Origin: Hamadaea flava
Lineage (GTDB): Bacteria; Actinomycetota; Actinomycetes; Mycobacteriales; Micromonosporaceae
Assembly (NCBI RefSeq): GCF_024172085.1
Contig: NZ_JAMZDZ010000001.1
Coordinates: 1 to 64,000, forward strand
Length of the DNA: 64,000 bases
Reading direction: 5' to 3'
A program made the translations under genes and the position numbers. Below the pieces are notes generated by a model. That model had not been told where the DNA came from and made no database searches. It saw nothing but the letters and a program-made list of their open reading frames with translations. Positions 1 to 64,000 of the stretch are shown piece by piece. Within the stretch, counting starts at the first letter, position 1; each line of letters starts with the position of its first letter.

Positions 1-2
1 CC

Positions 3-353
3 GAGATCGGGCAAGCGGGCGTGGACGTGCTCCGCCGGGTGTTCCCGCAGGCGCCGGTGCCACCGCCGGGAGTCTCCGTCCTCGACGGATACCAGGGGAT
101 GTACGCGAAGTTCGCCGCGGCCGCGCTGGAGACCGGCCGATTCGCCGAACCCCAGCCGTTCCGCGTCGACTGGGAGCGGCAGTACGCCCGCGACGAATGG
201 CTGGAGCAGCTGCCGACCTCCGGCGGCCTGACCCGGCTCGCCCCCGAGCAGCTGGCCGAGGTGCTGGCCGCGGTCGGGGCGGCGATCGACGAACAGGGCG
301 GCGCCTTCACGATGCGATACGCGACCGTCGGGTTCACCGCCGTGCGGAACTAA
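3..353 (+). CDS. Class I SAM-dependent methyltransferase, C-terminal part
   Basis: The reading frame is open to the left edge, so this is the 3' end of a gene and no true start is visible. About 116 residues remain. They resemble the C-terminal half of class I SAM-dependent methyltransferases: a helix ending YARDEWLEQLP, then TSGGLTRLAPEQLAEVL, and a last strand FTMRYATVGFTAVR. The SAM-binding glycine loop would lie upstream of the window, so the substrate cannot be judged. The stop codon overlaps by 4 bases the end of the convergent TetR gene. The family call is by similarity of the tail only. Confidence 0.6.
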   Translation, partial: EIGQAGVDVLRRVFPQAPVPPPGVSVLDGYQGMYAKFAAAALETGRFAEPQPFRVDWERQYARDEWLEQLPTSGGLTRLAPEQLAEVLAAVGAAIDEQGGAFTMRYATVGFTAVRN

Positions 354-1054
354 CCGCCGATCCCCGTCAGGACCCGTTCCAGGCCGTACTGGAAGAGGCG
401 GTCGAAGCGGTCGTCCGCGTGCGGCGTGGCCGCCTCCAGCATGATCCGGCTGAGCTGCGGATACCGTCCACTGCCGATGATGGACTCGCCGTACGCGCTC
501 TGGGTGTCCAGCCAGCCGCGCAGGTCCTGGCCGGAGCGCCGGGCGGCCTCCCGTTCGGCGAGTTCCTCGATGACCTGGCCCCGGACGAAGGTCAGCACGG
601 TCTGTACGCGCAGCAGCGTCTCGTCGGCGGACAGCCCGAGCCCGGTCAGGGTGGCGTACGTGGCCTCCTGCCAGGCCAGACCGTTCGGGCCGAGGGACGG
701 CCGGGTGGCCGGCAGCCCGGCCAGCCAGGGGTGCCGCAACGCCAGTTCGCGTTGGGCGACCGCCACCGCCGACACGTCCGCCCGCCAGTCGCCGCTCGGC
801 TCGGGTGGCTGGGCTTCGCCGAGTACCGCGTCCACCATCAGGTCGAACAGCTCGTCCTTGTTCGTGATGTATCGATAGAGCGTGGCCGGGCCCGTGCCCA
901 GCTCGGCGGCGACGCGGCGCAGCGACACGCCGTCCAGGCCCTCCGCGTCGGCCAGCCGGACCGCCGTCGCGGCGATGTCCGTACGCCGGTGGGTGGGCCG
1001 AGGGCCCCGGGCGCCCCGCTCGGGACGCAGCCAGATCGGTTCGGTCACGCTCAT
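350..1054 (-). CDS. TetR/AcrR family transcriptional regulator
   Basis: About 234 residues. An N-terminal helix-turn-helix (roughly residues 25-75) carries the TetR pattern GVSLRRVAAELGTGPATLYR followed by NKDELFDLMVD. The rest is helical, like the TetR_C ligand and dimer domain. It diverges from the alpha/beta hydrolase gene across about 47 bases, so it probably represses that gene and itself in response to a small ligand. Three starts are possible. ATG at 1054 is used here. GTG at 1057 is also in frame. GTG at 1048 has the best-spaced Shine-Dalgarno (GAGGTGA). The 3' end overlaps the convergent methyltransferase stop by 4 bases. Confidence 0.85.
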   Translation of the reverse strand: MSVTEPIWLRPERGARGPRPTHRRTDIAATAVRLADAEGLDGVSLRRVAAELGTGPATLYRYITNKDELFDLMVDAVLGEAQPPEPSGDWRADVSAVAVAQRELALRHPWLAGLPATRPSLGPNGLAWQEATYATLTGLGLSADETLLRVQTVLTFVRGQVIEELAEREAARRSGQDLRGWLDTQSAYGESIIGSGRYPQLSRIMLEAATPHADDRFDRLFQYGLERVLTGIGG

Positions 1055-1064
1055 CACCTCATTA

Positions 1065-1094
1065 TTGCGATCACTGTACGCGGTAAGCTAGCCT
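1065..1094 (+). promoter_or_regulatory. Leaderless promoter of the alpha/beta hydrolase, TetR control region
   Basis: TTGCGA at 1065-1070 and TAGCCT at 1089-1094 are 18 bases apart. The -10 box ends 7 bases before the ATG at 1102, which is the actinobacterial leaderless arrangement. It lies in the divergent gap with the TetR gene, the expected place for its operator. No clear palindrome was found by eye. Confidence 0.5.
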
Positions 1095-1101
1095 CGGCAT
1101 T

Positions 1102-1953
1102 ATGCGAACAGCGTTCTCAGTTTCTCGCGAGTCGACCACCTCCGCCGACGGCACCGTCATCGGATACCGCCGTCTCGGCTCCGGACCGCCCGTTCTGGTG
1201 CTGCACGGCAGCATGCAAGCGGCACAGCACATGATGCGGCTGGCGTACGCGCTCGCCGACGACTTCACGGTGGACGTCGTCGACCGGCGCGGACGCGGCG
1301 ACAGCGGACCGCACGGCAACGCGTACCAGTTGGCCCGCGAGATCGAGGACGTCGCAGCCGTCGCCGAGGCGACCGGCGCGACCCGGATCTTCGGCCTGAG
1401 TTCTGGTGGCCTGGTCACCCTGTATGCCGCGCGTAGCCTCCCGCAGCTGGACCGGGTGGCCGTCTACGAGCCGCCGCTGTCGGTGAACGGTTCCGCGCCC
1501 ACCGCGTGGCTCGACCGTTTCGACCGGGAGATCGCCGCCGCCGAACCCGCCAAGGCGATGATCACCGCGCTCAAGTCGCTGGGCGTCGACCCGCTGTTCA
1601 CGCGGCTGCCTCGCCCGATGCTGGACCTGGTCATGCCGTTGGCGGTCCGCATGCAGCGCGACGTCCCCGACGGCGACGTGCCGATCATGACCCTGATCCC
1701 GACCATGCACTACGACATCAGCCTGATCAACGAGACTGCCGACACCGTGCACGAACTCGCCCAGCTCGATGCCCGCGTGCTGCTGCTGGGCGGCACCCGC
1801 AGCCCGCAGTACCTCGCGACCGCGCTCGACGCGCTGGCGGCGACCATCCCCGGCGCCGAGCAGCGGATGCTGCCGGGCCTCGGCCACTCCGGGCCTGACG
1901 AGGACGGAAAGCCCGAAGTGGTGGCCGAGGTGCTGCGCACGTTCTTCCGCTAA
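1102..1953 (+). CDS. Alpha/beta hydrolase
   Basis: 283 residues, a usual length for single-domain alpha/beta hydrolases. The oxyanion loop HGSM follows strand 3 near residue 35. The DRRGRGDSGP turn follows near residue 61. The nucleophile elbow GLSSG places the serine near residue 100. The catalytic histidine is most likely in GLGHSGPDED near residue 262. No signal peptide, so cytoplasmic. It diverges from a TetR regulator and its end overlaps by 4 bases the convergent flavin reductase. The substrate is not evident; esters, lactones or haloalkanes are all possible in this fold. Confidence 0.85.
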   Translation: MRTAFSVSRESTTSADGTVIGYRRLGSGPPVLVLHGSMQAAQHMMRLAYALADDFTVDVVDRRGRGDSGPHGNAYQLAREIEDVAAVAEATGATRIFGLSSGGLVTLYAARSLPQLDRVAVYEPPLSVNGSAPTAWLDRFDREIAAAEPAKAMITALKSLGVDPLFTRLPRPMLDLVMPLAVRMQRDVPDGDVPIMTLIPTMHYDISLINETADTVHELAQLDARVLLLGGTRSPQYLATALDALAATIPGAEQRMLPGLGHSGPDEDGKPEVVAEVLRTFFR

Positions 1954-2540
1954 GCCGTTTCAGCGCGGAAGTTGTGCCCTAGTCGGTCACCCAGCCCGAA
2001 ATAATGCCGGAAGTTGTAGATCAGCGGACTCCACTTCCGCGGATCGACGTGGTCGGTGCCGGGCACGACGATATCCGGATCGGCGTGCACGGCCACCACG
2101 CTCGCCTGCGCGATGAGGAAGTCGTCGGTGGCGTTGTAGCTGGTCGCCTCGACCAGCGCCTCCAACTGCAGCGGGCACTCCGCCACTCGCGGCGGGCGTA
2201 CCTTGACCGACGGGACCGCGGTCAACCCGGCCGCGCCGAACTTGTCGCGCTCGTGCCGGTAGGCGGCCTGCTTGTGGTCCGGCACCGGCCACGCGCCGGT
2301 CAGGTCCGCGAGCCGCTCCACGGCGGCCCATTGCCGCGGCCCAGGGACGTTGATCACCACTTCCGGCCGTTTCGCCAAGTTGTACGCCGTATGCCCGGCC
2401 GGTCCCAGGCCCAGGACGAGGGTGTGCCCGAGTGCCCAGGCCGACGAGTTCGGGGCGAGATTGGCGCTGCCGTCGCCGTTCTCGCTGGACAGCAGCACGA
2501 CCGGAGTGCCGAAATACAGAATCTTCGGGGCGATGATCAT
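1950..2540 (-). CDS. Flavin reductase family protein (flavoredoxin-like)
   Basis: 196 residues matching the FMN-binding split-barrel of the flavin reductase-like family. Features include an N-terminal PVVLLSSENGDGSANLAPNS segment, GPAGHTAYNL, the VVINVPG strand and a C-terminal PLIYNFRHYFGLG. Such proteins bind FMN and reduce it, or transfer reducing equivalents, in the cytoplasm. The gene diverges from an ArsR-like regulator 66 bases away. Its own -10 box (TAGCGT, 2548-2553) is 7 bases from the ATG, so the message is probably leaderless. The physiological partner is unknown. Confidence 0.8.
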   Translation of the reverse strand: MIIAPKILYFGTPVVLLSSENGDGSANLAPNSSAWALGHTLVLGLGPAGHTAYNLAKRPEVVINVPGPRQWAAVERLADLTGAWPVPDHKQAAYRHERDKFGAAGLTAVPSVKVRPPRVAECPLQLEALVEATSYNATDDFLIAQASVVAVHADPDIVVPGTDHVDPRKWSPLIYNFRHYFGLGDRLGHNFRAETA

Positions 2541-2547
2541 GCCGGCG

Positions 2548-2553
2548 ACGCTA
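2548..2553 (-). promoter_or_regulatory. Leaderless -10 box of the flavin reductase gene
   Basis: TAGCGT on the minus strand, 7 bases before the ATG at 2540. It sits in the gap shared with the divergent ArsR-like regulator. Confidence 0.45.
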
Positions 2554-2605
2554 ACCCCGGTACGCTTCGGCGCCGGCCGAACCGTCGCCGCGGCATCATT
2601 GCCCT

Positions 2606-3283
2606 ATGACCACGCCTGACCTGGCCGGATTCGCCGCCCTGCTGGCCGACCGTACGCGGGCCGGCTTCTGTCTGGCGCTGCTGGACGGCCGGGCCTGGAC
2701 CGTCTCCGAATTGGCCCGCCACACCGGGGTGGCCGCGTCGACCGCCACCGAACACGTGCACCGGCTCGTCGATGGCGGCATCCTCGTCGAGCAGCGCCAG
2801 GGGCGGCACCGCTACGTCCGGATCCGCGACGAACAGACCGCCGCCCTGATCGAAGCGATGGCGCAAGCCGCCCCGAAGATCCGCGTACCGGTCCGGGGGC
2901 TGGCCGACGACCGGCGCGGCAAAGCCCTGGCGTACGCGCGCACCTGCTACGACCACCTCGCCGGTACGCTCGGCGTCACCATCGCCCAGGCCATGACCGA
3001 ACACGGCTTCGTCACCTGGACCGACGGCCCCCAGCTCACCGAACCGGGCACCGCCTGGCTCACCGACCTCGGCGTCGTCCTCCCCGCCCCCTCCCGGCGA
3101 CCACCACTGCGCGGCTGTCTGGATTGGACAGAGCGCGTCGAGCACCTCGGCGGCGCGATCGGCGCCGCGATCTGCGCGTACGCCAAATCCGACGGCTGGG
3201 TCGTCCCGATCGGCACCAGCCGCGCGCTCGCGGTGACCGATCGCGGCCGGGCCGTCCTCGCCCCCTGGGGCGCCATCCCCTGA
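2606..3283 (+). CDS. ArsR-like winged-helix transcriptional regulator
   Basis: 225 residues. The N-terminal 80 form a winged helix: FCLALLDGRAWTVSELARHT, then TGVAASTATEHVHRLVDGGI with the recognition helix, then a wing QRQGRHRYVRI. This is the ArsR/SmtB pattern. The remaining 140 or so residues are not a metal-binding ArsR tail; no CxC metal site is visible, so a metal sensor is unlikely. It diverges from the flavin reductase gene and may control it. The ATG at 2606 has CATCAT 6 bases upstream as a weak -10 box. Confidence 0.75.
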   Translation: MTTPDLAGFAALLADRTRAGFCLALLDGRAWTVSELARHTGVAASTATEHVHRLVDGGILVEQRQGRHRYVRIRDEQTAALIEAMAQAAPKIRVPVRGLADDRRGKALAYARTCYDHLAGTLGVTIAQAMTEHGFVTWTDGPQLTEPGTAWLTDLGVVLPAPSRRPPLRGCLDWTERVEHLGGAIGAAICAYAKSDGWVVPIGTSRALAVTDRGRAVLAPWGAIP

Positions 3284-3313
3284 CACCATGCGACCTGGCC
3301 GATCATGGCGGGC

Positions 3314-3319
3314 TACGGT
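3314..3319 (+). promoter_or_regulatory. Possible leaderless -10 box of the small gene at 3325
   Basis: TACGGT ends 5 bases before the ATG at 3325, slightly closer than the other leaderless sites in this window. Confidence 0.3.
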
Positions 3320-3324
3320 GTGAC

Positions 3325-3630
3325 ATGGCCGCAATCGCCGTCACCAATGACTCGGCAGGATGGCTCGTACTGTGGATCGAGCCCTACGGTGAGGATCGCT
3401 GGCTCCGGCCGAGGGAGACGTTCGTCGTACGCACCGACTACTCCGGCGACGAGCCGCCCTTTTCCATTCAGTATTGGGTGAACGCCGACGATCGTGCTGC
3501 CGGTATCGAGAACGTCACCGTGGTTGTCGACGAGGGCTTCTACCAGGGGGTCGTCGACGATGAAGGCCGCCTCGTCGAATGCGGTCATCAGCGGCCCGCC
3601 GAGATCGAAGCGAAATGGCGGGCGAGGTAG
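3325..3630 (+). CDS. Hypothetical protein, 101 residues
   Basis: A small acidic protein, probably beta-rich, with segments WLVLWIEPYGEDRWL, RETFVVRTDYSG and FSIQYWVNADD. It has no cysteine pair, signal peptide or membrane segment. I do not recognise a family. Codon use is coding-like, with third positions mostly G or C. The same frame stays open upstream to 3124, but that part overlaps the ArsR-like gene; the ATG at 3325 with a -10 box just upstream is the better start. It is convergent with the DinB gene 138 bases downstream. Confidence 0.6.
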   Translation: MAAIAVTNDSAGWLVLWIEPYGEDRWLRPRETFVVRTDYSGDEPPFSIQYWVNADDRAAGIENVTVVVDEGFYQGVVDDEGRLVECGHQRPAEIEAKWRAR

Positions 3631-3768
3631 GCGGACTGGCGTCGGTCAGGTCCGAGGGGTAGCGGCGCTCACGCGACATTGGACCACTATGGACGATCAG
3701 CCTGACGCCGCAACCCTGACACCAGCCTTGCGAAGTCCGGTGTGTTCCCCGAGCTGCTCCACCCCGAG

Positions 3769-4266
3769 CTATTCGCCGGTTGCACCATCGATGCGCTGCC
3801 GAAGCAGGTCGGCGTGGCCGTTGTGGCGGGCGTATTCCTCGATCAGGTGCGCAAGCACGTAGCGCATGGTCACCTCAGAGCCGTCGGAGTAGCGCAACAC
3901 GTCAGCGAGCGTCCGGGCCGCGACGATGCGCCGCGATTCGTCGACCTTGGCCCGCCAGGCCGCCAGCCCGGCCGCCACGTCAGCCGAGTCGACGTCATTG
4001 AAGGAAGCGTCGTAGCCTTCATAGATGACCGTCGGCTCCCGACCGTCCCACTCGGCCAGCCAACCCTCCTCGACGCCCGTCAGGTGGCGTACCAGGCCGA
4101 TCAGCGACAGCGTCGCGGGCTCCACCGCGCGGAGGCGAAGCTGGTCGTCGGTCAGCCCGGCGCACTTCCACATCAGCGTGGCGCGATGGTTGTCCAGCAT
4201 CGTGGTGAGCAGTTCGCGCTCGCCAAGCTGGTACATGTCGTCGGGGATGGCCCGGTCGGGGTTCAT
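3769..4266 (-). CDS. DinB family protein (DUF664)
   Basis: 165 residues. It has the DinB/DUF664 four-helix pattern: LTTMLDNHRATLMWKCAGLTD, then SLIGLVRHLTGVEEGWL with the first metal-site histidine, and YVLAHLIEEYARHNGHADLL near the C-terminus with further histidines. These proteins often bind a divalent metal, and some are thiol-dependent transferases (mycothiol or bacillithiol); no specific reaction can be assigned. The ATG at 4266 is preceded at 6 bases by TATAGT, a strong leaderless -10 box. A longer open frame to 4467 lacks coding character. Confidence 0.8.
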   Translation of the reverse strand: MNPDRAIPDDMYQLGERELLTTMLDNHRATLMWKCAGLTDDQLRLRAVEPATLSLIGLVRHLTGVEEGWLAEWDGREPTVIYEGYDASFNDVDSADVAAGLAAWRAKVDESRRIVAARTLADVLRYSDGSEVTMRYVLAHLIEEYARHNGHADLLRQRIDGATGE

Positions 4267-4272
4267 CGCGTG

Positions 4273-4278
4273 ACTATA
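4273..4278 (-). promoter_or_regulatory. Leaderless -10 box of the DinB gene
   Basis: TATAGT on the minus strand, 6 bases before the ATG at 4266. It is one of the best matches in the window. Confidence 0.5.
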
Positions 4279-4612
4279 CCGGCGAGGCGGCCGGTCCGAT
4301 GAAGGCCGAGCCATCAGCCAAAGGGCTCGGCGTTCGATGAACCAGCCCTTCTCGAACACGGTCTTAGCCCGATGACCGCTGCCTGTTGCGCGCCCGTGGT
4401 GTGCGATTTCTGGCCGTTTCGCAAGATCATGCGCCGAAGGTCTGCGCTCAGCGGCCGTTTCGCGCATACGGCGGGCGCATGCTCACGGAATCGGACCCGA
4501 AATCGCATCTGTAGGGCGCATTGCGGCGCGTGTCGCTTGTGGACTTTTGGGTGGTTGGATCGTGGCACATTCTCGTGACCTTGACCCCCTGGAAGGTGTC
4601 GTACCTTCGTTC
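4279..4612. other. Intergenic region without a convincing gene
   Basis: A stretch between divergent DinB and HNH genes, less GC-rich than its surroundings. It holds two direct copies of GGCCGTTTCGC (about 4411 and 4452) and several short open frames that lack third-position GC bias and show no recognisable protein. No hairpin terminator is expected or seen, since both flanking genes read outward. Confidence 0.4.
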
Positions 4613-4618
4613 TAATGT
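4613..4618 (+). promoter_or_regulatory. Leaderless -10 box of the HNH endonuclease gene
   Basis: TAATGT, 6 bases before the ATG at 4625. A TTGACC lies at 4581-4586, but its spacing is too long for a classical -35 partner. Confidence 0.4.
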
Positions 4619-4624
4619 TGATCC

Positions 4625-6013
4625 ATGGGCGGGGTGTTGGTGCAGGTGGAGGCGGATGTCGCCGAGCTGGCGGCTGGTCCCCTGTGGACACTTTCGGACG
4701 CCGAGATCACCGACGAAGTACGGCGCGTTCATGCCGTGATCCAGCAGCTGTCCGGCCGACTGCTGACGTTGATCGGCACGGCGGACAGTCGCGAGATCCC
4801 CTATAACGCCGGTGCGACCGGCACGGCGAACTGGCTGACATTTCTGCTGGCCATGCGCCATCGGGACGCCGTCGCGTGGACCAAACTCGCCCAGCTCTTA
4901 CCCGAGACGCCCGTGGCCGAGGAAGCGCTCGCCGCTGGGCGGGTCAATGTCGAGCAGGCGCGGGTGATCGCCAAGACGGTGCACGACCTGCCGTCGGCGG
5001 TGGGTGAGATGGGCAAGGCGAAAGCCGCTGAGGTTTTGACGAAGCTGGCTGCCGACGATCGGCTGCGGCCGGAGGCGTTGGAGAACCACCGGTCGCAGAT
5101 CCTGGAACTGGTCGCACCGGAGATCGCCGAAGAACGCCTCCGCAAAGACCTGGAACGCGCCGAACGATCCGCCTACGAGCGACGTGACTTCACCCTCATC
5201 CCCTACGGCGAAGGCGAATACCGGATCCGCGGCGTCCTCGACGCCGAAGCAGCCGCGACCATCCGCACAGCACTCGATCCGCTATCCGGGCCGCGCAAGC
5301 CAGCGCCCACGGCTGCGGCCGCCCTCGGTGGCGGGTCGGCAGCGGGAGGCGCTGACGGAGGCGGCGCAGGCGGCGGCGAATACCGCGCGGACGCCGTAGA
5401 CGGAGACCGCGCCCCAGCTCGGGTGCTGCCGGGCGAGCCGGATCTACGCTCGGCCGGGGCCCGGCGGGCTGACGCCCTCGTCGAGATATGCCAGCGGATC
5501 ATGAACGCCGGTGAGCTGCCCGACAACGGTGGCGAGAAGCCGCACCTGACGATCACCCTGCCGTGGGACGCGCTCCAAGCCAAGGTCGGCGCCGGGCTGC
5601 TGGACACCGGCGACCTGCTCACCCCGGAGACCGTGCGACGGCTAGCGTGCGACGCGATGATCATCCCAGCCGTGCTAGGCGGTGACGGGCAGGTGCTTGA
5701 CGTCGGCCGCGCCCGCAGGCTTATCGACGGGCCGCTGCGTCGTGCGCTTGTGTTGCGGGACAAGGGATGTGCGTTTCCGGGCTGCGACCGGCCACCCCAG
5801 TGGTCCCACGGCCACCACATCCGATCATGGGCAGATGGCGGAAGTACCTGCCTGGCCAACTCCGTGCTGCTCTGCGGATTCCACCACCGCGAGATTCACC
5901 ACGGGCACTGGGAAGTCCGCATGAGACCCGACGGATTCCCCGAATTCCTCCCACCGACCTTCGTCGACCCACAACGAAGACCAGTCCGCAACACCCTCCA
6001 CCGGAGATGCTGA
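4625..6013 (+). CDS. DUF222 / HNH endonuclease domain protein (13E12-type)
   Basis: 462 residues with the layout of the actinobacterial 13E12-like family. A DUF222 region (roughly residues 20-300) is followed by a C-terminal HNH nuclease module with CAFPGC, HGHHIRSWADGG and LLCGFHHREIHHG. The paired cysteines and histidines should bind zinc and a catalytic metal. A Gly/Ala-rich low-complexity segment (about residues 235-260) separates the halves. Members are present in many copies in actinobacteria; a role in DNA breakage or mobility is supposed but not established. No inverted repeats or duplications flank it, so I do not call a mobile element. Confidence 0.85.
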   Translation: MGGVLVQVEADVAELAAGPLWTLSDAEITDEVRRVHAVIQQLSGRLLTLIGTADSREIPYNAGATGTANWLTFLLAMRHRDAVAWTKLAQLLPETPVAEEALAAGRVNVEQARVIAKTVHDLPSAVGEMGKAKAAEVLTKLAADDRLRPEALENHRSQILELVAPEIAEERLRKDLERAERSAYERRDFTLIPYGEGEYRIRGVLDAEAAATIRTALDPLSGPRKPAPTAAAALGGGSAAGGADGGGAGGGEYRADAVDGDRAPARVLPGEPDLRSAGARRADALVEICQRIMNAGELPDNGGEKPHLTITLPWDALQAKVGAGLLDTGDLLTPETVRRLACDAMIIPAVLGGDGQVLDVGRARRLIDGPLRRALVLRDKGCAFPGCDRPPQWSHGHHIRSWADGGSTCLANSVLLCGFHHREIHHGHWEVRMRPDGFPEFLPPTFVDPQRRPVRNTLHRRC

Positions 6014-6030
6014 GCCGCTAGTAGCGTGGG

Positions 6031-6324
6031 TCAGTAATGCAAACCACGCTGAAGCGGGCTTGGCGGCCGCAGGACCCAGCGGGCCCGATCCAGGACCTCC
6101 ACCTCGTACGTCTCGCATGGATTGCCATCGCCCCACCTGCTTTCAGCTTCCCCATACTGGAGCCGCGCGAGGGCGACGCTCACGGGCACCCGCTGCTCGC
6201 TTCGCAAAAGCTTGAGGAAGGCGCCGACGAACGCGGCGCCGCTGGAGGGCTTCACCAATTCCGCGCGGGCGGCCTCCAACTCCGACGTGTCGAGCGAAAC
6301 CGGGTCCCAGTAGTAGGTCGTCAC
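6031..6324 (-). CDS. Hypothetical protein, 97 residues
   Basis: A short reading frame with coding-like composition beginning VTTYYWDPVSLDTSELE and ending VLRPPSPLQRGLHY. The middle contains LLRSEQRVPVSVALARLQYGE and an acidic strand TYEVEVLDRARWVL. No family is recognised. The start at GTG 6324 is chosen because the upstream extension of the frame (to 6483) is low-complexity Ala/Ser/Pro and overlaps the aldo/keto reductase. No good Shine-Dalgarno was seen, so existence is moderately uncertain. It is convergent with the HNH gene, 17 bases away. Confidence 0.4.
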   Translation of the reverse strand: MTTYYWDPVSLDTSELEAARAELVKPSSGAAFVGAFLKLLRSEQRVPVSVALARLQYGEAESRWGDGNPCETYEVEVLDRARWVLRPPSPLQRGLHY

Positions 6325-6403
6325 GCGGGCAAGCGAGGCACAGGCGCCAGCGGCACACTCACCCTCCGTGCTACACCTCGCTGCGCCAGACGCGCGCCCT
6401 GGG

Positions 6404-7423
6404 TCAGCGGCCGTCGACCCGGCGGCCGGCTTCGCCGAAGACCCAGTCGCTGGTCTGGGCGATGAACTCGGTGGGGAAGCCAACGGAGAAGTCGGCGGCT
6501 TCGGTCAGACGGCGTACGACTTCGTCGGGGAGAGTGAGGTCGAGCGCGCCGAGATTGTCGGCGAGCTGGGTGACGGACCGCGCGCCGATGATGGGGTGCA
6601 CGGCCTGGGAGCGGGCACGGACCCAGGCCAGCGCGACCTGTGACGGGGTGGCGCCGAGGTCGTCGGCGGCCTGCTGGACCGCGCGGGCGACGGTGTGGTC
6701 GCGCTCGGACAGGTTGGCCGAGTTGAGGCGGCTGGAGGCGGCGGCGGTCCCGGTCGTGTACTTACCGGACAGGATGCCGCCGGCGAGCGGGCTCCACGCG
6801 GCGACGGTCATTCCGGTGGCCTCGGCCATCGGCAACAGTTCGCGTTCGATGTCGCGGTTGAGCAGGCTGTAGGGGACTTGCAAACCGGCGAACGGCGTCC
6901 AGCCTCGCCACTGGGCCAGCACGTTGGCGCGGGCGACGACCCAGGCCGGTGCGTCGGAGATGCCGATGTAGAGCACTTTTCCGGCGCGGATGACGTCGTC
7001 GAGGGCCCGCATGGTCTCCTCGACCGGCGTGTGGCGATCCCAGAGGTGCACCCAGTAGACGTCCACATAGTCGGTGCGCAGTCGCCGCAGGCTGGTCTCC
7101 AGGGACCGGACCAGGTTCTTGCGATGGTTGCCGGCCGCGTTGGGATCGGCGCTGTTGCGGGAGACGGTGTATTTGGTCGCCAGCACGAAGTCGTCCCGTC
7201 GGCCGTCGAGCAGTTCGCCCAGGAACTCTTCGCTCGCGCCGCCGCGATAGTTGACCGCCGTGTCGACGACGTTGCCGCCGGCCTCGGCGTAATGGTCGAG
7301 GATCCGGCGGCACTCGTCCAGCGGTGCGCCGACGCCGCCCTGCTCGCCGAAGGTCATCGCGCCGAGGAAGGCTTCCGAGACGCGAAGGCCGGTGTTGCCG
7401 AACAGGCGGTAACGCATGATCAT
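6404..7423 (-). CDS. Aldo/keto reductase
   Basis: 339 residues, the usual length for NADPH-dependent aldo/keto reductases of the YghZ/Tas type. The N-terminus [17 protein letters not shown] is typical. The tetrad is visible as the Asp and Tyr of VVDTAVNYRGG, the Lys of FVLATKY and the His of VYWVHLWD. The NADP-binding tail appears as HPIIGARSVTQLADNLGAL. The start ATG (7423) overlaps the stop of the upstream GH95 gene by one base (TGATG), so the two are translationally coupled. A role in handling a released sugar is an inference from this coupling. Confidence 0.9.
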   Translation of the reverse strand: MIMRYRLFGNTGLRVSEAFLGAMTFGEQGGVGAPLDECRRILDHYAEAGGNVVDTAVNYRGGASEEFLGELLDGRRDDFVLATKYTVSRNSADPNAAGNHRKNLVRSLETSLRRLRTDYVDVYWVHLWDRHTPVEETMRALDDVIRAGKVLYIGISDAPAWVVARANVLAQWRGWTPFAGLQVPYSLLNRDIERELLPMAEATGMTVAAWSPLAGGILSGKYTTGTAAASSRLNSANLSERDHTVARAVQQAADDLGATPSQVALAWVRARSQAVHPIIGARSVTQLADNLGALDLTLPDEVVRRLTEAADFSVGFPTEFIAQTSDWVFGEAGRRVDGR

Positions 7424-9741
7424 CAGCGTACCGTGTGGTGGTCTCCTGCTGCGAGGGTGATCCGTTCCCGGCGTCCACTTGCGACTACATCCACAGTGGT
7501 CGGCGCGGCGGCGGTCAGGCGGGCACCGGTCAGCGTACCGTCGGCCCAGGTCAGCTCCTCGATCGTGATCGCGCCCCGGGCCCGCAGCCCGGTGACACGG
7601 CCGGCCGGCCACGCCGACGGCAACGCGGGCAGCAACTCGATCACCGGTACGCCGTCCGTCAGCCCATGGCTCTGCACCAGCAGCTCGGCGACGGCCGCGG
7701 TGACGCCGAAGTTGCCGTCGATCTGGAACGGGGGATGGGCGCAGAGCAACGCCGGGTAGACCCCGCCGCCTTGGAACTGCGCGTCGGATCGGACCGGGGT
7801 GAGATATTCGCCGATCAGCCGGTGAGCGGCGTCGCCGTCGCGCAGCCGGGCCCAGAGTCCGATCTTCCACGCGATGGACCAACCGGTTCCGGCGTCGCGC
7901 CGCAGTTCCAGCGACCGTCGGGCGGCCGCCGCGAGCGTAGCGTCCCCAGTGGACGTACGCCCGGGGTAGAAGCCGACGAGGTGCGACACGTGCCGGTGAT
8001 GCGGCTCGACCTCGGTACGCTCGGCGGACCACTCAAGGATCTGGCCCTGGCTGCCGATTCGCAGCGGGGCGAGGCGAGGCAGTGCCTGCCGAGCCTCCTC
8101 GATCGCGGCGTGGTCGTCGGGTTCGACCGTACCCAGCGCGGCTTCGGCCTCGATCAGGAACTCGAACAGCTCCCGCGCCAGGACCAGGTCCATCGCCGTG
8201 CCGTCCTCGACGCTGGCCGGACCGGCGGACGTCGCGAACTGGTTCTCCGGGCTGGTCGACGGCGAGGTGATCAGGTGGCCGTCGGCGTTCTCGACGAGCA
8301 GGTCGAGCACGAAACGGGCGGCGTCGGCGGCGATCGGCAGTGCCCGCCGCAGGAAGTCCAGGTCGCGGCCGAATCGCCAGTGCTCGGCCAGATGCGTGGC
8401 CAGCCACGCCCCGGCCATCGGCCACTGCGCCCACATCGGGTCGCCCTGGCCCATCCCGACCGGCACAGTGATCCGCCACAGGTCGGTGTTGTGGTGACAG
8501 GTCCAGCCGCGAGCGCCGTAGAGTCCGCGGGCGGTCGCCCGGCCGGCTTGGGCCAGTTCGCCGATCATCCGCAGCAGCGGCTCATGGCATTCAGCCAACG
8601 CCGTCGTCTCCGCCGGCCAGTAGTTCATCTCGGCGTTGATGTTCACCGTGTACTCGCAGTTCCACGGCGGCACCACGTGCGGGTTCCAGACGCCCTGCAG
8701 GTTGGCGGCCTGCGTACCTGGGCGGGAGGAGGCGGCCAGCAGGTAGCGGCCGAACTCGAAGGCGAGCACCGGCAGCTGCTCGTCCGGCTCTCCGGCGGCC
8801 CGGCGTACCAGGCGCTCGTCGGTCGGCTGGCCGGACCGGTCCTCGGCGGTGCCGACGGTCAGCGTGACCCGGTCCATCAGCGCCTGGTGCTCGGCGACGT
8901 GCGCCGCCCTGATCGCGGCCCAGCCCGCCGCGCGCGCCCGGTCGACGTCCATCCGGGCCTGCTCCTCGAAACCGGCCCGCGCCGGCGGCCGGTCCCAGCC
9001 GTCGAAGCTGGTGCGGATCGCGACGTAGACGGTCGCCGCGCTCGCTCCGCGAACGCGTACGGTGTCCACAGTGGTTTCGACCCGGCCACCGTCGGCCACC
9101 ACGTCGAAGACGGCGAACGCCCGCATCGAATCGTCGTCCGCGGCGACCTCGCCGTCCCGGCGTGGCCAGGGGATGACGTGCCGGGGCGCGGACACGGTCA
9201 AAGCAAGGCCGTCGCCGTCCGGCCGGATGTCGGCGCGCTGCTGCGGCGTGGTCCACCGCAGGTCGGCGTTCACCCAGCCATCCGACCGGCCGCTCAGGTG
9301 GATCGCGACGACCTGGTGGTCGGCGCTCGCGAGCACTTCCTGCCGGAACCGGCCGCGCTCGACGATCGAGACGCCGTCGCGCAGATCGAGGCTCCGCCGG
9401 AAGGTTCCGTCGCTGTCCAGTTCGACGTGGGTGATCTCCAGATCTCCGACCGGCTGGTACGCCTCGGCGTCGGCGCCCTGCGTACGCCGGAGGAGGTCGC
9501 CCGCCGCGACGTGTTCGCCCGCTCGGACGAGGCGGCGTACCTCGTGAAGCAAGCCCGCAGGCACCTCGGGCACGGTGGTGTCGGCTGGGCCGGACCAGAA
9601 GGTGTCCTCGTTGAGGCTGATCCGCTCGACGGGGAAGCCGCCATGCACCATCGCGCCCAGACGGCCGTTGCCCACCGGCGTCGCCTCTTCCCAGACGGCG
9701 GCGGGACGTGTGAAGATCAATTCCGACACGGTCGCCAGCAT
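7423..9741 (-). CDS. Glycoside hydrolase family 95 (alpha-L-fucosidase/galactosidase type)
   Basis: 772 residues, full length for GH95. Recognisable elements are the N-terminal [14 protein letters not shown] and [12 protein letters not shown], the (alpha/alpha)6 barrel residues [17 protein letters not shown], the acid segment [10 protein letters not shown] and the C-terminal [15 protein letters not shown]. In characterised GH95 enzymes the corresponding Asn pair, Glu and Asp form the inverting active site, and all are present here. There is no signal peptide, so it is predicted cytoplasmic, acting on imported oligosaccharide. It is coupled to the aldo/keto reductase downstream. Start ATG 9741 is chosen from homology length; a nearby GTG (9729) is also possible. 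Confidence 0.88.
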
Positions 9742-9794
9742 AGACTTTGTTGGAGGTCCGGCCAAACTCGCTGTCTGCCGGGGGCCGCTGCCGG

Positions 9795-10655
9795 TCAGTT
9801 CCTCAGTTCGGCTGGGACGGCAAGATCCTCCGAGTTGTAGAGGACGCGGACCCGCTCGGCGTCGTCCTCGGCGCACACCTGCGCGACGAGATCGACGAGA
9901 TGGTCGTAGTCGGGGCCGGTCTCGCCCCGGTAGGACGCCTCCATGCGGCCCCACTCGTCCCACGGCAGCGTCTCGACCTGCACCAGCGCGGCAAGGTCCC
10001 GGATGGCGTTGCCCCGGATCTCGGCCGGGCCCCAGGCGTGGTCGGTGCCGTTGACGCCGAACGTCGCCGGGTCGGCGTCACCCGACCGGACGAGCTGCCA
10101 GGCCTCCCCACCCGTGAGGAACTCGCCCGGGGCGAGGTCGTCGGGGTGGGGCACGTTCGTGCCGTCGAGGATCTCCGGGTCGATCCGGACCCACCGGCCG
10201 GCGCTGGATTCCCCGTCGCTGGATTCCCGGGTGTCGGCCCGTCCCGTGACCCAGTGCTCGACTACCCAGTGGTCCACGTGCCGGTCCGGCCGGAAGTAGG
10301 ACGCGAAACCGCACCGGGCCCGCGCCGGGATGCCGTGGGCTTGCAAAAGCGCCACCGAGACGGTCGCGAAGTGCCGGCAGGTGCCGACCACGCGCTGCCG
10401 AGGCTCACGCACCTTGGTCAGCGGCGCGGGGTCGATCGCGAGCAACTCGTCGAGGATGCGGGTGACCGGCCGGATCGCCTGCGCGCCCATCCTCGGCTCG
10501 GGCAGCCCCAGCGAGCCGGTCTGGGCCGGATGGACGATGAGCCCGGCCACGGCTCGGCATATCGCGACCGGGTCGGCGGGCAGTTCGGCGGCCAACTGCC
10601 GCTGGTCCGGCGTGAGCGCGGTGATGACGCCGGGAGTCGAATAGTCGATCGGCAT
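9795..10655 (-). CDS. Transglutaminase-like domain protein
   Basis: 286 residues with the papain-like transglutaminase triad in order: Cys in [19 protein letters not shown], His in [10 protein letters not shown] and Asp in WVRIDPEIL. This bacterial class usually acts as a cysteine protease or amidase rather than a cross-linker. A variable linker ([11 protein letters not shown]) separates the His and Asp strands. No signal peptide. It follows the SRPBCC-type gene by 10 bases on the same strand but also has its own -10 box (TAGCGT, 10663-10668) 7 bases before the ATG. The substrate is unknown. Confidence 0.75.
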
Positions 10656-10662
10656 GGACGTC

Positions 10663-10668
10663 ACGCTA
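10663..10668 (-). promoter_or_regulatory. Leaderless -10 box of the transglutaminase-like gene
   Basis: TAGCGT on the minus strand, 7 bases before the ATG at 10655, lying at the very end of the upstream SRPBCC gene. Confidence 0.4.
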
Positions 10669-11370
10669 TGCGCCGGGTACGACATCCGGGGATTCGACGG
10701 TCCGGCACATTTCAGCGATCCCGTACGCCATTCGCGTAAGGACCTCGGCGGCGCGCTCGACGGGCAGCACTCGGGCGGTCCACACCAGACGGCTGTGCCC
10801 GTCGTTCGTGGCGTACACCTGGAACTCCGCCTCATGGTGGGCCAGTGGCGGTCGCGCGCCCTCGACGACGGCGTACGCCAAGCGCCGGGCGTCGTCGTCG
10901 ATCGCCCGGATGACCTCGCGGATCACGTGGCCGTCGGGGAACGTCAGGAACCGGTGCCCGTCGTCGATCCGCGTACCGGCGACCCGGCCCGGCAGCAGCC
11001 GGTGGTGAACTGCGCCGACGTCCCGGAGGACGTCCCAGAGCTGCTCCGGGGGTACGCCGACCTCAGCCTCCACGACGATCGGCGGCGCCACCGACGCCAG
11101 CAGCGCTTCGGCCCGGACGTGGTCGGCTTCGCACACGTCGTCCAGTCCAGGCGGCACGGGGACGGCCAGACACGCCGCCAACGCGATAGCCGCGTCGGCG
11201 TGCCGACCCTGCTGGAGGTGTAGCTCGCCGAGGGCGCACCACGCGGTGACCGCCGTAGCAGGGTCGCTGGCGGCGGCGGCCGCGCGCAGCGTCTGTTCAC
11301 CGCGCAGTGACTCGCCCGCGTCGAGCAGGCGCAGCGCCTTGTTCAGTAACAGATCAGGCGACAGCGGCAC
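10666..11370 (-). CDS. Protein with TPR-like N-terminus and SRPBCC ligand-binding domain
   Basis: About 234 residues. The first 90 are helical with the alternating small-residue pattern of a tetratricopeptide pair (LLLNKALRLLDAGESLRGEQ, AWCALGELHLQQGRHADAAIAL). From about residue 95 a START/SRPBCC fold begins: VVEAEVGVPPEQLWDVLRDVG, VREVIRAID-like strands and a long C-terminal helix RAAEVLTRMAYGIAEM. Polyketide-cyclase-like SRPBCC domains bind hydrophobic ligands. The start is uncertain: GTG 11370 has CAGACT 6 bases upstream as a weak -10 box; the frame is open further back. It lies just outside the NRPS cluster, so a biosynthetic role is possible but unproven. Confidence 0.6.
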   Translation of the reverse strand: MPLSPDLLLNKALRLLDAGESLRGEQTLRAAAAASDPATAVTAWCALGELHLQQGRHADAAIALAACLAVPVPPGLDDVCEADHVRAEALLASVAPPIVVEAEVGVPPEQLWDVLRDVGAVHHRLLPGRVAGTRIDDGHRFLTFPDGHVIREVIRAIDDDARRLAYAVVEGARPPLAHHEAEFQVYATNDGHSRLVWTARVLPVERAAEVLTRMAYGIAEMCRTVESPDVVPGA

Positions 11371-11480
11371 CGAGCCAGTCTGGCAGAGCGTGCCCGGCGA
11401 CAGCACAACGGCCCACGGCCGAAACCGCGCAGGCGGCAGCCCGACCGATGACACAATCGCCTGACCGAGGGGGCCGGCAG

Positions 11481-14400
11481 TCAGCGGCGGGGTCGGCGTA
11501 CGCGGCGGGCCGAGGGGGTGGCCGACGCCGTGAGGTGGTCGGCGAGGTCTTGCGGGCTCGGCCGGTCGAACAGGTCCACGACGTCGACCTCCAGGCCCTC
11601 CTCGGCGACCAGCACCTGGTGCAGCCGGACGAGGTCCAGCGACGTCATCCCGGCTTCGAAGAATCGCGTACGCGGGCCGATGACCGAGCCGGGCAGGTGC
11701 TCGGCGAGCAGGCCGGTGGCGCGTACGGCGATGCGGGTCGCGAGGTCGGACGCCGTTCGCTGGGTGGGAATGTGGACGGGCGCCGGGTCGGGCAGCGCCG
11801 CCCGGTCCAGCTTGCCGTTGGCGGTCACGGGCAGCTCCTTCAGCTTCATCAGGATGGCCGGGGTCGCCCAGACGGGCAGGTGGGTGCGGACGGCGTCGCG
11901 CAGGCCGGTCGGGTCGGGACTGCCGGCGTACCAGGCGATCAGGGCGTTGGCCCGCAGGTCGACGGCGACCGCGGTGACGCCGGGGACCCGCGCGAACGCC
12001 CGTTCCACGCCGTCGAGTTCGATTCGATAGCCCTGCCAGGAGATCTGTCGATCGGCGCGGCCGAGGATCGTCAGGTCGCCGTCGAGTGTGTACCGTCCAC
12101 GGTCGCCGGTGCGATATGGATTCGTGGGCGGGCGACGGTCCGGGTCACCGGCGTAGCCGATCGCCAGTCCCTGCCCGCCGACGACGATCTCGCCGACGGC
12201 GCCAGGCCGGGCGGCCGCGTCCCGGACGATCACCTCGGTGCGGCGGTGGGGGATCGGCAGCGCGATCCGCCGATCCCCGTCCCAGCGGGCCAGATGGGCG
12301 GCCTGCGGCGTCTCCGTCGCCCCGTACAGGTCGTAGACGGTCGCGTTCGGGGCGAGCCGATTCGCCGCGTGGACGTCGGCCGGGCGGGAACCCTCGCCGT
12401 GCAGGACCACGTGCCGCACCCGGGGCAGCGCCACCTCGGTCAGTGCCAGCAGCCGAACCTGCGACGGTGTCATGTGGACGATCGTGGCTTCGGTGTCACG
12501 CAGGAACGCGGCCAGCAGGGGCGGCTGCCCGGCGACCTCCGGCGACGGGACGTGCACGGTCGCGCCGAGCCACAACGGCAGCACCAGGTCGCGGAACATC
12601 GGATCGTGCGCCGCCGGGGCGGTGAAACAGAAGACGTCCGACGGGCTCAGGCCGAGGCTCTCGGCGTACCAGTGGAAGGAGACCGGCAGGGCCTCGGGCG
12701 GGAGGAGGACCACGGCCGCGCGCCCGCTCGTGCCGCTGGTGAGCAGCGCGTGCCCGGCGCCGCCGGTGGGCGTGGGACCCGCGGGCCGCCACTGTTCGGG
12801 CACAGCGGGGTCCACAATGAGCGGTGCGCGGCCCGCGTGCCAGCAGCCCAGGATCGCCGCGGCCAGGGACGGGTCGCGGGTGGCCGCGACCGTGACCAGA
12901 CCCTCAGGCTCGCGCGCGGCGAGATCCGCGGCTTGCCGCAGGTGATCGGCCAGTTCGCCATATGTTTGTACGCCCAGCGCGGTGACCAAGGCCGGTCGGT
13001 CGGTGGGCTGAGCGAGCACGGCGTCCACGAGATCGCGCGGCGTCCCGGCGATGGGCTCCACAATGGGCGGCGAAGCCGACTCGGTCGGCGCGCCCAGGGA
13101 CTCCAACGTGGAACGGCACTGGCTCAGGAACTCGGCCGCGGTCCGGCGGTCCCAGAGATCGGTCGCGTAGACGAGCCGGAGCCGGAAGCCACCCGGGCGA
13201 CGCAGCAGATAGAGGTTGACGTCGAACAGTGCCCAGTGGACGCCCGGCGTTATCTCCGTCAGCGCGTGACCGTCGAGATGCGACGGCGGGCGACCGTGGG
13301 TGAGATCGTTGAACCACACCTGGAACAGCGGATTGCGCGACGGGTCACGGGGCGCACCGGCGAGCGTCACGATCTCGTCGAACGGCACCGATCCGTGCTC
13401 GATGCCGCGGTGCAGCGCGGCCGCGACTGGCGCGATGAGCGACTGCGTGTCCGCGTCCGCCGGTACGCGCAACCGCAGCGGCAGCGTCCGCATGAAGAAT
13501 CCGGCAGCGCGCTGCGACTCCGGTGTGAGCCGGCCCGAGGCGGGTACGCCGACGCAGAGATCTTCGACGCCGGCCCAGTCCGCGAGCACGCGGGCGTATG
13601 CCGCGACCACGACGGCCGCCGGGGTGGGCGCGTGGCGGCCGAGCCAGGCGGTGAACGCCGGGCCGAGATCGGCGTCCACATGCGCGCCACGGAAGGTCGG
13701 GCGCTCGGGCCTGGTCGCGGTGAACGGAAGGTCCAGAGTGGTCGGAGCACCCGCGAGGTGTTCGCGCCAGTACGCACGATCCCGTTCGGCGAGCTCGGGC
13801 CGGATCGGTGTGCGGCGGTTCGGCCGTGCGGCGATCGACGCCGGGTCCTGGTACGCCGCGACGAGGTCGGCCTGCAGGATGTCGAGCGTCTGCTGATCGG
13901 CCACGAGATGGTCGAGCACCAGCACGAGCGTGTCCCCGTCGGCGCCCTGGTGCAGGCCGAGTACGGCCAGCGGCAGCGTTTCCGGCCAGAACGGCGTGTC
14001 GGAGAGGTTCGCTACGAACTCGTCCCGATCCCCATCGGACACCGTGATCACCGAGGAGCCGCCGGGGTGGACGGTACGCCGCAGCCGCCCGTCCACGTCG
14101 GCGATCGTCGTCCGTAGCGCCTCGTGCGCGGCCACGACGTCGTCCCAGGCAGCCTGCAGCCGACCAGGGTCCAGCCGCCCGCCGACGCCCAGCACCCCGA
14201 TCACGTTGTACGCCGGAACACCCGGGAACAGCTGGTGATGCAACCACAGACGCCGCTGCTCGGGGTCGATCTCATCGGTGTCGGCCATCGGCGTCGCGAG
14301 TGGAGCGGACGGGCTGTGCGCCAGCAGTTCGCGCAGTCCGGCCAGGCTCAGGTCGTCGGTCAGGAACGCGGTGACCGGCACATGCACGCCCCACCGGGCC

Positions 14401-16130
14401 AGGATCGCGCCCGACAGCCGCACGGCGGCCAAGCTGTGCCCGCCGGAGGCCAGGAACCTCGCGCCCTCGTCCGCCGGATGCGTGCCGAGCGCGTCCGACC
14501 ACGCCCGGCTCAGCGCATCCGCCTCGGCACCGGCGGCCCGGGTAGCGACCGGGTGGGTCGCAGAATCCCGGGCGGCGGCCGGATCGTCGGCGGCGGAAGA
14601 CCGGGCGACGGCCAGTTCGCGCAACCGGCGACGGTCGCGTTTGCCGTTGCCGGTCACTGGCAGCTCGGGCAGGACGGCGAACCGTGATGGGACGAACGCC
14701 TCGGGCAGCCGCCGGCGCAGCTGTTTCTTGACGGTGTCCTCGTCGAGCGGCTCGCCACCGGTGGTCACGTACGCCCACAGTGTGCCCTCGACGGCGATCA
14801 CGGCGGCGTCCAGCACCCCGGCGACTCCGCGCAGGGCGGCCTCGACCTCACCCGGCTCAATCCGCTGGCCGCGGAGTTTCAGCTGCTCGTCGCCGCGACC
14901 GAGATACTCCAGCCCGCCGCTGGTGAGGCGTACGCGGTCGCCGGTTCGGTAGACGCGGTCGACTCCGCTGCCCTCGGGACCGGGTTGGAAGACCGAGTCG
15001 GTCAGTTCGGGCCGCCCGAGATAGCCCGTGGCGAGCGGCGTACCGCCGACGGCCAGCTCGCCGGGAGTGTCGCCGGAGGCGATCCGACCGTCCTCGTCGA
15101 GCACCATCAGGACGCAGTTGTCGATCGGATACCCGATCAGCACGCGTCCCGGATCGTCGGGGCAGTCCCAGTGCGCGACGTCGATGGTGGTCTCGGTCGG
15201 GCCGTACTGGTTGACCATGCGCGCGGGCAACACCTTCCGCGCCAGGCGGACGGTGTCCGGTGGCAACGCTTCGCCACCGGCGAACAGCAGACGCAGGCTC
15301 GTCGCCGTCTCGACGCCGGGCCAGCGCAGGAACTCGGCCAGCATCGACGGGACGAAGTGGCACCATGTGATCGCGTACCGGGTGATCCAGTCGAGCAGTA
15401 GCGCCGGATCGCGTTGTGCGCCCGGCGGCGGCAGCACGACCTGGCCGCCCGACAGCAGTGGACACCACAGCTCGAACTGCGACGCGTCGAAGCTGAGCGG
15501 GCCCTTCTGGAGGCAGCGGTCGGCCGGGCTGAGCGCGTATTGGCCGCACATCCAGAGCAGCCGGTTGGCCAGCGACCCGATGGGCACGACGACACCCTTC
15601 GGGCTGCCGGTCGATCCCGACGTGTAGAGCACGTACGCAGGATGCGAGCCGTCGACCGGGATCAGCGGCCGCTCGGGTCGATCTGCTCCGGTCAGCGTCA
15701 CCGCGACGGGATGCGGGATCCCTGGCCGGACGGCCGGCCCCGCCGACGCGGAGTCGACGAGCGTCGCGACCGGCCGCGCGTCGGCCAGCACGGTCGCGAT
15801 CCGCGCCGGCGGGTCGTCCGGCGACAGCGGCAGGAACGGCGTACCGGCCTTGAGCGCGCCGAGCATCGCCACCACCATCGCCCGGCTGCGTGGCACGTCC
15901 AGCGCCACGACGTCACCGGGCCGCGCCACCTTGGCCAGGTCGTCGGCGATCACATCGGACTCGGCGTCCAACTGCTGATAAGTGAGCCGGCCGTCCTGAT
16001 CGACCAAGGCGGTCGCGTCGGGCGTACGCCGCGCCTGAGCGCGGATCAGACCGGGCAGCCCGTGCGGCAGTTCGCGGGCGACCGTCCGGCCACGCAGGAT
16101 CGCGAGCTGCGGAGGATCTTGGGTACCCAC
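11481..16130 (-). CDS. Non-ribosomal peptide synthetase, A-T-C-A-T
   Basis: 1549 residues. A1 (about 20-500) has YTSGSTGSPKG at 169-179, FDASQFELW at 214, YGPTETT near 309 and the lysine of GNGKRDR near 497. T1 has GGHSL with Ser566. The C domain (about 620-1010) has DHLVADQ at 740-746 in place of HHxxxDG; the second His and the Asp remain. A2 (about 1030-1445) is degenerate: LTSGTSGRAAV replaces the TSGTTGxPKG loop, while YGATET, YRTGD and ANGKLD persist. T2 has AGMTSLD with Ser1497. There is no TE, so the chain must pass on. By-eye specificity codes are A1 DAFHLAQIDK and A2 DPRHVHLQAK; neither gives a substrate I trust. GTG 16130 is chosen because TACGAT lies 7 bases upstream. Starting with A-T, it probably loads the assembly line. 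Confidence 0.9.
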   Translation of the reverse strand: MGTQDPPQLAILRGRTVARELPHGLPGLIRAQARRTPDATALVDQDGRLTYQQLDAESDVIADDLAKVARPGDVVALDVPRSRAMVVAMLGALKAGTPFLPLSPDDPPARIATVLADARPVATLVDSASAGPAVRPGIPHPVAVTLTGADRPERPLIPVDGSHPAYVLYTSGSTGSPKGVVVPIGSLANRLLWMCGQYALSPADRCLQKGPLSFDASQFELWCPLLSGGQVVLPPPGAQRDPALLLDWITRYAITWCHFVPSMLAEFLRWPGVETATSLRLLFAGGEALPPDTVRLARKVLPARMVNQYGPTETTIDVAHWDCPDDPGRVLIGYPIDNCVLMVLDEDGRIASGDTPGELAVGGTPLATGYLGRPELTDSVFQPGPEGSGVDRVYRTGDRVRLTSGGLEYLGRGDEQLKLRGQRIEPGEVEAALRGVAGVLDAAVIAVEGTLWAYVTTGGEPLDEDTVKKQLRRRLPEAFVPSRFAVLPELPVTGNGKRDRRRLRELAVARSSAADDPAAARDSATHPVATRAAGAEADALSRAWSDALGTHPADEGARFLASGGHSLAAVRLSGAILARWGVHVPVTAFLTDDLSLAGLRELLAHSPSAPLATPMADTDEIDPEQRRLWLHHQLFPGVPAYNVIGVLGVGGRLDPGRLQAAWDDVVAAHEALRTTIADVDGRLRRTVHPGGSSVITVSDGDRDEFVANLSDTPFWPETLPLAVLGLHQGADGDTLVLVLDHLVADQQTLDILQADLVAAYQDPASIAARPNRRTPIRPELAERDRAYWREHLAGAPTTLDLPFTATRPERPTFRGAHVDADLGPAFTAWLGRHAPTPAAVVVAAYARVLADWAGVEDLCVGVPASGRLTPESQRAAGFFMRTLPLRLRVPADADTQSLIAPVAAALHRGIEHGSVPFDEIVTLAGAPRDPSRNPLFQVWFNDLTHGRPPSHLDGHALTEITPGVHWALFDVNLYLLRRPGGFRLRLVYATDLWDRRTAAEFLSQCRSTLESLGAPTESASPPIVEPIAGTPRDLVDAVLAQPTDRPALVTALGVQTYGELADHLRQAADLAAREPEGLVTVAATRDPSLAAAILGCWHAGRAPLIVDPAVPEQWRPAGPTPTGGAGHALLTSGTSGRAAVVLLPPEALPVSFHWYAESLGLSPSDVFCFTAPAAHDPMFRDLVLPLWLGATVHVPSPEVAGQPPLLAAFLRDTEATIVHMTPSQVRLLALTEVALPRVRHVVLHGEGSRPADVHAANRLAPNATVYDLYGATETPQAAHLARWDGDRRIALPIPHRRTEVIVRDAAARPGAVGEIVVGGQGLAIGYAGDPDRRPPTNPYRTGDRGRYTLDGDLTILGRADRQISWQGYRIELDGVERAFARVPGVTAVAVDLRANALIAWYAGSPDPTGLRDAVRTHLPVWATPAILMKLKELPVTANGKLDRAALPDPAPVHIPTQRTASDLATRIAVRATGLLAEHLPGSVIGPRTRFFEAGMTSLDLVRLHQVLVAEEGLEVDVVDLFDRPSPQDLADHLTASATPSARRVRRPRR

Positions 16131-16206
16131 GCCGGGAATCGTAGAGGAGCGGCACCGGTTACGGCAGCCTCTCGCGGCGAGCGCCCGGCGCGGTTAGGGT
16201 GTCCCG
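16131..16206. promoter_or_regulatory. Divergent leaderless promoters of the NRPS and LanB-like operons
   Basis: A 76-base gap. On the minus strand TACGAT (16138-16143) is 7 bases from the NRPS GTG. On the plus strand TAGGGT (16195-16200) is 6 bases from the LanB-like ATG at 16207. Neither has a good -35 box. The shared gap suggests the A-T-C-A-T NRPS and the LanB-like pair are expressed together. Confidence 0.5.
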
Positions 16207-18528
16207 ATGCGGCCGCCGAACGATCATGTGATTCCCCTGCCCGGCACGGGCTGGAGCGTCTATCGCGACGCCCTCGTCCGCTCGGCCGGATTCCCGGTCG
16301 ACGGCCTCGACCAGCTCTCCTCGCCGGGCCTCGCACAGGCGGCGGACTCCTTTCTCGACGGTGGAGCGGACTTCGCCGAAGAGCTGGCCGCGGCTGATCT
16401 GGCGGCAGCCGAGGCGTCCACGGCGATCGCGTCCGGCGACCGGTTCCGGCAGGCGGTCCGCTGGCAGAACCCCGACGTCGCCACGACCATCGAGGGCTCG
16501 CTGCGCCCCGGCCGCACCGCCCGCCGCAACTATCGGGAACGCCGCCGCGACGAGATCGTGGCCAAGTACTGGCAGCGATACTGCGGCAAGAACGACAGCA
16601 TCGGCTTCTTCGGCCCGATGTGCTGGAGCACGCTCGCCGAGGACGGCCCGGCCGTCGCACTCCGGCCGGGTCCCGCCGCCGAACGGGCGCGGGCCGTCCA
16701 CTTCGAATGGTGGGCGCTGACCGCGCTCGCCGACGCCCTCGCGGCCGACCCCCGGCTGCGCTGGTGGTTCCCGGTCCGGCTGCTGCCCCATCTGACACTG
16801 CGCGACCGCGAGATCATCGCGCCGGGCCTGCCGCCGCGGCCGGTCACCGCCGCGGCGGCCGCGCTGATCACCGCCGGTCAGTCCAGCCGGCCGGCCCGGG
16901 TCATCGCGGACGAACTGGTCGCCGCGGGGGTCTTTCACCGCCTCGACGACGTGTACGCACAACTCGGCGAACTGGCCCAGGGGGGACTCGTCCGCCTCGG
17001 GCTCGATCTGCCGATCGACCTCTCGGCCGAACGCGTCCTGCGGGCGTACGCGGAGGGCATCGCCGATCCCGCGGACCGGGCCTGGGCGGGGGAGCGTCTG
17101 AGTCCGCTGTGGACGTTGCGCGACCGGGCCGCAGCCGCGCCGACGGCCGAGACGCTGGCCGCCGCCCTGGCCGACCTCGACGAGGCGTTCACCGAGGCCA
17201 CCGGCCTGCCCGCGCGCCGCCGTCCCGGTCAGACGTACGCCGGCCGCACGCTGTGCCATGTGGACACCAGCCGGGATCTCGACGTCGATTTCGGGCCGCC
17301 GCTGACCCAGAAGCTCGCCGCGCTGGAGCCGCTGCTGCGGTCGGTACGCTGGCTGACCGCCCGGGTGGCCGACGTCCATCACGACGCGCTGGCCGCCTTG
17401 CACGCCGAGTTGGCCGCTGACCTCGGTACGCCCGACGTCCCACTGCACGACCTGTGGTTCCTCGCCCACGGCGTGGTGTTCGGCGCTCAGCGGCCGTCCG
17501 CCCCGGTGGTGGACGAGTTCCTGCGCCGCTGGCGTGACCTGCTCGGGCTCAGCGCCGCCGACTCGGCTGCGCGCGAACTCGTCTTCGCCGCCGACGAGCT
17601 GGCCAAGCAAGTGGAGGCGGCGTTCGAGGACAGCGCACCGGGCTGGTGGACCGCCCGCATCCACAGCCCCGACCTGCATCTGATCGCGGTCGACGAGGAG
17701 GCGCTCGTGCGGGGCGACTACCGGCTCGTCCTGGGCGAACTGCACGTGGCGGCGCCGGCGTTCAACACAGACTTCTTCCGGCTCGGCCATCCCGACTCGG
17801 ATCGGCTCGCCGAGGACCTCCGCAGCGACCTTCCCGAGCCCTGCGTCGACCTGCTGCTGCCGGACGAATGGCCGCGCCACTCGGCCCGCAACGCGAACTG
17901 GATCAAGGGCCGGGCGGACGTGCAGCTCGCGTTCGCCCCGTCGGCGGGGGCGGACCGGGCCCGGCTGCGCCCGGTGACCGAACTGGTCGTGGTGGCCGAA
18001 CCGGATGGCCTGGTCGCCCGGGCCGCCGATAGCTCCTCGTGGCCGCTGCTAGAGGTGTTCGCTGAACTACTGACCATCCAGACGTTCGACACCTGGAAGC
18101 TGGCCGGCTCGGCCGCGCACACCCCACGGGTGGTGGTCGACGACCTCGTCCTGCTGCGGGAGACCTGGCGAACCACCGTCGAAGCGAGCGGCCTGGCCGA
18201 CGCGACCGGAGATCGTGACCGCGTCCTGGCCGTCCGCCGATGGCGGCGCGACCTCGGGCTGCCCGAACGGATCTTCGTCAAGATCGGCACGGAGACCAAG
18301 CCGTTCTACGCCGACCTCGCCGGCCTGATCTCCATCCGCCAGCTGTGCTCGGCGATCCGGGGCGCGCGGGCCACCGGCGGCGATGACGTCGAGTTGACGA
18401 TCACCGAGATGCTCCCGACGGGCGAACAGGCCTGGCTGCCCGACGCCCACGGTCGGCGGTACGCCTCCGAGCTGCGGCTGCAACTGCTCGACCCGCTGAC
18501 GCCGCCGCACGCCGGGAGGATGTCATGA
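16207..18528 (+). CDS. LanB-like protein 1 (glutamylation-type lantibiotic dehydratase domain only)
   Basis: 773 residues, end-to-end similar to the next gene. The fold signs are those of the N-terminal (glutamylation) domain of class I lantibiotic dehydratases: an early KYWQRYCGKNDSIGFFGP (about 120-137), the PRVVVDDLVLLRETWR strand and a C-terminal WLPDAHGRRYASELRLQL that closes this domain. It stops there, so the roughly 270-residue elimination domain (SpaB_C) is absent. In NisB the matching early motif is of the R...R.TPFG type; here it reads GKN..IGFFGP. Known relatives without the elimination domain include PEARLs, which use aminoacyl-tRNA. Inference: an aminoacyl-tRNA-dependent transfer within the NRPS pathway. 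No precursor peptide gene is adjacent. Confidence 0.75.
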   Translation: MRPPNDHVIPLPGTGWSVYRDALVRSAGFPVDGLDQLSSPGLAQAADSFLDGGADFAEELAAADLAAAEASTAIASGDRFRQAVRWQNPDVATTIEGSLRPGRTARRNYRERRRDEIVAKYWQRYCGKNDSIGFFGPMCWSTLAEDGPAVALRPGPAAERARAVHFEWWALTALADALAADPRLRWWFPVRLLPHLTLRDREIIAPGLPPRPVTAAAAALITAGQSSRPARVIADELVAAGVFHRLDDVYAQLGELAQGGLVRLGLDLPIDLSAERVLRAYAEGIADPADRAWAGERLSPLWTLRDRAAAAPTAETLAAALADLDEAFTEATGLPARRRPGQTYAGRTLCHVDTSRDLDVDFGPPLTQKLAALEPLLRSVRWLTARVADVHHDALAALHAELAADLGTPDVPLHDLWFLAHGVVFGAQRPSAPVVDEFLRRWRDLLGLSAADSAARELVFAADELAKQVEAAFEDSAPGWWTARIHSPDLHLIAVDEEALVRGDYRLVLGELHVAAPAFNTDFFRLGHPDSDRLAEDLRSDLPEPCVDLLLPDEWPRHSARNANWIKGRADVQLAFAPSAGADRARLRPVTELVVVAEPDGLVARAADSSSWPLLEVFAELLTIQTFDTWKLAGSAAHTPRVVVDDLVLLRETWRTTVEASGLADATGDRDRVLAVRRWRRDLGLPERIFVKIGTETKPFYADLAGLISIRQLCSAIRGARATGGDDVELTITEMLPTGEQAWLPDAHGRRYASELRLQLLDPLTPPHAGRMS

Positions 18529-20816
18529 CCGACCGCCTTCCGCTGGGCGACACCGGCTGGCAGGTGTGGGCCGATGGCGTACTGCGATCGACCGGGTTCC
18601 CTGCCGACGGGCTCGACCGGCTGTCCGCGCCGTCCTGTGCGGCGGTCGCGGACGATCTCCTGGACGCGATCGCGGACAAGCGCTGGCGGGGCGGTTCCGC
18701 CGACGCCGTGGCGAAGGCAGAGGCTGCGTACGCCGAGAGCTACGCCGCAGCCGACCTGACTGGATCGGCCGAGCTGGCCCGTGTCGCCGCCGACTCGCTG
18801 CTTCGCGAGGCGATCACCTGGCAGAACCGTGATTTCATCGGCTGGTTGGACACAGTGCGCGACGGCGATCCGGCGGACCGCGGCCGACGCCGCCGGCATC
18901 GGGAACGCATCTTGATCCGCTACTGGCAGCGCTACTGCGGCAAGAACGAGACCGTCGGGTTCTTCGGCCCGGTCTGCTGGGTGCGGTTCGACTCCGACCA
19001 GTCCGAACGCGTCCACGTCATCCCCGGCCCGGAGCTGGTCCGGCACCGAGAGGTGTGGCTCGAACGGTGGTGTGTCGACGCGTACGCCCGGCGGCTGGCC
19101 GGCGATCCGGCCATCCGTCGCCGGTTGAGCCCCACTATCGCGCCGCACGTGCACCTTGACGGTCGGCAGGCGCTCCTGCCCGCCCGGACCGCGGTCGCGT
19201 TGACGGCGGCGGAGGCGGCAGCGCTCGGGCTGGCCGACGGTACGCGTACCGCCACGAAGATCGCGGAGGAGCTGGCCTCGCTGGGCCTCGTGCGTACCGG
19301 GGAGGACGCGTACCTGCTGCTCGACCGGCTCACCGAACGCGACCTTCTCGACGACGGTGGCCGGGCCCCGGTCGAGATGGGGGTCGAGGAACTGATCAGA
19401 CCAAGGTTCGCCGGAATCCCCGAAGCGCTGGCCGGACTGGACCGGCTGCGGTCGGCTCGCGACCGAGTGGCCGAAGCCGCTGGAGATCCCGATGAGCTGG
19501 ACGTCGCACTGTCTGCTTTGGACGAGGTGGTCGCCGCCGAGATCGGCGGACCGGCTCGGCAGCACGGCGGCGACACGTACGCCGGACGTACGCCGTGCCA
19601 CGAGGAGACCATCCGCGACGTCGACGTCGTCTTCGGGCCGCAGATGCTGGCCGACCTCGCCCCGGCGCTCGGCATCGTCCTGCAAGCCGCCCGCTGGGTC
19701 ACCGGCGCGCTCGCCGACGCCTACCGGGCCGCGTTGACGGAGATCGCCGACGATCCCGGGATGCGGCTGGGCGACCTGATGTACCTCGCCCAGGGCCTGT
19801 TCTGGACCGGCGACGATCGCCCTGTCGACGCCGTGGCCACCGAGTTCGCTCGGCGCTGGGCAGCGCTGTTCGAGTACGCCGACGGCGACCGCCGCGTCGA
19901 CCGCGACGCCGCCGAGCTGGCCAGCCGGGCGGCCGAGCTGTTCGCGGCCGAGCGTCCCGGGTGGAGCGCCGGGCGTACGCACAGCCCCGACCTGCAGATC
20001 TGCGCCGAATCCCCGGAGGCCATCAACCGCGGGGAGTACCTGGCGGTGCTGGGCGAGCTGCACGCCGCCCGATCGACGCTGGAGTCGTTCGTCCCATGGC
20101 ACGCCGAACCTAGTCGGGTGTGGAACCAGATCGCGGCCGACGGCGGCGCCGACCGGCTGCGCCCGCTCTACCCGACGGGCTGGCCGCGCCACACCGGGCG
20201 CGTGTCGATGTCGCCCGGCCCGTACGGACGCCGGCTCGGGTTCTCGCCGGCGCCCCGGCCCGCCACCGGCGACGTGCTGCCCGCGATGGCCGTCCGCCTG
20301 GACCGGCGGGACGGCGTACTGGAGGCCGTCGAGCCGGACGGGCGGCGGTGGCCGATCGTCGAGGTCTTCTCCGAATGGCTCGCCGTCCACTCGGTCGACG
20401 CGTTCAAACTGCCCGCCGGGGCTGCCCACCAGCCGCGGATCACCGTCGACCGGTTGGTGGTGGCTCGGGAGACCTGGCGGACGACGGCCGCAACCACGGG
20501 ACTGGTCGACCCGGTGAAGGATGTAGACAGGTTCCTCGCCGCCCGGCGACTGCGTCGGCAGCTCGACCTCCCCGACCGGGTTTTCATCAAGATCGGCACT
20601 GAGGTCAAGCCCTGCTTCGCGGACCTGACCTCGCCACACTCCGTCGCGGCACTGGCGTCGATGATGCGTTCGGCCGCGCAACAACACGGCCCCGACGTCC
20701 GCGTCACCATCAGTGAAGCCCTCCCGGGCACCGCCGACGCCTGGTTGCCCGACGCCCAGGGCCGCCGCTACTTCACCGAGCTGCGCATCCAGATCACGGA
20801 CCCGAAAGAGACCTGA
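18525..20816 (+). CDS. LanB-like protein 2 (glutamylation-type lantibiotic dehydratase domain only)
   Basis: 763 residues, a diverged tandem duplicate of the upstream gene. Its ATG overlaps that gene's stop (ATGA) and has an excellent Shine-Dalgarno (GGGAGGA), so the two are made together and could form a heterodimer. The diagnostic YWQRYCGKNETVGFFGP lies at about 133-149, the PRITVDRLVVARETWR strand in the last third, and WLPDAQGRRYFTELRIQI at the end. It too ends at the border of the glutamylation-type domain with no elimination domain. Whether both copies are catalytic, or one is structural, cannot be told from sequence alone. Confidence 0.75.
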   Translation: MTDRLPLGDTGWQVWADGVLRSTGFPADGLDRLSAPSCAAVADDLLDAIADKRWRGGSADAVAKAEAAYAESYAAADLTGSAELARVAADSLLREAITWQNRDFIGWLDTVRDGDPADRGRRRRHRERILIRYWQRYCGKNETVGFFGPVCWVRFDSDQSERVHVIPGPELVRHREVWLERWCVDAYARRLAGDPAIRRRLSPTIAPHVHLDGRQALLPARTAVALTAAEAAALGLADGTRTATKIAEELASLGLVRTGEDAYLLLDRLTERDLLDDGGRAPVEMGVEELIRPRFAGIPEALAGLDRLRSARDRVAEAAGDPDELDVALSALDEVVAAEIGGPARQHGGDTYAGRTPCHEETIRDVDVVFGPQMLADLAPALGIVLQAARWVTGALADAYRAALTEIADDPGMRLGDLMYLAQGLFWTGDDRPVDAVATEFARRWAALFEYADGDRRVDRDAAELASRAAELFAAERPGWSAGRTHSPDLQICAESPEAINRGEYLAVLGELHAARSTLESFVPWHAEPSRVWNQIAADGGADRLRPLYPTGWPRHTGRVSMSPGPYGRRLGFSPAPRPATGDVLPAMAVRLDRRDGVLEAVEPDGRRWPIVEVFSEWLAVHSVDAFKLPAGAAHQPRITVDRLVVARETWRTTAATTGLVDPVKDVDRFLAARRLRRQLDLPDRVFIKIGTEVKPCFADLTSPHSVAALASMMRSAAQQHGPDVRVTISEALPGTADAWLPDAQGRRYFTELRIQITDPKET

Positions 20817-20878
20817 GTCGGATATCCGGCATCGTCGTACGACGCTCCGGTGAGCCCGGTGCCGCCACACTTCTTCAG
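20817..20878. other. Short gap with two perfect palindromes
   Basis: Between LanB-like protein 2 and the lipoprotein gene lie CGGATATCCG (20819-20828) and CGTCGTACGACG (20833-20844), both perfect palindromes. They could be operator half-sites or chance in GC-rich DNA. No coding frame for a precursor peptide is present. Confidence 0.3.
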
Positions 20879-21715
20879 GTGACGGTGAGAGCAGCGGCGG
20901 CGGTGCTGATGGTCGTGGGCGTCCTGGTCGCGGGCGTGCTGGTTGCGGGGTGCGGCGGGACGCCTTCCGGCACCGCCGCGCCTGGTGACACGAGCGCGGC
21001 GACCGGTACGCCTTCCGCCGAGCAGACGGTGGGGATCTCGGCCACCGCCGCGCCGACAGCCGCCTCGCCGAAGAGCCCGACGCCGAAGGCGACGGTGACC
21101 CGGTCCGGGCGGAAGATCAAGGTCATGGTGCTCGGCGACTCGATCTCGGCCGGGGCCAAGGACGAGGTGATGAACGGGTACCGCCTCGACCTGCTGAAGA
21201 AGCTCCCGGCGTACGCGATCGACTATGTGGGCTCGTATGAGCGCGGGGACAGCCGGCTGGCCGACAAGGACATGCAAGCCGAAGGCGGCGCCTGCATCCA
21301 CGCGACGCCCTGCAACAGCACCAGCATGTATGAACAGACGGCAGGGTGGATCAACGCCGCCCAGCCGGAGGTCGTGATCATGCAGGGCGGTGGCAACGAC
21401 TATTGCTGCGGGCGCAACGACCAGCCCGACTCGGTGGTGATCCAGGCGATGACCGACTGGATCAACCTCGTCTTCAAGACCAAGCCGGGCGTGTACATCG
21501 TGGTCATCGGCATGACCGACTACCACGACGGCTACAAGAACTGGATCCCCACCTACGTCAAGAGCCAGGCGAAGGCGGGCAAGCGCATCTCGTTCGTGTC
21601 CTACGACGGGATCTCGACCTACGACACGGTCCATCCGAACATCGCCGGATATCAGCAGCTCGCAGGCCGGATCGCGCCCGTCGTGAAACCGATCTTCGAT
21701 AAGCTCCTCGGCTAG
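20879..21715 (+). CDS. SGNH/GDSL-type hydrolase, lipoprotein
   Basis: 278 residues. The N-terminus is a lipoprotein signal: MTVRAAAAVLMVVGVLVAGV followed by the lipobox VAGC, so the cysteine near residue 25 should be lipidated and the protein anchored outside the membrane. A Thr/Ala/Pro-rich spacer (about 28-75) leads to an SGNH hydrolase core: LGDSIS (catalytic Ser), GGGNDY (block III) and DTVHPN (catalytic Asp and His). Such enzymes are esterases, lipases or deacylases. It follows LanB-like protein 2 by 62 bases on the same strand and may belong to the cluster, but could equally be a cell-envelope esterase. Start GTG 20879; GTG 20885 is an alternative. Confidence 0.75.
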   Translation: MTVRAAAAVLMVVGVLVAGVLVAGCGGTPSGTAAPGDTSAATGTPSAEQTVGISATAAPTAASPKSPTPKATVTRSGRKIKVMVLGDSISAGAKDEVMNGYRLDLLKKLPAYAIDYVGSYERGDSRLADKDMQAEGGACIHATPCNSTSMYEQTAGWINAAQPEVVIMQGGGNDYCCGRNDQPDSVVIQAMTDWINLVFKTKPGVYIVVIGMTDYHDGYKNWIPTYVKSQAKAGKRISFVSYDGISTYDTVHPNIAGYQQLAGRIAPVVKPIFDKLLG

Positions 21716-21743
21716 GCTGAGGACCGGAGTCACAGCCTCGGCT

Positions 21744-21772
21744 AGCTGAGGACCGGAAGCACCGCCTCAGCT
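21744..21772. terminator. Bidirectional terminator between the lipoprotein and ABC permease genes
   Basis: AGCTGAGG (21744-21751) and CCTCAGCT (21765-21772) form a perfect 8-bp stem with a 13-base loop. It separates two convergent genes, and the right arm covers the last codons of the permease. A partial upstream copy (GCTGAGGACCGGA) is nearby. There is no T-run. Confidence 0.5.
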
Positions 21773-22519
21773 GACCGCGCGGGAGAAGCGGCGTACCGCC
21801 CAGAATCCGCCCAGCAAGCCGACGCCGCCCACCACCGCCAGCGCCCGCACCAGCGCGCCGGTGGTGACGTCGCCGGAGAACAGCCCGCGTGAAGCCTCGA
21901 CCGCGTAGTACACCGGGTTCACCTTGGCCAGGGTCTGCAGCCAGTCCGGGGCGAAGGCGATCGGGATCAGGATGCCCGACAGCAGCATCAGCGGAACGTT
22001 GATCAGGTTCGCCAGCGAGGCGAGGGTGGTCTCCGACTCGACCGCCAGCGCGAGCGCGTACGACAGCGAGGTGGCCACGAACGCGACCGTGGACATCAGC
22101 AGGAACGTCAACGCGAGCGGGACGACCTTGACCGGCAGCCCGAACGGGATCGCCACCAACACCAGGATCACCGCCTGGACCAGCAGCATCAGGATGTCGC
22201 GGGCGCACCGGCCGAGCAGCAGCGCCGACCGGCTGATCGGGGTCACCCGCATGCGCTCGATGAGCCCGGCACGGGCCTCGCCGACCAGGCCGATTCCGGC
22301 GAACAACGTCCCGAACACGGCCACCTCGATGAAGATGCCCGGCAGGAACGTCGCGTACGAGTCCTGTTCGGACATACGCAGCGAGCGTTCCCACAACGGC
22401 CCGAAGAGGATCACGAAGTACAGCGGCTGGGCCAGGCCGATGACGCCCCACAGCCGCTGGCGCAGGCTGATCGTCAACGACTGCACCATGATGATCCAGG
22501 TGTCCCGGGCGAGCTTCAC
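21767..22519 (-). CDS. ABC-2 type transporter permease (drug export type)
   Basis: 250 residues with about six hydrophobic segments and the ABC-2 pattern of DrrB-like exporters: RQRLWGVIGLAQPLYFVILFG, then ERMRVTPISRSALLLGR, then a C-terminal PVYYAVEASRGLF just after the last long hydrophobic stretch. It pairs with the ATPase gene immediately upstream (13 bases), the last two genes of the NRPS/PKS unit. The GTG start at 22519 has GGGAG at a good distance. Probable role: export of the cluster's product, giving self-resistance. Confidence 0.88.
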   Translation of the reverse strand: MKLARDTWIIMVQSLTISLRQRLWGVIGLAQPLYFVILFGPLWERSLRMSEQDSYATFLPGIFIEVAVFGTLFAGIGLVGEARAGLIERMRVTPISRSALLLGRCARDILMLLVQAVILVLVAIPFGLPVKVVPLALTFLLMSTVAFVATSLSYALALAVESETTLASLANLINVPLMLLSGILIPIAFAPDWLQTLAKVNPVYYAVEASRGLFSGDVTTGALVRALAVVGGVGLLGGFWAVRRFSRAVS

Positions 22520-22532
22520 GGCAGGCTCCCGT

Positions 22533-23477
22533 CTATTCGGCGCGGTCGCGCAGGGAACGCCCGGTGCGGGCGAGGAAGACGTCGTCGAGGCTCGGCTGGT
22601 GCACCTCGATGCTGGTCAGCGTGACGCCGGCGTCGTACAGCCGCTTCAGCAGCAGGGGCGCGGTCTGCGCGCCCTGTCCGACCACGAGCCGGATGACGTC
22701 GCCGTGGATCTCCGCGGTGCGTACCCCTTCGTCTGAGGAGAGCAGGTCCAGCGCGGAGGCGGGGTCGGAGACGCCCAGGGTGACCACGTCGCCGGAGATG
22801 CCGTCCTTGAGCGCCCGGGGCGAGCCGAGGTCGACCACGCGGCCGTGGTCGACGATCGCGACCCGGTCGCACAGCGCGTCGGCCTCCTCCAGATAGTGCG
22901 TGGTGAGCACGATGGTGGTCCCGGCGTCGCGCAGGCGGCGGACCTCGTCCCACAGATGCGCGCGGCTCTGCGGGTCGAGCCCACTGGTGGGCTCGTCGAG
23001 GAACAGCACCTGTGGCGAGTGGACGATGCCGAGGGCGATGTCGACCCGGCGGCGTTGCCCGCCCGAGTAGGTGCGGCAGATCCGGTCGGCGAACGCGGTC
23101 ATGCCGAAGTCGGCGATGGCCTGCTCGGCGCGCACCGCGGCTTCGGATTTCCGCAGGCCGTAGAGGCGGGCCTGCATGATGAGCTCTTCGCGGGCGGTCA
23201 GTGTGCTCCAGGTCCACTGGCCCTGCGCGACGAAGCCGATCCGGCGTCGCACCTCGCGCGGGCGGGCGATCAGGTCCGCGCCCGCGACGGTCGCTTGTCC
23301 ACCGTCGGGTTTGGTCAGCGTCGTCAGCATCCGCAGCGTCGTGGTCTTGCCCGCGCCGTTCGGCCCGAGCAGACCGAAGATCTCGCCGCCGGCCACCTTC
23401 AGGTCGAGGCCCTGGACCGCCTCCACGACGTCACCGCCGGAGCGGAAGCTCTTGCGCAGCCCGGTGGCCTCGATCAT
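22533..23477 (-). CDS. ABC transporter ATP-binding protein (daunorubicin-resistance type)
   Basis: 314 residues. Walker [10 protein letters not shown] (about 37-45), Q-loop [15 protein letters not shown], signature [14 protein letters not shown], Walker [13 protein letters not shown] and the H-loop histidine in [10 protein letters not shown] are all intact. The extra C-terminal 80 or so residues with [18 protein letters not shown] match the DrrA-like regulatory tail (DUF4162). Its ATG overlaps the MbtH stop (ATGA). It works with the permease downstream to export the product of the assembly line. Confidence 0.92.
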
Positions 23478-23746
23478 CGCGCACCGTCCACTGTGACATC
23501 GACGTGCGCGCCATCGAAGTGCGCAGCGTCGAGGTGTGCGGCGTCGAGGTGTGCGGCGAGTGAGCGGGGGCGCAGGTCAGTCCAGTGCTCCTCCACGTAC
23601 GCGAGGGCGGCGTCGCGCGGCGAGGCGGACAGCACGGTGGTCCACCCGGCGGGCACGTCGGCGAACGCGGGCCACAGCGAGTGCTGGCCTTCGTCGTTCA
23701 CGAGCACCAGGAACGTGCCCTCGGGGTCGTCGAACGGATTGGTCAC
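23474..23746 (-). CDS. MbtH-like protein with a repeated C-terminal tail
   Basis: 90 residues; usual members have about 60-75. The core is standard: [33 protein letters not shown] and DLRPRSL, which contact adenylation domains and help them fold and work. After it come four near-repeats of five residues ([20 protein letters not shown]), coded by 15-base DNA repeats. This tail is not part of normal MbtH proteins and resembles a short pentapeptide-repeat run. The GTG start overlaps the stop of the big NRPS (GTGA) and has GGAGGA five bases upstream. The stop overlaps the ABC ATPase start. Likely partners are the adenylation domains of the two NRPSs. Confidence 0.92.
23477..23536 (-). repeat. 15-base tandem repeats coding the MbtH tail
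   Basis: About four imperfect copies of a 15-base unit (plus-strand core GTCGAGGTGTGCGGC) produce the AAHLD-type five-residue repeats. The unit keeps frame, so copy-number change would alter only tail length. Confidence 0.6.
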
Positions 23747-26700
23747 GGTAGTCCTCCGGGGTCTGATCCGGACAGTGCGGTGGTGAGGAGCGGGCCGACG
23801 ACGGCCAGTGCCGAAGGCGACGTCATGCCGTCGTGGTCGCAGTCGACCGGGTGCACGCGCAGGTCGCCGTCGAGACGACCGGCCCACGCGTCGACCGGCG
23901 CGCCGGCTGGATGGTCGTGCCCGGCGGTGAACAGGATCGTGTCGCCCTTGCGTACGGGCAGGTCGGTGCAGGTTCCGGCGAGCCGGAGGTTGTTCGCCAC
24001 CACATGACTCCAGGCGGCGTCGGGCGCGGGCGGTATCGGCTCACCCGGCTCCGGCGGGTACGCGTCGAGCAGCGCGACGATCCCCGGCTCGGCCCCGTCC
24101 TGCTGCCGCCGGGCGGCGACCGCGTGCGCCACGAGCCCGCCGAACGACCAGCCGAGCAGGTGCACCGGCCCGTCCGGGGCGACCTGCCGGATGACCTCGG
24201 CGTACGTGGTGACCAGGTCGTCGAGGCTCGCCGCGAGCGGCCGGTCGCCGGATAGGCCGGGCGACTGGATGGCGTACACCGGCCGGTCGGGTTCGAGGTG
24301 CGTCAGCAGCCCGGCGAAACTCCAGCCCAAGCCGAGCACCGGCGGCAGGCAGAACAGGGGAGCCCGATCGCCGGTCGTCCGCAGGGGGAGCAGCACGTCG
24401 TAGTCGCTGCCACCGCCGCCATCGCTGCTGCTGCCACCGCCGCTGCGGTGCGCATCGGCGAGCCCGGCCGGCGTCGGCCGGTCCAGCAGATCCCGCAGCG
24501 ACACCTCCCGGCCCAATGCTGTCCGCGCCCGCGCGATCAGCCGGGCCGCCAGCAGGGAATGCCCGCCGAGGGTGAAGAAGTCGTCGTCCGGCCCGACCCG
24601 GTCCACCCCCAGAACTTCGGCGAACAACGCGCACAACGCCGCTTCGGCGGCGGAGCGAGGCTGTGTCTCGACGCGCTGCGACGGCGGCGACGGCAGTGCC
24701 CGCCGGTCGACCTTGCCGTTCGGGGTCAACGGCAGCTCGTCCAGCACCACGACGGCCGACGGGACGAGGTACCCCGGCAGCGTGCGCGCCAGCGCCTGCC
24801 GCAGCTCGGCTCCGTCGAGATCACGCCCGGTGGCGTACGCGATCAGGTGCTCGTCGCGGACGATCACGACCGCCCTCGTCACCCCCGGCAGCGCGGTCAG
24901 CGCGTACTCGACCTCGCCGGGCTCGATCCGATAGCCGCGCAGTTTCAGCTGCTCGTCGGCCCGGCCGAGGTACTCCAGCCGCCCGTCCGGACGGAGCCGC
25001 GCCAGATCGCCGGTCCGGTACATGCGCTGTCCGGGTGGGCCGAACGGGCAGACGACGAAGCGAACGGCGGTCAGGTCCGGCTTGCCCAGATAGCCGCGCG
25101 CCAACCCTGCTCCGGCCAGATACAGCTCGCCGGCGACGCCCACCGGGACCGGCTGCAACGCCGAGTCGAGCACGTACGCCTGCGTGTTCGGCAGCGGGGT
25201 GCCGATCGGCGGGTTCGCCTCGCCGCCGGTGACCTCGTCCGAGGTGGACCACACCGTCGTCTCGGTCGGACCGTAGAGATTCGTGATCGGGGCGAGCCGG
25301 TCGGCCAGCCCGGCGGGCAGCGCCTCGGCTCCAGCGAACCGGCGTACGCGCCGGCACAGGTCGGGAGCCACGTCGAGGAGCGCCGACCACAACGCCGGAG
25401 TCGCGTGGACCACGGTCACCGCGGCGGCCTCGGCCAGCGCCGCGACCGCGACCGGATCCCGGTCGCCGCTCAGCACGACCGTCGCACCCTGGACCAGCGG
25501 GGCGAACAACTCGGGCACCGACATGTCGAACGCGGCCGAGCTGACCGCCAGCAGCCGCTCGCCGGGAGCCAGCCCGAGCCGGTCGGCCATCCCCGCGACC
25601 AGGTTCGCCAGCGCGCCGTGCGGCACCAGTACGCCCTTGGCCGGGCCGGTCGAGGCGGACGTGTAGATCGCGTACGCCGCCTCGTCGGGCCGGAACTCCG
25701 GACGGTGTGTGGGAGCCGGTTCGGCGAACGAGAAGGCGGCGCCGGAGTCGTCGAGGATGTGCCGTCGCCGTCCCTCGGGATGGCTCGGATCGATCGGCAC
25801 GTACGCCGCCCCCGTCGCCAGGACGGCCAGCAGCGTCGCGATCAACTCGGGGGCACGGGGCTGGTCGACGGCGATCAGGCGGCCTGGTCCGGCTCCGGCC
25901 GCCCGCAGCTCACCGGTCACCGCGCCGACCCGATCCAGCAGCCGGTCGTAACTCCAGGTCTCGTCAGCGGTGACGATAGCGGGAGCCTCCGGGGTACGGG
26001 CGGCCCACTCGCGGAACCAGTCCACGATGGACCCCGCCGGAACAGTCACCACCGGTCCGGCCAGCGCCGACACGGGCGCTCCCGGTGTCGCCAGCGGCAG
26101 CCGACCCAGCGGCCGGTCCAGGTCCGCCACAGCGCCGTCCAGCAACCGGATCAGCCGCGCCAGCAGCAGGTCGGCCGTCGCCGGGTCGAACAGGTCGGCG
26201 GCGTACCCGAGATGGCAGGTGATCCCGGCCGCCGACCCGTCGCTCCGGCGGTGTTCGACGCATTCGAGGAACAGGTCGAACTGGGCCGTCCCCGGGTCCA
26301 CCGGCGGCAGGTCGCCCACGCCGTCGCCGACGCGGGTCAGCGTGGAGATCACCACCTGGAACAGCGGATGCCGGGCCGCACCGCGCGGTGGGTTGACCGC
26401 CTCGACGACCGCCTCGAACGGCGTCTCCGCGTGGTCGAAGGCGGCCACGTCAGCGGTGCGTACGCGATCGAGCAGCACCCGCAGGCTCGGGTCGCCGCTG
26501 AGGTCGGTCCGCAGTACGAGGAAGTTGACGAAACAGCCGACGAGCTGGTCCAAGGCGGCGTCCGTACGCCCGGCGACCGGAGTGCCGAGCGGGATGTCCG
26601 CGCCGCCGCCGAGCCGCGACAGCAGCGCCGCCAGCCCCGCCTGGAGCACCATGAACAGCGTCGTGCCGGTCGCCCGCGCCGCGTCGAGCAGCCGCCCATG

Positions 26701-29700
26701 CAGACCCGCGTCCACGAATCCGGTCGCGGTCCCGCCCGCCGCCGACGGCTCAGCCGGCCGGGATCGGTCGCCCGGGAGGGCGATCTCCGGCGGCAGCCCG
26801 GCCAACGCGGTCTGCCAGTACGCCAACGAGCCGGGGGAGGCGGAGCGCTGCCAGTGCGTGTAGTCGGCGTACTGTACGGGCAGGGGAGTCCACCTCGGCG
26901 GGCGCCCGGCGACCCGGGCGGCCAACGCCGTACGCAGGTCGGTTTCGAGCACGTCCATCGACCAGCCGTCGGCCGCGATGTGGTGGACGACGAGCAGCGC
27001 GACCGCGCCGTCCGGGGTGTCGACCAGATGTGCCCGTAGTGGGGGCGCGGCCAGATCCATCGGCTCGGCCGCCAACGCCGTGAGCACCAGGGCCAGCGGC
27101 TCGGTCGCCGAGACCCGGGCGACCGGCGGCTGCCAGGACGGCAGAATCCGCTGCGACGGCACGCCGTCGGCCGGTGCGTACACGGTCCGCAGGATCTCGT
27201 GCCGCGCCACTACGTCGCCGAGCGCCTCGGCCAGCACGGCCGCCTCGTCGGCGGTCAGCCGCATCGGCAGGGTCAGCTTCGCCGCGCCGGCCGGCCCGTG
27301 CAGCTCGTCGAGGAACCAGAACCGGCGTTGCGCGTACGACAAGGGGACGCTGGAGGCGCGTGCGGCGGGCGTGATCGGCGGACGCACCGGTGCGGCCCCG
27401 CGTCCGGCCAGTCCCCGGTCGAGGTCGGCTGCGGTCGGATGGTCGAAGACGTCGCGGACGGTGATGCCGGGGAAGGCCGACCGAGCGCGGGCGACCAGGC
27501 GCGCCGCCGCGAGCGAGTCGCCCCCGAGCAGGAAGAAGTGATCGTCCGGGCCGGTGCCGGGCCGATCGAGCACCTCGGCGATGAATCGGGCCAGCAACTC
27601 CTCGCGCGGGTTGCGGGCAGCTCGTCCCGACGCCGCAGCCGTTGCCGGGGCCGACTGTGCCAACGCGCGATGGTCGAGCTTTCCGTTGGGGGACAGGGGA
27701 AACGCGTCGAGCACCACCACGGCGGCGGGGATCATCGCGCGGGGCAGTTGCCGCGCCACGGCGGTTCGCAGCGCGCCGCCGTCCAGATCGGACCCGGTGA
27801 CGAAGCCGATCAGCCGATCTGCGATCACCGTCGCGACGGCGGCCAGCACGCCCGGCTGAGCCGCGAGCGCCGCCTCCACCTCGCCCAGCTCGACGCGTAC
27901 GCCGCCCAGCTTGACCTGGCCGTCGCCGCGCCCGGCGAACTCCATCCCGGCCGACGTACGCCGAGCCAGGTCGCCGGTCCGATACATGCGCCCGCCGGGC
28001 GGCCCGAACGGGCAGGCCACGAACCGCGACGCGGTCAGCCCGGCCCGGCGCTGATACCCGGACGCGAGGCTGTCCCCGGCGACGTACACCTCGCCGACCA
28101 CCCCGTCCGGCACCGGCCGCAACGCGCTGTCCAGCAGAAACACCGTCGTGTTCGGGATCGCGTCGCCGATCAGCGCCACCGGCCGCCCCGGTACGCAGTC
28201 CCACAGGCTGACGCTGTCGCCCGCCTCGGTCGGCCCGTAGGTGTTGACCATCAACCGGCCCGGCGCCCACCGATCCACCAGCTCCTGCGGGCACGCCTCC
28301 CCGCCGACGACCAAGGTGGTCACCGTCGGCAGTCCGCGGTCGGCCGGGATCGACCCGAGCACCGTCGGGGTCAGCTGCGCATGGGTGACTTCGTGCACGG
28401 TCAGCCACTCGGCCAGCGCCTCGCCCACGAGGACCTCGCCCGGTGCCGGCAGGACCAGCGCCGCGCCGGCGTACCAGGCGGTGCACAGCTCCGAGATCGC
28501 CGCGTCGAACCCGAATGCCGCCAACTGCGAGACCCGGGCGTCGGCGGTCACGGCGAATCGTCCGACTTGGACTGCCGCCATGTTGGACAGTCCGGTATGG
28601 GCGACGACGACGGCCTTGGGCGTCCCGGTGGAACCGGACGTGTAGAGCAGGAACGCGGTCTCGCCCGGATGCGGCTCGTGATCGGCCCGAGGCTCACCGG
28701 CACCGGGCTCATCAGCGCGGGGGAGTGGTGTGTCCACAATGGTAACCGGCTGCGCGTCGGCCAGCATGAACGCGATCCGCTCGGGCGGATACTCGACGTC
28801 GATCGGCAGGCAGGCCGCGCCGGTCTGCGCGATCGCCAGCGCCGCCACGGCCAGTTCCGCGCCGCGCGGCAACGCCAGCCCCACCGATGTGCCCGGTCCC
28901 GCGCCTCGTTCGCGCAGCGCAGCGGCCCCCGTACTAGCGGCCGCGACCAGCTCCGCGTAGGTCAGACGCGTCCCGCCCGCGATCACCGCGATCCGGCCCG
29001 GCGTTCGGGCGGCGTGTCGCGCCACCACCTGTGCCAGCGACGCCTGCTCCACGGCCAGGTCGGGGCCACGCCCGGCCGCCAGGATCGTCGCCCGGTCAGG
29101 CTCCGGCTCGAACCGCGCGACCGGTTGCCCCGGGTCCGCGGCGATCATCGCCAGGAAGCGTTCGAACCGGTCCGCGGTCGCCACCGCCACCTCGCGGTCC
29201 AGCAGATCCAAGCGGTACGCCAGACGCAGATGCAGCCGACGCCCGGGCACGACGGTCAGATCCAACGTGTAATGCGTGACGTCGTCTACGCCGTTGATCA
29301 TGAACTTATGGTCGTTGTCGGCCGGTGTGTCGTGTCCCGGAGACCCTGATCGTTCCCCGGCCGCCCTGATCGACTCGGCGGCGGCCGTCGGTTCCGCTGC
29401 CGGGCCGGCTCGTAGGACGTCGATGTCGGGGTAGTTCTCGATGACGATCGCGGTGTCGAACAGGTCGCCGTGCCCAGCCGTGCGCTGCACGTCGGCCAGG
29501 CCGGCGTACTGGTGGGGCAGTAGCGCCGCCTGCTCGGACTGGATCCGGCGCAGCAGCTCGCCGAGCGGCTCGGCCGGGCGCAGGCGTACCCGGGTCGGCA
29601 GCGTGTTGATGAACAGCCCGACCATGTCCTCGACCTCGGGCAGCTCCGGCGGGCGCCCGGCGACCGTCGTGCCGAAGACGACGTCGTCCCGTCCGGCGAG

Positions 29701-32700
29701 CCCGCCGACCGCGGCCGCCCAGGCCGCCTGAACCGCCGTGTTGAGAGTGACACCGAGGTCGCGTAGCCGTTCCGTGAGGGCTGCCGTGCGCGCCTCGGAC
29801 AACGTCGTCGTGAGCGTCGCGGGCCTGGGGGCACGTCGCCGAGCCTGCTCGTCCGGGGCGATGTGCAGCGGACCAGCGAGGTCGGCGAGCGCGTCACGCC
29901 AGGCGCCCAGTGCCGCGTCGCCGTCCTGGGTCGCGAGCCAGGCCAGATACTCCCGATAAGGCCGCGCAGGCGGCAGCTCGTCGCCTCGGTAGAGCGCCAT
30001 CAGTTCGCGCAGCAGGATCGGGGTCGACCAGCCGTCCAGCAGCACATGGTGGTTGGTGAGCACCAGCCGGTGCCCGCCATCGGGAACGCGGACCAGGGTC
30101 GCGCGCAGCAACGGCGGGCAAGTGAGATCGAAGCGCTCGGCGAGATCCTGCGTGGCCGCCGCCGACGAGTCCCCGGCGACCGTCCGGAACGGAACCTGCG
30201 TCACATCCGTGATCACCTGGACCGGCTCCCGCAGGCCCTCGGTCACGATCGCAGCCCGCAGGTTCTCGTGCCGCCGCAGCAGGCTCGCGAAGGCGTCCCG
30301 CAGTCGCTGCTCGTCGACGTCGCCGGGCAGGGTCGCGACAAGTTGGACGGCGTACACGTCGTCGACGTCCCTGGTTGACTCGGCCTCCCTGGCAGGCTCA
30401 GCGTCGTCCGTCGGCCCGGTGTCGCTCAGGCCGGACTCGGTCGGCCCGGTGTCGCTCAGGCCGGTGTCGCTCGGCCCGGTGTCGCTCGGCCCGGTGTCGC
30501 TCAGGCCGGCGTGGAACGCCAGTCCGTGCTGCAACGGCGACAGTGGCAGCACGTCGGCCAGCCCCGGGTACGCCGTCTCCAGCCGGTGTACGTCGTCCTG
30601 GGTCAGTTCGACGAGCGGGAAGTCGGCCGGGCTGTGCCCGCCGCGCTCCAGAGTGGACAGGCGGCGCAGCGCGGTTGCGAGGCAGTCGGCGAACCGGTCG
30701 GCGTCCTCCGTGCTGACCAGCGCGGGTGCGGTCGTAAGGGTGATGCTCAGGCGTACGCCGTGCGGCCCGTCGGTCGCGAGCGCGTCGATCTCGATCGGAT
30801 GCGGGAGCGGCAGGTCCCCGGCGTCCAGCCCGAGTGCGTCCGCCGCCGACACAGGCGTCCACGGCTTCGGGCCAACATCGCCGCTATCCTCGGGGGAATC
30901 AGCCAGGGCGTACCGGCCGAGGTAGTTGAAGCCGATCTGGGCGTCCGGCAGGACGTGGCCGTGCTGGCGGAGCAGCCCGAATCCCCGGCCGCTGCCGGGC
31001 ACCGAACGCACCTCTTCCTTGATCCGTTTCACGGCGGTCGCCGGTCCGGTGTCACCGGCGTCGAGGCGTACCGGGTGGACGCAGGTGAGCCAGCCGACCG
31101 TGGCGGACAGGTCGAGCGCCGGATCTTCTCGGCCGTGCGTCTCGCGGTCCACCAGCACGGCCCCGGGCGTACGCCGCCAGTCGGCCACCGCCGACGCGAG
31201 CGCCGCCAGGAGAACCTCGTCAGGTTTGGCGTGGAAGGCGGCGGGCACCTCGTCGAGCAGCCGGGCGGCGTCGACCGTCAGCACCTGGCGGCGGGCGGAC
31301 GCGTACGTGTCGCGGCGGGGATCGAGGAGCGCGCCGGGCAGCACCGCCGGGACGGTGTCGGTGACCGAGTGCCAGTACGCCGACTCCCTGTCGGCTTCGG
31401 CCGTCGCAGCGGCAGAGGTCAGCGTCGTCGCCCAGTGCCGGTACGCCACCGGCGGCGGGGTGAGCGACTGACCCGCCACGGCGGCGGCCAGATCGTCCAG
31501 CAGGATTCGCCAGGACACGGCGTCGACCGCGAGGTGGTGGGCGGTGAGCCGGAGCCGGTCGCCGTCCCATTCGGCGGCGATCATGCGGCTGCTCTCGGGA
31601 TCGATCGTGCCGCCCAGTTCGGCCGCTACCGTGCCCGGTGGCGGGATCTCCAGCCGCCAGTCGTCGCCGTCGCGGATCAGCCTCATCCGCAGCGCGCCGT
31701 GCCGATCGAGCACCTGCTGGAGCCCGGCGATCAACCGTTCCTCGGTCAGACCGGAGGGGGTGGCGACCACTGTGGACTGGGCGTAGTCGGTGATGTCGCC
31801 GCCCGAGTCCCGAAGCCACTCGACGATCGGCGTCATCGGTACCGGGCCGGCGTCGGGCACTCCCGCGGGCGCCACGTCGGCGGCCGTCGCGGCGGCGGCG
31901 AGCGCGGACGGCGTCTTGTGCCGGAAGACGGCGTCCAACGCCAGTCCCAGCCCCGCTGCGCGAGCCCGGCTCACCAGCTGCAACGCGGTGATGCTGTCGC
32001 CGCCGAGCCGGAAGAAGCCGTCGTCGGGGCCGACCGTGTCCCGGCCCAGCACCCCGGCGAACAGCTCACACAGCAGCGCGACGCGCGCGTCTTCCGGCGG
32101 CCGGATCGCCGCCGGCTGGTCGAGCGCGACAGGCTCCGGCAGTGCCCGGCGATCGACCTTTCCGTTGCGGGTCAACGGGAGTTCGCCGAGTACCACGACG
32201 GCGGCCGGAACCAGGTGACGCGGCAGGGTCTCGGCCAGCTGCCGCTCCAAAGCCGACGGATCCAGGTCGCTGCCCACGGCGTACCCGATGAGCCGATCTT
32301 CGCGGACGACGACCACCGCGGAGCCGACGCCGGGCAGCGCGGCGAGCGCGGCCTCGACCTCGCCGGGCTCGACGCGGATGCCGCGCAGCTGGACCTGGCC
32401 GTCGGCGCGCCCGAGGAATTCCAGGACCCCGTCGCGCCAGCGGACGACGTCGCCGGTGCGGTACATGCGGTCGCCGGGCGGGCCGAACGGGCTGGGGACG
32501 AACCGGGTGGCGGTCAGCCCGGGCCGATTGAGGTAGCCGCGGCCGACGCCCGGCCCCTGAACGTAGAGTTCGCCGACGACACCGGCGGGCACCGGGCGAA
32601 GCCGTTCGTCGAGAACGTGGACAGTGGTCTGTGGAACGGGGCGGCCGATCGGGACCGAGCCGCCGATCCGATCGAGGTCGATCGGCCAGGTCGTGACGGT

Positions 32701-34869
32701 GTCGGCGGTCTCGGTCGGCCCGTACGCGTTGAGCATCCGCCGCCCGGGCGACCAGCGTTCGGCCAGTTCCGGCGGGCAGGACTCGGAGCCGACGACCAGC
32801 GCCGACACCGTCGGCAACCCGGGCGTCGACCCGGACGTCGGCAGGCTGCCGAGGACGGCGGGGGACAGCTGGACGTGGCTGACCCGCTGTTCGGTAAGCC
32901 ACGCCGCCAGCGGTTCGCCGATGGGGACGAGGTCGGCCGGCGGGACCACGAGGGTGGCTCCGGCGAGCAACGCGGTGCCCATCTCCGAGATCGACACGTC
33001 GAACGACAGCGGGGCGAGCTGCGCCACCCGCGACTGCGCCGTCACCCCGAACAGGCCGACCTGCCCGGTGAGCGTGTTGTCCAGTCCGTCGCGGGTGATC
33101 ATCGCGGCTTTCGGAGTGCCGGTCGAACCCGAGGTGTAGAGGACGTAAGCAAGCTGGTCGCGATGCGCCGTCCACCGCGGAGGATCCGCAGCGGGGTGAT
33201 CGGCGTCCACGTCGACCCATGGCAGACCCGGACGGTCGGCTGTAGACAGCCACACCACCGGCTGCGCGTCGGCGAGCAGCAGGTCGATGCGCGCGTCGGG
33301 CAGCTGCGGGTCGATCGGCAGGTACGCCGCCCCGGACTTGAGCACGGCGAGGAACGCGACCACGGCCGCCGCCGAGCGCGGCACACACACGGCGACGACG
33401 CGCTCCGGCCCCGCCCCGTACGTCCGCAGCCGGGCCGCGAGCCGGTCGGCGCGCTCGGTCAGCTCCGGTCCGGTGAGCGTGCCGTCCGGGGCCACCACGG
33501 TCGCGTCGGTCGCCTCAAGAATGCTGCGCGGCGTCAGCGGCGGCCCTTGCGACAGGCGCACGCGTTCGGCCTGCTCGTCCGCGGTCTCCAGTGACAGCTC
33601 GCCGATCCCGGTCGTGGGGTCTCGAAGCGCGGCGCTGAGCAGGCGCAGATACCGCTGTGCGAGGAGGTCGGCGCTCGTCTCGTCGAACAGGTCCGATCGG
33701 TACACCAGGCGCAGATCGTCGGCGGAGACCTCGATCGCGAGATCGTCCTTGGCCGTGCCGTTGTGGACCGGCTCGTTGCCCGACTCGGGCAGGTAGTTGA
33801 AGGCGAGCTGGCAGAGTGGCGCCACGCCCGGGTCCCGGTCCGGCGCCAGCGCCTCCACCAGGGTCTGGAACGGCACCTGCCGATGGTCGAGGGCTTCGGC
33901 CATCGCGTCGCGGGTCGCGCGCAGGATCTCGGCGTACGCCGGATGGCGGGGCACGGGCACCCGCAGCACCAGGGTGTTGACGAACATCCCGATCAGCCCG
34001 GCCAGCTCCGGCAGGTCGCGCCCGGACACGGGTACGCCCACGACGACGTCCGCCCGGCCGGTCAGCCGGCGCAGCAGTGCCACGAATCCGGCCAGGTAGA
34101 CGGTGAACGGGGTGGTGCGGGCCCCGGCCGCCTGACGGCGTACCGCCTCGGCCAGATCGGGCGGCAACGGCAGCCGGACCTGACCGCCGTCGGCCGCCGG
34201 TCCGGGTCGCCGTGGCCGGTCGGTCGGCAGGGCGTGCACCGGCGGCAGCTCGTCGAGCTGGGCCCGCCAGTACGCCAGATCCTCGGCGAGCGTGGGGTCG
34301 TCGAGGCGGCCACGTTGCCAGGCGGCGTAATCGGCGTACTGGATCGGCAGGTCGGGCAGCTTCGGCGGCTCGCCGCCCGCGACCGCCTCGACGAGCGCGG
34401 TCAAGTCGGTCCGGAAGACCACATAGGACGCTGCGTCGAAGATCGCATGATGCGCGACGAAGACCAGCCAGTAGTCCGCCGGCGCGACCTGCGCCAGCAC
34501 GGCCCGCCACAGGGGAGCCTGCTCCAGCGGGATGGGGCGGGCGGCGTACTCGGCGATGAGGTCGCCGACCCGGCGGTCGGCCTCGGCTCGGGGCAGACCG
34601 CTGAAGTCGAGCCGGCCGACGTCGATCGGCGCCGACCGGTGGATCACCTGGTCGACGCCGCCGTCAGGGTTCTCCCGCAGCGCCGTACGCAGCGTCTCGT
34701 GCCGTTCGACGAGCAGCCGCACCGCCGCCTCGACCACGTCGCCGTCGACGCCCGGGCCGGTCAGGCGTACCGCCGCCGGGACGTTGTAGACCGGGCGGCC
34801 GTCACTGAGCCGGTCGGCGACCCAGATCCGTTCCTGGTCCAGCGAAGCGGCGAAGACCCACTCGGTCAT
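23743..34869 (-). CDS. Three-module NRPS, C-A-T-E-C-A-T-C-A-T-TE
   Basis: 3708 residues. Module 1: C (HHAIFDA, 140), A ([11 protein letters not shown], 578; FDVSISE, 623; YGPTET, 716), T (LGGDSI, Ser959), E ([10 protein letters not shown], 1111; DRETHGRE, 1241). Module 2: C (HHVLLDG, 1607; [10 protein letters not shown], 1441, as in D-L condensation domains), A ([10 protein letters not shown], 2077; YGPTEA, 2211), T (Ser2452). Module 3: C (HHIAADG, 2629), A ([10 protein letters not shown], 3070; YGPTETT, 3199), T (Ser3438). TE: GWSFGG with Ser3575, Asp3602 and His3679. By-eye codes are DVSQLVADTK, DASQLVTDSK and DMSHRALVWK; none is assigned, but the first two are alike. A five-residue repeat insertion sits in the second C domain. 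The ATG overlaps the PKS stop (ATGA). It should take the PKS chain, add three residues (first as D) and release the product. Confidence 0.95.
30403..30501 (-). repeat. In-frame SDTGP repeat inside the second condensation domain
   Basis: Residues about 1457-1489 of the NRPS consist of [10 protein letters not shown] units with small variations (TESGL, TDD), coded by a 15-base tandem repeat. It lies directly after the first C-domain motif ([15 protein letters not shown]), where other C domains run straight into the next strand. Confidence 0.75.
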
Positions 34870-37800
34870 CGCGCGAGACGGGGGATGGTCGTCGTGCTCA
34901 CCGGCTCAGCAGTCGAGGTTGGCACAGCCGTCTCGCCCGTCGCCGACGCAGTTGCGGTCGGCGACGGTGTCTCCGTAGCGGCGGACCGGAGCTTGGCCGC
35001 GACCGCCGCCTGCCCCGCCACCGTCGGCGCGTCGAACAGGCTGCGCATCGGCACGCGTACGCCGGTCGCCGTCCGGGTCTGCGCGATCAGCTGGACCGCG
35101 ACCAGCGAGTTCCCGCCGAGGGCGAAGAAGTCGTCGTCGACGTCGATCACCTCGACCCCGAGGACGTGCCGCCACACCGCCGCGATCGCCGCCTCCAGGT
35201 CGGTCATCGACCCGGACGCGTCCGCCGCTACCGTCGCCGGGGTCTCCTCGTCGGCGACGACGATCCGGTGTTCCAGCAGATCCTCAACGGTACGCGGATG
35301 GATGACCAGCTGCGTCGCGCCGGCCGCGAGCGCCCGGCGGAACGCGTCCGCGCCTTCGGCGGGCGAGATCGCGCCGTCGTTCTTCGGCGCATCCCCTGTG
35401 CCGGTCATCCCGGTCGCCGCTGCGGAGGCGGGCGGCGTCGTGAGCGTGGCCGGATCGACCCGCCGCAGCACGAAGTCCTCGATCTCGACCAGCACCCGCC
35501 CGTCGAGGTCGGCCAGCGTCAGGTCGGCGGCGATCACCTCACCGCCCGAGCCGTCCACGCGATGCCGCAGGTGACTGCGGAACTCGGCGGGCAGCGGCGC
35601 GTACGCGACGACCCGGCCGTAGCCCAGCGGCAGATAGCTGCCCTGACCACGATGACGGCCGTACGCGGTCGCCACGTCCAGCAGTGCGGGGTGCAGCGTC
35701 CACCGGCGCAGATCGGCCAGGGCCGCCTCGGGCGCGCGCAGCAACGCCAGCTCCTCGTTCGAGCCGACCCGATGCTCGGCCAGCGCCGCCCAGCGGGGAC
35801 CGAACTCGACCACGCCGCTGTGGCTGTGCGCCACCGCCTCCTCGGAAGGACACCGGTCGGCCGCGCCCGTGTCGAACGCCGCTACGACGGCGGGAACCCA
35901 GCGGGCCGAACCTGTGACCGCCGCCCCCGGACCGCCGTCGTGGACGCTGAACTCGCCGTCGGCGTCGACGCGTACCGAGTAGCGGATCGACGCGCCGTCG
36001 ACCCGGACCGGCCGCAGGAACGTGACGTCCCGCAGCTCCAGCACGTGCCCGTCCGCCGGTGGCGGCAGGAGCGCCGCGGCAGCGGCGCGGGCCGCCTCCA
36101 GGTGCGCCGTCCCGGGCACCACCGGCACGCCGCCGATCCGGTGCTCGTCGAGCAGCCAGTGCGACTGCGGCGACAGGACGCCGGAGCATTCGCCCTCGCC
36201 CAGCGTGGTCAGCATCGGGTGCGCCATCGGCTGGCCCGCCTCGCGCAACGCCGACAACGCCGCCGGGGCCGGAGTCTGCGCGGCCATGCCGACCTCGCTC
36301 CAGCCGCCCCAGTTCAACGACACCACCCGGGTACGCCAGCCGTGCGTGCTGCGCGCGTACGCGTCGAGGAAGGCGTTGGCCGCGCAGTAGTCGGCCTGGC
36401 CGAGTGCACCGGCGACGGCGGTCACCGAGGAGCACAGGGCGACGAAGTCCAGCTCCAGATCGCCGAACACCTCGTGCAGCGCCCGGGTCCCGTCGACCTT
36501 CGGCCCCAGGACGGCTCGGCTGCCGGCCGGGTCGGCGACCTCCACCATCGCTCCACCGGCCACCCCGGCGGCGTGCACGATGCCGTCGAGCCCGCCGAAG
36601 GCCGCCTGCGCCTCTTGGCGTACCAGTTGCAAGGCTTGTGGATCGGTGACGTCGGCGGCGACCGTGACGACCTGGCCGCCGGTGGCCTCCATGCGGGCGA
36701 TCGCCGCGGCGGCGGCCGGCGTGGGCGCGGACCGTCCGATCAGGACGAGCCGGGCGTGGAACCGCGCCGCGAGATCCTCGGCGAGAGTGAGGCCGATGCC
36801 GCCGAGACCGCCGGTGATCAGATAGCGACCGCCGTCGCGCAGCGGCCCGTCGCCCTCGGGCAGCGTGACCTGCTCGTACGCGAGCGACCACCGCCGCCTG
36901 CCGCGCAGCGCCACCTCCGGCAGGTCGTCCCGGCCGACCTCGGCGGCCAGCGATCCCGGCGCGACGCTGTCGTCGACGTCGATCCGCCGCACGGCCAGGG
37001 CGGGCAGTTCGAGCGGCACGACCCGGCTGATCCCGGCGAGCGTCGCATGCTGCGGCATCGTCAGATCGCCGCCGAGCACGTCCTCAGCCGACCGGCTGAC
37101 CAGCACCACCCGGACTCGATCGGACGCGTCCTCGGCGGCGATCGCCTGCACCAGCGCCAGTGCGTTGAGGTAGCAGTCGTCGTCGGCGTCCAGCGCGAGC
37201 GCATGCACCACGGTGCACTGTCCGGTGGGGACGGCGACCGCACGGAGCACGGTCGCGCCCAAGGCATCGGCGAGGGCGTCGCCGCGCGGACCGCCGGACA
37301 GAACGTACGCGTCGCCGGTGAGCGCGGACGGCGATGTGGTGTGCTGACGCCACACCGGTTCGGCGAACCAGCGCTCCAGCGGCAGCCGGCCGCCCGAGGC
37401 GGGTTTGGCCGCCGCCTTGGGCGCGGCGCTCGGCGTCACCCAGTAGCGCTTGCGCTGGTACGCGTACCCGGGCAGCGGAACGCGGTGGCCGTCCCCGGTG
37501 AACGCGTCCCCGGCGACGGGGACACCGGCGGCCCACAGCGCCCCGGCGGCCTGGGCGAGGGTGGCCAGATCCCCGGCCTTCTCTCCGACTCCGGGCAGGC
37601 TGCGTTGCGGTGGGACGGCGTCGCGGCCGAGCTGCAACCAGGCGAGCCCGGCGAGCTGCCGTCCCGGTCCGCACTCCAGCAGCACCGGATCCCCGGCGAG
37701 CAGCGTACGCAGCCCGTCGCCGAACCGCACCGGCCGCCGGATGTGCCGCGCCCAGTACATCGGGTCCACCGCGTCCTCGGCGGTGATCCACTCCCCGGTG

Positions 37801-40028
37801 ACGTTCGAGACGAACGGAATCACCGGCGTACGCCGTGGCACCGCCGCCACCACCCGGGCGAACTCGTCGAGGATGGGCTCGGTCATCGCCGAGTGGAACG
37901 CGTGCGACGTACGCAGCGCCCGGGAGCCGATCCCGTCGGCCTTCAGCTTCTCCGCGAACGTCTCCACCGCGTCGGCCGGCCCAGCGACCACACACGTCCC
38001 CGGCCCGTTGATCGCGGCCACGCTCAGCGCCTCGGGCAACTGCCCGACGACGTCGGCTTCGTCCAGCTGCACCGCGAGCATCGCGCCCGGCGGCAACTGC
38101 TGCATCAACCGGCCGCGCTCGGTGACCAGGCGCATCGCGTCCGCCGGTGCGAACACCCCGGCCAGGGTCGCGGCGACATACTCGCCGATCGAGTGGCCCA
38201 GCAGCGCCGACGGCGTCACGCCCCAGCTCTCCCAGGTACGCGCCAGCGCGTACTCGACGGCGAACAGCGCCGGTTGGGCGTACTGGGTCTGGCGGAGCTT
38301 GTCCTCGTCCAGGCTCAGCAGCTCAGCCGCGCCGAGGGACTGGATCGCCTCCCGGAACACCGGCTCGTGCTCGTACAGCTCGGCGGCCATCCCGGCGTAC
38401 TGGGCGCCCTGCCCGGACAGCAGGAACGCGACCGTCCGGTGTCCACTCGCGACCGACGGCTTGAGGCTTTTGCGGTCAGCGAGCGCTGCGGCCGCCGCGC
38501 CGAGGTTCTCGGCGACGACGAACGCCCGGTGCGGATGCTCCGCCCGTCCCATTCCGAGGGTGTACGCGACGTCGTCCAGGTTCTGGTCGGTCAGATTCGC
38601 GGACAGCCGCTGGGCGGACTCCCGCAGCGCCTCCGGCGACATGGCCGACAGCCGCAGCAGCCGTGGCTGGACGTTGCGCGTGGCAGGAACGTGGGCGGGC
38701 GGCTGTTCGAGGATGGCGTGCGCGTTCGTCCCGCCGATGCCGAACGAGCTGACGGCCGCGCGCCGGGGCCATTCCTCGGCGGGCCACCCCGCCACCGAGG
38801 TGACCAGGCGGAACGGGGTCTTGCCGAAGTCGATCGCCGGGGTCGGCTGCTCGATGTTGATCGTCGGCGGCACGAGCCCACGTTCGACGGTCAACGCGGC
38901 CTTGATGAAGCCGACGACGCCGGCGGCCTGGCTCAGGTGGCCGATGTTCGCCTTCACCGTGCCCAACCCGCACCAGCCGACGTCGGCCGTGTCCCGGCCA
39001 TACGCCCGAGTCAACGCGCGTACCTCGATCGGGTCACCGAGCGCAGTCCCGGTCCCGTGCGCCTCGACGTAGCCGATCGTGCGCGGGTCGACCCCGGCCG
39101 CGTCCAGCGCGTGCTCGACGACCTGCTGCTGGCCGGAGACGCTCGGGGCGGAGAAGCCGACCTTCGCCGCGCCGTCGTTGTTGACCGCGCTGCCGCGCAC
39201 GACCGCCCGGATCGTGTCGCCGTCGGCGATCGCGTCGGCCAGCCGCTTGAGCATCACGACGCCGACGCCGCTGCCCCACAGCGTGCCGCCGGCCTCGGCG
39301 TCGAACGGGCGGCAGTGCCCGTCGTCCGACAGGAACCCGTCGCTGCCCCGATAGCCGACGGCGTGCGGCAGCTCCACCGACACGCCACCCGCCAGCGCCG
39401 CGTCGCACTCGCCGTTGCGCAGCGACTCACACGCCAGATGGATGGCCACCAGCGAGGTGGAGCAAGCGGTGTGCACGGCCAGACTCGGACCGCGCAGGTT
39501 CAGCTTGTACGACGCCATCGTCGCCAGGTAGCTGGGCGAATTGCCGATCGCGACAGCCAGGCTGCCCCGGTGCGCCGCCCACAGGGGAGCGTCCTCGGCG
39601 AGGTACTCCCAGTGGTACTGATTGCCGCCCGCGCCGCAGAACAGGCCGATGTCACCGGCGTACCGGGCGGGGTCGTAGCCCGCGTTCTCCAGTGCGGCGT
39701 GCACCGTCTCCAGCAGCAGCCGGTGCTGCGGATCGGCCAGCCGCGCCTCCTGCTCGGTCATCCCGAACAGCTCGGCGTCGAAGTGGTCGAACTTCTCCAG
39801 CACCGGCGCGGCCGACACCCAGCTCGGATCGTCCAGATCGGCCGCCGAGACGCCCCGGGCCAACTGCTCGTCACGGTCGAACCGGGAGACCGACTCGACG
39901 CCGTCCAGCAAGTTGCGCCAGAACTCCTCGACATCGGACGCGCCCGGGACGCGGGCGGCCAAGCCGATCACGGCGATCGGCTCCACCCCGTCGTCAGCGC
40001 CGTCGACCTCGTCGTACTCCGCGGGCAT
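34866..40028 (-). CDS. Type I polyketide synthase module, KS-AT-KR-DH-T
   Basis: 1720 residues. [10 protein letters not shown] (Cys about 189), [12 protein letters not shown] (His 324), KANIGHLSQ (His 364). AT: GHSIGEY (Ser about 613) and HAFHS (709-713), the malonyl-CoA signature. A structural half precedes KR with GGLGGIG (1073-1079) and the YCAAN active-site Tyr about 1214. DH follows [14 protein letters not shown] gives the HxxxGxxxxP motif (His about 1296), with Asp about 1451 in [10 protein letters not shown]. The T domain has GGNSL (Ser about 1641). KR before DH is not the normal modular order. The product of one cycle should be an alpha,beta-unsaturated two-carbon extension. ATG 40028 is preferred because GAGGAG is five bases upstream; GTG 40034 overlaps the thioesterase stop. 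The end overlaps the NRPS start. Confidence 0.93.
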
Positions 40029-40030
40029 CG

Positions 40031-40774
40031 TCACTCCTCGTTGAGTGCCAGGTCGTCAATGATGAGCGCGGCCAGCTCGGGCAGCCGCTCGTGCAGGAAG
40101 AAGTGCCCACCGGCGACGGTGTGCAAGGTGAAGCCCGCCCCGGCCAGCCGGCCCCATTGGGCGACCGTCGAGAGGCGTACGCGGTCGTCGGACTCGCCGG
40201 CGAACGCGACGATCGGGACGGTCAGCGGCGGCCGGGTCACGTGGCGATAGCCGTCCACCCACGCCAGATCGGCGCGCAAGGCGGGCACGAGCAACGCCAG
40301 CAGTTCCGGTTCGGCCAGCACCTCTTCGGCGAAACCGCCCGCCGGGGCGAGCCGGGCGACGAGCTGCGCGTCCGGCAACTCCGAGAGCCCGTGCAGCGGA
40401 CCGTCCGGCGGCAACTGCGGAGCGCGGCACGCCGCGACGAACAACCGGACCGGCGGGACCGGCAGCGCCTGCGTCACCTCGTACGCCAGTCGCGCGCCCA
40501 TGGAATGTCCATAAAGGGCGAACGGGCGGTCGGCGTCCGCGGCGATCGCGGCGGCGACGTCCTCGACGGCGAATTCCGGCGGCTCACCCAGCCGCGTCTC
40601 ACGGCCGGGCAGCTGCACTCCGACGATCTCGACGTCCTCGCCGAAAGCGGTGGGCCACAACCGGAAGGCGTTCGCGCCGGCTCCGGCGTACGGCAGGCAG
40701 TACAGCCGTAACCGGGCAGCGGGCCTCGGCACCGGCCGGGCGAGCCACCGGGTCGTCACACCCCCCGTCACCAC
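40031..40774 (-). CDS. Type II thioesterase
   Basis: About 247 residues, the size and order of GrsT-like editing thioesterases: LYCLPYAGAGANAFRLWP, VQLPGRETRLGEPP, nucleophile elbow GHSMGARLAYE (Ser about 91), an Asp in FAGESDDRV and His in VAGGHFFLHE. It clears stalled or mis-primed thioesters from carrier domains. It is the first gene of the coupled minus-strand unit. GTG 40774 is the furthest start. GTG 40771 and 40759 are also possible; no clear Shine-Dalgarno decides. The upstream dyad (40775-40808) abuts the start. Confidence 0.92.
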   Translation of the reverse strand: MVTGGVTTRWLARPVPRPAARLRLYCLPYAGAGANAFRLWPTAFGEDVEIVGVQLPGRETRLGEPPEFAVEDVAAAIAADADRPFALYGHSMGARLAYEVTQALPVPPVRLFVAACRAPQLPPDGPLHGLSELPDAQLVARLAPAGGFAEEVLAEPELLALLVPALRADLAWVDGYRHVTRPPLTVPIVAFAGESDDRVRLSTVAQWGRLAGAGFTLHTVAGGHFFLHERLPELAALIIDDLALNEE

Positions 40775-40808
40775 GCCGCGAATGCTGTCACGTGATCAAG
40801 CTCGCGGC
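40775..40808. promoter_or_regulatory. 34-bp composite dyad, candidate operator
   Basis: Outer arms GCCGCGA (40775-40781) and TCGCGGC (40802-40808) are perfectly inverted and share their centre with an inner perfect palindrome TCACGTGA (40788-40795). It fills the control region between the divergent thioesterase and radical SAM genes and touches the thioesterase GTG. A weak -10 box for that gene (CAGCAT, 40782-40787) lies inside it, so a bound protein would block or redirect transcription of the whole NRPS/PKS unit. Confidence 0.5.
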
Positions 40809-40858
40809 AAGACCCGCTTCAGACGATCATCCACTATGTCCAGGACCGTGTCGTGCCT

Positions 40859-40864
40859 TAAGGT
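40859..40864 (+). promoter_or_regulatory. Leaderless -10 box of the radical SAM gene
   Basis: TAAGGT, 7 bases before the ATG at 40872. The AAGG within it could alternatively act as a weak Shine-Dalgarno. Confidence 0.4.
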
Positions 40865-40871
40865 CCCCCGC

Positions 40872-42716
40872 ATGGTCACGACAAGGGTGTCGATCGTCTT
40901 CCCGCCTTCAGCCGATCCGTCGCTGCCCTATGGGGCGCTCCCGTTGCTCGGCGCCGTCCTGCGCCGGGGCGGCTTCGAGAACGTCGTCCTGCGCGACGTG
41001 AACCTGGAGGCGTTCGACGCGTTGCTTCGGCCGGAGTACCTGAAGACGGCGGCCGACCGCGGCGACAGTGGACTCCCGCGAGCCGTCGTGGACGAGGTGA
41101 TCGCCGGCATCGACGACGCCCGGCGCGTGCTGCGTGATCCGGTGGACTTCTTCGACCCCGCGAAACTGTTGTACGCCAAGCGCATCTTCCACCTCGCGGG
41201 CGAGGTGATCACAGCCGGGCACCCCGGGCTCACCTTCGGCAAGTACTCGTACTCGGCGTCCACCTACGACTCGTACGAGGAGGTCGACGCCGCGGTCAGC
41301 CGGGACGCGGGGCCGCTCGGCGAGTACTTCCGCGACGTCGCCGTCCCCTCGCTGCTCGCCGACCGGCCCGACGTCATCGGCCTGTCCGTGCCGTACTTCT
41401 CCCAGCTCATCCCGGCGTTCCTGCTCGCGCAGGCGATCCGCGACCAGGACCCCGGGGTCCACATCACGTGGGGCGGCCCGGTCATCACGTGGGGCAAGGA
41501 CGTGCTCACCGCGGACCCGCGGTTCGGCCGCTGGCTCGACTCGTTCTTCGTCGGCGAGGCCGACGAGACGTTCCTCCACTTCATCGAGGCCCTCGCCGGT
41601 CGCCGCGAGATCAGCGAGGTCAAGAACATCATCCGGTACGCCGAAGGCCAGGTGATCAGCCAGCTGGACCACGCCTACCAGCTCAACCTGGACTGGCCGC
41701 CCGCGCCGGACTTCTCGATGATGCCGATGGACCGCTACTTCGCCCCGAAGCGGCTGATCTGCCTCGTGCCCACCCGGGGCTGCTACTTCAACAAGTGCGC
41801 GTTCTGCAACTACGCCTTCATCAAGATGGCCCCGTATCGGATGCGCTCGCCGGAGCGGATCGCCGCCGACGTCGCCGAGATCCAGGCGTCGACCGGCGAG
41901 GACGTCTTCTGCTTCGAGTCCGACGTCATCCTGCCCGGCCACCTGCGGCAGATCTCCGAGGCGATCCTGGCCGCCGAGCTGGACGTACGCTGGCACGCGG
42001 TCGCCCGGTTCGAGAAGGGGTTCTCCGACGAGATCTTCACGACCATGCGCGAAGCCGGCTGCGTACGCCTCTACATGGGCTTGGAGAGCGGCAACGACCG
42101 GGTGCTGAAGGCCATGGTGAAGGGCACCGACCAGAAGCGGATGGCGACCATCCTCGCCCAGTGCCACGCGGCCGGCATCGCCGTCGAGGCGGGCGTGTTC
42201 AGCGACTTCCCGTCGGAGACCGTCGAGGAGGCCGACGAGACCTACCGGTTCATCCGCGACCACCGGCACGTCATCGCGCGCGCCGACGTCGGCACGTTCC
42301 GGCTGCTCAAGGGAGCCCCGATCGCCGACACCCCGCAGCTGTACGGGATCACGCTGCGCGACGAGCCGGCCAAGCGCTGGTACCACCTCGACTTCGAGGA
42401 CCCGACGCCCCGCGAGCACGACGGACCCACCGCGGCCGAACGCATCCAGCGGCTCTATCCGGAGGTCGCGCTGATCGACGTCCCGGAGGACATCCTCTAC
42501 ACGGCCGTCGTCGGAGCGGGCGTCTTCCGCGACTTCTTCGGCGACTCCGCGATCCCGGCCGCCGAGGCCCCGCCCGGCGACCTGCAGCAGATCCGCATCA
42601 CGAACTCGGGCGCGGTCCACTTCGGCGTCGGCGACCGGGCGGCCTTCGAGGCGTCCAGCCTGACGATCACCATCGCGGTCGACGGCGAGCGCAAGACCAT
42701 CACTCCGGTGGCCTAG
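40872..42716 (+). CDS. B12-binding-type radical SAM protein
   Basis: 614 residues. The N-terminal third resembles a cobalamin-binding Rossmann domain (SIVFPPSADPSLPYGALPLL, then DVIGLSVPYFSQLIPAFLLA, then WGGPVITWG). The radical SAM core holds GCYFNKCAFC, a Cx4Cx2C arrangement rather than Cx3Cx2C, for the 4Fe-4S cluster, plus a SAM-binding MGLESGNDRVL segment. No DxHxxG cobalamin-ligand motif is visible, so any cobalamin would be bound base-off without histidine. This class does methylations at unactivated carbon and other radical rearrangements. It diverges from the thioesterase and is probably a tailoring enzyme of the cluster. Confidence 0.85.
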   Translation: MVTTRVSIVFPPSADPSLPYGALPLLGAVLRRGGFENVVLRDVNLEAFDALLRPEYLKTAADRGDSGLPRAVVDEVIAGIDDARRVLRDPVDFFDPAKLLYAKRIFHLAGEVITAGHPGLTFGKYSYSASTYDSYEEVDAAVSRDAGPLGEYFRDVAVPSLLADRPDVIGLSVPYFSQLIPAFLLAQAIRDQDPGVHITWGGPVITWGKDVLTADPRFGRWLDSFFVGEADETFLHFIEALAGRREISEVKNIIRYAEGQVISQLDHAYQLNLDWPPAPDFSMMPMDRYFAPKRLICLVPTRGCYFNKCAFCNYAFIKMAPYRMRSPERIAADVAEIQASTGEDVFCFESDVILPGHLRQISEAILAAELDVRWHAVARFEKGFSDEIFTTMREAGCVRLYMGLESGNDRVLKAMVKGTDQKRMATILAQCHAAGIAVEAGVFSDFPSETVEEADETYRFIRDHRHVIARADVGTFRLLKGAPIADTPQLYGITLRDEPAKRWYHLDFEDPTPREHDGPTAAERIQRLYPEVALIDVPEDILYTAVVGAGVFRDFFGDSAIPAAEAPPGDLQQIRITNSGAVHFGVGDRAAFEASSLTITIAVDGERKTITPVA

Positions 42717-42719
42717 GCT
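42714..42719 (+). promoter_or_regulatory. Leaderless -10 box of the second DinB gene
   Basis: TAGGCT, 6 bases before the ATG at 42726. Its first three bases are the stop codon of the radical SAM gene, so the DinB gene has its own promoter despite the tight spacing. Confidence 0.5.
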
Positions 42720-42725
42720 GCGGAT

Positions 42726-43199
42726 ATGGCTGATCAACGACCGCCGCGCCTGCTCACCGGCGACCGGGAGACCCTTGTCGAGCTGCTCCAGTTCCAGCGG
42801 GAGTCGCTCGTCCGCAAGGTCACCGGCGTCTCGGAAGAGGCGGCGCGGCAGTCCCCGGTCGGCAGTGGCACCACTCTGTTGTGGCTCGTCAAGCACCTCA
42901 CCACCGCCGAGCTCGACTGGTTCCGCGTACGCTTCGCCGGCGAGGACGTCGAGCTGCCGCCGAGCGAGGTTCGGCCGGACGACACCGTCGCGGGGGCGCT
43001 GGCTGCGTACCAGCAGTCCTGGACTGAGGTCGCGCCGATCCTCGCGACCGGCGACCTGGACGCCGAGTGCCGGCGGCCCGGCAACCAGCCCTCGGCCAAC
43101 CTGCGCTGGGTTCTCGCCCACATGCTGGAGGAGACGGCCCGGCATGCCGGGCACGCCGACATCCTCCGCGAGCTGATCGACGGCTCGACCGGCCGTTAG
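42726..43199 (+). CDS. DinB family protein (DUF664)
   Basis: 157 residues with DinB-type helices: LVELLQFQRESLVRKVTGVSE, TLLWLVKHLTTAELDWFRVRF and WVLAHMLEETARHAGHADIL, the last two carrying the metal-site histidines. It is related in layout to the DinB gene at 3769-4266 but clearly diverged. It starts 9 bases after the radical SAM stop yet has its own leaderless promoter, so membership of the biosynthetic cluster is doubtful. It converges on the PPOX gene with a 4-base overlap. Confidence 0.82.
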   Translation: MADQRPPRLLTGDRETLVELLQFQRESLVRKVTGVSEEAARQSPVGSGTTLLWLVKHLTTAELDWFRVRFAGEDVELPPSEVRPDDTVAGALAAYQQSWTEVAPILATGDLDAECRRPGNQPSANLRWVLAHMLEETARHAGHADILRELIDGSTGR

Positions 43200-43681
43200 C
43201 CGAAGTCCACCGCTTGGCGCCGGTCGATGCCGGTGCCGTAGACCGGGTCGCGGCCCGGAACGTGGACCTCGAAGGTCAGCGCGTGCGCGACGTACAGCCG
43301 GAAGCCGGCGTCGCCGCTCAGCTCGTCGGGCGTGAACGCGGTCGCACCCGGTCCGACGCTCGCGAACGCCGCCTCGCATGCCGCGGCCAGCCGGTCGTCC
43401 GCGATCATCTCGGCTCGCGCGCCGACGTAGACCGCCTGGCCTTGGCCGACCGCCGCCGTCGAGTCGAACACGACGATCGCGACGTCGGGCCGGTTGGCGA
43501 CGTTCTTGGAGTGCCGCGCGTCCGGGGACGAGACCCAGTAGAAGTCCCGATAGCCGGAGTGCGTGAAGTACACAGGGGACACCCGGGGGCGGCCGTCGGG
43601 CTCGCTCGTCCCCAGCGTCAGATAGCGGTTGGCGTCGATGACGGCGCGGGCGCGAGCCGCGAGTTCGTCGGAAGCGCTCAT
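43196..43681 (-). CDS. Pyridoxamine 5'-phosphate oxidase family protein
   Basis: 161 residues with the split-barrel flavin-binding fold: RYLTLGTSEPDGRPRVSPVYF, then DFYWVSSPDARHSKNVANRP, then AVYVGARAEMI. Such small proteins bind FMN or F420; a pyridoxine role should not be assumed. ATG 43681 is preceded 6 bases upstream by TACCGT. The gene ends overlapping the convergent DinB gene. Confidence 0.82.
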   Translation of the reverse strand: MSASDELAARARAVIDANRYLTLGTSEPDGRPRVSPVYFTHSGYRDFYWVSSPDARHSKNVANRPDVAIVVFDSTAAVGQGQAVYVGARAEMIADDRLAAACEAAFASVGPGATAFTPDELSGDAGFRLYVAHALTFEVHVPGRDPVYGTGIDRRQAVDFG

Positions 43682-43687
43682 CCCCGC

Positions 43688-43693
43688 ACGGTA
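43688..43693 (-). promoter_or_regulatory. Leaderless -10 box of the PPOX-family gene
   Basis: TACCGT on the minus strand, 6 bases before the ATG at 43681. Confidence 0.45.
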
Positions 43694-43710
43694 GCCCCTT
43701 GTTCCCGCCA

Positions 43711-43763
43711 GATCACGGTTGCGCAGGCCGCCGCGAGCCGCTTTTGCCTGCACAACCGTGATC
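43711..43763 (-). terminator. Long hairpin after the MBL-fold gene
   Basis: Arms of 18 bases (43711-43728 and 43746-43763) pair with one mismatch around a 17-base loop; the outer part is GATCACGGTTG / CAACCGTGATC. It lies between the end of the MBL-fold gene and the promoter of the PPOX gene, so it should stop read-through. There is no T-run; it may also be a genomic palindromic repeat. Confidence 0.55.
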
Positions 43764-43778
43764 CGCATCAGACATCGG

Positions 43779-44585
43779 TCAGCGGGGGAGGGGGACCCAG
43801 GTGCCGTGCGGGGTCGTACGCAGCAGGGCTGACAGCCCGGCGTCGTCGAAGGCGCTCTCGATCCCGGCGAGCCCCTCGGAGAAGTGCGCCCAGCCGTCGT
43901 AGTGCGCGGGAATCACCAGGTCCGCGCCCAGCACCGCGGCGGCGGCCGCGGCCCGCTCACCATCGAGGGTCAACGCGCGCCCGTCGAAACGCATCTGTAC
44001 GCGAGCCGCACCGACGTTGAGCACGGCGACGTCGATGTCCGGTACGCGTCGCGCGATCTCGGCGACCGTGCGGATCGACGCGTTGTCCCCGCTGACGTAG
44101 ACGGTCGGCAGCCCCGGTCCGGTGAGGACGAACCCGACGACCTCGCAGTTGACGTTGCCGTCCGCGTCGCGTTCGCCGTCCTCGGGCCCGTGCACGGCCG
44201 GCACCGTCTGGATGGTCAGCTCGCCGCCGTCCGGCCGCGCCACCGTGTGGCTGTCCCAGGGGCGTACGCCGAGCGCGGGCGAGCCGAGCCGTCCGGCGGT
44301 CACCGGTCCGGCGATGACGAGCGGCGAGGCCAGGGCGTACGCCCGGCCGCGGTCGTCGAGATTGTCGGGGTGCAGGTCGTGGCTGACGAGCACGACGTCG
44401 GCCGGGCCGACGACGTCTTCGGCGACGGCGGGCCCGCCGGTCTTGGTGAGGTATCCGTGCGGTCCGGCGTCGTCGAACGTCGGGTCGGCGACGATACGCA
44501 GTCCGCCGAGGTCGAGGACGGCGGTCGGCCCGCCGAGGACGGTGATCGCACCGTCCTGGCGGGTCAGGCTGATCTTGGCTTCCAC
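43779..44585 (-). CDS. MBL-fold metallo-hydrolase
   Basis: 268 residues. The fold follows the UlaG/L-ascorbate-lactonase-like branch: TAVLDLGGLRIVADPTFDD, the metal motif SHDLHPDNLDD (in place of HxHxDH), a strand VYVSGDNAS with a metal Asp, and IPAHYDGWAHF at the C-terminus. The first His of HxHxDH is Ser-His here, a known departure in this branch. No signal peptide, so cytoplasmic. GTG 44585 has TACAGT 6 bases upstream. It diverges from a membrane protein gene; no substrate can be named. Confidence 0.82.
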   Translation of the reverse strand: MEAKISLTRQDGAITVLGGPTAVLDLGGLRIVADPTFDDAGPHGYLTKTGGPAVAEDVVGPADVVLVSHDLHPDNLDDRGRAYALASPLVIAGPVTAGRLGSPALGVRPWDSHTVARPDGGELTIQTVPAVHGPEDGERDADGNVNCEVVGFVLTGPGLPTVYVSGDNASIRTVAEIARRVPDIDVAVLNVGAARVQMRFDGRALTLDGERAAAAAAVLGADLVIPAHYDGWAHFSEGLAGIESAFDDAGLSALLRTTPHGTWVPLPR

Positions 44586-44591
44586 GCTCGA

Positions 44592-44597
44592 ACTGTA
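44592..44597 (-). promoter_or_regulatory. Leaderless -10 box of the MBL-fold gene
   Basis: TACAGT on the minus strand, 6 bases before the GTG at 44585, in the divergent gap. Confidence 0.45.
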
Positions 44598-44643
44598 GCC
44601 GCCGCCGCGGGCGAATGCGCTTTCCTCCGCCTGGGTGGTGGAC

Positions 44644-44649
44644 TAGCGT
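44644..44649 (+). promoter_or_regulatory. Leaderless -10 box of the membrane protein gene at 44657
   Basis: TAGCGT, 7 bases before the ATG at 44657. Confidence 0.45.
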
Positions 44650-44656
44650 CGCGGCC

Positions 44657-45322
44657 ATGACGGGGACCGAAGAAGTTCCGCGCGGCGTACGGGTGGCCAC
44701 CTGGACGATGTGGCTGTCCGCCCCGGTCGGGCTGCTGCTCGTGCTCGACGGGCTCCTCGAACTGCACTGGTGGGGATCCGCCGACGCCGCCCGGCTGGCC
44801 GGCCTCTTCCGGCAGATCAACGCCGAGTACGGACTGCTGACCCCGGCGTTGCTGCGGGACCAGCGCGGCGCCACCGAGCTGATCGTCCTCGGCGTGATCT
44901 GCCTGGCCGGAGCCATGCTGGCGGCGTTCGTCCGGCGGGGTTCGACAGCCGCCCGCACCTCGGCGCTCGTCCTCAACGCGGTCACCCTGTTCTACGGGTT
45001 GTTCGGCATCGGCTCCGATCTGAGCGCGCCGCTGCGCCTGGGCGACTACCTCGGTCAGCTGCGGACGCTCGCCTCCGGCGACCGCATCCCCGAGATCCAG
45101 GCGCTGGTCTACCCGGCCTGGTACGCCTGGCTCGAAGACGTGGCGCAGGGACTACAGGCGCTCGCCGCGTTGGCCGTGCTGGTGACCCTCGCGTACGCGA
45201 TGATCTGGCACCCGCAGTTCTTCGGCGACCGTAGGACCGACGCGGCGGACGGCGGCGACCAATGGGGCGAGGCGCTCCAGCGCATCCGGCAGGAACGGGC
45301 GCAGTCCCAAGCCGACGCGTAG
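44657..45322 (+). CDS. Integral membrane protein of unknown function
   Basis: 221 residues with four likely membrane segments: TMWLSAPVGLLLVLDGLLEL, ELIVLGVICLAGAMLAAF, SALVLNAVTLFYGLFGIGSD and GLQALAALAVLVTLAYAMI. The soluble loop between segments three and four and the charged tail (GEALQRIRQERAQSQ) show no motif. The ATG at 44657 is set by the -10 box 7 bases upstream; the open frame reaches back a little further without support. A nitroreductase-like gene follows on the same strand. Confidence 0.7.
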   Translation: MTGTEEVPRGVRVATWTMWLSAPVGLLLVLDGLLELHWWGSADAARLAGLFRQINAEYGLLTPALLRDQRGATELIVLGVICLAGAMLAAFVRRGSTAARTSALVLNAVTLFYGLFGIGSDLSAPLRLGDYLGQLRTLASGDRIPEIQALVYPAWYAWLEDVAQGLQALAALAVLVTLAYAMIWHPQFFGDRRTDAADGGDQWGEALQRIRQERAQSQADA

Positions 45323-45332
45323 GCCGGGCGCG

Positions 45333-45338
45333 TAGGTT
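45333..45338 (+). promoter_or_regulatory. Leaderless -10 box of the nitroreductase-like gene
   Basis: TAGGTT, 6 bases before the GTG at 45345. Confidence 0.4.
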
Positions 45339-45344
45339 GGGGCG

Positions 45345-45788
45345 GTGGAAGAAGAGATCGTCGACAGCCCGGTCGGCTGGGTGGCCAAGCATATCGACTC
45401 TTATGTGAACTCCGACGGCGGCAAGGGGCACGAGTACTACGGGGCGAACGCCCTACTCCTGACGACCCGGGGGCGGAAGTCCGGCAAGCTGCGCCGCACG
45501 GCGCTCTACTACGGCGGCCGGGGCGACGACGTCGTGCTGGTCGCCTCGAACGGCGGCTCGGTGGGACATCCGTTCTGGTACCGCAACCTGGCCGCCGATC
45601 CGAGCGTCACGGTGCAGATCAAGGACGACGTGTACGCGGCGGTGGCGCGTACGGCCGAGGGCGCGGAACGGGCCGAACTCTGGGAGCTGATGACCGGAGT
45701 GTTCCCGACGTACGCCCAGTACCAGGCGAAGGTCGAACGCGAGATTCCTGTCGTCGTGCTGACGCGGGCGACCGGCGAGGCCGCGTAG
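45345..45788 (+). CDS. Deazaflavin (F420)-dependent nitroreductase family protein
   Basis: 147 residues matching the Ddn/DUF385 split-barrel family of actinobacteria: LLLTTRGRKSGKLRRTALYY, VLVASNGGSVGHPFWYRNLAADP and a final ELWELMTGVFPTYAQYQAKV. These proteins use reduced F420 to reduce quinones or nitro-compounds at the membrane. The GRKSGK and GHPFWY segments, which contact the cofactor in the family, are intact. It stands alone with its own promoter. Confidence 0.88.
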   Translation: MEEEIVDSPVGWVAKHIDSYVNSDGGKGHEYYGANALLLTTRGRKSGKLRRTALYYGGRGDDVVLVASNGGSVGHPFWYRNLAADPSVTVQIKDDVYAAVARTAEGAERAELWELMTGVFPTYAQYQAKVEREIPVVVLTRATGEAA

Positions 45789-45869
45789 GACCGAGATCCC
45801 GGCGACATCGGGGGCGTCCGGACCTCCGGCCGCCTCCGATGCCCGCCGATGCGGTGGTGCGAGTTGTTG

Positions 45870-46664
45870 TCAGCGGCGGTGGTATTTCGGCCCGTCGAGG
45901 TCGTTCATCTCGCCGCGGTAGACGCCGTCGCGGATCTCGGAGGTGTACTCCGCCAGCTCAGGCATGCCCAGCTCGGCCGCGACGGCGAGTTCGGTCTCGA
46001 CGTCGTACGGGACGCGGACGAACTGGATCGAGAACGGCGCCTCGTCGGCCGAACCGTAGACGCCTTCGAGGATCACGTAGACCGGGGTCGGATCGTCCAT
46101 GCTGTTGCCGACGCTGCCGGTGTTGAACAGGGTGCGCCGCTGCCGGTCCACCTCGTAATACGGGTCGTGGGTGTCGCCGTAGCCGACGACGTCCGGCACC
46201 GGCCCGTCACCGGTCGCGGGGGTGTTGGCGAACAGCTCCAGGAACTCGGCCTCGGTGTGATCGAAGCGTACGCGTCGATGAACGCTGGTCGAGGAGGCGT
46301 GGAACAGCCGCACCCGCCGCCCGCTGAGCAGGAAGTCGAAGGTGAACGGGAGCTTGCGCAGCCAGTCGCCCTGCCCGTCGGACAGCTGCGCGAGCCACCA
46401 CCGGAACGCCTCGTTGTCGAATCCGCGATCTGGATCAGGCAGCGCGTCGTCCCAGTTGCCCAGCAGGTTGACCTCGCAGACCTCCTGGCAGCGGTCGATC
46501 ACCTCGCGCCCACGGGGCCCCTTGCCGACGTAGTCGCCGAGGTTGAAGATCCGCTCGATGCCCCGGTCCCGGATGTCGGCCAGGACGGCCTCCAGCGCGG
46601 TGAGATTGCCGTGGACGTCGGAGATCAGCGCGATCTTGTCGAGGTGTCGGGGCATGCCCCCCAT
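45870..46664 (-). CDS. Metallophosphoesterase family protein
   Basis: 264 residues of the calcineurin-like YfcE/ApaH fold: ISDVHGNLTALE (motif I), NLGDYVGKGP (motif II), LLGNWDDAL (motif III, with Trp where GNHD normally has a His or Glu) and VVGYGDTHDPYY (the GHTH position altered to GDTH). NTGSVGNSMDD is the product-side loop. The metal Asp, Asn and most His ligands remain, so activity is likely, but the altered motif III suggests a specialised phosphodiesterase. Start ATG 46664; ATG 46655 is an in-frame alternative just after a G-run. Confidence 0.85.
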   Translation of the reverse strand: MGGMPRHLDKIALISDVHGNLTALEAVLADIRDRGIERIFNLGDYVGKGPRGREVIDRCQEVCEVNLLGNWDDALPDPDRGFDNEAFRWWLAQLSDGQGDWLRKLPFTFDFLLSGRRVRLFHASSTSVHRRVRFDHTEAEFLELFANTPATGDGPVPDVVGYGDTHDPYYEVDRQRRTLFNTGSVGNSMDDPTPVYVILEGVYGSADEAPFSIQFVRVPYDVETELAVAAELGMPELAEYTSEIRDGVYRGEMNDLDGPKYHRR

Positions 46665-46699
46665 TCTGGCACGGCGTCACCCGCCCCGACTGCACGGCG

Positions 46700-47137
46700 T
46701 CACCTGCCCTGACGCGCCGCGGAGTCCCGCAGCGCCAGCAGGGCCTCGCCCCACATGTGCTCCGAGTGGCGTACCTCTTCCTCGCTGCCGGCGTTCGTCT
46801 GGGTGATCGTCACGGCGGTCTGGTCGCCGACCGGCACCAGGTCGAACGTCACGACGTGATAGTTGTCCGGCTCGTCCGGCAGCCCCGACAGCGGGCTGAA
46901 GTGGGTGAACCGCAGGTACTGGCCGGGTTCGGCGTCCAGGATCTCGCCGTGGTCGTGGAACTCGCGGCCCTGCCAGGTCCCGTCGAACCGGATCGGCGAC
47001 CCAGGCTCCCAGTCGGTCGTCACGTCAGCTCCGAAGAAGGCCTCGCCGACCGTCCGAGGATCGGTGAGCGCGTCCCACACGGCGGTGGGATCGGCGGGGA
47101 TGCTGACGCTGCTGATGGCGATGAACTTGGTGGTCAT
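46700..47137 (-). CDS. SRPBCC / AHSA1-like protein
   Basis: 145 residues with the SRPBCC fold of the AHSA1 (activator of Hsp90 ATPase homologue) branch: ISSVSIPADPTAVWDALTDPRTV, then TWQGREFHDHGEILDAEPGQYLRFTH split by turns, and the closing long helix SEHMWGEALLALRDSAA. The N-terminal strand, the DPTAVWDALTDP helix and the last helix are diagnostic. ATG 47137 has a strong Shine-Dalgarno (GGAGGGAGA). It diverges from the aconitase gene. The ligand is unknown. Confidence 0.82.
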   Translation of the reverse strand: MTTKFIAISSVSIPADPTAVWDALTDPRTVGEAFFGADVTTDWEPGSPIRFDGTWQGREFHDHGEILDAEPGQYLRFTHFSPLSGLPDEPDNYHVVTFDLVPVGDQTAVTITQTNAGSEEEVRHSEHMWGEALLALRDSAARQGR

Positions 47138-47229
47138 GGCGTCTCCCTCCGGCATGAAAGGTCTGTTTCCCCATCGGCCCCGCCGCAAACACCGGGCACA
47201 CCCGTCGATGAAGGGGCAGACTGGTACGC

Positions 47230-49173
47230 ATGCCGAACGTGGCGCAGAAGCTGATCGCCGCCCACCTGGTGGCGGGCGAGCCGACCCCGGGCACGGAGAT
47301 CGGGCTCCGCATCGACCAGACCCTCACCCAGGACGCCACCGGGACCATGGTGATGCTGGAACTGGAGGCGCTCGGGCTGGACCGGGTGCGTACCGAGGTG
47401 TCCGCCCAGTACGTCGACCACAACCTGGTCCAGGCCGACGAACTCAACATGGCCGACCATCTGTTCCTGAGGTCGGCCTGCCGGCGGTTCGGCATCTGGT
47501 ACTCGGGGCCCGGCAACGGCGTCTCCCACCCCACCCACATGCAGCACTTCGGCGTACCGGGGAAGACGCTGATCGGCTCGGACTCGCACACCTGCGCGGC
47601 CGGCTGCCTCGGCATGCTGGCGATCGGGGTCGGCGGCCTCGAAGTCGCGATGGCCATGGCCGGGCAGCCGCTGTTCGTCCGGATGCCCCGGATCTGGGGC
47701 GTACGCCTGACCGGCGAGCTGCCGCCGTGGGTGAGCGCCAAGGACGTGATCCTGGAGATGCTGCGCCGGCACGGGGTCGGCGGGGGAGTCGACAAGATCA
47801 TCGAGTACCACGGGCCAGGGCTGGCCGGGCTGACCGCGATGGATCGGCATGTGATCGCCAACATGGGCGCGGAGCTGGGCGCGACCGCCACGGTGTTCCC
47901 GGCCGACGACCAGGTGGCGGCGTTCCTGCGCGGCCAGGGCCGGGAAGCGGACTTCTCCGAACTGCTCGCCGACCCCGACGCCCGTTATGACCTGACCGAC
48001 GAGATCGATCTGTCCACGCTGGAACCGCTCATCGCAGCGCCGCAGTCGCCCGGCAACGTGACCCCCGTACGCGACGTCGCCGGCGAGCCGGTGCATCAGG
48101 TCGTCGTCGGCTCCTCGGCCAACCCGGGGCTGCGGGACGCCGCCGTCGTCGCCGCGATCCTCGCCGGCCGGCGCACGCACCCGCAGGTGTCGCTGGACGT
48201 CAACCCGGCCAGCCGCCAGACCCTCGCCGAACTGACCACGATGGGCGCGACCCTCGACCTCGTCCGCGCCGGGGCGCGCCTGCACCAGACCGGCTGCCTC
48301 GGCTGCATCGGCATGGGGCAGGCCCCCGCGATCGGGCGCAACAGCCTGCGTACCTTCCCGCGCAACTTCCCCGGCCGCTCCGGCACCCACGACGACCAGG
48401 TGTGGCTGTGCTCGCCGGAGACGGCCGCGGCGGCCGCGCTGACCGGCCAGATCACCGACCCCCGCGATCTGCCCGCCCTGCTCGGCGTCGACCAGCCGCG
48501 GGTGCGCCTGCCCGAGCCCATGCCGGGCATCGCCGTCCTCGAGCCGCCCCTGCCGCCCGCGGAAGCGGCCACCGTGGAACTGGACAAGGCCCCGAGCATC
48601 GGCCGCCTGCCCGACCTCGACCCGCTCCCGGACCGGCTCGACCTGCCGATCGCGCTCCGCCTCGGCGACGACATCTCCACCGACGAGATCATGCCCGCCG
48701 GAGCGCGAGCCCTCCCGCACCGCAGCGACATCACGCGACTCGCGGACTTCGTCTTCGAACAGGTCGAGCACGGGTACGCCGACCGGGTGCGCGCGCTGGG
48801 CCCGCACGCGATCATCGCCGGGAACAACTACGGGCAAGGCTCCTCCCGTGAGCACGCCGCCATCGCGCCGCGCTATCTGGGACTGCGCCTGGTCGTCGCC
48901 CGGTCGTACGCCCGTATCCACTGGCAGAACCTGGCCAACTTCGGCATCCTCGCGCTGGAGTTCGCCGACCCCGCCGACTACGACCGGCTCGCCGCCGGTG
49001 ACGTGCTGACGATCGACGACGTGCGTACCGCCGTGCAGGCCGGCCCTGAGCTGACGGCGTCCACGCAGGACGGTCGCGAGCTGCGGCTGCGACACCGGCT
49101 GTCGCCGCGCCAGATCGCGATGGTCCTCGCCGGAGGCCAGATCCCCTTGCTCCGGGAGTCCGAGGCTCGCTGA
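47230..49173 (+). CDS. Aconitate hydratase (fused short type)
   Basis: 647 residues, matching the shorter Aquifex-type putative aconitase rather than the roughly 900-residue AcnA. The first 4Fe-4S ligand is in GSDSHTCAAG, the other two in TGCLGCIGMG. The swivel domain is fused at the C-terminus, with LGDDISTDEIMPAG and NNYGQGSSREHAA, where the active-site Ser and Arg lie. It should interconvert citrate and isocitrate, though homoaconitase-like substrates are possible. It stands alone between two divergent or convergent genes, so it is not part of a leucine operon. Confidence 0.9.
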   Translation: MPNVAQKLIAAHLVAGEPTPGTEIGLRIDQTLTQDATGTMVMLELEALGLDRVRTEVSAQYVDHNLVQADELNMADHLFLRSACRRFGIWYSGPGNGVSHPTHMQHFGVPGKTLIGSDSHTCAAGCLGMLAIGVGGLEVAMAMAGQPLFVRMPRIWGVRLTGELPPWVSAKDVILEMLRRHGVGGGVDKIIEYHGPGLAGLTAMDRHVIANMGAELGATATVFPADDQVAAFLRGQGREADFSELLADPDARYDLTDEIDLSTLEPLIAAPQSPGNVTPVRDVAGEPVHQVVVGSSANPGLRDAAVVAAILAGRRTHPQVSLDVNPASRQTLAELTTMGATLDLVRAGARLHQTGCLGCIGMGQAPAIGRNSLRTFPRNFPGRSGTHDDQVWLCSPETAAAAALTGQITDPRDLPALLGVDQPRVRLPEPMPGIAVLEPPLPPAEAATVELDKAPSIGRLPDLDPLPDRLDLPIALRLGDDISTDEIMPAGARALPHRSDITRLADFVFEQVEHGYADRVRALGPHAIIAGNNYGQGSSREHAAIAPRYLGLRLVVARSYARIHWQNLANFGILALEFADPADYDRLAAGDVLTIDDVRTAVQAGPELTASTQDGRELRLRHRLSPRQIAMVLAGGQIPLLRESEAR

Positions 49174-49182
49174 CCGCACGGA

Positions 49183-50049
49183 TCAGCCTTGGCGGTGGAC
49201 CACCGCGACCGGGCTCGCCGCGTGATGGACCAGCGCCCGCGAGGTCGAACCGAGCAGGATGCTGCGCAGCCCACCCAGGCCACGGCAGCCGACGACGGTG
49301 AGGACGGCTTCCGCGGACGCCTCGATCATGGCCTGATCGACTCGCCCGGTGTACACCGGACGCGTCTGGACCCGCAGCCGCGGATGCAACTCGTGCAGGT
49401 CGGCGGTCATGGTGTCGAGCAGCCGCTCGGCTTCGGCCTTCCCCTCGGCCGCCGGATCGCCCGAGCGCGGGTGCAGCGTCTCGGTGTACGCGTGCAGCAC
49501 GACCAGGTCGGTGCCGCGCAGGGCGGCCTCGGCGGCGGCGTACCGGAGGGCTCGGGCGGCGTGCTCGGACGCGTCGACTCCGACCAGGACCGGGCCACGG
49601 TCGGGCGCGGGACCGCGTACCACGATCACCGGGCCGAGCCCGTGCACGGTCACCTGATCGGCGACCGACCCGAGCAGCAGATGGGTGAAGCCGCCACCGC
49701 CCCGGGCGCCCACGACCGTCGCGATCGCCGACTTGGACGCGTCGACCAGGACCGCCGTCCCGCCGCCGGTCTCCATCCGGGTGTCGATCTCCAGCCCGGC
49801 GTACGCCTCCCGCAGCCGCCCCGCGGCAGTGCCGAGCATGTCCTCGGCCTGCCGGCGCGCCCGCGCGTCGAAGTTCTCCATCTCCCCGAGCGTTCCGATC
49901 GGGGAGAATCCATACATCGGCAAGTGGTACCCGTAGACGCAACACAGCGAGGCGCCGTGGCGAACCGCGTACGCCGCCGCCCAGCGGGCGGCATCCATCG
50001 CTGTGGGTGACCCGTCCACGCCGACCACCACCGGGGGTTTGGCATCCAC
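49183..50049 (-). CDS. Universal stress protein, two tandem domains
   Basis: 288 residues made of two UspA folds. Each carries the ATP-binding pattern: GARGGGGFTHLLLGS in the first and GCRGLGGLRSILLGS in the second. The N-terminal VVVGVDGSPTAMDAARWAA and the mid VLVGVDASEHAARALRYAA start each half. GTG 50049 is preferred to ATG 50073 because GGAAGGTGA lies four bases upstream. Such proteins are induced in hypoxia or stationary phase in actinobacteria. It ends 9 bases from the convergent aconitase stop. Confidence 0.92.
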   Translation of the reverse strand: MDAKPPVVVGVDGSPTAMDAARWAAAYAVRHGASLCCVYGYHLPMYGFSPIGTLGEMENFDARARRQAEDMLGTAAGRLREAYAGLEIDTRMETGGGTAVLVDASKSAIATVVGARGGGGFTHLLLGSVADQVTVHGLGPVIVVRGPAPDRGPVLVGVDASEHAARALRYAAAEAALRGTDLVVLHAYTETLHPRSGDPAAEGKAEAERLLDTMTADLHELHPRLRVQTRPVYTGRVDQAMIEASAEAVLTVVGCRGLGGLRSILLGSTSRALVHHAASPVAVVHRQG

Positions 50050-50159
50050 GCGATCACCTTCCGGCGAGCGCATACCCGGCCTTCTGCGGGCACAAACGCG
50101 TCTTGCGCGGGTGGGGCGGCAAGGCGGACGATAGGTCCACTAGCCCTCTGGGAGGCGCG

Positions 50160-50408
50160 ATGCTCAGCCCGCGCGAGGAGATCCAGCTGGCGGAGATCGA
50201 GCGGCACCTCGTCGCCGACGATCCGGCACTGTCGGCCCGCCTGGGCGGGATGCGCCATAAGCGCACCTGGCGGCGAGGACTGGCCCATGTGGGGGCCGCC
50301 GCGCTGACGATCTTCGTGGGGCTTTTCCTCGGCATCGAATGGGCGATCGCGATCCTGGCGCTCGCCGTGCTGATCACCGTCATGATGTTGAACAGCAGCC
50401 GGTCCTGA
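50160..50408 (+). CDS. DUF3040 small membrane protein
   Basis: 82 residues. The N-terminal MLSPREEIQLAEIERHL and DDPALSARL are typical of DUF3040, followed by a pair of hydrophobic segments (LAHVGAAALTIFVGLFLGIE and WAIAILALAVLITVMML). It should be a small inner-membrane protein of actinobacteria with no known function. ATG 50160 has GGGAGG at a good distance. The open frame upstream to 50007 overlaps the universal stress protein gene and is not coding. Confidence 0.88.
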   Translation: MLSPREEIQLAEIERHLVADDPALSARLGGMRHKRTWRRGLAHVGAAALTIFVGLFLGIEWAIAILALAVLITVMMLNSSRS

Positions 50409-50426
50409 TGCGCCCGCCGAAGATCC

Positions 50427-50432
50427 TATGCT
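50427..50432 (+). promoter_or_regulatory. Leaderless -10 box of the MerR gene
   Basis: TATGCT, 7 bases before the GTG at 50440. It decides the start: the ATG at 50428 lies inside this box and cannot be the leaderless start. Confidence 0.5.
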
Positions 50433-50439
50433 CGGTCGG

Positions 50440-50823
50440 GTGAGCGCATACACCCCCGCGGAAGCCGTCGAGCTGACCGGATTCAGCATCCACACCCTCC
50501 GGTACTACGAGCGCATCGGCCTGCTCGGCGACGTCAGCCGCACTTCCGGCGGACGGCGCGTCTTCAGCGACGACGACCTCGGCTGGCTCGACGTGCTGCG
50601 GTGCCTACGGGACACAGGGATGCCGATCAGCCAGCTGCGGCGCTACTGCGACCTCGCGCGGGTCGGCGACGGCACCCTCGTCGAGCGGCTGTCGCTGCTG
50701 GAAGAGCACTCGCGGGAGGTGGAGGAGCGGATGGATCTGCTGCGCCGGCAGTACGAGCATCTGCAGGAGAAGATCGCCTGGTATCGGGGGCAGGGCGAGC
50801 CGAAGCCCGGCTCGACGGGCTGA
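50440..50823 (+). CDS. MerR family transcriptional regulator
   Basis: 127 residues. N-terminal helix-turn-helix: YTPAEAVELTGFSIHTLRYYE, then RIGLLGDVSRTSGGRRVFSDDD, then LDVLRCLRDTGMPISQLRRYC. The C-terminal dimerisation helix is long and charged (SLLEEHSREVEERMDLLRRQ), followed by YEHLQEKIAWYRG. There is no metal-binding cysteine set, so it belongs to the small-molecule or stress branch. No neighbouring target gene is obvious, and its operator would be its own promoter. Confidence 0.88.
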   Translation: MSAYTPAEAVELTGFSIHTLRYYERIGLLGDVSRTSGGRRVFSDDDLGWLDVLRCLRDTGMPISQLRRYCDLARVGDGTLVERLSLLEEHSREVEERMDLLRRQYEHLQEKIAWYRGQGEPKPGSTG

Positions 50824-50974
50824 CACCGCGCGGGTGGACCGTGACGCGGTGATGATGATCGCGATGGCCACCCGGCCGAGTCCCACCGACCGCGTGGCGC
50901 TCTAGTGTCCATGATCGAGCAGGGCGTACATCCCCCTGGCGCGCCCGGCTCGACGCGGGTCTTGGTTCTCCCGC

Positions 50975-51030
50975 CGTCTGGGCGGCCGCCCTGCCGCACC
51001 CACCCCCCAGGTGGGGCGGCCGCCCAGACG
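50975..51030. terminator. Strong GC hairpin after the MerR gene
   Basis: CGTCTGGGCGGCCGCC (50975-50990) pairs perfectly over 16 bases with GGCGGCCGCCCAGACG (51015-51030). The second copy of the right arm at about 51070-51085 could pair with the same left arm instead. It may terminate MerR transcription. Confidence 0.45.
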
Positions 51031-51104
51031 CACCCGTTCAACCCACCACTCCACCCGTCACAGGGGTGGGGCGGCCGCCCAGACGCACCCGTTCAACCCA
51101 CCAC
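51010..51104 (+). repeat. Two 40-base perfect direct repeats
   Basis: Copies at 51010-51049 and 51065-51104 are identical for 40 bases and begin at 55-base spacing. The unit includes GGCGGCCGCCCAGACG and CCGTTCAACCCACCAC. A shorter inverted relative lies at 50975-50990. Confidence 0.85.
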
Positions 51105-51148
51105 GCGCGGCGGGCAACGCGGTCGACGGGCCAGCGCGTTGTATCGGC

Positions 51149-52504
51149 ATGACCCTGATCGATCTGGATGCGTCGCCGCCCCCGCCGGCCGAGGAGCGAC
51201 CCGCCCGGCTGTCAGCCGTACGCGCGGCGCTGCGCCGGCGGCGTACGGCGGTTCTCGGGGGAGCACTGCTGACGCTGGTGCTCGCGACGCAGGCGGCCGC
51301 TGCTCCGGGCGTACCGGCGGTCGCGCCGATCCGGCTGCCCGCGGTCGCGGTGGACGGCACGGTGCTGGTCTCCGGCGGCCGGGCGTACATCGTGACCGGT
51401 CGGGACTTCGAGCTGCGGGCGTACTCGCTGGTCACCGGGCGGCAGCTGTGGGCGTACCAGTCCGGGCGGCCGATCGTGGACCTACGCGACGCCGGTGGCC
51501 TGGTGCTCGTGATGACCCCGCAGGCCACCCGGGTCGGCACCGGCCAATCGCCGGTGACCACGCCGGGTCTGATCGTCGCCCTCGACGGTGTCAGCGGGGC
51601 CAAGCGCTGGGAGCACTTCGGCTTGGCCATCCCGGGTAGCTTCACGCCGGGTGTGCTGGTGGTACAGGACGCCACCGGACTCGTCGGGCTGAGGCTCGGC
51701 GATGGCGGCACGATCTGGCACGACCCGGACGGCCAGCCCTATCCGGCGTACACCGAATCGGGTCAGGTGCTGGTCGGGACCTACGTCGCCGACGGTACGG
51801 GCGCCGACGGGACCGGCGGCCCGGACGGTCACGTGCGACTCGGCCTGCTCGACGCGGCGACCGGGCGAACCACACCGCTCGGCTCGCTGACGCTGGGCAC
51901 CATGCCGATCCTCGCGGCCGGATCGTCGGGCGTGCTGGTGCTGCGCGCGGACGGCGGTGTCCTGACCTACGGGCTCGCCACCGCAGGAGCCGACCCGACC
52001 GCGGTGATGGCGGTGACCACGGTGGCGTCGAACGCTTCGCCGGACGCTGTCGGGGACCCGCGGTGCGGCCGGTTGATGTGCCTGAATCTCGGCGGGGAGG
52101 TGACCGCGGCCGACCCGGTCACGGGGCGAACCGTCTGGCGGCGGGACGGCGAGTGGATCGGTGCTCAGCTTCCGGCCGGCGACGGCGTTCTCCTGGCGTT
52201 GATCCCCGCACGCTCGACCGCCGCGGTGCTCGTGGACGCCGAAACCGGTAAGACTCGGGTGGAGCTGGGCGTGTGGCGGGCCGCCGGCACGGTCGGCGAC
52301 CGCGTGTACGCCCTCTACGAACCCAGACGCACGGGCCGGGCCTGGCTCGGCGTGGTGGACGGTGACCACGTTCGGGCCGTGGCCGACCTCGGCAGCGCCC
52401 GCGCCTGCCGCGTCGTCGCGGACTGGCTGCTGTGCGCGGGGGACGGGGCCACGGCCGGGAGCGCCTGGCGGCTCACCAGCGACGGCGTGACCGGACGAGC
52501 CTGA
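51149..52504 (+). CDS. PQQ-like beta-propeller protein, membrane-anchored or secreted
   Basis: 451 residues. After a short charged N-terminus (residues 1-35) comes a hydrophobic segment, RTAVLGGALLTLVLATQAAAA, that should be an uncleaved anchor or signal. The rest is a run of propeller strands of the PQQ-like type: YSLVTGRQLWAYQSG, ALDGVSGAKRWEHFG, AADPVTGRTVWRRDGEW and VDAETGKTRVELG, each with the G-x-x-x-W closing pattern. No enzymatic motif is visible. It probably sits outside the membrane as a binding scaffold. The open frame extends upstream into the repeats, but ATG 51149 gives the natural N-terminus. Confidence 0.75.
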   Translation: MTLIDLDASPPPPAEERPARLSAVRAALRRRRTAVLGGALLTLVLATQAAAAPGVPAVAPIRLPAVAVDGTVLVSGGRAYIVTGRDFELRAYSLVTGRQLWAYQSGRPIVDLRDAGGLVLVMTPQATRVGTGQSPVTTPGLIVALDGVSGAKRWEHFGLAIPGSFTPGVLVVQDATGLVGLRLGDGGTIWHDPDGQPYPAYTESGQVLVGTYVADGTGADGTGGPDGHVRLGLLDAATGRTTPLGSLTLGTMPILAAGSSGVLVLRADGGVLTYGLATAGADPTAVMAVTTVASNASPDAVGDPRCGRLMCLNLGGEVTAADPVTGRTVWRRDGEWIGAQLPAGDGVLLALIPARSTAAVLVDAETGKTRVELGVWRAAGTVGDRVYALYEPRRTGRAWLGVVDGDHVRAVADLGSARACRVVADWLLCAGDGATAGSAWRLTSDGVTGRA

Positions 52505-52548
52505 CCGGCCGAGGGGGCATCTGACCGCGGGCACCTGACAGGGCGCGC

Positions 52549-52579
52549 TTGACCGTAAAATAATAAGCGCGCATACTAT
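52549..52579 (+). promoter_or_regulatory. Promoter in front of the SRPBCC remnant and EVE gene
   Basis: TTGACC (52549-52554) and TACTAT (52574-52579) are 19 bases apart in an unusually A/T-rich patch. The -10 box is 5 bases before the GTG of the remnant. It probably now drives the EVE-MarR pair. Confidence 0.45.
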
Positions 52580-52584
52580 TGCTT

Positions 52585-52724
52585 GTGAAGACGATAGCCA
52601 CTGCTCGCATCACGTCGTCCGCGCCCGCAGCGGAGTTCTTCGCCCGCTGGGCCGACATGGCCACCTGGCCGATCTCGACCGGCTCGAAGCCGTCTGCACA
52701 TCCCGGACGGAGGTGACGGCATGA
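52585..52724 (+). pseudogene. Collapsed SRPBCC-like gene (N- and C-terminal ends only)
   Basis: From GTG 52585 the frame reads like the start of an SRPBCC protein (KTIATARITSSAPAAEFFAR, then WADMATWP) but ends after 43 codons. From about 52671 a different frame reads DLDRLEAVCTSRTEVTA and stops at 52724, overlapping the EVE start by ATGA. Such a tail and such an overlap are what the end of the same ancestral gene would look like. Inference: an internal deletion removed the middle and put the ends out of frame. The promoter upstream is intact. Confidence 0.5.
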
Positions 52725-53131
52725 GGTTCTGGCTCGGCGTCGTCTGCCGCGACCACGTACGCCGTGGCACCGGACTGGGCATCGCTCAGCTCGGGCACGG
52801 CCGGCGCGATGGCCTGGCCCGGTTGTCGCCGGGGGACTGGCTGGTCTACTACTCGCCCAGAACGAGCCTCCGAGGCGGTACGCCGCTTCAAGCGTTCACC
52901 GCTATCGGCGAGGTCGCCGAGGACGAGATCTGGCAGGCCGACGAGGGAGACTTCCAGCCGTGGCGTCGTAGAGTGTCCTACGTGGAGGATGCTCGCGAGA
53001 CCCGGATCATGGATCTCGACCTGGCCCTGACGCGGGAGCGGGCCTGGGGAAACCAGCTGCGCCGTGGCTTGGTGGAGCTGACCGAGGCGGACTTCACGCA
53101 GATCCGGTCCGCCATGGCGGATCACTCGTGA
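52721..53131 (+). CDS. EVE domain protein
   Basis: 136 residues spanning a full EVE (PUA-like) domain: MRFWLGVVCRDHVRRG, RLSPGDWLVYYSPRTSLRGG, FTAIGEVAEDEIWQ and WRRRVSYVEDARETRI. EVE domains bind modified bases or nucleotides and are often linked to RNA or DNA modification. The Shine-Dalgarno GGAGGTGA is ideal. Its stop overlaps the MarR start (GTGA), so the two are coupled. Confidence 0.88.
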   Translation: MRFWLGVVCRDHVRRGTGLGIAQLGHGRRDGLARLSPGDWLVYYSPRTSLRGGTPLQAFTAIGEVAEDEIWQADEGDFQPWRRRVSYVEDARETRIMDLDLALTRERAWGNQLRRGLVELTEADFTQIRSAMADHS

Positions 53132-53571
53132 GCGGTCTGGACACCGAGTTCCACAGTGCCGACGAGAGTCCCGGGCTCCTGCTCTGGCAGGTGACCAACC
53201 AGTGGCAGGCCGCCATCCGCGCCGCGCTCAAGCCGTTCGGTCTGACGCACGTGCAGTTCGTCCTGCTCGCGACGCTGACCTGGTTGCAGGACTCGGGCCC
53301 GGTCACCCAGCGGGCGCTGGCCGACATGGCGGTCACCGATCCGATGATGACCTCGCAGGTGTTGCGGGCGTTGGAGGCGCGAGCCCTCGTGCACCGCCCG
53401 CCGCATCCGCAGGATCGCCGGGCGCGGGCCATCGCGGCGACCGACCAAGGCCGGGTCCTGGTCAACCGAGCCATCGTCGCAGTGGAGGCGTGCGACCGCG
53501 AGTTCTTCGGCGCGCTCGGCGACGGTGTGACCGGCTTCGCCGGCGCGCTGCGGGCGCTGCGCCGCACCTGA
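53128..53571 (+). CDS. MarR family transcriptional regulator
   Basis: 147 residues with the winged helix of MarR: THVQFVLLATLTWLQDSGPV, ALADMAVTDPMMTSQVLRAL, EARALVHRPPHPQDRRARAI and the D-R-R wing tip. The C-terminal helices are dimer-forming. GTG 53128 overlaps the EVE stop. In an operon with EVE and the dead SRPBCC gene it was presumably their regulator. Confidence 0.88.
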   Translation: MSGLDTEFHSADESPGLLLWQVTNQWQAAIRAALKPFGLTHVQFVLLATLTWLQDSGPVTQRALADMAVTDPMMTSQVLRALEARALVHRPPHPQDRRARAIAATDQGRVLVNRAIVAVEACDREFFGALGDGVTGFAGALRALRRT

Positions 53572-53590
53572 CCCCCGCCGGGCGGGGTCA
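53569..53590. terminator. Bidirectional terminator between MarR and a membrane protein gene
   Basis: TGACCCC (53569-53575) and GGGGTCA (53584-53590) form a perfect stem; the inner loop is itself GC-rich. The left arm includes the MarR stop codon. It separates convergent genes. Confidence 0.55.
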
Positions 53591-53613
53591 GGCTGTTCAG
53601 ATGATGCTGATCA

Positions 53614-54279
53614 TCAGTCGACGCCGATCAGTCGATCAGCGGGTACGGATGTGGGGGCGGCCGCGAAGGCCGGCTGTCGCCGTGCCCACCACAACAGCCC
53701 GATGTAGACGAGATCGAACGCGCTGCACAGAATGCCCAGCGTCAGGATGAACGCGGAATGCTCATAGGCGCCGAAGACGATCGTCGGCGCGAGCGTGCCG
53801 ATCCACTTCGCGACGGCGATGGTCATCGTCTGGCCGCGTACGCCCCGCCGGGCGGCGAACATCGCCACGAACAGCCCGGACATCAGCAGATTCTGCAGGA
53901 ACGCCGAATACCGCGACGCCAGGTGCCAGTCGAACTCGACGACGAACATCCACTGCACCAGGAACCCGGTGGCGAACACCAATACGCTGAATGCCGCGAA
54001 CATCGTCCCGGACAGGAAGTCGGGCAGCTCCCGGCGGCCGAAGCGCAGATACGTGTAGACGATGACGGCGTCGGCCACCGCCCAGACCACGTTCACCACG
54101 CCCTGCAACGACAGGCCGTCGAGCAGCCCGTGCAGGCCGTAGATCCACTCCCAGCCGATGTTCAACGCCAGCGCGACCAGGGGCATCGCGTACGTGCGCT
54201 GCTTCAGGCCGATCCGGATCGAGTCGAGGTAGACGATCGTCCACGCCAGACCGCTCAGCGCCGTGAGGAACGTGACCAT
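53614..54279 (-). CDS. Seven-helix membrane protein resembling Pyr4/PaxB-type terpene cyclases
   Basis: 221 residues, very hydrophobic, about seven membrane helices. Segments LNIGWEWIYG (Glu about 44) in helix 2 and CSAFDLVYIGLLW (Asp about 189) in the last helix sit where the catalytic acids of fungal Pyr4/PaxB cyclases lie. VADAVIVYTYLRFGRREL and a mid-protein FLQNLLMSGLFVAMF also resemble the family. Bacterial members include real terpene cyclases and uncharacterised proteins. No prenyltransferase is nearby, so cyclase activity is only a possibility. ATG 54279 has TACGCT 6 bases upstream. It follows the SMP-30 gene by 19 bases. Confidence 0.6.
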   Translation of the reverse strand: MVTFLTALSGLAWTIVYLDSIRIGLKQRTYAMPLVALALNIGWEWIYGLHGLLDGLSLQGVVNVVWAVADAVIVYTYLRFGRRELPDFLSGTMFAAFSVLVFATGFLVQWMFVVEFDWHLASRYSAFLQNLLMSGLFVAMFAARRGVRGQTMTIAVAKWIGTLAPTIVFGAYEHSAFILTLGILCSAFDLVYIGLLWWARRQPAFAAAPTSVPADRLIGVD

Positions 54280-54285
54280 CGCGGC

Positions 54286-54291
54286 AGCGTA
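54286..54291 (-). promoter_or_regulatory. Leaderless -10 box of the Pyr4/PaxB-like gene
   Basis: TACGCT on the minus strand, 6 bases before the ATG at 54279, lying between it and the SMP-30 gene. Confidence 0.4.
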
Positions 54292-54298
54292 GCGGAGT

Positions 54299-55141
54299 TC
54301 ACGGCCATCCGGCGCCCGGCACCGCGACCTCGGCGGCGAGCACCTGGCCGCTGCCCGGCCGCACCAGCTCGGTCGCGGTCATGCCCTGCCAGCCGGCCGC
54401 CGTGACGAACAGGGTCGTTCCGGCCGTCCCGCCGAGCACACAGGCGAACCCGCCGCGATCCAGCTCGATCGTCTGCCGGACCTCGCCGCCTTCGGCCACG
54501 CGTACGCAGCGGCGGTTGGGCACGTCGGCGTACCAGACGGCGTTCTCGGCGTCGACGCAGATGCCGTCGGGTGCGCCGTCGCCCAGATCGGCCCAGATCC
54601 GCCGGTTCGCCAGCGTGCCGTCCCTGGCGACGTCGAACCCCAGCAGGCAGTTGCGGAACGAGTCGGCCACGATCAGCGTCGAGTTGTCCGCCGTGACCGC
54701 CATCCCGTTGGGGAACAGGACGTCGTCGGCGACCTGGCGTACCTCGCCGTCCGGGGTCACCAGCACCACCCAGCCCGGCCGGGCCTGCTCGCCGGCCATC
54801 GGATCGAAATCGCCCCGGTTCACATAGACGTTGCCCCGGCCGTCGGCCACGACGTCGTTCCAGCCTGGCCGGCCGAGGTCGGCGTACGTGGCCAGCGAGC
54901 CGTCCGCGGCGCGGACGAGCAGCCGGCCCTCGGCCGAGTCGACGATCACCATTCGACCGTCCGGCAGCCACGCTGTGCAGAGGGGCAACGACGCGACGCG
55001 GGCGACCACCTCGCTCCGGCCCGCCGGGTCGGTCGCGACGACCTCACCCGCCGACCAGTCCGAGAAGTACAGCCGGTCGCCGTGCCATCGCGGGGACTCC
55101 ACCAGGCCCCGCCCGTCCAGCACCACGCGAGTCTCGTTCAT
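54299..55141 (-). CDS. SMP-30/gluconolactonase-like protein
   Basis: 280 residues of a six-bladed propeller. The metal residues of the family appear as Glu in LVESPRW (about 15), Asn in NDVVADGRGN and FPNGMAVT, and Asp in APDGICVD. The family hydrolyses sugar lactones and other esters with a calcium or zinc ion. No signal peptide. ATG 55141 has AAGGGTGG in place as Shine-Dalgarno. It diverges from an MFS exporter gene. Confidence 0.88.
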   Translation of the reverse strand: MNETRVVLDGRGLVESPRWHGDRLYFSDWSAGEVVATDPAGRSEVVARVASLPLCTAWLPDGRMVIVDSAEGRLLVRAADGSLATYADLGRPGWNDVVADGRGNVYVNRGDFDPMAGEQARPGWVVLVTPDGEVRQVADDVLFPNGMAVTADNSTLIVADSFRNCLLGFDVARDGTLANRRIWADLGDGAPDGICVDAENAVWYADVPNRRCVRVAEGGEVRQTIELDRGGFACVLGGTAGTTLFVTAAGWQGMTATELVRPGSGQVLAAEVAVPGAGWP

Positions 55142-55216
55142 TCGTGACCACCCTTTCGCACCGTCTCACCTGCTATACGAACGAGCCCCCGCGAAATCGA
55201 CGCCCACTCGCCCGGA

Positions 55217-55222
55217 TACCGT
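55217..55222 (+). promoter_or_regulatory. Leaderless -10 box of the MFS gene at 55230
   Basis: TACCGT, 7 bases before the ATG at 55230. Confidence 0.45.
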
Positions 55223-55229
55223 CGCGACC

Positions 55230-56462
55230 ATGGCAGACACCCCCCGGCCCGCCCCCTGGCCGCTGGCCAGCCTCCTGCTCGTCGCGGCCGGCACCTTCCT
55301 CTCGGTCACCACCGAGATGCTGCCCATGGGCCTGCTCAGCTCCATCGCCCATGACCTGCGCGTCAGTGAGCCCTCGGTCGGCCTGCTCGTCACCGGGTAC
55401 GCCCTGATGGTGGCGCTGTTCGCCGCGCCGCTCGGCCGGGCGACCGCCCGCCTGCCCCGGCGTGCGCTGTTCGTCGGCACCCTCATCGCGTACGCCGGAA
55501 GCAGCGTCCTGATGGCGGTTAGCGTGGCCTACCCGATCGCGGTGGCCGCGCGCCTGTTCGGCGGGCTGGCGCACGGGGTGTTCTGGGCGATGGTCGCCGG
55601 ATACGTGGCGCGACTGGTCCCACCGGAGCGGCTCGGCCGGGCGGTGACCGTCGTGTTCAGCGGCGGTACGGTGGCCGTCCTCGTCGGGGTGCCGCTGGGG
55701 ACCGGCCTCGGCGTCGCGATCGGCTGGCGGGCGTCGTTCCTCGCGCTCTCCGCGGCGACCGCGCTCGTCGCCCTGGCCGCGTCGCGGCTGCTGCCGCCGA
55801 TGCCGGGCGAGACCACCGCCACCGAGACCAGCCTGGTACGCGTACTGCGGACGCCGTCGGTGACGGTCGTCGCGATCACCACCGCGCTGACGATGCTCGG
55901 CTACTTCGCCTTCTACACCTACATCTCGCCGTTCCTGCAGGCCGCCGGGATCTCCGAGCAGGCGCTCGGCCCGGCGCTGTTCGGCTACGGCGTCGCCGGA
56001 GCGGTCGGCCTCTTCCTGGCCGGGATGCTGGTCGACCGGCGGCCCCGGCTGGCGATGCTGGCCGGCGGCGGCCTGCTCACCGGCGCCCTCGTCTTCCTCG
56101 GTGTCGTCCCGAACGGTGCCGCGCTCGCCGTCGTGGGGATCATGGCGGCTGGGCTCGCTCTGAACGGGTTGGCCGTGCTGGTGCAGGCGGCCATCCTCCG
56201 GGCCGCTCTACCGCAGGCGGGTGATACGGCGTCGGCGCTCAACGCCTCGGCGTTCAACATCGGCATCGGCGGCGGGGCCCTGCTCGGTGGGCAGGTCCTC
56301 GCCGCCTGGGGAACCGGCGCGCTCCCGGTGGTCGCCGCCGTCCTGACCGGGGCCGGGCTGGCCGGAGTCGTCTATGGACGGCGCGACGGCTTCCCGGCCC
56401 TCATCGAGACGGAACGCGATGCCGGCGCCCCCACCCAGGCCGCGCCGATCAGCGCATCGTGA
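55230..56462 (+). CDS. MFS transporter (DHA1-like, sugar or drug exporter)
   Basis: 410 residues, twelve predicted helices. The N-terminus PWPLASLLLVAAGTFLSVTTE leads into the DHA1-type LLSSIAHDLRVSEPSVGLLV. GYALMVALFAAPLGR (motif A region), LFGGLAHGVFWAMVAGYVAR and GVPLGTGLGVAIGWRASFL (motif C region) match AraJ/SotB-like exporters. It diverges from SMP-30. The substrate is unknown. ATG 55230 is set by the leaderless -10 box; the open frame continues upstream through the SMP-30 gene and is not real there. Confidence 0.88.
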   Translation: MADTPRPAPWPLASLLLVAAGTFLSVTTEMLPMGLLSSIAHDLRVSEPSVGLLVTGYALMVALFAAPLGRATARLPRRALFVGTLIAYAGSSVLMAVSVAYPIAVAARLFGGLAHGVFWAMVAGYVARLVPPERLGRAVTVVFSGGTVAVLVGVPLGTGLGVAIGWRASFLALSAATALVALAASRLLPPMPGETTATETSLVRVLRTPSVTVVAITTALTMLGYFAFYTYISPFLQAAGISEQALGPALFGYGVAGAVGLFLAGMLVDRRPRLAMLAGGGLLTGALVFLGVVPNGAALAVVGIMAAGLALNGLAVLVQAAILRAALPQAGDTASALNASAFNIGIGGGALLGGQVLAAWGTGALPVVAAVLTGAGLAGVVYGRRDGFPALIETERDAGAPTQAAPISAS

Positions 56463-56553
56463 GCACCACGAGGAGCGCGAGCGAGGCCAGGGCGGCGCCG
56501 AGCCCGTACGCCAGCGCCAGCACGACGCTGGTCTTCGGCAGGACGAAGGTCAC
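56449..56553 (-). CDS. Predicted 34-residue single-helix membrane protein
   Basis: A short frame that begins at GTG 56553, overlapping the stop of the PaiB-like gene by GTGA, as many coupled genes do. It codes a short polar start (VTFVLPKTS) and one membrane helix (VVLALAYGLGAALASLALLV). The end overlaps the MFS stop on the other strand. It matches nothing I know, but the coupling and composition favour a real micro-protein. Confidence 0.4.
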   Translation of the reverse strand: MTFVLPKTSVVLALAYGLGAALASLALLVVLTMR

Positions 56554-57173
56554 AGCCCGTTGTGCGTACGCATCGCAGCCGCGGCAACGGTGTCGCCCTG
56601 GCTCTCCAGACCCTCGACGACCCCGGCGACGTCGGCCGCCGAACGGTTCTGGCTGAGCTTGGCCTTGGCCTCGATCCGGCGGATGACCAGTTCCACTCCG
56701 ACGATCGCGCGCGCCTGGCCCGCGACGTACGCGGCCGGCGCGTCGTCCACCGACCACGGGTGCGGCCGTCCGGCCTCGTGGTGGTCGGTCAGCCGCCGGA
56801 CCAGCCCGGTCACCCACTCGGCGTCGTCGTGGACGACGAGGTCGCCGTAGACGTGGGCGGTCACGTAGTTCCACGTCGGCACCACCCGGCCGTGCTCGGC
56901 CTTCGAGGCGTACCAGGAGGGGGACACATACGCGTCCGGCCCGCGTACGATCACCAGCGCCTCGCCCAGGACCGGCAGCTTCCACTGATCGTTGGTACGC
57001 GCGACGTGCCCGAGCAGCGCGCCGTGCTCGCGCGCGGCCGGGTCGTAGAGGAACGGCAGCATCGTCGCGACGAGCCCGTCCGGGGTCGCGGTGATCAGAT
57101 CGGCCGCTCCGGGACGCCGCAGGAGCTCAGCGACGGTTGCGTCGTCTGCGGCGAAATGAGTTGGAATGTACAT
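56550..57173 (-). CDS. PaiB-like FMN-binding protein
   Basis: 207 residues of the PaiB/FMN-binding negative regulator family: MYIPTHFAADD, then LITATPDGLVATMLPFLYDP, then LLGHVARTNDQWKL, and PSWYASKAEHGRVVPTWNYV, the strongest signature. In Bacillus the family represses sporulation and protease genes; its biochemical role is unsettled. ATG 57173 has GAGGA upstream. Its stop overlaps the start of a small membrane protein gene. It diverges from the DUF326 gene. Confidence 0.88.
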   Translation of the reverse strand: MYIPTHFAADDATVAELLRRPGAADLITATPDGLVATMLPFLYDPAAREHGALLGHVARTNDQWKLPVLGEALVIVRGPDAYVSPSWYASKAEHGRVVPTWNYVTAHVYGDLVVHDDAEWVTGLVRRLTDHHEAGRPHPWSVDDAPAAYVAGQARAIVGVELVIRRIEAKAKLSQNRSAADVAGVVEGLESQGDTVAAAAMRTHNGL

Positions 57174-57263
57174 CGATGTCGTCCTCGCTCGAACGGCTGC
57201 GGCCTCCACCAGCCTGTCATACGGTGAGGGCTGACCTGACACCCGACGAGGGAGTGCCTGATC

Positions 57264-57617
57264 ATGGATCTGCACCACGACAACGGCACGATGGCGCTGG
57301 GGGTCTCGGCGGCCCTGGAGTGTCACCGGATCTGCGAGGAGACCATCAACTACAGCCTTCAGCAGGGCGGGCAGCACGCCGAGGCGGCGCACATCCGGCT
57401 GTTGACCGACTGCGCCGACATGTGCCGCATGGCGGCCGACTTCATGGCCCGGTCCTCGGAGTTCCACCCGGCCATCTGCACCTTGTGCGCCGACGTCTGC
57501 CGGCAGTGCGCTGCGGCGTGCGACGCGTTCGGCGACGACGTACAGATGCAGCGCTGCGCCGACGCCTGCCGTGAATGCGAGCGGTCGTGCCGTCAGATGG
57601 CGGTCGCGCACGCCTGA
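57264..57617 (+). CDS. Four-helix-bundle copper-binding protein (DUF326/Csp-like)
   Basis: 117 residues with cysteines spaced along helices: ALECHRICEETINYSL, LTDCADMCRMAADFM, ICTLCADVCRQCAAACDAF and CADACRECERSCRQM. This is the DUF326 pattern, shared with the copper-storage protein Csp. No signal peptide, so it should work in the cytoplasm, like Csp3. ATG 57264 has GAGGGAG nearby. Confidence 0.88.
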   Translation: MDLHHDNGTMALGVSAALECHRICEETINYSLQQGGQHAEAAHIRLLTDCADMCRMAADFMARSSEFHPAICTLCADVCRQCAAACDAFGDDVQMQRCADACRECERSCRQMAVAHA

Positions 57618-57658
57618 GCCCCAGTCGCCGGCCTAGTCGGCGGCCTCGGTCGTCAGCC

Positions 57659-58189
57659 TCACTCGTCCAGCGACAGCATCACCTTGCGCAGCAGGGTGTT
57701 GAGCTGGACCAATTCCTTTCCGGTCAGCGCGGAGAGCAGCCTGTTCTCCCGTTCCAGCCCTTCGGACAGGTGCCGCTGCCACACCGTACGCCCGGCGGCG
57801 GTGGGCCGGATCAGCACGCGGCGGCGGTCGTTCGGCTCGCTTTCGCGGGTGATCAGCCCCGCGCCCGCCAGCCGGTCCAGCCGGCTGGTCATCGCGGCGC
57901 GGGTGACGGCGGTGGCCTCGGCCAGTTGCCCCGGGGTCGCCTCGTTGGGATACGGCTGCACCATCAGCGCGTGCAGTGTCTTGTAGTCCTCGATGGTGAA
58001 CTCGGAGCCGGCGAACGCGGCGACGTCGTCTCGCCGCATCCGGCGCAGGATGTGGCCCATCCGGATCACCGCCGCCTCGACCTCGGGGGAGAAGGCCGGG
58101 TCGTCCCGGAGGTAGTCGGCCCAACGGGCGACGTGGTGGTCGGCGGCGTCGCGGTCCGATGCCCGGTCCGGTGCGGTCATGGAGTTCAT
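57659..58189 (-). CDS. MarR family transcriptional regulator of the MFS gene
   Basis: About 176 residues. MarR helices: FTIEDYKTLHALMVQPYPNE, TPGQLAEATAVTRAAMTSRL, DRLAGAGLITRESEPNDRRR with the DRR wing. It diverges from an MFS exporter gene with a clear 18-bp inverted repeat in the gap, so it is almost certainly an autoregulated repressor of that exporter. ATG 58189 or 58180 may be the start; neither has a good Shine-Dalgarno. Confidence 0.88.
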   Translation of the reverse strand: MNSMTAPDRASDRDAADHHVARWADYLRDDPAFSPEVEAAVIRMGHILRRMRRDDVAAFAGSEFTIEDYKTLHALMVQPYPNEATPGQLAEATAVTRAAMTSRLDRLAGAGLITRESEPNDRRRVLIRPTAAGRTVWQRHLSEGLERENRLLSALTGKELVQLNTLLRKVMLSLDE

Positions 58190-58231
58190 GATGGCAGGTC
58201 GCCGACCGCCTGGGCGGCGTCCGATAATTAG

Positions 58232-58261
58232 TTGTCGAATAGTTCGATGGTGAACTACTCT
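58232..58261 (+). promoter_or_regulatory. Leaderless promoter of the MFS exporter at 58269
   Basis: TTGTCG (58232-58237) and TACTCT (58256-58261), 18 bases apart; the -10 box is 7 bases from the ATG at 58269. The MarR operator lies between the two boxes. Confidence 0.55.
58240..58257. promoter_or_regulatory. MarR operator
   Basis: TAGTTC and GAACTA, perfectly inverted, flank a 6-base spacer. It lies in the spacer of the MFS promoter and just upstream of the MarR gene, so binding would repress both. Confidence 0.6.
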
Positions 58262-58268
58262 ACGCGGC

Positions 58269-59498
58269 ATGAAACAGATGAGCCGCGACTTCCGGCTGCT
58301 CGCCGCCGGGCAGGGACTGTCCTGGCTGGGCAACGGCTTCCAGACCGTCGCCCTCGCGGTGGCGATCCTGCTCGCGGGCGGCGGCGCCGGCGACCTCGGC
58401 CTGGTCATGGCGGCCTCGGTGGTCGCCATGCTCTGCGGCACGCTCTTCGGTGGTGTCTGGGCCGACCGGATGCAGCCCCAGCGGGTCATGGTCCTCTCCG
58501 ATGTCGTACGGGCGGTCGCCGCGACCGGCATCGCGCTCGTGTTCGGCACCGGTCACTACGCGTTGCCGCTCGTCATGGCGTTCGCCGCGATCTCCGCCGG
58601 GGCCGGGGCGTTCTTCGGGCCCGCGTTCACCTCCCTCAAGCCGATGCTCGTCCCGGCCGATCGGCGGCAGTCGGCCAACGCGACGCTCAGTCTCCTGCAG
58701 ACCACCTGCGCCGTCATCGGACCGGCGTTGGGCGGTCTCGTCGTCGCCCGGTTCGGCGCGACGACCGGTTTCGCCGTGAACGCGTTCAGCTTCGCGGTCT
58801 CCACCGTGACCGCGCTGCTCATCCGGGCCCGCGTCACGCGTCCGCCCCGGCAGGGGATGCTGCGCGAGCTCGGCGCGGGCTGGCTGGAGATCCGGCGGCG
58901 CGACTGGCTGCTGGTGGGCGTACTGGCGGCGACGGTGTATCACATCGCCAACGGCGTGGTCCTCGTCCTGATTCAGGTCCTGGCGATCGAGCGGCTCGGC
59001 GGCGCGAGCGCGGCCGGTCTCGTCGCGGCGGCGGAGGGACTCGGCGGGGTGGTCGGCGCGGCTGTCGGCATGCGCTTCAAACCCCGGCGGCTGCTGCGCG
59101 CCGGCTGGCTCACCCTCATGTTGATGCCGGTCTGGGTCCTGGTGTACGTGTGGCCGGGCGTCCTCACCGCCGTCGCGGCTGGAGCGGTCGTCGGGTACGC
59201 CGGCCTCGCGTTCTTCTCGGTCGCCTGGGAAACCGCGCTGCAGGACCACATCCCGCACGACCGGCTGGCCAGGGTCGCGTCCTGGGACATGCTGACCTCG
59301 TTCCTGGCCATGCCGCTCGGCAACGCTTTGGCCGGTCCGCTGGCCTCGGCCTTCGGCTACGACCCCGTTCTGGTGGTCTGCGCGATCGTGCTGCTCGGTG
59401 CGAGCGTCACTCCACTGGCGGTCGCGGGCTCGCGCCGCCTGACGCGATCCACTGTGGAGACAGCGGCGGCTCCTGAGCCCGCTACGGCCTCCGTGTGA
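58269..59498 (+). CDS. MFS transporter (DHA3-like drug exporter)
   Basis: 409 residues and about twelve helices. The N-terminus RDFRLLAAGQGLSWLGNGFQ is typical of DHA3/MFS_3 members of the macrolide-exporter type, followed by GTLFGGVWADRMQPQRVMVL (motif A), TLSLLQTTCAVIGPALGGLV (motif C) and a conserved NAFSFAVSTVTALLIR. The gene is leaderless, controlled by the divergent MarR. It should export a hydrophobic toxin or antibiotic that also binds MarR. Confidence 0.9.
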   Translation: MKQMSRDFRLLAAGQGLSWLGNGFQTVALAVAILLAGGGAGDLGLVMAASVVAMLCGTLFGGVWADRMQPQRVMVLSDVVRAVAATGIALVFGTGHYALPLVMAFAAISAGAGAFFGPAFTSLKPMLVPADRRQSANATLSLLQTTCAVIGPALGGLVVARFGATTGFAVNAFSFAVSTVTALLIRARVTRPPRQGMLRELGAGWLEIRRRDWLLVGVLAATVYHIANGVVLVLIQVLAIERLGGASAAGLVAAAEGLGGVVGAAVGMRFKPRRLLRAGWLTLMLMPVWVLVYVWPGVLTAVAAGAVVGYAGLAFFSVAWETALQDHIPHDRLARVASWDMLTSFLAMPLGNALAGPLASAFGYDPVLVVCAIVLLGASVTPLAVAGSRRLTRSTVETAAAPEPATASV

Positions 59499-59666
59499 CC
59501 AGGTATGCGAACTCCATCGACTAACGCGAGGTGGTGAGCCTAGTTCGTCTGCGTACATCCGGATGTGCCGATGTCCGTTCGGGCCGTGCCGCTGCTGGGG
59601 GACGCTGAAGGTGAAGCGGAACGCGAATCGGTGGTGCCCAGCCGGACATCGCCTGGAGGCATGGGA

Positions 59667-60293
59667 GTGGAAGTGTACGCACGTTCAACAACCCTGATCA
59701 CGGATCCGTCGTCGATCGACCGGGCTGTCGCGCTCGTACGCGACGAGGTCATGCCCGAGCTGATGGAGTTCGACGGCTGCCTTGGCCTGTCGTGCCTGAT
59801 CGAGCGGGATTCCGGGCGCTGCATCGCGACCTCGGCCTGGCAGACCTTGGCCACCATGAAGGCGAGCGAGGAGGACGTCTCGCAGATTCGGAGTCAGCTG
59901 ACCGCCCGGCTGGGAGCCATCGGGCTGCTGGTCCAGGAATGGGACATCCCGGTTATGCATCGCGCCCAACCGGCCCCGGCCGGCGCGTACGCCCGGCTGT
60001 CGTGGCTGCGGGGCGAACCGGAGAACATCGACAACGCGGTCGAGTCGTTCAAGTCGGTGATTCCGATGATCGACGACATGCCGGGCTTCTGCAGCGCCAG
60101 CCTGCTGATCGACGGCGACATCGGTCAGGCCGTGTCGACGGTGGTGTACGAGAGCTCGGAAGCGGTGGCGCGGTCCCGCGAGGTGGCCCAGATGCTGCGG
60201 AGCCGGGTCGCGCAGCAGGCCGGCGCGGACATCGTCGAGGTGGCGGAGTTCGAGCTGGCGCTGGCCCATCTGCGGGTTCCCGAAATGGTCTGA
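59667..60293 (+). CDS. Protein with two ABM-like (dimeric alpha-beta barrel) domains
   Basis: About 208 residues made of two similar halves. Each has an antibiotic-biosynthesis-monooxygenase-like shape: a first strand (YARSTTLITDPSSIDRAVAL; YARLSWLRGEPENIDNAVES), a helix, then a strand with a Gly-rich turn (LGLSCLIERDSG; CSASLLIDGDIG). A single chain may thus mimic the usual dimer. No catalytic residues can be named. GTG 59667 is seven bases from GGAGG; ATG 59661 and GTG 59673 are close alternatives. Confidence 0.65.
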   Translation: MEVYARSTTLITDPSSIDRAVALVRDEVMPELMEFDGCLGLSCLIERDSGRCIATSAWQTLATMKASEEDVSQIRSQLTARLGAIGLLVQEWDIPVMHRAQPAPAGAYARLSWLRGEPENIDNAVESFKSVIPMIDDMPGFCSASLLIDGDIGQAVSTVVYESSEAVARSREVAQMLRSRVAQQAGADIVEVAEFELALAHLRVPEMV

Positions 60294-60337
60294 CGCCTTG
60301 GATTGAAGGCTTGGATTGAAGGCTTGATCTGAGACTT

Positions 60338-60372
60338 CCGATGAGGTCGCCCCGGCTGGGCGGCCTCATCGG
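60338..60372 (+). terminator. Strong terminator after the ABM-like gene
   Basis: Arms CCGATGAGG...CGCCC (60338-60352) and GGGCG...CCTCATCGG (60358-60372) form a 15-bp stem with one G-T pair and a 5-base loop. No T-run follows, as is common in high-GC actinobacteria. Confidence 0.65.
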
Positions 60373-60399
60373 TGATCCGAAGCGGCGCGACGTGCGGGC

Positions 60400-60405
60400 T
60401 ACAGT
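60400..60405 (+). promoter_or_regulatory. Leaderless -10 box of the methyltransferase gene at 60412
   Basis: TACAGT, 6 bases before the ATG at 60412. Confidence 0.45.
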
Positions 60406-60411
60406 GGCTCG

Positions 60412-61191
60412 ATGGATCTTGAAGATCGCAAGTTGCACAGCTCCTCGTTCGGCGCGGCGGCGACCGCGTACGCCGAGCACCGCCCGGACTATGCGCAGGC
60501 GGCGCTGCGATGGGTGCTGGACCTCGCGCCCGGTACGCGAGTGCTCGACCTCGGCGCGGGCACGGGCAAGCTGACCGCCACGTTGATCGACCTGGGCGTG
60601 GACGTCGTCGCGGTCGAGCCCGACCCGCAGATGCTGGCCGAGCTGCGCCGTGGACTGCCCGGCGTACGGGCGCTGCCGGGGAGCGCCGAGCAGATCCCGC
60701 TGCCGGACGCGTCCGTCGACGCGGTGGTGGCCGGAAACGCCATGCACTGGTTCGACATGGCCGTCGCCGGGCCGGAGATCGCCCGCGTCCTGGCGCCAGG
60801 CGGAGTCCTGGCCGGGTTGTGGAACGTGATCGACGACCGGGTCGGCTGGGCCGCCGGGCTCGAACAGGTCAGCGGGCCGGCGGCGATCGGCCCGCGCGAC
60901 ACGTTCGGCGCCTGGCGGGCCGCGACGGCGAAGCTGCACCTGACCCGGGACGGCGCGCCCGCCGGGTTCGGCTCGCCGGAGCAGGCCGAGTTCCCGCACG
61001 GGCAGCGGCGTACCGCCGATTCGCTCGTCGCTACCCTCGGGACGCGGGCCGGCATGCTGGTCATGCCGGAGACGGACCGGGCGGCCCGGCTGAGCGAGAT
61101 CCGGGCCTACCTCGCTGGGCGGCCCGAGACCGCCGACGGGGACTTCACCCTTCCGATGCTGACCGGCGTGCTCCGCGTACGCCGCACCTAG
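60412..61191 (+). CDS. Class I SAM-dependent methyltransferase
   Basis: 259 residues. Motif I is VLDLGAGTGKLTATL (SAM-binding glycine loop), motif post-I VAVEPDP, and GSAEQIPLPDASVDAVV the acidic loop of the UbiE/Methyltransf_11 family. NAMHWFD and VLAPGGVLAGLWN complete the core. The N-terminal FGAAATAYAEHRPDYAQAAL is typical of the same group. The substrate is unknown. It converges with a frameshifted membrane gene, overlapping it by 4 bases. Confidence 0.9.
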   Translation: MDLEDRKLHSSSFGAAATAYAEHRPDYAQAALRWVLDLAPGTRVLDLGAGTGKLTATLIDLGVDVVAVEPDPQMLAELRRGLPGVRALPGSAEQIPLPDASVDAVVAGNAMHWFDMAVAGPEIARVLAPGGVLAGLWNVIDDRVGWAAGLEQVSGPAAIGPRDTFGAWRAATAKLHLTRDGAPAGFGSPEQAEFPHGQRRTADSLVATLGTRAGMLVMPETDRAARLSEIRAYLAGRPETADGDFTLPMLTGVLRVRRT

Positions 61192-61605
61192 GCCGCAACC
61201 AGGTCGGACCGCTTCGGCTGGACCAGCTGGACCGCGGCGATCAGCCCGACGACGGTTCCGCTGAGCAGCCGCAACAGGGAAACCAACCCGAGCAGGCCCA
61301 TCGGCCCGCCGTCAGCGGCCAGCGGCGAGTCGACCACCAGATTGAGCGTCAGCCACAGGCCCCAGGCGAAGGAGGCACCGGAACCGAGCCAGGTCAGCGT
61401 GAGGGCAGTCCACGTCGGGCCGCCCTTCATGCGGTGCAGTCCGACCGCGCCGGCCATCGACAGCAGCCCGAACACGGCCATCAGGAACCGGCCGCTGAAG
61501 CTGGTAGATCCGGCGGGGAGGCCCACGTCGCCGCCTAGCCCTCACCAGGTACGGCAGGGCGGCGGCCACGGCCGCGTACGCCGCGATGTGCTTGGCTTTC
61601 GTCAT
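61188..61605 (-). pseudogene. Frameshifted membrane protein gene
   Basis: From ATG 61605 the frame reads MTKAKHIAAYAAVAAALPYL, a typical actinobacterial membrane-protein start, then loses sense. A second frame from about 61540 continues GLGGDVGLPAGSTSFSGRFL and runs through three membrane helices to 61188. In the family the ALPYL stretch is followed closely by such a GLPAG segment, so the two frames look like one gene broken by a small indel near 61540-61550. A downstream GTG (61526) could still make the last 112 residues. It could also be a base-call error. Confidence 0.5.
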
Positions 61606-61711
61606 GCGCCCAGCGTCGTCGTGGGTTGAGCCCGACGACTCCCCAGCGCGCGGGATGCGACCTCGCTCGGATGGGGGATCCTCAGTCAGGGATGACGAGC
61701 CGGCGGAATGT

Positions 61712-62374
61712 TCAGGTGCCCGGCGCGACCAGCCCGCTCTCGTACGCCGCGATCACGAGCTGAGCCCGATCGCGCGCGCCGACCTTGGTCAGCAGATGCC
61801 CGATGTGCGTCTTCACCGTCGCCGCCCCGACGTGCAGCCGATCGGCGATCTCCGCATTGGACAGTCCACGGGCGATCAGCTCCAGCACGTCGCGTTCGCG
61901 CTCGGTCACACCGGGCAGGCCCGTGCGCGGCGTCGGTTCGGGGCGGCGGGCGAACTCGGCGATGAGCCGCCGGGTGACACCGGGGGCGAGCAGCCCGTCC
62001 CCGGCGGCGACCACGCGGATCGCGGTCAGCAGGTCGGCCGGGGGAGTGTCCTTGAGCAGGAACCCGCTCGCGCCCGCCCGCAACGCCGTGAACACGTACT
62101 GATCGAGGTCGAACATCGTCAGCATCAGCACTTTCACGGCGCTGCCCGGCTCGGCGCAGATGCGCCGGGTCGCCTCGATGCCGTCCAGGCCCGGCATGCG
62201 TACGTCCATCAGGACGACGTCGGGTCGTTGGCTGCGCGCGAGGCGTACGGCCTGCTCGCCGTCGGCCGCCTCACCGGTCGTCACCATGCCCGGCTCGGCG
62301 TCGACGAGCACCCGCAGACTTCCGCGGAGCAGCGTCTGATCGTCGGCGAGCAGCACCCGGAGATCCTCGGTCAT
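61712..62374 (-). CDS. NarL/LuxR-type response regulator
   Basis: 220 residues. Receiver domain: LLADDQTLLRGSLRVLV with the acid pair, VVLMDVRMPGLDG with the phospho-Asp (about 54), a Thr in LMLTMFD and Lys in FLLKDTPP. The C-terminal HTH is LuxR-type: VTERERDVLELIARGLSNAE, then IADRLHVGAATVKTHIGHLL. ATG 62374 overlaps the histidine kinase stop (ATGA), so the two are co-made. The likely target is the ABC transporter starting at 63634. Confidence 0.93.
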   Translation of the reverse strand: MTEDLRVLLADDQTLLRGSLRVLVDAEPGMVTTGEAADGEQAVRLARSQRPDVVLMDVRMPGLDGIEATRRICAEPGSAVKVLMLTMFDLDQYVFTALRAGASGFLLKDTPPADLLTAIRVVAAGDGLLAPGVTRRLIAEFARRPEPTPRTGLPGVTERERDVLELIARGLSNAEIADRLHVGAATVKTHIGHLLTKVGARDRAQLVIAAYESGLVAPGT

Positions 62375-63522
62375 CGGGCCGCCTCGTAACGCAGGGTGGC
62401 GCGGACAGCGAATCCGCCCCCGGGTTCCGGACCGGCTGCGAGGGCGCCGCCGTACATCGCGACCCGTTCGCGCATGCCGATCAGGCCATGCCCACCGGCG
62501 TTCGGCGGGGCGGGGTTCGTGCCGTCGTCGACGACCGACAGGCGTACCTCGCCGCCGTCGGCCTCGACGGCGATCACGCACCGGGCCCGCGGTCCGGCGT
62601 GCTTGGCGACGTTCGTCAGCGCCTCCTGCACGATCCGGTGCACGGCCAGCCCGACCCCGTCCGGCAGGTCCGCGAGCCCGCGCGCGGTCAGCTCGGCGCC
62701 GGCCCGCCGCGCCAGGTCCCCGAGCGCCTCCGGTCCGGGCGCGGGCGCGAGGTCCGCGGGTTGTTCGTCCGATCTGAGTACGCCGACCATGCGACGCATG
62801 TCGTTCAAAGCGTTGCGGCTGGTCTGCTCGATGACGCGCAACGCCTCGTGGGCCTCTTCCGGGCGGGTGCGGACGACGTGGTTCGCGACCCCGGCTTTCA
62901 CCGCGATCAGGCCCATGCTGTGGGTCACGACGTCATGCAGTTCCCGGGCGATGCGCAGCCGTTCCTCGTCGACCGCCTGCCGGGCGATCCGCTGCGCCGT
63001 GCGTACGGCGTCGGCCCGGCGCTGCTGGGCGGCCCGGCCGAGTTCGGCCGCGGCGAGCAACGCCAGGAATCCCAGCACCAGCGGCCCGGCGTTGCCCCGC
63101 CACCAGTCCTGCCCGGGTTCGCGGGCCACGCCGAGGGCGGCCGTTCCGAGCAGCAGCCCGATGGACAACCCGGGCAGCCACCGTTCCCACCACGACCGGG
63201 GCATACGCGCGGCGGTCACCGCGTAGAGGGCGTACGCGGCGGGCAGCAGTGGATCCCAGAGCTGGTCGCGCAGCACCGCGAGGACGCTGACGGCCAGCGT
63301 CACCAGATACACCGGCAACGGCCACAACCGGCGTACGGCGAGCGGGGCCAACGCCGCCCCGGCCAGCGCGAACTGCTCCCACGGAGCCGCCGTCGCCGGC
63401 CGGGCCGCCGAGGGGCCGACCGGGCCGGTCGCCAGCAGCACCACCACGTACGCCAGCACGACGACGCCGTCGAGGGCGATCAGCCGGACCGCCCGGCTCC
63501 GGGGCTGCGCTGGGGGGTGCAC
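62371..63522 (-). CDS. NarL-family sensor histidine kinase
   Basis: 383 residues. The N-terminal half has about five membrane helices with no extracellular sensor domain, as in DesK-like or LiaS-like kinases. HisKA_3 is ERLRIARELHDVVTHSMGLI with phospho-His in ELHD. The ATPase part has IVQEALTNVAKHA (N box), VVDDGTNPAP (G1) and GGHGLIGMRERV (G2). GTG 63522 has TATTGT 6 bases upstream. Its stop overlaps the regulator start. Confidence 0.92.
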   Translation of the reverse strand: MHPPAQPRSRAVRLIALDGVVVLAYVVVLLATGPVGPSAARPATAAPWEQFALAGAALAPLAVRRLWPLPVYLVTLAVSVLAVLRDQLWDPLLPAAYALYAVTAARMPRSWWERWLPGLSIGLLLGTAALGVAREPGQDWWRGNAGPLVLGFLALLAAAELGRAAQQRRADAVRTAQRIARQAVDEERLRIARELHDVVTHSMGLIAVKAGVANHVVRTRPEEAHEALRVIEQTSRNALNDMRRMVGVLRSDEQPADLAPAPGPEALGDLARRAGAELTARGLADLPDGVGLAVHRIVQEALTNVAKHAGPRARCVIAVEADGGEVRLSVVDDGTNPAPPNAGGHGLIGMRERVAMYGGALAAGPEPGGGFAVRATLRYEAAR

Positions 63523-63528
63523 CGGTCG

Positions 63529-63534
63529 ACAATA
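63529..63534 (-). promoter_or_regulatory. Leaderless -10 box of the histidine kinase gene
   Basis: TATTGT on the minus strand, 6 bases before the GTG at 63522. It sets the kinase start. Confidence 0.45.
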
Positions 63535-63633
63535 GCCACGGCCAGGGCGTACGCGCCTCCGCCCACGGGGGGAGAGCCGCCCGGTCGCGATCCGACTCCG
63601 GTCCGACGCGGCCGGGCGCCCCCGCGATCCACG

Positions 63634-64000
63634 ATGGCTCGCATGATCGAGGTCTCTCACCTGACCAAACGCTATGGGCGGACCACCGCCGTCGACGACC
63701 TGACGTTCACCGTCCGGCCCGGCGTAGTGACCGGCTTCCTCGGCCCCAACGGGGCGGGGAAGTCGACGACGATGCGGCTCATGCTGGGCCTGGACCGCCC
63801 GACCACGGGCGAGGTACGCGTCGCGGGGCAGCGGTACGAGCGCCTGAACCCGCCACTGCGCACGGTCGGGTCGCTGCTCGACGGCCGCTCCGTCCATCCG
63901 GGCCGGTCCGCACTCAATCATCTGCGGTATCTGGCTCGCAGCAACGGGATCGGGCGTCATCGCGTACAGGAGGTGATCGACCTGACCGGGCTGACGACGG
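63634..64000 (+). CDS. ABC transporter ATP-binding protein, 5' part
   Basis: The gene runs off the window after about 122 codons. ARMIEVSHLTKRYGRTTAVDD and Walker A GPNGAGKSTT (about 42-51) are intact; the Q-loop, signature and Walker B lie outside. The segment GSLLDGRSVHPGRSALNHLR matches the bacitracin/lantibiotic-export (BcrA/LanF) type. It lies divergently next to a NarL-type two-component system, which commonly controls such a transporter. ATG 63634 or 63643 is the start. Confidence 0.9.
   Translation, partial: MARMIEVSHLTKRYGRTTAVDDLTFTVRPGVVTGFLGPNGAGKSTTMRLMLGLDRPTTGEVRVAGQRYERLNPPLRTVGSLLDGRSVHPGRSALNHLRYLARSNGIGRHRVQEVIDLTGLTT

Follow-up and report, generated by a model that had tools for sequence, protein, structure and literature searches.

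The closest described system is the sna (threopeptin) cluster of Stackebrandtia nassauensis, in which SnaE, annotated as a lantibiotic dehydratase, attaches Thr to an NRPS/PKS product via a peptide bond, as shown genetically by Yu and van der Donk in 2024 (PMC11212132). SnaE acts on an acceptor carboxylate that is set free by Curea, a ureido-forming domain whose motif is EHHXXHDG, and the mechanism proposed by its authors is ATP- and Thr-tRNA-dependent (PMC11212132). About 2,000 NRPS/PKS clusters with SnaE-like genes were counted in the same study (PMC11212132). PEARLs are also described from RiPP clusters, where residues are added to a ribosomal scaffold peptide. The bha cluster contains several PEARLs that work one after another (PMC12945691), four are encoded by the ammosamide cluster (PMC12715798), and the ATP-site residues of the PEARL BhaBCTrp are D558, E575, E813, and R815 (PMC11962472). 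The dehydratases NisB and MibB and the split LanB TbtB, in contrast, glutamylate Ser/Thr with Glu-tRNA, do not use ATP, and are paired with an elimination domain.

In this study, we analyzed a window of 64,000 nucleotides from Hamadaea flava (positions 1 to 64,000 of contig NZ_JAMZDZ010000001.1), in which two adjacent genes for LanB-like proteins, designated LB1 and LB2, lie within an NRPS/PKS cluster. A literature search for a characterized product of the LB lineage returned only threopeptin and the RiPP PEARLs. The window resembles the sna cluster in possessing a PF04738 protein without an elimination domain, an A-T-C-A-T NRPS, a PKS, an MbtH-like protein, a thioesterase, and transporters, and in possessing no precursor peptide. 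However, the sna cluster combines one ligase with a Curea domain, whereas the window encodes two putative ligases that appear to have diverged anciently and has no Curea signature. The window further differs from sna in that the second A domain is degenerate, another large NRPS is present, and a SnaO-type dehydrogenase is lacking among the cluster genes scanned.

Results

LB1 (16207..18528, + strand) and LB2 (18525..20816, + strand) encode proteins of 773 and 763 aa, respectively. The two ORFs overlap by 4 bases, and their GC3 values (0.90 for LB1 and 0.88 for LB2) are of the coding type. Lant_dehydr_N (PF04738) was the sole Pfam match in both LB1 (2e-30) and LB2 (1.2e-27), and the elimination domain PF14028 was detected in neither protein nor anywhere else in the window. 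These results confirm the preliminary description of this DNA, according to which the two coupled proteins carry the glutamylation-type domain only. NCBIfam contained no model for LB1 or LB2, and no usable match emerged when the PDB was searched by sequence with LB1, with LB2, and with their alignment, although the fold comparison described below provided matches. Two other LanB-type loci with PF04738 are present elsewhere in this genome, at 3967390-3972195 and 8667832-8671096; PF14028 was found at three places outside the window, with an elimination domain near each of these two loci.

The AlphaFold2 model of LB1 had a mean pLDDT of 90 and matched TbtB (Z 21.9), MadB, MibB, NisB, and GodF over nearly its full length. 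The Z values against the glutamylation domains of TbtB, MibB, and NisB were 19-22, which assigns the LanB glutamylation-domain fold to LB1. Lower-ranked matches of the same model included ATP-grasp ligases such as glutathione synthetase. LB1 also keeps an RRE-like winged helix at approximately residues 188-266, which gave Z values of about 8 against RREs including TbiB1, even though a precursor peptide is missing.

The active-site residues were compared using a profile alignment of the LB relatives with 18 true LanBs. R25, Y121, and R124 of the aminoacyl-tRNA site are common to LB1 and the LanBs, and K128 of LB1 stands at the position where the LanBs have R. Across 143 relatives, among them LB2 and a homologue fused to Curea, D489, E511, R651, K698, and R757 were near-invariant, whereas the 18 LanBs have other residues or a gap at these positions. 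LB1 and LB2 contain an ATP-grasp-like site pattern, consisting of an Asp/Glu pair and a C-terminal E-x-R, that is absent from the LanBs. By motif and spacing, this putative ATP site fits the residues of BhaBCTrp (PMC11962472). Every conserved active-site residue is retained in both LB1 and LB2. The LB proteins therefore resemble the RiPP PEARLs TglB, AmmB2, and BhaB1/B7 in a LanB-like fold without an elimination domain, in the ATP-site residues predicted by motif and spacing, and possibly in acting in series; they differ in that the window has no scaffold gene. A dehydratase function for LB1 and LB2 was set aside because the elimination domain is missing and the putative ATP site is present.

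LB1 and LB2 were placed in different clades, and their pairing as sisters was rejected by an AU test on a quick tree (p-AU 3.4e-6), and a recent tandem duplication as their origin was thereby rejected. Judged from these sequences, LB1 and LB2 are ancient paralogues. The first members of the tandem pairs of Amycolatopsis taiwanensis and Labedaea rhizosphaerae joined the LB1 clade, and the second members joined the larger clade containing LB2. The other multi-copy sets (the Micromonospora pairs, Actinocrispum, the triple of Streptosporangium minutum, and the loci L054 and L055) appear to be of separate origin.

NRPS_A (11481..16130, - strand) is divergent from LB1, and the two genes are separated by 76 bases (16131-16206), exactly as reported in the preliminary description. 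Its previously proposed A-T-C-A-T architecture was recovered by Pfam, but with two qualifications. The second A domain (11481-13000, - strand) is degenerate, reading TSGTSGRAAV at A3 and showing no recognizable A4 or A5 motif by scan, and in the C domain the HHxxxDG position is occupied by LDHLVADQ. In the C-domain tree, this C domain grouped with those of the A-T-C-(A)-T proteins from LB loci with a support of 0.997, and the Curea sequences were separate from this clade. LB and this type of synthetase are therefore considered to form a conserved pair. The window and the first 20 relative loci that were checked contained no Curea motif EHHXXHDG, nor did one occur among the aligned C domains of LB partners. 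The A-domain specificity codes extracted by motif were too uncertain for naming amino acids.

A gene for a GDSL lipase/acylhydrolase (20879..21715, + strand; Pfam 3e-8) lies downstream of LB2 and is possibly co-transcribed with it. The following genes, all on the - strand, were assigned by Pfam to an ABC-2 exporter membrane protein (21767..22519), a DrrA-like ABC exporter ATPase (22533..23477), a 90-aa MbtH-like protein (23474..23746; PF03621, 4.2e-28), a second synthetase designated NRPS_B (23743..34869), a PKS with the domains KS-AT-KR-DH-T (34866..40034), and a free-standing type II thioesterase (40031..40774; 5.7e-31). Pfam detected four condensation-type domains, four AMP-binding stretches, three T domains, and a TE domain in NRPS_B, which, with its motifs (a 14-residue E motif, HHVLLDG, and HHIAADG), was read as C-A-T-E-C-A-T-C-A-T-TE. 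The cluster thus holds a complete NRPS/PKS assembly line with its own exporter and contains no precursor peptide gene in any gap, and both points had been made in the preliminary description. The MbtH-like gene, the only small gene in these gaps, had been overlooked there; it fills the 265-base gap at 23478-23742 and overlaps the end of NRPS_B. Short repeats of the form A(A/G)H(L/F/V)D make up the C-terminal tail of the MbtH-like protein. The type II thioesterase is 43-56% identical to the TE halves of the TE-LB fusions found in relatives.

The called start of a radical SAM ORF (40650-42716, + strand) overlaps the divergent type II thioesterase gene, and its true start is probably later. On the other side, downstream of NRPS_A, are transglutaminase-like and TPR/polyketide-cyclase-like genes (9795-11454, - strand). 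No match to these genes was seen in the relative loci, and the cluster border on this side is therefore uncertain.

A contig scan of genomes for relatives of the LB proteins gave 418 matching stretches, from which 74 distinct named loci were kept. NRPS/PKS domains were present on the same fragment in all 74 loci, and an A-T-C-T synthetase, which has no second A domain, was present in 55 of them. NRPS partners thus recur in the genome neighborhoods of close homologues, a survey that the preliminary description had proposed. TE-LB fusions occurred in 40 of the 74 loci, and 39 had at least two LB matches on the fragment. Many related clusters contain a single LB copy and one contains three. The gene order A-T-KS / TE-LB / LB / A-T-C-T / KS-AT-KR is frequent in Micromonospora. 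Streptosporangium minutum has three consecutive LB genes (L104 9989-16823, + strand) beside A-T-KS, TE, and A-T-C-T, and in L054 and L055 two LB genes flank genes for free-standing T and A proteins (LB / T / A / LB). Compared with SnaE, the LB lineage usually has an A-T-C-T partner and commonly shows LB duplications or TE-LB fusions.

A DNA-pattern scan for Curea across 399 genomes of the order revealed a Curea-PEARL fusion (L144 4741-12114, - strand) in a genome of the same family as that of the window. This gene encodes one 2457-aa protein with the domains A-T-Curea-A-T-LB, and its predicted domain content mirrors the parts of an sna-type system. It is only distantly related to LB1 and LB2 (about 34% identity).

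Discussion

We propose that LB1 and LB2 are probably not dehydratases but PEARL-type amide ligases, dependent on ATP and aminoacyl-tRNA, which would join residues to a carboxylate on the cluster product. We infer this chemistry, and with it the substrate and the amino acids used, from the sequences, the fold, the intact residues, and the conserved partners, together with the lack of a precursor, an elimination domain, and a Curea motif in the window. An LB enzyme would bind ATP and phosphorylate a small molecule from the NRPS/PKS line at its free carboxylate, giving an acyl phosphate. An amide would then arise through attack on this acyl phosphate by the amine of an aminoacyl-tRNA, with the tRNA finally released through hydrolysis. 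The second LB enzyme would repeat the addition or work at another position. Since the ligase is fused to a thioesterase in close relatives, hydrolysis by a thioesterase probably exposes the acceptor carboxylate. The identity of this carboxylate is the weakest point of the proposal, because the explanation offered by Curea is inapplicable here.

The two LB copies most simply represent two additions, made one after the other or at separate positions, because both copies are intact, the bha PEARLs act in series (PMC12945691), and the ammosamide cluster encodes four (PMC12715798). Each enzyme would add one residue, and their order of action is likewise a presumption.

The preliminary description had offered two hypotheses: the movement of an amino acid from tRNA to a carrier-bound intermediate, linking tRNA-dependent and thiotemplate chemistry, and the activation of a Ser/Thr hydroxyl on the NRPS chain. 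The link itself is well supported by the active-site residues, the fold, the missing elimination domain and precursor, and the NRPS/PKS domains at all 74 loci. As an idea, however, it has a precedent in SnaE (PMC11212132). Because SnaE works on an NRPS/PKS product (PMC11212132), the accompanying statement that the known LanB and PEARL relatives act on ribosomal peptides no longer holds. As for the acceptor, transfer may be to a carrier-bound intermediate, and a free acid that the thioesterase has released fits equally well. In a specific form of carrier transfer, the partner NRPS, whose second T domain has no working A domain, would receive the tRNA-derived amino acid on that T domain, and thiotemplate elongation would thereby draw a building block from tRNA. 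The predominance of A-T-C-T partners and the degenerate second A domain in the window agree with such loading, and in most cases the gene that follows encodes a PKS, which would continue the chain from the second T domain. However, an ATP site is unneeded for simple loading, the first A domain or one acting in trans could load both T domains, and no precedent was found for transfer from a PEARL to a carrier, so that we regard this explanation as unlikely. We hold in slightly lower regard the version in which either an aminoacyl or an acyl-aminoacyl group derived from tRNA is passed to this T domain and the PKS extends from there.

Another unlikely explanation is that only one LB protein is a ligase and the other is a partner without catalytic activity, an arrangement seen in split and heterodimeric enzymes. 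LanB-type enzymes dimerise, and the overlapping LB genes are probably co-translated. Both observations are in keeping with a heterodimer, but neither copy has lost any conserved active-site residue, and the occurrence of one copy in many related clusters and of three in another also argues against this explanation.

We consider it improbable that the LB pair glutamylates Ser/Thr or a β-hydroxy group on the NRPS/PKS chain from Glu-tRNA in the manner of LanB, leading to a dehydro residue. The fold and the tRNA-site residues are indeed common to the LanB glutamylation domains. Nevertheless, the ATP-site residues are invariant although they are not needed for glutamyl transfer, no PF14028 is present in the window, and the characterized NRPS-associated member makes an amide (PMC11212132); the earlier hypothesis of hydroxyl activation is accordingly disfavored. 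A separate RiPP-type PEARL pathway merely adjoining the NRPS cluster, with which the RRE-like winged helix of LB1 would agree, is very improbable and was rejected for want of a precursor gene in the cluster gaps, and the NRPS/PKS domains beside all 74 named relatives and the fusion of homologues to TE and to NRPS proteins likewise oppose it.

The general idea that a tRNA-dependent ligase acts on an NRPS/PKS product is already published for SnaE (PMC11212132). What is new here is the paired LB branch, which has a different synthetase partner and lacks Curea. SnaE, the only NRPS-associated PEARL-type enzyme that we found characterized in the literature, has been explained by ureido chain reversal. 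The LB lineage has hundreds of relatives, and the Curea feature is missing from their partner C domains wherever these were examined; the rule for recruiting a tRNA-dependent ligase must therefore be broader. The repeated duplication of LB genes, up to three copies, suggests that the ligase copy number may predict the number of residues added. Better annotation of these enzymes would keep such clusters from being classed as lanthipeptides.
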